IMG/VR virus record: IMGVR_UViG_3300030106_007857
Coordinates: 1 to 25,876 of that record
Length of the DNA stretch: 25,876 bases
Origin: a virus
Direction: 5' to 3' (one strand)
Positions 1-25,876 of the stretch are shown piece by piece; position 1 is the first letter of the stretch; each line of letters starts with the position of its first letter. The position numbers and the translations under genes are program-made. The notes below the pieces were generated by a model. It searched no databases. It was given only the letters and a program-made list of their open reading frames with translations, and was not told the origin of the DNA.

Positions 1-65
1 TTGTAAATATCTGGTCCGTAAAGCTTCTTAGCTGCTTTCTTCTTGGCTGTTTTTGTCTGTGTCAT
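1..65 (-). CDS. N-terminus of the next downstream gene (partial, runs off the window)
   Basis: An ATG at 65-63 on the minus strand opens a frame that stays open to the window edge and encodes MTQTKTAKKKAAKKLYGPDIY. It overlaps the last 38 bp of the GT9-like gene in another frame. The start is very lysine- and alanine-rich, followed by a more ordinary KLYGPDIY stretch. Some start is expected here, because genes follow one another without gaps throughout the window. No strong ribosome binding site is visible; an AGAGAA lies rather far upstream. Only 21 codons are visible, so the product cannot be named, and the true start could be further downstream outside the window. Confidence 0.5.
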   Translation of the reverse strand, partial: MTQTKTAKKKAAKKLYGPDIY

Positions 66-1191
66 AAATATAAAAGTTCTCTATGTCTCTCCAATATTCA
101 GGAGTATCTAATACAGAATTAGATGAGTCAAGCCCTTTTTTGAAATGAGCGTAACTTAAGTATTCTTTATTATCACAAACTATTCTTTTGTTGGTAAAAA
201 ATTTGTTTTTTACACCCAGATTGTTTGGTTTCTCGACTTTTGGGTAAGCAAGTTTAACAACTAAATCAAAGTATTTATTACGGAGTATAGGCACATCCTC
301 TTCTCTTTCGCACAAGATAACTAAATTAATATTCATACTTTTAACTAGTCTGAAATATTTTTCAGGAATAGTGTCCATGTTCTTATCTATTATAAGGAAA
401 AAATCTTTTACATTGTTAGCTATTTGCTTCAAGCCATGAGGTTGTATTAGTTTATCGCAACAGATGGAAACATTCGCACTTTTACAGTATTTAAGAAAGA
501 CCTGCTCATTGAATCCATAATCAGCACGTATCAAAACACCTTGATCTTGTGATACATTTAAGTTCATCATTGTTGTCGGAACAATTTCTAACATCTTTGC
601 TTTGAAATTTTGTCCTACATGAAGTGTAGTAAAATTAATTTTTTGTTTGTGATTTAGCAAATCAAGAATATTCTGAGCTATAATCTCAGGTTTTATAGAG
701 TTGATTTGTAACTGAGGGTCAACTGCATTGTAACAAGGTTTCTTATCCCATTTTGGTTGTAAATTAATTGTTTTAGAGCTACTAGAAAATAAAGGTTTAT
801 TTATATCAGGTAGTGTGTTCCCAAACACGCTAAGGACAGGAATATTTTTTAAACTAGCAGTATGGTTTAAAAAACCATCAGATCCGACATGTAACATCGA
901 ATTTGATAACACAAAACATTGCTGTTTGTATTTTAAATTAAGAGCATTGTCAACACCTGCGATTTTTATTTTACCACCAAGCTGTATTACTTTAATATTT
1001 TGTTCAATTAAATAAGGCTTTAGCAAACTTAAGACAATATCGTAAAAAGGATAGTGTTTAGAGGGAGTGTCATCATTATTGTTTAATGTGATATATTTAT
1101 CCGCTAAAATAGGAAAAAAATGATCTTTTACAATTGGTTTAGAAGCTCTAACTCCTAAATTTTTAGCATATTCTTTTAGTAAATGTGGCAT
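28..1191 (-). CDS. GT9 (heptosyltransferase-like) C-terminal half with an extra C-terminal domain
   Basis: 387 aa. Residues 1-20 (HLLKEYAKNLGV, then SKP) and about 65-130 match the second Rossmann half of GT9 glycosyltransferases. There is an LGGK turn near 71 and the donor-site pattern HVGSDGFLNHTASLK near 101-115, which corresponds to the family's G-DSG-x2-H-x-A pattern (H110), followed by PVLSVFGNT. The N-terminal acceptor half of a GT9 enzyme is missing here and is found instead at the C-terminus of the preceding gene. Residues from about 185 to the end form a further alpha/beta-looking domain that I do not recognise. The ATG shares one base with the upstream stop (TAATG), so translation is probably by re-initiation. 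The likely role is transfer of a sugar, possibly a heptose, to a surface glycan or phage component. The fold call is fairly secure; donor and acceptor are unknown. Confidence 0.7.
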   Translation of the reverse strand: MPHLLKEYAKNLGVRASKPIVKDHFFPILADKYITLNNNDDTPSKHYPFYDIVLSLLKPYLIEQNIKVIQLGGKIKIAGVDNALNLKYKQQCFVLSNSMLHVGSDGFLNHTASLKNIPVLSVFGNTLPDINKPLFSSSSKTINLQPKWDKKPCYNAVDPQLQINSIKPEIIAQNILDLLNHKQKINFTTLHVGQNFKAKMLEIVPTTMMNLNVSQDQGVLIRADYGFNEQVFLKYCKSANVSICCDKLIQPHGLKQIANNVKDFFLIIDKNMDTIPEKYFRLVKSMNINLVILCEREEDVPILRNKYFDLVVKLAYPKVEKPNNLGVKNKFFTNKRIVCDNKEYLSYAHFKKGLDSSNSVLDTPEYWRDIENFYIYDTDKNSQEESS

Positions 1192-3080
1192 TATATTGTA
1201 AATTGTAATTTATCAGCACCATTATGTAAGAAAGAAATATTTTTTTGAGTTGTGGTGTGCGGATAAAACGCCATCTCAAATAATCCTTCGTAATCCCCAG
1301 CCCCTTCCATTACAAATGAGTTTTCTATAGCTGGGTTATATTGCATAAGCTTGTGAACATGAGGGTTATCATCAATAAAACAAAAATATTCAGGTTTAGT
1401 AAACACATAAATATTATGTTTTTTGTATTGTTTTTTTAAATTTTTTATCAGCGAGTTAATCATTAAAACATCAGTTTCTGTTTCAGGTATTACGACAGCT
1501 ATCCTTTTACCACTATCACCTTTATCTAAAAGATCCTTAAGTTCTACAGATTTAGTTCTATTTATTTGCTGCTGCGCTACCCCTTGAAAATGTCTTACTA
1601 CATCGTTAGCAGGTGTTCCATTTTTTAAATGGTTTACCCAATGTTTAACTCCACTAGAATTAGAATCTACTTTATCTTTTAGTATATTTTTATATAAATC
1701 TATTATGAATTCCTCTTGAGATGGATAATTTCCTTTTGGTTCGTAAGAAGCATCATAATCTATTTTGTTGTCCGCATCAAAGTCATAATCAATAGGTGGC
1801 ATTTCATCAATAATCTGCTCTAGTTTTTTACCTATAACTTCAACAGAAAAATTATCTATGACCCACTGACGAGATATCTTACCTTGAGCTATCCTATCTT
1901 CATTTTTCATGTTATATACTACTCTCAATTTTGTAGCTATATCCTGTGAGCATGTAGAGGCTTTTATAAATTGAGTCCCAGGTTCTCTGTATTCACTCCA
2001 TTTTAATGGTATCCCGCCTGACTCTGGAGCGCAGCTATCTTCACCGCAAGAATAGTTTGTTACTAAAGTTATAAGCTCTGTTAGTTTTGCTTCTTGAATT
2101 GGTATTTCTTGACCACCACTTGTAAAAGGGTGGCAATAAACATCCATAAGATTATAAATTTCATTTAACTGTTCATCTGTTACCCCTTTACCAGTATTCG
2201 TAGTGTTCATTGTTTTTTTAGAACCACAATAAGGACAATCTTGTTCTTGCCCAGAAAATGGTCTGACTTGATATGTCATACAATTACTACAAATATAAGT
2301 GGTCAAGACGCTAGAAGGATCTATTTCTTTCTCTTCCAGTAATCTAGGTATATCCCAACCTTCAGCCCAATGAGTATGAAGTAAAAGTTTACAATTTGGA
2401 TGTGTCTCTTTAAATATTTTAAAGCCATCTAAAAGGTTTGGGACGCTTTTCCGTAATTGATTTCTGAAAACAAACCCAATAATAAACTCATCTGATAAAC
2501 CAAAACTGGTTCTTAAATTTTTACGCTTATCATCATCAAGTCTGCTGAAGACTGAGGTATCTAAAGACCCTCTTAGGGTTTTTACATGATCGTATCCTAG
2601 TTCCCTCATAGCTTTTTCTGCAAAAGAAGCCCAAACATAATAGTTTTTAATCTTAGGCGCAAAATCTACAGCTTGAGGCAATATAGGTAAACTATCCAGT
2701 GTAGTCCAAACCATAGTATTTATTTTATCCCACCAAGGTTTCATGTGATAATCACCAAAACCCCAAATATCCTCTACTCCGATATAAACATCGGGTTTGA
2801 ATTCTTTAATAGCTCTATCGACTAGTCTCCCACCATAAGAAGCGGCTCTTTGGTGATCTGGGTCCATAGCTTGTAATTCGTTTTGCGGTGGCAAACTACC
2901 TCTGCAAGTCCAAGGGACGGTTTCTGTCTGAGGGTCTGACCAGTGAAGACCATTAGCTAGTTCTATTAAATTATATTTGCCAGTATCAAAAAGATACCGC
3001 ATAATATTTTTTTTGTTCTTACCAAACCCAGTAAAAGCTCTGACAAAATTAGAATGTATTAAGACAGTTTTTTTACTCAT
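1191..3080 (-). CDS. GT4-type glycosyltransferase with zinc-ribbon insert, DUF4214-like domain and GT9 N-terminal half
   Basis: 629 aa from the ATG at 3080. A longer frame would need a TTG at 3113, and the ATG gives a normal 8-bp overlap with the upstream gene. Residues 1 to about 425 are a GT-B glycosyltransferase of the GT4 type: an early FTGFGKNKKNI loop, a second Rossmann half starting near 199 (FIIGFVFRN), and SGGQEIPIQEAKLTE near 321-335 as the nucleotide-sugar site with E325 and E330. Inside the second half, C264-x2-C267 and C282-x2-C285 form a zinc-ribbon-like insert. Residues 454-502 resemble DUF4214 (EEFIIDLYKNILKDKVD, G477, W481, LKNG). Residues 524-629 look like the first Rossmann half of a GT9 enzyme and stop where that enzyme should continue; the continuation is the next gene. 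Domain calls are good, but substrates are unknown. Confidence 0.75.
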   Translation of the reverse strand: MSKKTVLIHSNFVRAFTGFGKNKKNIMRYLFDTGKYNLIELANGLHWSDPQTETVPWTCRGSLPPQNELQAMDPDHQRAASYGGRLVDRAIKEFKPDVYIGVEDIWGFGDYHMKPWWDKINTMVWTTLDSLPILPQAVDFAPKIKNYYVWASFAEKAMRELGYDHVKTLRGSLDTSVFSRLDDDKRKNLRTSFGLSDEFIIGFVFRNQLRKSVPNLLDGFKIFKETHPNCKLLLHTHWAEGWDIPRLLEEKEIDPSSVLTTYICSNCMTYQVRPFSGQEQDCPYCGSKKTMNTTNTGKGVTDEQLNEIYNLMDVYCHPFTSGGQEIPIQEAKLTELITLVTNYSCGEDSCAPESGGIPLKWSEYREPGTQFIKASTCSQDIATKLRVVYNMKNEDRIAQGKISRQWVIDNFSVEVIGKKLEQIIDEMPPIDYDFDADNKIDYDASYEPKGNYPSQEEFIIDLYKNILKDKVDSNSSGVKHWVNHLKNGTPANDVVRHFQGVAQQQINRTKSVELKDLLDKGDSGKRIAVVIPETETDVLMINSLIKNLKKQYKKHNIYVFTKPEYFCFIDDNPHVHKLMQYNPAIENSFVMEGAGDYEGLFEMAFYPHTTTQKNISFLHNGADKLQFTI

Positions 3081-3564
3081 AATTAGAGTTTCTTTGTTTC
3101 TGATTGTTTTCAAGTCTATGCATATATAATTCTTGTAGATAGAACTTTAAAAACTCTAAGAGGCCATAAGCCTCTGACATTTCAACTCCTATACCAAATT
3201 TATTAGCAGAATTACGTGTCACACCAAAAGAAAAAGCCGCAGTGCCATCTTTTTTTGTATATGGCTTAAATGCGATAGATGTCTTGTTATCCTCGTATGA
3301 GTGAAATGCTGAAAACTCTTTGTATTTTTCTATAGCGTGTATAAAACCACCTATTTCTATTTCATTTAACTTTATAGAAATTGATTTCTCTGGGTTTTTA
3401 GCGTTAGCTGAAAATGAGCCTGTTCTTTTAGAAGCATCCCAAGAATACTGCTTTATAGCCCTAACGTATACACAAGGCTCTTGATTTTTTCTGTTAGCTC
3501 CAATATCGAAACTAAAAGCGCAACCTGTGTTTTTTGAATTAGGCTTATAATACTGAACGATCAT
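3073..3564 (-). CDS. Unknown; candidate single-stranded DNA-binding protein with an internally repeated fold
   Basis: 163 aa. I recognise no catalytic motif. The protein looks like two copies of a beta-rich unit followed by a helix. The first copy has AFSFDIGANRKN, then SISIKLNEIEIGGFIHAI. The second has AAFSFGVTRNSANKF, then GVEMSEAYGLLEFLKFYL. Two pseudo-symmetric beta-sheet-plus-helix units are the layout of Whirly/PC4-type single-strand DNA-binding proteins, and no other SSB candidate is visible among the replication genes. That is an inference, not a match. The alternatives are a structural or other small phage protein. The ATG at 3564 lies at the end of a stable inverted repeat and has no Shine-Dalgarno sequence at normal spacing, which suggests translational control. 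It overlaps the next gene by 8 bp. Confidence 0.35.
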   Translation of the reverse strand: MIVQYYKPNSKNTGCAFSFDIGANRKNQEPCVYVRAIKQYSWDASKRTGSFSANAKNPEKSISIKLNEIEIGGFIHAIEKYKEFSAFHSYEDNKTSIAFKPYTKKDGTAAFSFGVTRNSANKFGIGVEMSEAYGLLEFLKFYLQELYMHRLENNQKQRNSNYE

Positions 3565-3600
3565 GTAGAATACTAAGGAATAAACCCTTGTTTTCTACAT
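3563..3600 (-). promoter_or_regulatory. RNA hairpin covering the start codon of the 163-aa gene
   Basis: A perfect 8-bp inverted repeat (ATGTAGAA at 3563-3570 with TTCTACAT at 3593-3600) flanks a weaker inner stem (AAGG with CCTT). On the minus-strand RNA the 3' arm ends in the AU of the AUG start codon at 3564-3562. No U-run follows on the minus strand, so this does not look like a terminator. It fills the 41-bp gap between two genes. The likely role is to limit access of ribosomes to this start, possibly as a target for autoregulation. The repeat is seen directly; the function is inferred. Confidence 0.5.
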
Positions 3601-3605
3601 AAAAA

Positions 3606-4679
3606 CTAACCTTTGGCCCGTTTTATTTGATCTGCTGTAGGCGCACCTTTATCGCCTTTTTTCCGCATTTTTTCGCCAGATCCACGCTTAATACGCTCTT
3701 TTTTCTTCCTAATGTTTTCCCAGAGGCTGCTATCAGACTCTTCGCCTCTAGCAATATCAGAATCAGCTTTTTTATAAGATTCTTTAACCTTGCCACCTTT
3801 CATCATTTTAAGAAAAGTGTTTACTCTAGCCATAGCCCAGCCGTGTCTAGACATATTTGGACGGTGTGATGTGCTAAAAGCACCAGCACCACGCCTATAT
3901 ACACGTTTTAACTGTCCTAAAGTAACTTTACGAGAATATTTAGAGTTATGGTTCTTAACCTTCTCTTTTAGAGTATTAGTGGTTTTTTCACTGAAAGTAA
4001 TCTTGCCCCCACCTTTTTTAGCGCTGCCTTTAGGGTTTCTTTTAGACCCTCTTTTGCGCTCACTAGGCTCTGCTGGAGTTTGAGCGCCACTCTTTCTCCC
4101 AGGACGCTTTGCTGCCTCTGAAATTTCTTCAGTTACATCAGCTAACGCAGGATTTAAAGCCAGTAGCTCGTCATGATCATAAACATACTCACCATCCCAC
4201 TCCTCGTTTACAGAAGCCTTAGTTATGCTAGTAACGCTCCTCTTTGTCCACATGCGACAAGACCAATATTTTGGTGTTGTTTTGTCTTTAGCTTGATCAC
4301 AATTGTGACGATCTCTAAATGCTTTCCTACGCTTAGGGTCATCTCTTTTTATCTCCATGTTAGGATCGCCAAAATTGACCTTAACAACATTACCTTTTTT
4401 ATTTTTGACGTATACAGAGAATTTTTTAGGGCCTTTAGGTGTCCTAAAGGGTTTATTTAGAGTTTTGTTCTCTTTATTCGCTTGAGAAAACATACAAAAA
4501 GCATTGTCTTCTTCTCCTACAACAACAGATGCCTCACTGACACCTTTATCGAACTGAGACATACAAACAGCCACTCTTTGTTTTCCTTCTTTAAATTCAC
4601 CTTTCTTTGAAAGGTCAAGCATACATCTGGACATGAAGTCCGACTTCTTTTCTTTATCTCTAGGTGATGGGAGAGGCAT
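3606..4679 (-). CDS. Modular lysine/arginine-rich phage protein of unknown function
   Basis: 357 aa, starting at an ATG 3 nt after the preceding stop. It is built from segments I associate with recurrent phage-only modules. Residues 1-45 have a two-cysteine repeat-like start (KSDFMSRCM, then KQRVAVCMSQFDKG). Residues 83-145 contain KKFSVYV, VNFGDPNMEIKRDDPKRRKAF, RHNCDQA and KYWSCRMW. Residues 190-245 are a basic low-complexity linker. Residues 248-310 contain KVTLGQLKRVYRRGAG, STSHRP and WAMARVNTFLKM, a conserved segment I believe corresponds to a DUF (possibly DUF5824). Residues 318-357 form a basic tail with SLWENIRKKKERIKRGSGEK. In other phages such modules occur in structural or head-associated proteins, so a virion or DNA-packaging role is possible. 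There is no enzyme motif. Function is unknown. Confidence 0.6.
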   Translation of the reverse strand: MPLPSPRDKEKKSDFMSRCMLDLSKKGEFKEGKQRVAVCMSQFDKGVSEASVVVGEEDNAFCMFSQANKENKTLNKPFRTPKGPKKFSVYVKNKKGNVVKVNFGDPNMEIKRDDPKRRKAFRDRHNCDQAKDKTTPKYWSCRMWTKRSVTSITKASVNEEWDGEYVYDHDELLALNPALADVTEEISEAAKRPGRKSGAQTPAEPSERKRGSKRNPKGSAKKGGGKITFSEKTTNTLKEKVKNHNSKYSRKVTLGQLKRVYRRGAGAFSTSHRPNMSRHGWAMARVNTFLKMMKGGKVKESYKKADSDIARGEESDSSLWENIRKKKERIKRGSGEKMRKKGDKGAPTADQIKRAKG

Positions 4680-4682
4680 TAC

Positions 4683-5750
4683 TTAAGCTTTTACACCAAA
4701 AATTGGCTCACAGATGGTTTTCATGATGAATTCTCTATTTTTTTTGAAAATATCTATAGAACAAAATCTCTTGTAACATTGTGAAAAAGTATCTGCTATA
4801 AAAAATATCTTCTGGTATCTAAATGAATCATACAAATAAACTTCTTTTACATAAGATATCAATAACTCTGCCAATTTTTTTCTTATTTGTAGCTCATAAA
4901 ATTTTTGATAAGTTTTGTTATCATAACCAATTCCTAGTTTATTGCAGAATAAATCAGTAAACCTACCATCATCTTCTGTTTTTAACCCTAATTCTAGCAT
5001 TATATCGACTAAATCAACATATTCATGCCCCATAGATACATTGTGTAAAAAATCAAAGTAAAAACTATTGTAATTATACGATATAGCCTCTAGACACAAA
5101 TTACCATGACACTTATGATTTAAGTGTTCTTTTACTTGCTCCTTACAATCGGTAAGCTCTTTACGTAAAACACTTAAAAATTCTAAACAAAGCTCATAAT
5201 CTGTATAACTCGCAAAAGCCTTTATGCTATCATCGGGCAAAAACTTATTAAAATGCATATTTTTCAAACTAAGATCTAATACAGAGTTGTAGCTTCTACG
5301 AACCCGTTTTGAATCTTTAAAAACATTAGAGTAGCAAGAAATAAAGTTGTCAATATCGCTAAATATTACAGATCTGCCAAAATTTCTTATATTTTCCGCA
5401 TCCTCCACTTTAGTTAGAAGGCATGTCACTTCCTCCCCAACTTTTACTTTAGAGTAATCAAGAAAAAGTGGTATATTAGCACATTTTGTATTTTTAAGTG
5501 CTGTTGATTCTTTTTTCAAAATGCCCTCAGAATCATCTAAAGATATTTTTAGGTTATATTTTTGTTTTTCATCATCAAATAGAGAAAAAAGGTCATAATC
5601 ATCATAGACACCCTCTGTTTGAATATTGCTAAATTTTAAATTAGGTTTTAATTTTTTTAATACCATACTAGCAAAATTCTTATCCTCCTCATTGTCCCCA
5701 TTGTCTTCAAAAGAATAAGCTTTGTCGGTAAATAAAGATGAAATATGCAC
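4683..5750 (-). CDS. Divergent kinase-fold (APH-like) protein, probably a pseudokinase
   Basis: 355 aa. The order of motifs follows aminoglycoside-phosphotransferase/protein-kinase folds: YNLKIS with K68 at the ATP-lysine position, KKESTAL with E81 at the helix-C glutamate position, IPLFLDYS, a hinge-like LLTKVEDA (111-118), then a helical lobe, H215-G216-N217-L218 at the catalytic-loop position, and F232-D233-F234 at the metal-binding position. The catalytic aspartate of HGD is an asparagine, and the later conserved asparagine of the loop is alanine. It may therefore bind nucleotide without normal phosphotransfer. The start is a GTG at 5750. No in-frame ATG occurs before residue 29, and an AGG is crowded against the GTG, so the start is uncertain. 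It is the first gene after an intrinsic terminator. The fold call rests on motif order only. Confidence 0.45.
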   Translation of the reverse strand: MHISSLFTDKAYSFEDNGDNEEDKNFASMVLKKLKPNLKFSNIQTEGVYDDYDLFSLFDDEKQKYNLKISLDDSEGILKKESTALKNTKCANIPLFLDYSKVKVGEEVTCLLTKVEDAENIRNFGRSVIFSDIDNFISCYSNVFKDSKRVRRSYNSVLDLSLKNMHFNKFLPDDSIKAFASYTDYELCLEFLSVLRKELTDCKEQVKEHLNHKCHGNLCLEAISYNYNSFYFDFLHNVSMGHEYVDLVDIMLELGLKTEDDGRFTDLFCNKLGIGYDNKTYQKFYELQIRKKLAELLISYVKEVYLYDSFRYQKIFFIADTFSQCYKRFCSIDIFKKNREFIMKTICEPIFGVKA

Positions 5751-5754
5751 ACCT

Positions 5755-5793
5755 ATAATATAAAAGAACCCCCCTTTTTCAAGGGAGGTTCTT
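5755..5793 (-). terminator. Intrinsic (Rho-independent) terminator
   Basis: On the minus-strand RNA, AAGAACCUCCCUU and AAGGGGGGUUCUU form a 13-bp stem with one G-U pair and a GAAA loop (5793-5764). It is followed by a U-rich tail, UUAUAUUAU. It lies 24 bp after the stop of the 74-aa gene and 13 bp before the GTG of the next gene. It is the clearest transcriptional punctuation in the window. The downstream gene must rely on read-through or on a promoter inside or upstream of this short gap. Confidence 0.8.
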
Positions 5794-5816
5794 GATGGGT
5801 TAACTCCTTTTGAGCG

Positions 5817-6041
5817 TTAGGAAACTTTGCCAAAATTTGTGGCAGCAATACGAACACCAGCGATACTGGTTTTAGCAAGCCTACGACTTACACCCGCATT
5901 ACGATCATAAACATTAACATAATTATCGGTCTCTCCCATAAGTTGGGCGTTGATGGCTGCGCCTTGCGTTGTGTAAAGACCGAAGAACCTACCTTTGGTA
6001 TTACGGATCGCTTTCATGACCCGAGTATTGACTTTCTTCAT
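5817..6041 (-). CDS. Small basic phage protein, unknown function
   Basis: 74 aa from the ATG at 6041. The longer frame would start at a TTG at 6080 and run 29 bp into the Clp gene, so the ATG, 10 bp after the Clp stop, is preferred. The sequence is basic and compact: KKVNTRVMKAIRNTKGRFFG, then LYTTQGAAINAQLMGET, then YVNVYDRNAG and RRLAKTSIAGVRI. The general pattern resembles short conserved hypothetical proteins of marine phages, but I cannot name a family. A nucleic-acid-binding role would fit the charge, without any motif to prove it. The gene is the last one before the terminator at 5764-5793 and so ends the replication/Clp transcript. Confidence 0.6.
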   Translation of the reverse strand: MKKVNTRVMKAIRNTKGRFFGLYTTQGAAINAQLMGETDNYVNVYDRNAGVSRRLAKTSIAGVRIAATNFGKVS

Positions 6042-6051
6042 TGGAGCGATT

Positions 6052-8496
6052 CTATAAGAAAGATAAAGCCTTGTCAACAACTTTTACAGAAATTTTCTCA
6101 ATTTTCTTGTTTTTCACTAAAAACTTAGACAGTGGCACTTGTATCGCACTTTTTACCAGGTTTTTAATCTGTCTGGCGTGACTATTTTTTTCTTTTACTT
6201 GATTAAAAATGTGTTTTTTGATTGAAGCGTGATACTCTAGCTCTAGACCTCTCTCTGCTAAACGATCTTTGATGATTTTCAACTCTTGGTTGATGATTTT
6301 TTGTAAGTGATTGTCGTTCAAATTGTTAAAGAATATCACCTCATCTATCCTAGCTAATAATTCAGGGCGTAAATGACTCTTCAAAGCTTTTTTGTAAACG
6401 CTAGAGCCGCTTTCTTTATCTGGCACAAAACCCATGCTTCTTTTAGAGTTTTCATTGTGTCCAATATTAGATGTCATGACTATAACTGTGTTACTAAAAT
6501 CAACATCTCTGTTTAAATTATCAGTAGTATTGCCTTCATCTAATATATGTAAAAGTAAATCTAGAATTTTAGGATCACACTTTTCTACCTCGTCAAACAA
6601 AACAACACAATTAGGGTTGTTTCTAACAAATTCTGTCAATAATCCACCTTCTTCAAATCCAACGTATCCTGCGTTAGCACCTATCAGCTTAGAAATACCA
6701 GTCTTATCTTGGTATTCACTCATATTTAGCTGTATATAGGATTTTTCATTGCCAAAATAGTATTTAGCTATTTTCTTAGCAGTAAATGTCTTACCAACGC
6801 TAGTCCCTCCTATAAATAAGAAGTTAGATAAAGGTTTTTGTGGATCATTTAAACCAGCTTTAGCACATGCAAGGGCGTTATTTATAACCGAAATCGTTTG
6901 TTCTTGGCCAAAGATTTCACTATTCATTTGCTTCTCAAAATTATTAAATGAAGAGCTGTTTTTAGCTATACTTTTAGGGGCTAAACCAGTTTTTTCGCTA
7001 AAAATTGTAACAATGTCACTTTGCCTGATTTTATGCTTGCGCCCTTTTGGTTTAGAGCTACCAGCTAGTTCTTTTAAATAATCTTTTATGACGTTAGTGA
7101 ACTCTTCTTCGTCCATTTTTTCGTCATCATTATTTTTAACTAGGTAGTTACATAGTTTTTCTTTAGCACTTGTCATTTCCTTAGACTCCGTAAAATATTT
7201 TATTTTGGTTCTAGCGCCTATTTGGTCTATCAAGTCAAATGCTTTATCTGGAAATCTTTGATTACTCAAAAGCTTCTCTGATAAATCTAAAATTGCGTCT
7301 ATATTATCTTCTGTATACTTTACGTGATGAAACTTCTCATAAAAAGGTAATGCTTGCATCACTATGTCTTTAGTTGCTTTTTTAGACGGCTCTTCTACTA
7401 CAATTTTATCGAAACGTCTTTTCATAGCAGTGTCTTTCTCAAAGAATTTTTTATATTCCTGAGATGTTGTAGCTCCTATGCACTTTATATCTCCCCTAGC
7501 GAGGGCAGGTTTAAGCATATTTGATGCGTCTACAGCTCCTTCTGAATTACCTGCTCCTATAATTGTGTGTATTTCATCAAAAAACAACACAATGTGGTCA
7601 TCTTTAGCCGCTTCAGCTATCAAAGCCTTAAATCTTTCCTCAAATTCTCCTCTATACTTCGTGCCAGCTATCATTGCGCTAATGTCAACGGTATAAATCG
7701 TCATCATGCCGAGATGTGGTGGCACTTGTTGGGTAACAATTTTTTGAGCCAATCCTTCTACAATCGCAGTTTTTCCCACGCCAGCCTCTCCAACCAGTAT
7801 AGCATTACTTTTATTCTTTTTAGATAAAATCTCTATAAGATTTTTTGTTTCATTATTTCTACCTGTAATTTTAGCAGGTTGATCGGTCAAAAATTTTTCA
7901 TTTAAGTTTATGCAGTATTGTTGCAAATTGCTAACCGCTGGCTTAGTTGGTGTTTCATCCACAAATTTTACGAATTTAGGGCCTTTTTTGCCCTCTATTT
8001 GTAGTATATTCTTAACTTGATCTGTGGGAGGTATACTTGTCTCTAAAACATGTGTCTCTATTACATCTTTTACGTGTGCTGGCTCAATTTCTTTACTACG
8101 TAAATATTCTACAAGCTCTCCACCCATATCTAATACAGTATAAAGTATATGTTCTACGTTGATAAAGAAACTATCAAACATATCAGAGAACTCTTTAGCA
8201 AAGACAATAATGTCATTGACATCTTGATGCCAGCCCCCCTGCCCTTTTGTTGATTCAAACTTCTTGGGATGTTTAGATGCGTATTCTCTAAATATTTTAG
8301 CATACCTTTCGGTATCTAGAGGCACCCCATACCCTTTAAATTTTATTTTTAAACTATCAGATAAGTTAGCTAGACAACCATATATTAAGTGAGAACAGTC
8401 CACAACAGAGTGACCATTAGCTTCTGCAAAATTTTTGGCATCCTTTAAACCTTGTTTAGCTTTTGGGGTTAGATTGAAATCGGTTAGACCCATCAT
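6052..8496 (-). CDS. ClpA/ClpC-like double AAA+ protein unfoldase
   Basis: 814 aa; two adjacent ATGs (8496 and 8493) are possible starts. Residues 1-150 form a Clp-type double-repeat N-domain. D1 is about 190-430, with Walker A GEAGVGKT (236-243), Walker B FFDEIH (D307, E308), the pore-loop segment GTKYRGEFEERF and arginine-finger region MKRRF (358-362). A short linker of about 90 residues follows, not the large coiled-coil M-domain of ClpB. D2 is about 515-814, with Walker A GGTSVGKT (563-570), Walker B VVLFDEVEK (D635, E636), pore loop GYVGFEEGG (610-618) and sensor-2 SHARQIK. MGF (688-690) sits where ClpA and ClpC carry the ClpP-docking tripeptide. Such enzymes unfold proteins and feed them to ClpP; no clpP is in the window, so a host ClpP or a protease-free role is likely. 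Confidence 0.92.
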   Translation of the reverse strand: MMGLTDFNLTPKAKQGLKDAKNFAEANGHSVVDCSHLIYGCLANLSDSLKIKFKGYGVPLDTERYAKIFREYASKHPKKFESTKGQGGWHQDVNDIIVFAKEFSDMFDSFFINVEHILYTVLDMGGELVEYLRSKEIEPAHVKDVIETHVLETSIPPTDQVKNILQIEGKKGPKFVKFVDETPTKPAVSNLQQYCINLNEKFLTDQPAKITGRNNETKNLIEILSKKNKSNAILVGEAGVGKTAIVEGLAQKIVTQQVPPHLGMMTIYTVDISAMIAGTKYRGEFEERFKALIAEAAKDDHIVLFFDEIHTIIGAGNSEGAVDASNMLKPALARGDIKCIGATTSQEYKKFFEKDTAMKRRFDKIVVEEPSKKATKDIVMQALPFYEKFHHVKYTEDNIDAILDLSEKLLSNQRFPDKAFDLIDQIGARTKIKYFTESKEMTSAKEKLCNYLVKNNDDEKMDEEEFTNVIKDYLKELAGSSKPKGRKHKIRQSDIVTIFSEKTGLAPKSIAKNSSSFNNFEKQMNSEIFGQEQTISVINNALACAKAGLNDPQKPLSNFLFIGGTSVGKTFTAKKIAKYYFGNEKSYIQLNMSEYQDKTGISKLIGANAGYVGFEEGGLLTEFVRNNPNCVVLFDEVEKCDPKILDLLLHILDEGNTTDNLNRDVDFSNTVIVMTSNIGHNENSKRSMGFVPDKESGSSVYKKALKSHLRPELLARIDEVIFFNNLNDNHLQKIINQELKIIKDRLAERGLELEYHASIKKHIFNQVKEKNSHARQIKNLVKSAIQVPLSKFLVKNKKIEKISVKVVDKALSFL

Positions 8497-8507
8497 AATT
8501 CTTTACA

Positions 8508-11054
8508 CTATTTAACTTCAGATAACTTCATGTAGATTTTATCCTTTAACGGAAATATTTTATCAATGAACACGACATCATCACCTTTCGATCCATATAT
8601 AATTATAATATCGTTTTTAACTGGTAGTTTTTTACCACTATCTAAGTAATCAGTCAACCTAGATTCTTGATTGCTATCTAAGAAAAGACCGTTTACTGAA
8701 CCAACTTCATCTTGTATTGATAACCTAGCATATTTATTACCATTTCTGCTAGTTCTCCTCATTATATCAGTTAGCACACCTACAAATTTTACATTAGACC
8801 TTTCTGGCAAATCTATAATTACCTCTGATGAGTGAAACTCATCTTCGTAGCTAAACACCTGTCTAATGTTATGTGAATAACTATAACCAAGCAACTTCTC
8901 CTCAAAAAACCAATTCGCATATTTGAGATGTTGTCGATTCATGTCAAATATCTCTTTGTATGGTGCAAATTTCTTGCGAAAAGTTTCAAACCTGCGATCA
9001 GCAAACATTTTGCGGTTATCATCACCAACCATGTCTTTTTTACGAGTATCATGTATGGCAGTGATTATATCGTAATTGTAGTCTTCTCCTAGAGATATTA
9101 AATTTCTTTTTTCTCTGTCTGTGAGAATATTAAATGTTTGAGCCTCTAAAACCAACCTGCATCTGTTGCTAGAAACAAATGAATCAAGTAAGCCAGCTTG
9201 TATTAGTGCGGACAAAGTTCCTATATTTAAACCCGCTTGTTTCGCAGAGATAAATACTTCATATTTGTTCTCGAAACTTTCCTCTCTGAACTCTAGAAGG
9301 GACTCTAAAACTTTGGTAGATACACCCTTGATTGAGTTCAAACCATATCTGATGTTCTTACCCTCTATCTTGAAATCAATGTCAGACTTGTTTAGGTCTG
9401 GTGGTAAAAGCTTTATATCGAAGTTGCCAAGCTCCTGCGTGATTTTAGCTATCTCTTCATGAGAGTTTGGTTCATACTTAGTGTATTTTAAAAGACTTAA
9501 AAAGAATTCTTGAGGATAATTAAATTTTAAGTAAACAGTGCAAGCAGCAAGGTAGGCATAACTAATTGAGTGAGACTTGTTAAAAGAATAGTTGGCAGAA
9601 TCCTCTGCGACCCTCCAAAGAACATCACCGATAGCTGGATCTAATTCATTTTCTTGTATTTTTTGTTCGATCTTAGCTTTCCAAGCTGGCATCTGATCAA
9701 CCTTTTTCTTACCTACTATACGGCGCAACTGCTCTGACTCATCTAGACTAAAACCAACTTTGACAGCCATTTTCATAAGCTGTTCTTGGTAAAGAGGAAT
9801 ACCCCCCGTATAGCTAAGGATGTCATCAAAAAACTCATGCACAGACTGGAACTCTCCAGTTCTAACATAATCAGCATAACTATCTTTGAAGTCTAAAGCC
9901 CCAGGTCTTGCTATAGCTACAACTGCTGATAACTGCTCTAAGTTTTGAGGCGCAATCTGTTGACAGACTTTGAAATTAGTCTCTGCCTCTATCTGGAACA
10001 GTCCTTGAGGAGATCTTAAGCAAGCGAGAGCGGCGTATATGGAATCGTCATTGGGGTCTATGTCTTCTGCTTTAATGTCAAGCTGCTTACAAACGTCATG
10101 AACCACTGATAATGTCCGCAAACCTAGAATATCAAACTTAACACTAAGGCTTGCGACATCATTCATGTCATAACCAGAAACAAGCGCCCCATCGTTTGTT
10201 GTTTGCAGTGGCATGATGTTTTCTAAATCATAGTAAGAAATACAAATGCCAGATGGATGAACTCCAGTGTTTTTATTTAACCCTTGTAATTTTTTTGCTA
10301 TCTTAAAAGCTTTACAATGTTTATCTGCATAAGATCGAAAACTTTCACTCTCTTCATAAGCGTCATCTAACTTAGCAACAATACCAAAGTGTTTTGGAAT
10401 AGTATCGCTGATTTGATTGACTTCTTGTTCATTAAGCTCCTCGACTATCTTGCCACACTCTTTCATGCAGAGCTTACTACTTAATGTGTTTAAGGTTAAA
10501 ATTTTAGATGTCCTGCCCTCAAATTTTTTCTCTATGTATTTAATGACTTCTAACCGACGATCATAAGAAATGTCGTTATCAACATCAGCTAGTAAGCTAC
10601 CATCAAGATAAACCTCACCTTCATGCTCTATCTTTCTAGCTCTGCTCTTGGAAACAAACCTTTCAAAGAAAAGATCATATTTAATTGGGTCAATATTAGT
10701 AACACCAATAACGTAGAGCACTAAAGATCCTGCTGCGCTACCCCGACCCGCACCCGTGGGAATATCATTTTCTTTACAATAATTGAGAATGTCCCAATTC
10801 AAAAGTATGTAATCCACAAAACCTAACTCATCAAAGATTGTCAGCTCTTCTTTTAATCTTTCATAATAAACTGTAGCGTTATCTAGTTTGTCTATGCCTT
10901 TTTGTTTGACCTTGCTAAAGCATAGCTTTCTAAGGAATTGAAATGTATTTCCCAGGTCATCACAAGATACCTGATCGTAATATTTTTTTTCTATTTCAAT
11001 TTTAGGGAGTTTTACTCCAACTGGAAAAGGGGTATTATAACCTGTGAAACTCAT
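8508..11054 (-). CDS. DnaE-type DNA polymerase III alpha, catalytic core without PHP domain
   Basis: 848 aa, ATG one base after the upstream stop. It is a C-family replicative polymerase core. Palm motif GAGRGSAAGSLVLY (101-114) is followed by YDLFFERFV. The metal-binding run ADVDND gives D157, D159 and D161, matching the PDxDxDF motif but preceded by an extra segment (about 140-154, containing VYLDGSLL). The third catalytic aspartate is D308 in KFDILGLRTL. Further motifs are GLFQIEAE (351-358), ARPGALD, PLYQEQLMKMA and YSFNKSHSISYAY (489-501), then a helix-hairpin-helix-like region (LIQAGLLDSF) and a C-terminal OB fold beginning VKFVGVLTDI. Cellular DnaE is about 1,160 aa; here the first 250 or so residues, including PHP, are encoded separately at 12287-13039. 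It presumably acts with that piece and the DnaQ exonuclease. Confidence 0.93.
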   Translation of the reverse strand: MSFTGYNTPFPVGVKLPKIEIEKKYYDQVSCDDLGNTFQFLRKLCFSKVKQKGIDKLDNATVYYERLKEELTIFDELGFVDYILLNWDILNYCKENDIPTGAGRGSAAGSLVLYVIGVTNIDPIKYDLFFERFVSKSRARKIEHEGEVYLDGSLLADVDNDISYDRRLEVIKYIEKKFEGRTSKILTLNTLSSKLCMKECGKIVEELNEQEVNQISDTIPKHFGIVAKLDDAYEESESFRSYADKHCKAFKIAKKLQGLNKNTGVHPSGICISYYDLENIMPLQTTNDGALVSGYDMNDVASLSVKFDILGLRTLSVVHDVCKQLDIKAEDIDPNDDSIYAALACLRSPQGLFQIEAETNFKVCQQIAPQNLEQLSAVVAIARPGALDFKDSYADYVRTGEFQSVHEFFDDILSYTGGIPLYQEQLMKMAVKVGFSLDESEQLRRIVGKKKVDQMPAWKAKIEQKIQENELDPAIGDVLWRVAEDSANYSFNKSHSISYAYLAACTVYLKFNYPQEFFLSLLKYTKYEPNSHEEIAKITQELGNFDIKLLPPDLNKSDIDFKIEGKNIRYGLNSIKGVSTKVLESLLEFREESFENKYEVFISAKQAGLNIGTLSALIQAGLLDSFVSSNRCRLVLEAQTFNILTDREKRNLISLGEDYNYDIITAIHDTRKKDMVGDDNRKMFADRRFETFRKKFAPYKEIFDMNRQHLKYANWFFEEKLLGYSYSHNIRQVFSYEDEFHSSEVIIDLPERSNVKFVGVLTDIMRRTSRNGNKYARLSIQDEVGSVNGLFLDSNQESRLTDYLDSGKKLPVKNDIIIIYGSKGDDVVFIDKIFPLKDKIYMKLSEVK

Positions 11055-11055
11055 T

Positions 11056-11670
11056 TTAAATCATCTTTATGGCGACTAAATCTTCAGGACATTTTTGATC
11101 AACAATAATTGAGTAATTAAACTCTGAAAGACGTTGAACCGTTTTCTTTAGAGTCGGACCATTTGTTTTAAAAGTTCCTTCAGAGTGACTGTGTTCAAAA
11201 CGGATATATCCAATCTTATATTTATCTAAGTTGATATCATTGATAATCTGACAGTCTAAACCCTCTACGTCCACATAAAGCCTATCTATAGGTTCACCAT
11301 CGAAATAGTCCAAAAGTGTGCTGATCCGAAGGGCTGAAACCCTTTCCTTCTTAACTTCCATAGGAGGTTTATTTGATATCTCCCCTTCTATCTTCTTATG
11401 AGTTTTTACATGCTGTTCTAGAAGAGAACAATGCACGTTATTAGGAACATCCACAGGATAGAATAAATCGACTTCCTTTTCATCTGTATCCACTACCGCG
11501 ACATGCTGGAATTTAATATTATTAAAGTCCTTATAGAATTCTTTGGCCAAATCAAGGGCGCTAGACGATGCATCGACCAATAAAGCTTTGGGCGATTCTT
11601 GTTTATAAAATTTAAGCAATTCGCTAACCTTATCGTTTGCTTCATTGCAGCCAATTTGTAGTATGTTCAT
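11056..11670 (-). CDS. FkbM-family SAM-dependent methyltransferase
   Basis: 204 aa. A Rossmann methyltransferase start (MNILQIGCNEAND) leads to an acidic-loop strand (KALLVDASSSALDLAKEF). The FkbM signature is in the second half: VSALRISTLLDYF, then RLYVDVEGLDCQIINDI, matching the family pattern L-x2-L-x(n)-DVEG-x-(E/D). FkbM enzymes usually O-methylate sugars or small metabolites. The position is odd: it lies between the DnaQ gene (3 nt away) and the polymerase core (1 nt away), and so separates the two parts of the polymerase. It may belong functionally with the sugar cassette upstream. The substrate cannot be read from sequence. Confidence 0.8.
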   Translation of the reverse strand: MNILQIGCNEANDKVSELLKFYKQESPKALLVDASSSALDLAKEFYKDFNNIKFQHVAVVDTDEKEVDLFYPVDVPNNVHCSLLEQHVKTHKKIEGEISNKPPMEVKKERVSALRISTLLDYFDGEPIDRLYVDVEGLDCQIINDINLDKYKIGYIRFEHSHSEGTFKTNGPTLKKTVQRLSEFNYSIIVDQKCPEDLVAIKMI

Positions 11671-11673
11671 AGT

Positions 11674-12306
11674 TTATATGTCTAATTCAAAAAGTTGTTT
11701 GCGAAATATCTTAAAATTCATCTCTATGTCATATAAGGCATCATGCAATCTCTTAGCATCATGAGGAATGTTATATTTTTTTAGCAAAAAGCCTTGAGAT
11801 GTTTTCAATCCTCTCTCTTTATAGTTCACTAATCTATATTGCCAGCTAATAAAGTCTTCATTATCTACAGGTATTTGTTTAGCTATAGCAGTGGCTAAAG
11901 CTCTAGTATCTATTATCCTTGATACGTAATCGTAATCAACCTTCTGGCGCATAAGATGTCTCCAAACATTAAGCATATAGACATCAAAACCTAAAACATT
12001 TTGTCCTACTAAAAGAGTATTTGGGTCATAAAAGTCTTTAGCAAAGAGATCCCAAACTTCTTCTGGTGGCTTACATTTTTTTCTATAGCTGGCTTGACTG
12101 AACCCTGTAACTCTAGCTGCATCTGGAGAGACATTTAGATCAGGCCAATCTATATAAAGATCATGCTTAGATATAATCCTATCACCCTCCGCTACAAGCC
12201 AAGCTATCTGCCAAGGCTTTGAGCTAACTAAATTAAGACCTTCGGTCTCAGTATCAAAGACTAGATACTTTTGTTTTTTATTAAACCTAAGAAGCGTCTC
12301 GTTCAT
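11674..12306 (-). CDS. DnaQ-like DEDDh 3'-5' exonuclease (proofreading subunit)
   Basis: 210 aa. All three exonuclease motifs are present: Exo I FDTETEGL (D18, E20), Exo II VGQNVLGFDVYML (D108) and Exo III RLHDALYDIEMNF (H188, D193), giving the DEDDh set of the epsilon proofreading subunit. It has only the nuclease domain. C-family polymerases generally lack their own exonuclease, and this gene overlaps the PHP-piece gene by 20 bp, so proofreading for the polymerase encoded on either side is the natural role. The alternative is a general single-strand exonuclease for end processing. Confidence 0.88.
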   Translation of the reverse strand: MNETLLRFNKKQKYLVFDTETEGLNLVSSKPWQIAWLVAEGDRIISKHDLYIDWPDLNVSPDAARVTGFSQASYRKKCKPPEEVWDLFAKDFYDPNTLLVGQNVLGFDVYMLNVWRHLMRQKVDYDYVSRIIDTRALATAIAKQIPVDNEDFISWQYRLVNYKERGLKTSQGFLLKKYNIPHDAKRLHDALYDIEMNFKIFRKQLFELDI

Positions 12307-13039
12307 TTTTACTCTCTAGATATGATTCAAAACAAAACTCTTTACTACCAAAATGCTCTAACCTTGGACTACTTAATGTAGCAGCTTTCCCAAAGTTTCT
12401 GTTACAAAGAATTTTATATGTTTGCAATGCTTCTGCATCGTCTTTGTTTTTGTAAAAAATACTTTTGACTAGCCTAACTGGTCTTTGCAAACTTTTAGAA
12501 AATTTTATAACTTTTCTCTCTAGTAAAGTATCAAAAGGTAAATTATTTCTCTCTACCCAAAATGTCGGGGATATATCGCTAAAGTCGGGGATACACTTTT
12601 TAAGATAAAGATTGTTGTTGAAAATAAAAGAATCATAAAAGGGTATAACAAGCTCAACATCGTTAGTCCAAATATTATTCAAGAATGCAAAATCTACCTT
12701 ACCTTTTCCTGTGTGAGCGTAAGAATAAATTTTGTAAAGTAAGCGACAACCCTCATCATTTTTTGCAAATATAACTATTTTGTGATCTGAGTTGTCATCC
12801 TCATTTATATCGTTGCAGCAGGTGATTCTAAGGCCAAAAACAAGAGCAATATCCTCTTCTTGGCAGCGATTATGAGCCGTGACAAAACCCGTCATAGAAT
12901 CCTCTACTAAGACAAGCGATCCGATTGAGTTCTCTTTACAAATCTCAATGATGCTATCAGCTCCACCCTCTTTTGATTCCTTGTCTAAGGTCAAAATGCT
13001 TTTACCTATGGAAAAGGTTGACTTAAATACTGGAGTCAT
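12287..13039 (-). CDS. Separate, degenerate PHP/N-terminal piece of the DnaE polymerase
   Basis: 250 aa. The layout follows the first 250 or so residues of DnaE. An opening strand and loop, FKSTFSIGKSILTLD (5-19), replaces the usual HxHS-YSLLDG. Next comes DSIIEICKENSIGSLVLVEDSMTGFVTAH (about 28-56) where DnaE has the A-x(n)-G-x-ALA-TDH-x2-G segment, then ALVFGLRI (65-72). The last third (PVRLVKSIFYKNKDDAEALQTYKILC) matches the ATNDVHY-x4-D-x2-A-x-D-x-L-x-C region that ends PHP. The metal-binding histidines of the opening motif are absent, so phosphatase or exonuclease activity is unlikely; a structural role next to the core is inferred. No intein-like extension follows residue 240. A GAGG touches the ATG. 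Confidence 0.7.
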   Translation of the reverse strand: MTPVFKSTFSIGKSILTLDKESKEGGADSIIEICKENSIGSLVLVEDSMTGFVTAHNRCQEEDIALVFGLRITCCNDINEDDNSDHKIVIFAKNDEGCRLLYKIYSYAHTGKGKVDFAFLNNIWTNDVELVIPFYDSFIFNNNLYLKKCIPDFSDISPTFWVERNNLPFDTLLERKVIKFSKSLQRPVRLVKSIFYKNKDDAEALQTYKILCNRNFGKAATLSSPRLEHFGSKEFCFESYLESKNERDAS

Positions 13040-13046
13040 CCTCTAC

Positions 13047-13074
13047 ATTTTACAATCAGTAAACATCAAGTCAA
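13047..13074 (-). promoter_or_regulatory. Candidate sigma-70-type promoter before the polymerase PHP-piece gene
   Basis: On the minus strand TTGACT (13074-13069) and TAAAAT (13052-13047) are 16 bp apart, each one base from the bacterial -35 and -10 consensus. The start point would fall near 13041-13039, almost on the ATG at 13039, giving a leaderless or nearly leaderless message. It spans most of one of the few gaps in the window (31 bp). In AT-rich DNA such a match can arise by chance, so this is only a candidate. Confidence 0.3.
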
Positions 13075-14096
13075 GAACAATGTGCAGGACAACCCTTGTA
13101 GTATCGCATTTCGTATTTGCAACCCTCTGGCACTAAATCTTCTGAAAAGTCCTCTTCAAAATAAGATTTAATAATATTACCCTCTTGATCTAAGATCTCA
13201 TAATAAAAAAAATCAAACTTCATCGAACAATGCCACTTTGGATTACCATCTTTTTTAAGTTCTCCTTTTTGAGTAGCAAAACCACATAATAGTTTGCCGC
13301 TGAAGGAATTATCCGTTGGAAACCCTTGATGAGCTGCGTAGTTTTTTATAGCGTCTTTCTCTGTAAAGTTATCGAGATATCTCTGTATCTCAGAGAGCTG
13401 TATTTCAAAACCAGCAAGTTCATCATCATCTAAAGGCTCCATACGCATGACACCCGATTTTTCAGCGTTAGGATCTAGATCAAATTTTAAAAATAAGAAC
13501 TCACTAACCCTTTTTGAATATTCTGGAAATAAATTTTTTACAGCTAAACTATACATTAAGTCCTGTAAGTTATCTGTCCGATCTTTACCCTTAAAAACTT
13601 CTTTACTAGTTTTAAAGTCTCTTATTATAGCAAACCTTTTCTTTTTATACAAGAAGAGCTTATCTATGAACCCTCTGATCTTGTATTTTATTTCGCCATC
13701 ACTTTTGATAATATCAAAATCTTTTTCAGAGTATTCTTCTGTAGGTTTCCCTATATCTCCTCCAAAAAAATCGTAGGATAGACCGTTGAAGATCATGTCC
13801 TTCATCATGTCTACATTTTCTTCATCATCTACACCTTCTCTAACAGCATGAGACATTATCAGCCTTTTTATGGAGGGTATACAAAAAACATCTTCTGTTT
13901 TAAGTATTTTATTAAAATATTTTTTGCGTCCTTTAACGCCTAATACCTCAAACACTAAATGACAAATGGAGCCACGCTTGGCTCCCTCATTACTTTTGTC
14001 TGGTAATTTTAGTTTGTATTTGCACCAGTATAACCACGAACACGATTGAGCCGTCTTTATCCTGCTTGCAGATAAAGGTGTATTCGGTTCAGGCAT
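13071..14096 (-). CDS. RecB/Cas4-type PD-(D/E)XK nuclease
   Basis: 341 aa from the ATG at 14096, which gives an 8-bp overlap with the primase stop; the longer frame needs a TTG at 14159. The RecB-family nuclease order is complete: H46 (GSICHLVFE), D145 (RGFIDKLF), D160-F-K162 (IIRDFKTSK) and Q178/Y182 (NLQDLMYSL). Cysteines C19 and C25 near the start, with C326, C336 and C340 at the end (YYKGCPAHC), recall the Cas4/AddB arrangement in which an early cysteine and a C-terminal trio bind an iron-sulphur cluster; here the spacing is unusual and the cluster is only a suggestion. The likely role is a 5'/3' exonuclease in phage recombination, next to the primase, helicase and RecA-like genes. Confidence 0.85.
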   Translation of the reverse strand: MPEPNTPLSASRIKTAQSCSWLYWCKYKLKLPDKSNEGAKRGSICHLVFEVLGVKGRKKYFNKILKTEDVFCIPSIKRLIMSHAVREGVDDEENVDMMKDMIFNGLSYDFFGGDIGKPTEEYSEKDFDIIKSDGEIKYKIRGFIDKLFLYKKKRFAIIRDFKTSKEVFKGKDRTDNLQDLMYSLAVKNLFPEYSKRVSEFLFLKFDLDPNAEKSGVMRMEPLDDDELAGFEIQLSEIQRYLDNFTEKDAIKNYAAHQGFPTDNSFSGKLLCGFATQKGELKKDGNPKWHCSMKFDFFYYEILDQEGNIIKSYFEEDFSEDLVPEGCKYEMRYYKGCPAHCS

Positions 14097-15153
14097 CACT
14101 AATAAATAGGGCTGTTTTAATATCTTTTTTAGTGAAGCTAGAGGGGTTATTTTTAACAAACTCTAAGATATATTTTATCTGGGCATTCTTGTCTATATTT
14201 TTATCAAGCCAAGAATTTAGATCATAGTCATCTAAATGAGCGTCACCAAAGTCATTATAACCTTTAGGTGGAAATTTTACAGTTAGCATATCTAAATCAA
14301 AATACTTAGACAACTTCAAAAAACTTTTTAATGCTGCTATGAATCCCCGATTCTGTTCACTAGCTTTGTCATTATTAGTCGAAATATAAATATGACGTAT
14401 ACACTTACTATTAAGATAGTTAACAATGTTATTGTTGACAGATAAACCAAAGATAACCAACACATTCTTAATACCTTGATCATAAAGCGCCATTGCATCT
14501 CCAATGCTTTCTACTAAGACAACTTCTTGTTTTTTTGTTATTTCTTGATCTACACATGTTTTCTCGTTGAAAGCTGGATAGACCCAATTGTTTCTTTTTC
14601 CTATATGTTTCCATTTTGGATAGTCGTTATCATCATCTACTTTCCTGCCAGAGAAGCCAACAATTTGTTGATGCTCATTGTATACAGGAAAAACCATCCT
14701 TCTATACATTTTACCAACACCCGCAAGACCAGCTTGGAATAATTCTTGGGTATTATCAGAAATATTTCTTTTTTTATAAAAGTTATAGTTAGGGAAAAGC
14801 CTATCAAGTGTAGAATCTGGGTATATCTTTTCCATCTCTATCTTTTGTTTAGGTTCATAGGTGGTTTCTGTAACCACAGACCCATCACCAATAATTTTAG
14901 CAACTTCTCTATCGTCTTTTAGGGTAAGACGTATCAATGCTTCAAAAGGCATACAGCCTTTGTTTTGCACAAAATCCATCCAAACTCCTGTATTCTTATA
15001 TATCTTTACAGCAGTTTTGTTGTTTCCGTCACGATAAATAGCCTGAGTTCTCCAGTGATCTCCGCAGTCAATTAGAGAATATCCAATAGACTCCAGTATC
15101 CCTTGAAAATCTTCAGAATTGATCAAAGTCTGGGATTGTTTCTTGGAATCCAT
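14089..15153 (-). CDS. DnaG-like TOPRIM primase, zinc finger degenerate
   Basis: 354 aa from the ATG at 15153 (a GTG lies just before it); it overlaps the helicase gene by 41 bp. The N-terminal 80 residues keep the shape of a CHC2 primase zinc domain (HWRTQAIYRDG, KTAVKIYKNTG, WMDFVQNKGCMPFEAL) but only two cysteines remain (C30 and C67). The core motif RRMVFPVYNEHQQIVGFSGR (151-170) is followed by the TOPRIM domain: VVLVESIGDAMALY with E215, and YISTNNDKAS, where the DxD pair reads N-N-D (D262), then KGYNDFGDA. The role is primer synthesis with the DnaB-type helicase encoded just upstream. Loss of zinc ligands and of the first acidic residue suggests an altered template or metal dependence. 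Confidence 0.85.
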   Translation of the reverse strand: MDSKKQSQTLINSEDFQGILESIGYSLIDCGDHWRTQAIYRDGNNKTAVKIYKNTGVWMDFVQNKGCMPFEALIRLTLKDDREVAKIIGDGSVVTETTYEPKQKIEMEKIYPDSTLDRLFPNYNFYKKRNISDNTQELFQAGLAGVGKMYRRMVFPVYNEHQQIVGFSGRKVDDDNDYPKWKHIGKRNNWVYPAFNEKTCVDQEITKKQEVVLVESIGDAMALYDQGIKNVLVIFGLSVNNNIVNYLNSKCIRHIYISTNNDKASEQNRGFIAALKSFLKLSKYFDLDMLTVKFPPKGYNDFGDAHLDDYDLNSWLDKNIDKNAQIKYILEFVKNNPSSFTKKDIKTALFISDA

Positions 15154-16630
15154 CACTATCTAATTCTTCATCTCCATCCTGAACTCTAGCTATGTCTCTC
15201 AGATCGCCACGCTCAGTAATATTAAAATTCATAAACTCTAGATTTATAGAGTTCTTTCTTAAAGAGTCTCCTATCCTAACTGGCTCTATAGCTCCCGCTA
15301 TATCGCTGCCTAAGTGCCTAGCTTTAACATTGATTAGTTTATGTGTGCCAAATCTGCCACCCTCAGTCTCGATCTCATCAGCAGTCTTATTGCGTAGGAT
15401 GAACATGTGAGAACAGAACTGAGTAATCCTATCTGATAAGGAAACAATAGATTCATCATCAACTATATTTTGTGAGTTTCTATTATTGGTAATACCGTAT
15501 CTATTAGACTGAACAGATGTAATCATCGGTATGATTGGGTTTCCATCATGCAAGATTTCTTTTTGGACGCATTTTTTAAACTTGTCTACCATCTCACCCA
15601 CCACTTGCCACTCAGACTTGTTAGCTATATTTTCAGATGTTGTCTTAATATAATCAAAAGAAAATACCATAGGATTACCTCGACCCACCTTTGAGTAATA
15701 AAACCTTTTCAGTGTGTTTACCATCGTGTCTACATCCATACCACCCACATTGTAATAAAAGAACTTAAGGTTTTTAATCTTTGGCCAAACAGATCTAACC
15801 TTACTCACAACCTCTTCACCCGCTTGTCGCCACTTACCGCTTTCTAAAAGATGCATAGCTACCCCAGACAAAGCCGCACACTGACGCATGACAAGCTCCT
15901 CTTTACTCATCTCTCCATTATCAAAGTGAAGAACAGGCACATCATATTGCAAGCTCACTTTAGTAGAATAATCCATGCAGAATTGGGTTTTACCCACGCC
16001 AGATCTTGCCACTACAACTGTTATGTTTCCAGGTCTTAGAAGGGAGCCGTATATCTCATTAACTTTTGGATGAGGCCCCATCATCCCAAATTCAGTCAGT
16101 GGGTTATTACCTCTATCTTCGATGATAGCCTCCATCTCCTCATAGATGTTTTCTGGGACATCGTTGCCAAGCTCATAAAGATTTATACGAGAATTATAAA
16201 CATTGTCTGCACTCTCCACGATAGCCCTGTAAGAAGCCTCTGGGGGCATCGCTTTCATCTTTTTAGCGATTTCTTGTGAAGACTGCAATATCTCGCGCCT
16301 GATAGAATATTTTTTTAATTCTTTAGCTGTCTTAAGAGCGTTTCCTTTAGGCACTTTTCTCAAAGCTAATGACTTGATGTAATCAGCAGGGTTGAGATTA
16401 TCTTCAAATGACAAACCTACTTCATTCACTCTCTGAGCGATGATAACTTCGTCAATCTCATCACCAGAGTCGATAGCTTGCTTTATGATCCTGAATATTG
16501 TCGAGTGAAGTGCGCTTTGCTCAGAATAAAAATCTGAGTTTCCTATAAAGTTGGATATCTCAGACAATGCGTCAGGCTCTTTGATAAGACCCGCTAATAA
16601 TTGTTTTTCTAATTCAAAATTATAGATCAT
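15113..16630 (-). CDS. DnaB-type replicative helicase
   Basis: 505 aa, overlapping the previous gene by 11 bp. The N-terminal domain (about 1-115) starts ELEKQLLAGLIKEPDAL, which matches the DnaB N-domain pattern E-x-(A/S)-x-LG-x-ll. The RecA-like C-terminal domain has Walker A ARSGVGKT (208-215), a catalytic glutamate in DNGEMSKEEL (E240), Walker B-like MVFSFDYIK, then SVQSNR in the place of the usual SQLNR, and a hexamer arginine-finger region near KARHLG. The tail is acidic (DGDEELDSDGF). It unwinds the fork ahead of the C-family polymerase and recruits the adjacent primase. No separate helicase loader was recognised, though one of the small neighbouring genes could serve. Confidence 0.92.
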   Translation of the reverse strand: MIYNFELEKQLLAGLIKEPDALSEISNFIGNSDFYSEQSALHSTIFRIIKQAIDSGDEIDEVIIAQRVNEVGLSFEDNLNPADYIKSLALRKVPKGNALKTAKELKKYSIRREILQSSQEIAKKMKAMPPEASYRAIVESADNVYNSRINLYELGNDVPENIYEEMEAIIEDRGNNPLTEFGMMGPHPKVNEIYGSLLRPGNITVVVARSGVGKTQFCMDYSTKVSLQYDVPVLHFDNGEMSKEELVMRQCAALSGVAMHLLESGKWRQAGEEVVSKVRSVWPKIKNLKFFYYNVGGMDVDTMVNTLKRFYYSKVGRGNPMVFSFDYIKTTSENIANKSEWQVVGEMVDKFKKCVQKEILHDGNPIIPMITSVQSNRYGITNNRNSQNIVDDESIVSLSDRITQFCSHMFILRNKTADEIETEGGRFGTHKLINVKARHLGSDIAGAIEPVRIGDSLRKNSINLEFMNFNITERGDLRDIARVQDGDEELDSDGFQETIPDFDQF

Positions 16631-16856
16631 CCTGTGTCATTTCTGGTGGAGGTGAAGATAAATGATTCTCAAGAGCTTTCATCAAAGCAAACTCTGTCAT
16701 CCCGCAATCAAACTTACAATATATTAAAGGCTTACCATTCTCAGAGGATACAGCCATAATAACCCCTTTATATTTATCAACACCACCTGAGAGGTCATAG
16801 ATCTTCTCTACTAATTCAGATGGTATGCAAAATTCTTCTTCATCGTCTAAGTTCAT
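16620..16856 (-). CDS. Small acidic protein in the replication block, unknown
   Basis: 78 aa, with an ATGA overlap with the upstream nuclease gene and an 11-bp overlap with the helicase gene. It starts NLDDEEEFCIPSELVEKIY and ends PPPEMTQDDL, so both ends are acidic. The middle, YKGVIMAVSSENGKPLIYCKFDCGM, looks like beta strands. No known motif is seen. Its place between the nuclease and DnaB, with coupled translation, suggests a helper of one of these, such as a loader or inhibitor, but nothing in the sequence proves it. Confidence 0.5.
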   Translation of the reverse strand: MNLDDEEEFCIPSELVEKIYDLSGGVDKYKGVIMAVSSENGKPLIYCKFDCGMTEFALMKALENHLSSPPPEMTQDDL

Positions 16857-17260
16857 AAGTAAATATCTTGGTTACTAAATAAGGAAGCTTGTATTTCATC
16901 TTGAGGATAAACCTCTGCTAGTTTTATATTATTAGCTTGGCAAAAGTTTAATTTTTGCTCATCTCTTTTGAGTTGATCGGCATATTTGAAATGATTTTTA
17001 TGAAAATGTTTAACAAATTTAGTATGTTGAGCGCCTTGAACCTCAACAGCTATTTTTTTATTAGCATTGTAAAAATCTAAAGTCAACCTACTACCGACAA
17101 CCCTAAACTCTTCAAACACAATATCATTCTCCCAATACAGTCGCAGAAAATTTTTTACGTTTGTTTGGAACTTACTCCTGCTAGGTTTATCCCAGTCAAT
17201 TAAGTATTTTTTTGCGTTCTTGAGGTTTCTTTCTTTACCAAATCTATCAATGAACTTCAT
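16853..17260 (-). CDS. Vsr/DUF559-like nuclease of the PD-(D/E)XK superfamily
   Basis: 135 aa, ATGA-coupled to the RecA-like gene. The core is LTLDFYNANKKIAVEVQGAQH (59-79): D62 and E73 fit the two acidic positions of the fold, with Q75 replacing the usual lysine, followed by H79. Then come an aromatic/basic stretch (KFVKHFHKNHFKY), LKRDEQKLNFCQANNIKL and AEVYPQDE. This E-x-Q-G-x-QH form is typical of Vsr/DUF559-type single-domain nucleases. A role in recombination (junction or flap cutting) fits the RecA neighbour; mismatch nicking or host-DNA attack are alternatives. It is too short for a homing-endonuclease DNA-recognition domain. Confidence 0.7.
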   Translation of the reverse strand: MKFIDRFGKERNLKNAKKYLIDWDKPSRSKFQTNVKNFLRLYWENDIVFEEFRVVGSRLTLDFYNANKKIAVEVQGAQHTKFVKHFHKNHFKYADQLKRDEQKLNFCQANNIKLAEVYPQDEIQASLFSNQDIYL

Positions 17261-18366
17261 TCCGAAATTTGCTCTCCAAAATAGTTTATTAAGAATTTAC
17301 ATAAATCCTCATCCTGATCTAGAGTTTTAAATAAATTATTATCTCCTTGTATCTGTTCTGGAAAATCAAGATTATTTTCTTCAAGAAGTTCTTTAAAGTC
17401 TTCTGTAGGCTTAATCCATGCGCCTTTCTTTTCGACAAACTCCCAAGCGTATAACAAATCTACAATTTCTTTCTCGATCCAAATCGAGTTACCTCCAGAG
17501 CGATTATATCTTATAGGGTAAGTCAAGCTTACATTAGATTTTTCGTTAGGAGATTTGCAGATCAAAACTTTTGCAAAATGACCTATGATTGGATTTTTCT
17601 TCTCGTCAATAGTTTTTATGCTAGGGTTTTGAAGAATCAAGTCCGATTTATATCTAGGTTGAAATTGAATTACGCTATTAGCATAATGTTGTAAAGCGTA
17701 GCCGCCTGTAGATACAGACTGTCTAGGGGGTTCTTTAGAGTATGGATCTCTCATCTCTGACCTCACCTGACTAATAAAGATAGCCATGTGTCCTCTTTTG
17801 CCTAAAGCTATACTAGTCTTTTTGCACCAAACAGATGCGATGTTTGCTCCTGCTGCTATCTTAGCGAATTCATCAAAACCTTTAGCAGCGTCATTCTTAG
17901 CACATAAGCCGTCCACAGAATCTAATATGAAACAATATTTATGCTTATCCTTATTATTGTCAATGAATTCCTTGATACAAGCCATTGCTGTTTCGTAGAT
18001 GTTTGTCTCTAAAACAAAACAAGTCCCATCCACCCATTCATCTTCTGCCCACACAAATTTTACCCCAGACCTTTCCCTCATCTCTTTGCCCAACCTTCCT
18101 TCAGCCTTAATATAAAAACCTCTACTTTTTTCTATTGTGCTTAGGAAGTTCTTCATAACCTCTAAAGCCTCTGAAGTTTTGCCGCCCTCTGTTAAACCAG
18201 TGAAGCGATGTAACCCAGGTCCGAAGCCTCCGTTCATGCATAGATCAAACTGAAGAGAGCCGCTAGAGACTCTATAATCATGCTCTTCTTCAAAATTATA
18301 GTGATAGCTTTTGTTTGCTTTCAAAAAATTGCCTAGAATACTATTTGCGTCTGGTCCTTCACTCAT
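17257..18366 (-). CDS. RecA/UvsX-like recombinase
   Basis: 369 aa. Walker A GLTEGGKT (57-64), a RecA-type glutamate in GFYIKAEG (E89), Walker B YCFILDSVDGL (D149), then IFISQVRSEM and the loop-2 region SVSTGGYALQHYANSVIQF before the second half of the core. It lacks the basic N-terminal helix sequence of bacterial RecA and is closer in style to phage UvsX-type strand-exchange proteins. The acidic C-terminal tail (GDNNLFKTLDQDEDL) recalls the regulatory tails of RecA. It overlaps the small gene upstream by 8 bp and is ATGA-coupled to a nuclease downstream. Its role is recombination-dependent replication and repair. Confidence 0.9.
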   Translation of the reverse strand: MSEGPDANSILGNFLKANKSYHYNFEEEHDYRVSSGSLQFDLCMNGGFGPGLHRFTGLTEGGKTSEALEVMKNFLSTIEKSRGFYIKAEGRLGKEMRERSGVKFVWAEDEWVDGTCFVLETNIYETAMACIKEFIDNNKDKHKYCFILDSVDGLCAKNDAAKGFDEFAKIAAGANIASVWCKKTSIALGKRGHMAIFISQVRSEMRDPYSKEPPRQSVSTGGYALQHYANSVIQFQPRYKSDLILQNPSIKTIDEKKNPIIGHFAKVLICKSPNEKSNVSLTYPIRYNRSGGNSIWIEKEIVDLLYAWEFVEKKGAWIKPTEDFKELLEENNLDFPEQIQGDNNLFKTLDQDEDLCKFLINYFGEQISE

Positions 18367-18706
18367 CTAAAAAATCTTTTATAGTTTTACTTTTGCGCGG
18401 TAAGTTCACATCTTGTCCTACCTTCTCTCCAATATCGTAGGTTTTGTATTTAGACAAGTCAACCTTAAAATTGAAAGCTCTAAATTTTTCATCGAGGGTT
18501 CCTCTTAGCTTGTCACTGACAAGATAGGCTAATGAATCAAATTTTTTATCAAACGAAACTACAGCAAGAAAGTCTTGCGAGTAACGATAACAAAGATCGT
18601 TAAGCATCTTCATTTCTCTAGCGAAAAAAGGTCGCCTACCTTTGTCTGGCACTTCTACCAGACGGAATATGATGTCCCTCTTGTTAGGGCCTTTATATTT
18701 TGCCAC
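18359..18706 (-). CDS. Small conserved-looking protein upstream of RecA, unknown
   Basis: 115 aa, GTG start at 18706 overlapping the dehydratase stop by one base (TAGTG). The product starts MAKYKGPNKRDIIFRLVEV and contains FFAREMKMLNDLCYRYSQDF, which looks helical, followed by strand-like LAVVSF and SLAYLV. A basic/polar tail, RKSKTIKDFLDE, ends the protein and looks like a short exposed peptide. It overlaps the recombinase gene by 8 bp, so it is made together with it. A mediator or loader for the recombinase (the role of UvsY in T4) is possible, but there is no sequence match I can point to. Confidence 0.5.
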   Translation of the reverse strand: MAKYKGPNKRDIIFRLVEVPDKGRRPFFAREMKMLNDLCYRYSQDFLAVVSFDKKFDSLAYLVSDKLRGTLDEKFRAFNFKVDLSKYKTYDIGEKVGQDVNLPRKSKTIKDFLDE

Positions 18707-19755
18707 TATGGATACACGCTATCAGAAGCGACATCGTAGTCAACCATTTTTTTGACTAATTGGATAAAGTTCGTCTTCGGGTGCCACCCGAGTTCTTCAC
18801 GGGCTTTTGTAGAATCACCCAACAGTAAATCAACTTCAGCTGGACGATAAAAATCTTTATTAATTTCCACAAAGCAATCTTTGCCGTGAAAATACTTCTC
18901 TTCTAAACCTTCACCTCTCCATTCAGAAACACTTCTATGAAAACCAACAAAATTAAAAGCTTCAACTACAAACTCTCTAATAGTATGAGTTTCATCAGAA
19001 GATAATACGTAGTCTTTGGGGTTATCTCTATCTTGATTTAGCATCAACCAAACACCTCTAACAAAATCTTCTGCATCGCTCCAATCTCTTTTGGCATCAA
19101 CATTACCGAGTTGTAGAGGCTTAATAGTTTTGCCTTGCTCAAATTCTTTTAATATTCTAGCGACATTTTTTGTTATTTTTCTAGTAACAAACTCTTCTCC
19201 TCTTCTAACACCCTCATGATTAAAAAGCCAACCTTGAACTGCATACAAATCATAAGAATCCCTGTAAACCTTGACAAGATGTCTAGCGGCACACTTAGCT
19301 GCTCCATACGGGCTTCTGGGGCGCAGTGGGTGCGTTTCATCCTGCGGCGTAGATACAACATCACCAAACTCCTCAGATGAGCCAGCGTTGTAGTATCGGC
19401 AATGTGGAGCATGTTTTCTAATACTCTCTAATTGATGCAACACCGCCATAGCGTTAGTCTGCATATGATTAACGGGCATCTCCCAGCTACTACCCACAAA
19501 AGAATTAGCGGCAAAGTTTATAAAGTAATCAGGCTTCTCTTTGGCTATGACTCTATCTGTGTTCTCTGGGTCTGCTATGTCCAAATCAATAAGATAAAAT
19601 CTGTCATTGCGCTCTAGATGCTCAATGTTTTTGTGATTTTTAACACTGAGTCTTCTGACACCTCCAATAACTGTGTGCTCCGTGTTTTTAAGTAAATAGT
19701 CTGCCATGTGACTACCATCTTGTCCTGTAACTCCTGTAATAATTATTTTCTTCAT
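18706..19755 (-). CDS. gmd: GDP-mannose 4,6-dehydratase
   Basis: 349 aa from the ATG at 19755, which makes an ATGA overlap with the gene before it; the longer frame uses a TTG. NADP-binding TGVTGQDGS (7-15), the conserved RR at 34-35, NFAANSFVGSSW, the catalytic segment AGSSEEFG (E128, E129), Y150-x3-K154 in SPYGAAK, and WLFNHEGVRRGEEFVTRKI (176-194) are all typical of Gmd. The end carries RDWSDAEDFV and RPAEVDLLLGD. It converts GDP-mannose (or a related GDP-sugar) to the 4-keto-6-deoxy form, the precursor of fucose, rhamnose, perosamine and 6-deoxy-heptose. It closes the sugar cassette and is directly followed by recombination genes. Confidence 0.93.
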   Translation of the reverse strand: MKKIIITGVTGQDGSHMADYLLKNTEHTVIGGVRRLSVKNHKNIEHLERNDRFYLIDLDIADPENTDRVIAKEKPDYFINFAANSFVGSSWEMPVNHMQTNAMAVLHQLESIRKHAPHCRYYNAGSSEEFGDVVSTPQDETHPLRPRSPYGAAKCAARHLVKVYRDSYDLYAVQGWLFNHEGVRRGEEFVTRKITKNVARILKEFEQGKTIKPLQLGNVDAKRDWSDAEDFVRGVWLMLNQDRDNPKDYVLSSDETHTIREFVVEAFNFVGFHRSVSEWRGEGLEEKYFHGKDCFVEINKDFYRPAEVDLLLGDSTKAREELGWHPKTNFIQLVKKMVDYDVASDSVYP

Positions 19756-20168
19756 AAGACCCAATCAGTGCATACCCCGAAACAATTGTAGTTTTTGTCT
19801 CGCCAGTTCTTGTTATTATCAACGATAACAGATTTTTGACAAGTTTTTTTATCAGGGAAAGTCCAAATAAAATGCTTAGAGGTTAGTGTAAAATCATCGG
19901 TTTGATGCCAAAAAAAGTTCATCCACCTTGGAATTTTTTCTAAACCCTCTAAATTCTTTACATGTATCCACAATCTAGGTCTAGAAAGAAAATTCATGTC
20001 TATCTCATATTTAGGCTCATCATGCCCTAAATACCAAACGTCATCTTTTATCCACAAATCTACTTCACAATCATAACCCAAATCTAAAGTTTTGTTAACT
20101 TGAGTAGGATTGTTTTCTTTGTCTGGATCTGGACCAGAAAGATTACCTCTATGTGATACTAAAATCAT
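19752..20168 (-). CDS. Short glycerophosphodiester-phosphodiesterase-like protein
   Basis: 138 aa, ATG one base after the preceding stop. It opens with SHRGNLSGPDPDKENNP (H6, R7), then GYDCEVDLWI (E35, D37) and WYLGHDEPKYEID (H49), which together make the HRG, ExD and GHD catalytic set of the GDPD/PI-PLC-like barrel. WIHVKNLEGLEKIP and FFWHQTDDFTLTS follow and would be later barrel strands. Full GDPD enzymes are about 250 aa, so this is a half-length form, although its catalytic residues are complete. In a sugar cassette it may act on a phosphodiester in a glycan or on a lipid-linked intermediate. The family is likely; the substrate is unknown. Confidence 0.75.
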   Translation of the reverse strand: MILVSHRGNLSGPDPDKENNPTQVNKTLDLGYDCEVDLWIKDDVWYLGHDEPKYEIDMNFLSRPRLWIHVKNLEGLEKIPRWMNFFWHQTDDFTLTSKHFIWTFPDKKTCQKSVIVDNNKNWRDKNYNCFGVCTDWVL

Positions 20169-20169
20169 T

Positions 20170-21321
20170 TCAAATCATCATGCTTATTCTGGTCATATGT
20201 CTACCTCCATCAAAAGAGGACTTTTGAAGCGTGTTTATGATGTCCATCAAAGATGCTATTGAGGTGTATTTAGATGGGATAGAGAAAAAATTTGCACAGT
20301 TATGTCTACGCGACATTTCTGCTGTGTATTCATCAAATATAAGCGCAGCTCTGACTCCTTCTTTATGATTAGCTAAAATATTAATTCCTTGTCCTGTCCT
20401 ACAAAAACCTAAAATAAAATCACAAGTTTTATTATTCAGAGACTCAACTGCTTGGTTTACATAAGCGTTGTAATCAACATCTCTTTCTACGTGACAACCA
20501 AAATCAACATACTCTATACCTAAAGATTTTAAAACATTTTTAGCGTCTTGTTTTCTTTGATATCCAGAGTGATCGCAGCATAATCCAACAGGTTTTTCAC
20601 CGAATCTATAAGCAACCTTATCAACAAAAAATTCTAATTCTTCTGGAGTGCCTAACACATGCATTTTCTCTACTTGCTTGATACTAACACTGCGACCGTC
20701 TCTGATTAACAGATTATACATGGGGCAGATATAGAATTCATCTTTAGTTCTAATGTCTTTAGCAACAAGCTCTTCAGCATACTCTACAAAATATTTACCC
20801 TTTTTGAAATAGTAAACTCCAACAGCCGCATCAGAACTTATAACTTGTTTTTCTGCTGTTTTAATAGCAAACCCATCTTCATTAGTTGCCACATAACTAT
20901 GAGCTGGGCTGTTAGCTTTAAATGTAAGCAGTAACCCGTCTAAATTATCATCTATTGTATCAGGGTCGAACCTATTCTGAAAGTAAACATCTGGTGTGTA
21001 TATTATCAGCGGGTTGTCATTGTCTATGTATTGTTTCGCTAACAAACATGTTGATACTGAGCCATCTGTATCATGATCAATTACCACTATTTTAGTGTCT
21101 TGACCAAACTTTTGCTTTAGAATTTGATCAATAGAAAAATTGTTAATGTGCTCTAATCTTACAGCGAAAATTAGATTACAATCTTTTGTGTCAACTGATT
21201 CCATAGCCCAATCAATGACTTGTTTAGTTTTAGCCATTATTAAAGGTTTAGGCATACTATAACCCTGATCAACAAACCTTTGGGCTTTACCAGCTATCGG
21301 CAAAAGTAAATTGTATTTCAT
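20170..21321 (-). CDS. Sugar nucleotidyltransferase fused to an RpiB-like sugar-phosphate isomerase
   Basis: 383 aa, two domains. Residues 1-238 are a sugar-1-phosphate nucleotidyltransferase: LLPIAGKAQRF, GYSMPKPLIM (20-29), GSVSTCLLAKQYI, and LIIYTPDVYF with D111 at the metal-binding site. It ends HVLGTPEELEFF, as is common in this family. Residues 242-383 are a complete RpiB/LacAB domain: GLCCDHSGYQRK (D250, H251), VDYNAYV, LGFCRTGQGINILANH with C307 as the catalytic cysteine, GVRAALIFDEYTAEMSRRHN (H340) and FDGGRHMTRI. The fusion suggests that one protein isomerises a sugar phosphate and activates its later 1-phosphate form. It is ATGA-coupled to the kinase gene. The actual sugar is unknown. 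Confidence 0.88.
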   Translation of the reverse strand: MKYNLLLPIAGKAQRFVDQGYSMPKPLIMAKTKQVIDWAMESVDTKDCNLIFAVRLEHINNFSIDQILKQKFGQDTKIVVIDHDTDGSVSTCLLAKQYIDNDNPLIIYTPDVYFQNRFDPDTIDDNLDGLLLTFKANSPAHSYVATNEDGFAIKTAEKQVISSDAAVGVYYFKKGKYFVEYAEELVAKDIRTKDEFYICPMYNLLIRDGRSVSIKQVEKMHVLGTPEELEFFVDKVAYRFGEKPVGLCCDHSGYQRKQDAKNVLKSLGIEYVDFGCHVERDVDYNAYVNQAVESLNNKTCDFILGFCRTGQGINILANHKEGVRAALIFDEYTAEMSRRHNCANFFSIPSKYTSIASLMDIINTLQKSSFDGGRHMTRISMMI

Positions 21322-22010
21322 TGTATCAGGTAACTACTTGTCATACGTGAAGCTGATTCGATGGCTTTATCTAACGTAGAATTATAGTATTCTGACAAAA
21401 ATATTCCAGCAAAAATATCCCCAGCTCCATTGACATGAATATCATCCATAGGCTCTGTAAAGCCTCTACTAACAGACTCGCCATTTATAATACACTCACA
21501 CCCATTTTTATCGTGAAGTATTAAAGGCGTGTTTGTTTTGATTGAATTATATAAAGGTTTTCTTTCTCTAGAATCAAAAATTAGAGATGCCTTATTGATT
21601 AGATTCATATATTCCCCTCTAGGATCTAGAGTGCAAAAGTCTAAGCTAAGTTTTACATTTAAATTATCTAAAACATCTACATATGATAAATCATCAACAT
21701 AAGCTACATGTAGCCAATCAAGTAACTCTTCTTTGATTGTCGGTTTTGTTTTTTTAGATAACGAATGAACAATTGAGCTTCTAGTAGAGGTTTTCGACTC
21801 GCTAATTATGAAAGCTTCGACTTGACTGTCAGAGTAGCAATAGGTTCTTAGTGATGGTATGTTTGCTTTTGAAATATTAAAAATACCACCAGAAGTTTTT
21901 GTAATGTATTTAGCTTTGTTTGTTTCACCAAGTTTTATTTTATCTAAATAAACTATAGTGTCTAGGTAAGTTCTACCAAACAAACCAAGCTTAAAATCTC
22001 TCTGCTGCAT
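21318..22010 (-). CDS. PfkB/ribokinase-type sugar kinase, short
   Basis: 230 aa from the ATG at 22010; the longer frame uses a TTG. The first strand is LGLFGRTYLDTIVYLD. The first PfkB-like GG is in KTSGGIFNIS (about 37-46), and the second signature, HVNGAGDIFAGIFLSEY (N194-GAG-D198), holds the catalytic aspartate and anion-hole glycines but has HVN in place of the usual DTT/DTN. Ribokinases are about 300 aa, so parts of the lid or substrate domain are reduced. It overlaps the phosphatase gene by 20 bp and is ATGA-coupled to the fused nucleotidyltransferase, so it likely phosphorylates the same sugar, as the kinase half of HldE does for heptose phosphate. Confidence 0.75.
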   Translation of the reverse strand: MQQRDFKLGLFGRTYLDTIVYLDKIKLGETNKAKYITKTSGGIFNISKANIPSLRTYCYSDSQVEAFIISESKTSTRSSIVHSLSKKTKPTIKEELLDWLHVAYVDDLSYVDVLDNLNVKLSLDFCTLDPRGEYMNLINKASLIFDSRERKPLYNSIKTNTPLILHDKNGCECIINGESVSRGFTEPMDDIHVNGAGDIFAGIFLSEYYNSTLDKAIESASRMTSSYLIQ

Positions 22011-22509
22011 CAAGATCAATTATAGATTCTAAATCTGACCTCTCAACTAAATTAGTAGAAATTAAATACTCATAAAGTTCTACAATCGCATTATCGCCAC
22101 CTTTACTAAGTAACACGTTAGAACAACAAGTTCTTACATCTTCACAAGCATCAGACGGACAGAAAGAATATTTTACTGCATTTAGTAAATCCATATCAAA
22201 TATGTCATCTCCTACAAAACAAATGTCATCTGCTGAACAATTGTAGAGCATACATAATTTCTCTAAAAAATCTTTTTTATTTCTACCTCTAGCAAAATGA
22301 AAATCTATATTCCTATTTTCAGCCACAGCTCTATTGACATTTTCGTCACCACTTAGGAAGCATACATTTACACCAGCAGCCTTAATTCTTTTGATGGCTG
22401 TAAAATCTTTGTCGCAAAAGTTTTTAAGTCTACCCAAGCCATTTTCGCCATAATACTTTTTACCGTTTGTTAAAACACCGTCAACATCTAATATTAATAG
22501 TTTTATCAT
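21991..22509 (-). CDS. KdsC-like HAD phosphatase
   Basis: 172 aa. Motif I LILDVDGVLTNG (D8, D10), motif II CFLSGDENVNR (S54), lysine of motif III in RGRNKKDFLEKL and motif IV DDICFVGDDIFDMDLL. The cap-less C0 layout and length match KDO-8-phosphate phosphatase and related phosphatases. The kdsA, kdsB and kdsD genes are not seen nearby, while kinase, isomerase and nucleotidyltransferase genes are, so removal of a phosphate from a doubly phosphorylated sugar (the GmhB role) is a reasonable alternative to KDO-8-P. An ATGA overlap and a strong ribosome binding site precede it. Confidence 0.82.
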   Translation of the reverse strand: MIKLLILDVDGVLTNGKKYYGENGLGRLKNFCDKDFTAIKRIKAAGVNVCFLSGDENVNRAVAENRNIDFHFARGRNKKDFLEKLCMLYNCSADDICFVGDDIFDMDLLNAVKYSFCPSDACEDVRTCCSNVLLSKGGDNAIVELYEYLISTNLVERSDLESIIDLDAAERF

Positions 22510-23228
22510 AAAAATTCTCCTCTAATGTTTTTATCTATGTTGTATTCTTTATGTAAAATAGACAGCTCTGATTCATATTCAGAGTAGTTCCATTTACCTT
22601 TAACTATAGCTGTTGCTACATAAGGGTATACTTTTGAATCCCAATGACAAAGACCTCTTTGTGGTTCGTTGTCATAGTAATATAAATTTTTATAATTTAG
22701 CAAGATAGACATGAGGTGGGCTTTGGGTTCAAACTCATGTATGTTTTCTACATCGCAGTTCTCATAAAGTTTCTGAAGAGACTCTCTCTTGCACAAACTA
22801 GGTTGAACAGAAAAATAACAATCACCATTTCTAGGTAACTCATATAACTTATCAGAAAATTGTGTCTCAGGTATACCTACATTCCCCCCCTTAATTAATT
22901 TTATGTAATCAATATTATAAAGAGGCATCATCTCTATTTTATCCTCTATAAAATCTAAATCAGGTTTATCGTATAGCGGCATATCTTCATGATGGAGTAT
23001 GACGTATTCTTCATTTATTGCATTAAGGCATGAAGCCATGCGCTTGTTATATGATAAAGATTCATCATAAGTAACAATCTCCCAGTTTTCTGGTAAATTA
23101 TTAGATTCATCTACAAACGCATATCTTTTAATTTCTTTAGGTAGATATTTTTCTATCTGACCACAAAACATCTCCCAAGCATCACTATAGCTGCTGTGAG
23201 AATACATAATAATACAATAATTTTTCAT
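22506..23228 (-). CDS. Putative GT-A-like glycosyltransferase
   Basis: 240 aa from the ATG at 23228, which makes the ATGA overlap used by most neighbours; an ATG two codons earlier (23234) is also possible. The product begins MKNYCIIMYSHSSYSDAWEM. LSYNKRMASCLNAINEEYVILHHEDMPLYD (about 78-107) has the pattern of a GT-A enzyme where a helix is followed by the strand and acidic metal motif; HED would be the DxD equivalent. The second half has GDCYFSVQPSLCKRESL and HEFEPKAHLM. The family is not one I can name with certainty. Its neighbours are a second putative transferase and sugar enzymes, so glycan assembly is the likely role. Confidence 0.5.
   Translation of the reverse strand: MKNYCIIMYSHSSYSDAWEMFCGQIEKYLPKEIKRYAFVDESNNLPENWEIVTYDESLSYNKRMASCLNAINEEYVILHHEDMPLYDKPDLDFIEDKIEMMPLYNIDYIKLIKGGNVGIPETQFSDKLYELPRNGDCYFSVQPSLCKRESLQKLYENCDVENIHEFEPKAHLMSILLNYKNLYYYDNEPQRGLCHWDSKVYPYVATAIVKGKWNYSEYESELSILHKEYNIDKNIRGEFL
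22517..22523 (-). promoter_or_regulatory. Strong Shine-Dalgarno site for the HAD phosphatase gene
   Basis: AGAGGAG lies 7 nt before the ATG at 22509. It is one of the few textbook ribosome binding sites in the window; most other starts rely on ATGA-type coupling with weak or no visible site. It sits inside the end of the upstream coding region and suggests that the phosphatase is translated independently and strongly. Confidence 0.7.
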
Positions 23229-23947
23229 TCCCATGTTGTAGGTAGTGCAACTCTTTTATCCCAAAGACCGTTTCTTATCAAGAACCATTTATAACACTTA
23301 ATGCCATTAACTAAACCTCCGTGTTTGGACCCAGCCCATTTTTCCATTTCACTCCCTACTCTCATTTCTTTTTTGATTAAATTAAAAAAATTAGCAAACG
23401 CCGTCATGTTCTGTTGGTTTGAATAAAACCACATATCGGCTGGTCCCTCTTCATCAAAAGTTTGTTGTGACCATTCTGCTAAATAAAATTTTTGCATATC
23501 TAAATTAGGATCAAAATTTATACATTGAACTGCATACGGGCTGTGAGAATTAGGTGCGCCAGAGGTCCGTCTATTTATCCTTCCAACGTCAAATCGTGTT
23601 TTGATAACACAATCATATTTTTCACCTGCTTCTTCAAGTAACTCAAAAGATTTTTGCACAGAATAATATTGAGAAAAAAGGCGAGATTGAGGAACATATC
23701 CTCCAACCTGTTGAACTGTTTCTATAGATGAAAAATCTATTTGGGGTTCAAAACAATAACCTTTAACAGATTCTCCATAAAGGTCTAACACAAATTGTTT
23801 TTTTTCAAAGTCCCAGCTATGCATGTAGACATCTGTATCACATTTAGAAAAAACATGTTTTTGTAGATGTTTGTAACCATCTACTCCTTTTGAATTGGGA
23901 TCAGTGAAGGAATCAAAGTATCCCGCGATGCATACCGCTGTTTTCAT
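23225..23947 (-). CDS. Putative glycosyltransferase of a family common in surface-glycan clusters
   Basis: 240 aa, ATGA-coupled to the epimerase gene. The start MKTAVCIAGYFDSF and CDTDVYMHSWDFE near 36-48 are typical of a family of hypothetical transferases in which a VCISG-like strand is followed by DVF-x-H-x-W. YSVQKSFELLEEAGEKYDCVIKTRFDVGRIN (about 95-125) gives the R-x-D motif that takes the place of DxD. Then come a WFYSNQQNMTAF segment and an ending that contains a GGLVNGIKCYKWFL helix. The sugar and acceptor are unknown. The GT-A family call is moderately sure. Confidence 0.55.
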   Translation of the reverse strand: MKTAVCIAGYFDSFTDPNSKGVDGYKHLQKHVFSKCDTDVYMHSWDFEKKQFVLDLYGESVKGYCFEPQIDFSSIETVQQVGGYVPQSRLFSQYYSVQKSFELLEEAGEKYDCVIKTRFDVGRINRRTSGAPNSHSPYAVQCINFDPNLDMQKFYLAEWSQQTFDEEGPADMWFYSNQQNMTAFANFFNLIKKEMRVGSEMEKWAGSKHGGLVNGIKCYKWFLIRNGLWDKRVALPTTWE

Positions 23948-24948
23948 AAGCCTATTTTTTTTGCATGTTCAACACACTTTTCCATGCCATCATCTAGCGT
24001 TGTTTTAGCTTTCCAATCTAAAAATTCTTTTGACTTGGTGGTATCTCCTAAGCAATATTTTAAAACTTCTTTTTCTAATCTATCTTTATTAAGTTTATAT
24101 TCCCCTTCAAAAAGATGAGGATATGCGTCCCAAAAATTTGAGGCAGTATTATAATTTGGTTTAGATTTTACACCAAAGCACTTTGCTACACTCTCGTAAA
24201 TTTCATTCACTGAATAAGTTTTGCCAGAGCTAACATTAAAGTTTTCACCAACCGCCTTGTCGTGCGTCATTACAATTTCACAAATATTGATCAAGTCATC
24301 AATGTAAACATAATCTCTCCTTTGTTCTCCATCTGAAAATAAAGTAGGAATTTTATTCTGTAAAAAGGTTTTCATTAAATACCCTGTTAACGGTGGATGT
24401 TTTCTTCTAAAGTCTTGGTGTGGTCCATACACGTTGAAAAATCTTAATATTACTATAGGCAAATTGTAAACATTAGCAAAAGATCTACATAACAACTCAG
24501 ATTGTTTTTTGCTTGTTGCATAAATTAAATCAGGAAATACATCGTCATTTTCCTTCGCGGGAAATTCTAGATGATTTTCATATACTGCACTTGTAGATGA
24601 AAATATAACTCTTTTAACTCCATTGATGCGAGCTGCCTCAAGGACACTTGCTGTTCCTGAAACATTGACATCTATCGCCTCTTTTGGGTTTTCTTGACAA
24701 TCGGGTAGGGGTGCTATACCTGCGAAATGGTATATATAATCCACATCTTTCGTGTGTTTTAAAATGCTTTTATTTCTGATATCGTCTTCTATAAATTTGC
24801 CAAATGTTTTGCCCTGTATTTCTAAATTATCGCTATTGCCATAACTCATGTTATCTAAAAGAATTACATCATATCCTTTTTTATGTAAATGGTAGCCTAA
24901 TTGTGATCCTATAAAACCAGCACCGCCTGTTATTAATATTTTTTTCAT
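23944..24948 (-). CDS. NAD-dependent nucleotide-sugar epimerase/dehydratase (extended SDR)
   Basis: 334 aa. TGGAGFIGS (7-15) binds NAD, LLDNMSYGNSDNL fits the second strand, HFAGIAPLPDC lines the active site, and SSTSAVYE (S118-x-S120) with Y143-x3-K147 in YATSKK makes the catalytic set. RFFNVYGP (168-175) and RRDYVYIDDL are conserved in UDP-glucose 4-epimerase-like and dTDP-sugar dehydratase-like enzymes. The stop of the upstream fusion gene forms ATGA with its start, and an AAAGGA lies about 10 nt upstream. It modifies the nucleotide sugar made by the cassette, most likely by epimerisation; the exact reaction cannot be read. Confidence 0.88.
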   Translation of the reverse strand: MKKILITGGAGFIGSQLGYHLHKKGYDVILLDNMSYGNSDNLEIQGKTFGKFIEDDIRNKSILKHTKDVDYIYHFAGIAPLPDCQENPKEAIDVNVSGTASVLEAARINGVKRVIFSSTSAVYENHLEFPAKENDDVFPDLIYATSKKQSELLCRSFANVYNLPIVILRFFNVYGPHQDFRRKHPPLTGYLMKTFLQNKIPTLFSDGEQRRDYVYIDDLINICEIVMTHDKAVGENFNVSSGKTYSVNEIYESVAKCFGVKSKPNYNTASNFWDAYPHLFEGEYKLNKDRLEKEVLKYCLGDTTKSKEFLDWKAKTTLDDGMEKCVEHAKKIGL

Positions 24949-25876
24949 TTACCCAAGTCCTTTAAAAATCGCTCTAATTCATTTGAATTTCTGACTATGT
25001 TAACTGCATCACATGTGGGATATGGGCTAGAGGTTCCATAATCATTTATCAAGGTTCTATTTGCATGAAACAAATCAAAAATAATATTATCATACTTGAT
25101 ACCCTCTCTCTTCATTTGTTCAATCGTAACATCTCTGGCTGAAGATGGACGGGCTGTTGTTAGAATAATATAAACTTTTCCTGTATCATAAAGATTATTT
25201 AAGAATTCTACATTTTCTTTTATAGCCTCAGTTTCTCCCCAATGTGGAGGGGTATATTTGCCAGAACTTTTAACTAGCGTCCCGTCAACGTCTACAAATA
25301 AAGTTTTATACTGCCTAACGTAATTAAACCAATCTTCCTTAGTTCCCCAATCCATGTATTCCGAAACCATTACTGGCTTAAATTTAAAGCCATCATCAAT
25401 CATTTTTTTAATGATATCAGACAAATATAAGTTTTTGTTAGTAGACATTTTTTCAAAGTATTCGCAGTAGTCTTCACTATTTTCAAATGAATAGCTGCCA
25501 CATCCAAAAGTATTAGAAATAACTTTTTTCTCCACTAAACCAGAAATGTAGCCATCTTCACCTATGGTTATATAGCTTTTGTTTGATGGATTGATTGATG
25601 TTGTTTTATTTAAATCATAATAACACATGAAGTTGCCATCTTCGACGTTATATTTAAAGCGGTTGTCTACTTCTTTTATTACAACCTGACCTTGTATGTC
25701 AGCTTTTTTTATAACCTCGTAAACGGTGTGAGGTTGATTTTCTGTTCTGCTGTCTAACAATACAACTTCTGCCTTATCAATTATGCCAAGCTCTGTTAAG
25801 CACAAATCTATTGCATCTCTGCAATTGTATTTTTCAACGTGTTCTGCTAAAAAACCAAGATAAACTTTATCTATGT
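24945..25876 (-). CDS. Nucleotidyltransferase/HAD fusion, 5' end beyond the window
   Basis: The frame stays open to the window edge, upstream of the TTG at 25805, with IDKVYLGFLAEHVEKYN encoded before it, so the N-terminus lies outside. About 310 codons are present. The visible first part corresponds to the later portion of a sugar nucleotidyltransferase: HTVYEVIKKADI, VVIKEVDN, then SNTFGCGSYSFENSEDY and LYLSDIIKKMIDDG. The product turns at EYMDWGTKEDWFNYVRQYKT into a HAD domain, TLFVDVDGTLVKS (motif I, both aspartates present) and VYIILTTARP (motif II). The N-terminal PKP-type signature is not in the window. It probably makes or edits an activated sugar for the cassette. Confidence 0.8.
   Translation of the reverse strand, partial: IDKVYLGFLAEHVEKYNCRDAIDLCLTELGIIDKAEVVLLDSRTENQPHTVYEVIKKADIQGQVVIKEVDNRFKYNVEDGNFMCYYDLNKTTSINPSNKSYITIGEDGYISGLVEKKVISNTFGCGSYSFENSEDYCEYFEKMSTNKNLYLSDIIKKMIDDGFKFKPVMVSEYMDWGTKEDWFNYVRQYKTLFVDVDGTLVKSSGKYTPPHWGETEAIKENVEFLNNLYDTGKVYIILTTARPSSARDVTIEQMKREGIKYDNIIFDLFHANRTLINDYGTSSPYPTCDAVNIVRNSNELERFLKDLGK

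Follow-up and report, generated by a model that had tools for sequence, protein, structure and literature searches.

A DnaE-type DNA polymerase encoded as separate PHP and catalytic-core proteins in uncultured water-borne phages

In a large group of uncultured phages from water, two genes share the DnaE polymerase between them; one encodes an N-terminal PHP domain and the other a catalytic core, with the cut at the PHP/palm border. The window analyzed here, meaning the whole stretch of DNA under study, is a 25.9 kb fragment of a virus genome (G+C 35%) taken from an IMG/VR record. Its replication block lies on the minus strand and is transcribed in the order DnaB helicase, DnaG-type primase, PD-(D/E)XK nuclease, PHP protein, DnaQ-type exonuclease, FkbM methyltransferase, DnaE core, and ClpA/B-like ATPase (Table 1). 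A preliminary description of this DNA had proposed that two of these genes amount to one DnaE divided at the PHP/palm border; the positions of the ORFs, profile searches, AlphaFold2 (AF2) models searched with Foldseek, and a fused relative, designated L260, all agree with this proposal. A scan for σ70 promoters found matches to be rarer in the real sequence than in shuffled sequence.

Table 1. Features of the window and the basis for each assignment
Feature	Positions	Strand	Basis
DnaB-type helicase	15113..16630	-	phrog_19 5.4e-41; synteny; same replication block
DnaG-type primase	14089..15156	-	phrog_47 7.2e-21; synteny; same replication block
PD-(D/E)XK nuclease	13071..14159	-	Pfam PDDEXK_1 8.3e-14; synteny; usual upstream neighbor of php
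PHP subunit, 250 aa	12287..13039	-	profiles; AF2/Foldseek; fused L260
DnaQ-type DEDDh 3'-5' exonuclease	11674..12306	-	Pfam RNase_T 1.3e-16; phrog_192 3.6e-21
FkbM-type methyltransferase	11056..11670	-	Pfam PF05050 1e-7
Inserted cassette at exo/core junction	11047..11675	.	blastn break points; insert survey
DnaE catalytic core, 848 aa	8508..11054	-	TIGR00594; Pfam; AF2/Foldseek

The two pieces of the polymerase

Judged from its sequence, the 848-residue protein is the polymerase proper, a DnaE core with intact catalytic residues. It matches the TIGR00594 DnaE model from positions 294 to 1018 (5.2e-138) and phrog_405 from positions 325 to 1051, and PF07733 (DNA_pol3_alpha), PF17657 (finger), and PF14579 (HHH_6) all score above the Pfam cut-off. 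A PolC identity was rejected, as TIGR00594 gives 462 bits and the PolC model PRK00448 only 35. The domains present are the palm, fingers, HHH, and OB, and the three catalytic aspartates of the palm, D157, D159, and D308, are conserved without exception (169 of 169 cores). The AF2 model (pLDDT 85.3) finds solved DnaE structures in Foldseek. An OB fold is predicted to follow the HHH domain: the Pfam OB match is weak (0.08), the AF2 model has C-terminal strands at residues 754 to 835, and several OB-fold proteins are among the Foldseek matches of the core. The C-terminal τ-binding domain is absent, since the match stops at position 1018 of TIGR00594 and at position 1043 of the 1146 in PRK05673. 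No obvious clamp-binding motif was seen in the core by eye, and a search of 12 long relatives for a β clamp or gp45 homologue (PF00712, PF02916) yielded nothing convincing. Isolate phages offer no close relative of the core (best about 30% identity), and bacterial genomes contribute, among the matches listed, only ordinary DnaE proteins of up to about 31% identity.

The 250-residue protein is the N-terminal PHP domain of DnaE. It matches phrog_405 (positions 62 to 289, 1.3e-13) and TIGR00594 (positions 27 to 236, 9e-5), and thus the profile search that the preliminary description had called for returns DnaE models for both pieces. The score against Pfam PHP, 5.6e-4, lies under the curated cut-off of that database because the domain is degenerate. 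The best PDB matches of the AF2 model (pLDDT 88.8) are the DnaE proteins of E. coli, Thermus, and M. tuberculosis, with E values down to 2e-9 and TM scores of 0.59 to 0.71, and the matches include chimeras of E. coli PHP and epsilon that are about 310 residues long. Together with the fused L260, this structural similarity and an alignment in which the protein is collinear with bacterial DnaE PHP domains establish its identity. In the alignments, its HxH, TDHG, and NDxHY metal motifs have been replaced. A recent survey defines an active PHP by the metal-site motif HHDHEH[C/H]DH (NAR 2026, PMC12926913), and by this definition the phage protein is apparently inactive as a metal enzyme. A tblastn search of the isolate-phage collection with the PHP piece gave no match.

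Distribution and origin of the split

IMG/VR was scanned using the core, php, and divergent relatives as queries. There are 284 loci that hold all three genes, representing 178 distinct php/exo pairs; the latter is the fairer number since some contigs contain overlapping loci. The survey of gene order in related phages, also suggested in the preliminary description, gave a uniform answer: each of the 284 complete loci contains a single php, a single exo, and a single core, all encoded on the same strand in the order php, exo, core. This constancy sustains the earlier idea that the DnaQ protein is a plausible third subunit. In each of these loci, php is an ORF of its own, and the sole php-core fusion of the family is L260, a single ORF of 1138 aa on a 208-kb phage contig, in which the php HMM covers residues 5 to 250 and the core HMM residues 261 to 1110. 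Relatives of L260 were not found outside its own contig. Wherever a locus extends far enough upstream, php is present, except in the fused L260 and in isolate phages with other DnaEs. The php/exo and exo/core ORFs frequently overlap or abut (in the window, the start of exo overlaps the end of php by 20 nt), which, with the conserved order, fits coupled expression.

An arrangement seen on a single metagenomic contig, as in the window, could reflect an assembly or frameshift artefact or the decay of a dispensable polymerase gene. Yet it is common to 178 distinct sequences, and the catalytic residues are invariant in the 169 cores and in 179 of 179 exonucleases (D18, E20, D108, H188, and D193); thus, this explanation is almost certainly wrong. 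A complete PHP gene elsewhere in the genome was a further possibility raised at the outset. The window itself is only 25.9 kb, but no second PHP or DnaE gene was found in ten relatives of 91 to 180 kb, contigs that are perhaps incomplete, and eight further long records, including that of L260, have one php-profile match each. Nine of the ten long records tested contain a terminase match, indicating that these are tailed phages. A search for the Gp23 capsid protein gave no match, and neither did its control.

In a maximum-likelihood tree, the split cores form one clade (SH-aLRT 98). The sister of this clade is L260, which sits on a long branch with full support, and the DnaEs of bacteria and of other phages are separate from both. 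Since the split cores are monophyletic, one split event suffices, and the tree favors the view that the split arose once. We assume that the ancestor was fused, as DnaE generally is; within the family, the fused state is represented by the single sequence L260.

The preliminary description had placed two genes between the pieces. Of these, the exonuclease is constant, and the methyltransferase is not. In three close relatives (L002, L005, and L007), blastn homology breaks off near 11676 and picks up again near 11046, the stretch between being free of genes, and the close relatives that lack the methyltransferase retain 90 to 95% DNA identity on both flanks. This empty-site comparison rules out the FkbM methyltransferase as a part of the system and marks it as a recent cargo insertion at the exo/core junction. 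At the same junction, L009, L013, L019, and L022 have a cupin-like gene, and other loci carry many more unrelated genes at their php/exo or exo/core junctions. Both junctions are insertion hot spots, and the recent insert between exo and core indicates that php and core tolerate separation.

A proposed three-chain polymerase

One way to restore a single DnaE chain would be to rejoin the pieces, either by intein trans-splicing or at the RNA level. The only precedent is cyanobacterial DnaE, which is likewise encoded by two genes, although its cut lies elsewhere in DnaE. Unlike the cyanobacterial halves, the phage pieces have no split-intein ends, as the preliminary description had noted, and there is no intein/Hint match on either. 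In addition, there is no extra length at the junction, with php of about 236 to 270 aa and core of 846 to 875 aa (5th to 95th percentiles) adding up to one DnaE, and a complete exo gene, sometimes with more genes, lies between them, so frameshifting or read-through cannot join the two. Rejoining is therefore very improbable.

Instead, the PHP domain is probably a trans-acting subunit of an assembly in which PHP, exonuclease, and polymerase associate non-covalently; its role there would be structural and would probably include docking of the exonuclease. We infer that the proteins associate physically, that the PHP protein is needed, and that the exonuclease docks on it. In the mechanism we propose, the DnaE α subunit would be permanently split between PHP and palm; the PHP protein would dock on the polymerase at the usual place of the fused domain and, once docked, stabilize it; and it would probably hold the DEDDh exonuclease beside the DNA exit path. 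Work with E. coli makes such an arrangement plausible. Residues 1 to 270 of E. coli α alone are well behaved and keep full exonuclease binding (PMC3642679), suggesting by analogy that a free-standing PHP protein able to bind the exonuclease is physically plausible. E. coli epsilon wraps PHP by its C-terminal tail (PMC3642679). Only about 17 residues remain in the phage exonuclease beyond the last catalytic Asp, leaving no such tail. This excludes the wrapping of PHP known from epsilon, and docking would require a different surface.

Partial correlations of distance matrices (mirror-tree) are highest for core and exo (0.63), followed by php and core (0.33) and php and primase (0.31); the value for php and exo is about 0, giving no specific signal of co-evolution between these two. 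The correlations thus support a link between core and exo and, weakly, one between core and php. They also bear on the idea that the PHP protein no longer belongs to the polymerase and has taken on another role, as an exonuclease partner, a regulator, or an effector of host Pol III, while the core works alone. In favor of this idea, php distances correlate with those of primase about as well as with those of the core, PHP changes more rapidly than the core (56% versus 69% mean column identity), and in some of the clade variable genes part php from exo or core. Nevertheless, every core of the 284 complete loci comes with one php, located upstream in the same block without exception, and a domain kept for so long without its enzyme motifs points to a structural partner. 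Moreover, PHP has been described as strictly conserved in replicative bacterial polymerases and as a major structural element of Pol III (BMC 2013, PMC3666897). A departure of PHP from the polymerase is consequently rather unlikely.

A variant of the trans-acting assembly makes PHP an exchangeable subunit, with a PHP-exonuclease sub-assembly that loads on and off the core and so switches proofreading and polymerase stability. We regard this variant as unlikely; if true, it would define a C-family replicase of three chains (catalytic, PHP-scaffold, and exonuclease) that is undescribed in bacteria.

Relation to known polymerases

PolC groups its exonuclease with PHP and the polymerase, in the order PHP-exo-pol. 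The phage system resembles PolC in grouping an exonuclease with PHP and the polymerase and differs from it in having a DnaE-type core. With E. coli-type DnaE and its DnaQ/epsilon, it shares the same domains and an inactive PHP with a separate DEDDh exonuclease. In contrast to the E. coli type, the phages encode PHP as a polypeptide of its own, their exonuclease is without the tail that binds PHP, and the core has no τ-binding domain. According to one study, PHP domains lost their metal residues in coevolution with a separate exonuclease; the study also reports that PHP modulates the stability and activity of Pol III and that its role in E. coli is structural (PMC3666897).

Split phage Pol III α is already known. 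Group 2.2 jumbo phages encode a minimal Pol III α as two stand-alone proteins that are thought to reconstitute (Viruses 2021, PMC7824862), and they share with the present phages a C-family polymerase module in two proteins. Their split lies inside the catalytic module, the other Pol III domains are absent, and a family B polymerase is encoded alongside (PMC7824862), whereas the present phages keep the catalytic core intact and encode PHP apart from it, in trans. DnaE is likewise in two ORFs in Bacillus phage KLEB27-3 (with an HNH gene) and in Rossellomorea phage phiT1, but both breaks are inside the catalytic part, the first ORF of phiT1 consisting of PHP plus palm. The phage DnaEs sampled from GenBank are either single long ORFs, annotated at 956 to 1309 aa, or broken within the catalytic core. 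T4-related phages with split gp43 or nrdA, of which the split NrdA is functional (PMC2988022), also have two polypeptides that must reassemble; these splits affect a family B polymerase or ribonucleotide reductase and are tied to homing endonucleases or intercistronic sequence. In the window, the two pieces have no homing endonuclease gene between them. The open-access literature searched yielded no example of a polymerase cut between PHP and palm, and within that literature the arrangement is apparently new.

PHP has been considered a fixed component of the replicative polymerases of bacteria, one that in E. coli is structural rather than enzymatic. In these phages, evolution detached it at a domain border, kept it across a broad lineage, and let its metal site decay. 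The result is a polymerase naturally divided into two chains, so that what PHP contributes to structure and to exonuclease docking is directly testable by adding or omitting one protein.

Junctions and fusion in the polymerase block

In relatives of the window's phage, the exo/core and php/exo junctions, which flank the DnaQ-type exonuclease gene, act as hot spots at which unrelated cargo is inserted. This cargo includes an FkbM methyltransferase, mannose-6-phosphate isomerase-like cupins, a GMP reductase/IMPDH-like protein, a SET-domain-like protein, and unknowns, together with putative glycosyltransferases that were identified by eye, without a profile. The only fused member of the family is found at locus L260, on a 208-kb phage contig, where the exonuclease is encoded 1.2 kb upstream of the fused DnaE.

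Coordinates of features in the window and in related phage loci
Feature	Locus	Position	Remarks
Fused php-core DnaE	L260	9983-13399	1138 aa; degenerate PHP
Junction cargo	L009	6181-6508	
Junction cargo	L079	10755-12616	
Junction cargo	L225	9112-10002	
Small acidic ORF	L213	9664-9993	67 further related ORFs between exo and core
ClpA/ClpB-like double AAA+ ATPase	window	6052-8496	phrog_4871, 4e-207
Sugar-nucleotide and sugar gene cluster	window	18706-25805	
RpiB-like C-terminal domain fused with weak nucleotidyltransferase match	window	20170-21321	within sugar cluster

Neighboring genes of the window

The ATPase gene lies immediately downstream of the polymerase core, an arrangement that is syntenic across the window's clade; in the sister clade, no such ATPase was recognized adjoining the core. 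Members of the sugar cluster include a GDP-mannose dehydratase-like protein, an epimerase, and HAD phosphatases.

Clamp and candidate accessory protein

No β-clamp or gp45-type clamp was detected in 12 whole records of 99-208 kb, each with a DnaE-type polymerase (L066, L036, L062, L048, L067, L008, L076, L165, L224, L260, L207, and L318). Possibly, these phages encode a divergent clamp or use that of the host instead. At 68 sister-clade loci, a small acidic protein of at most 109 residues is encoded between exo and core. Its sole profile match, a weak one, is to phrog_10202; this small protein may act as an accessory to the polymerase.
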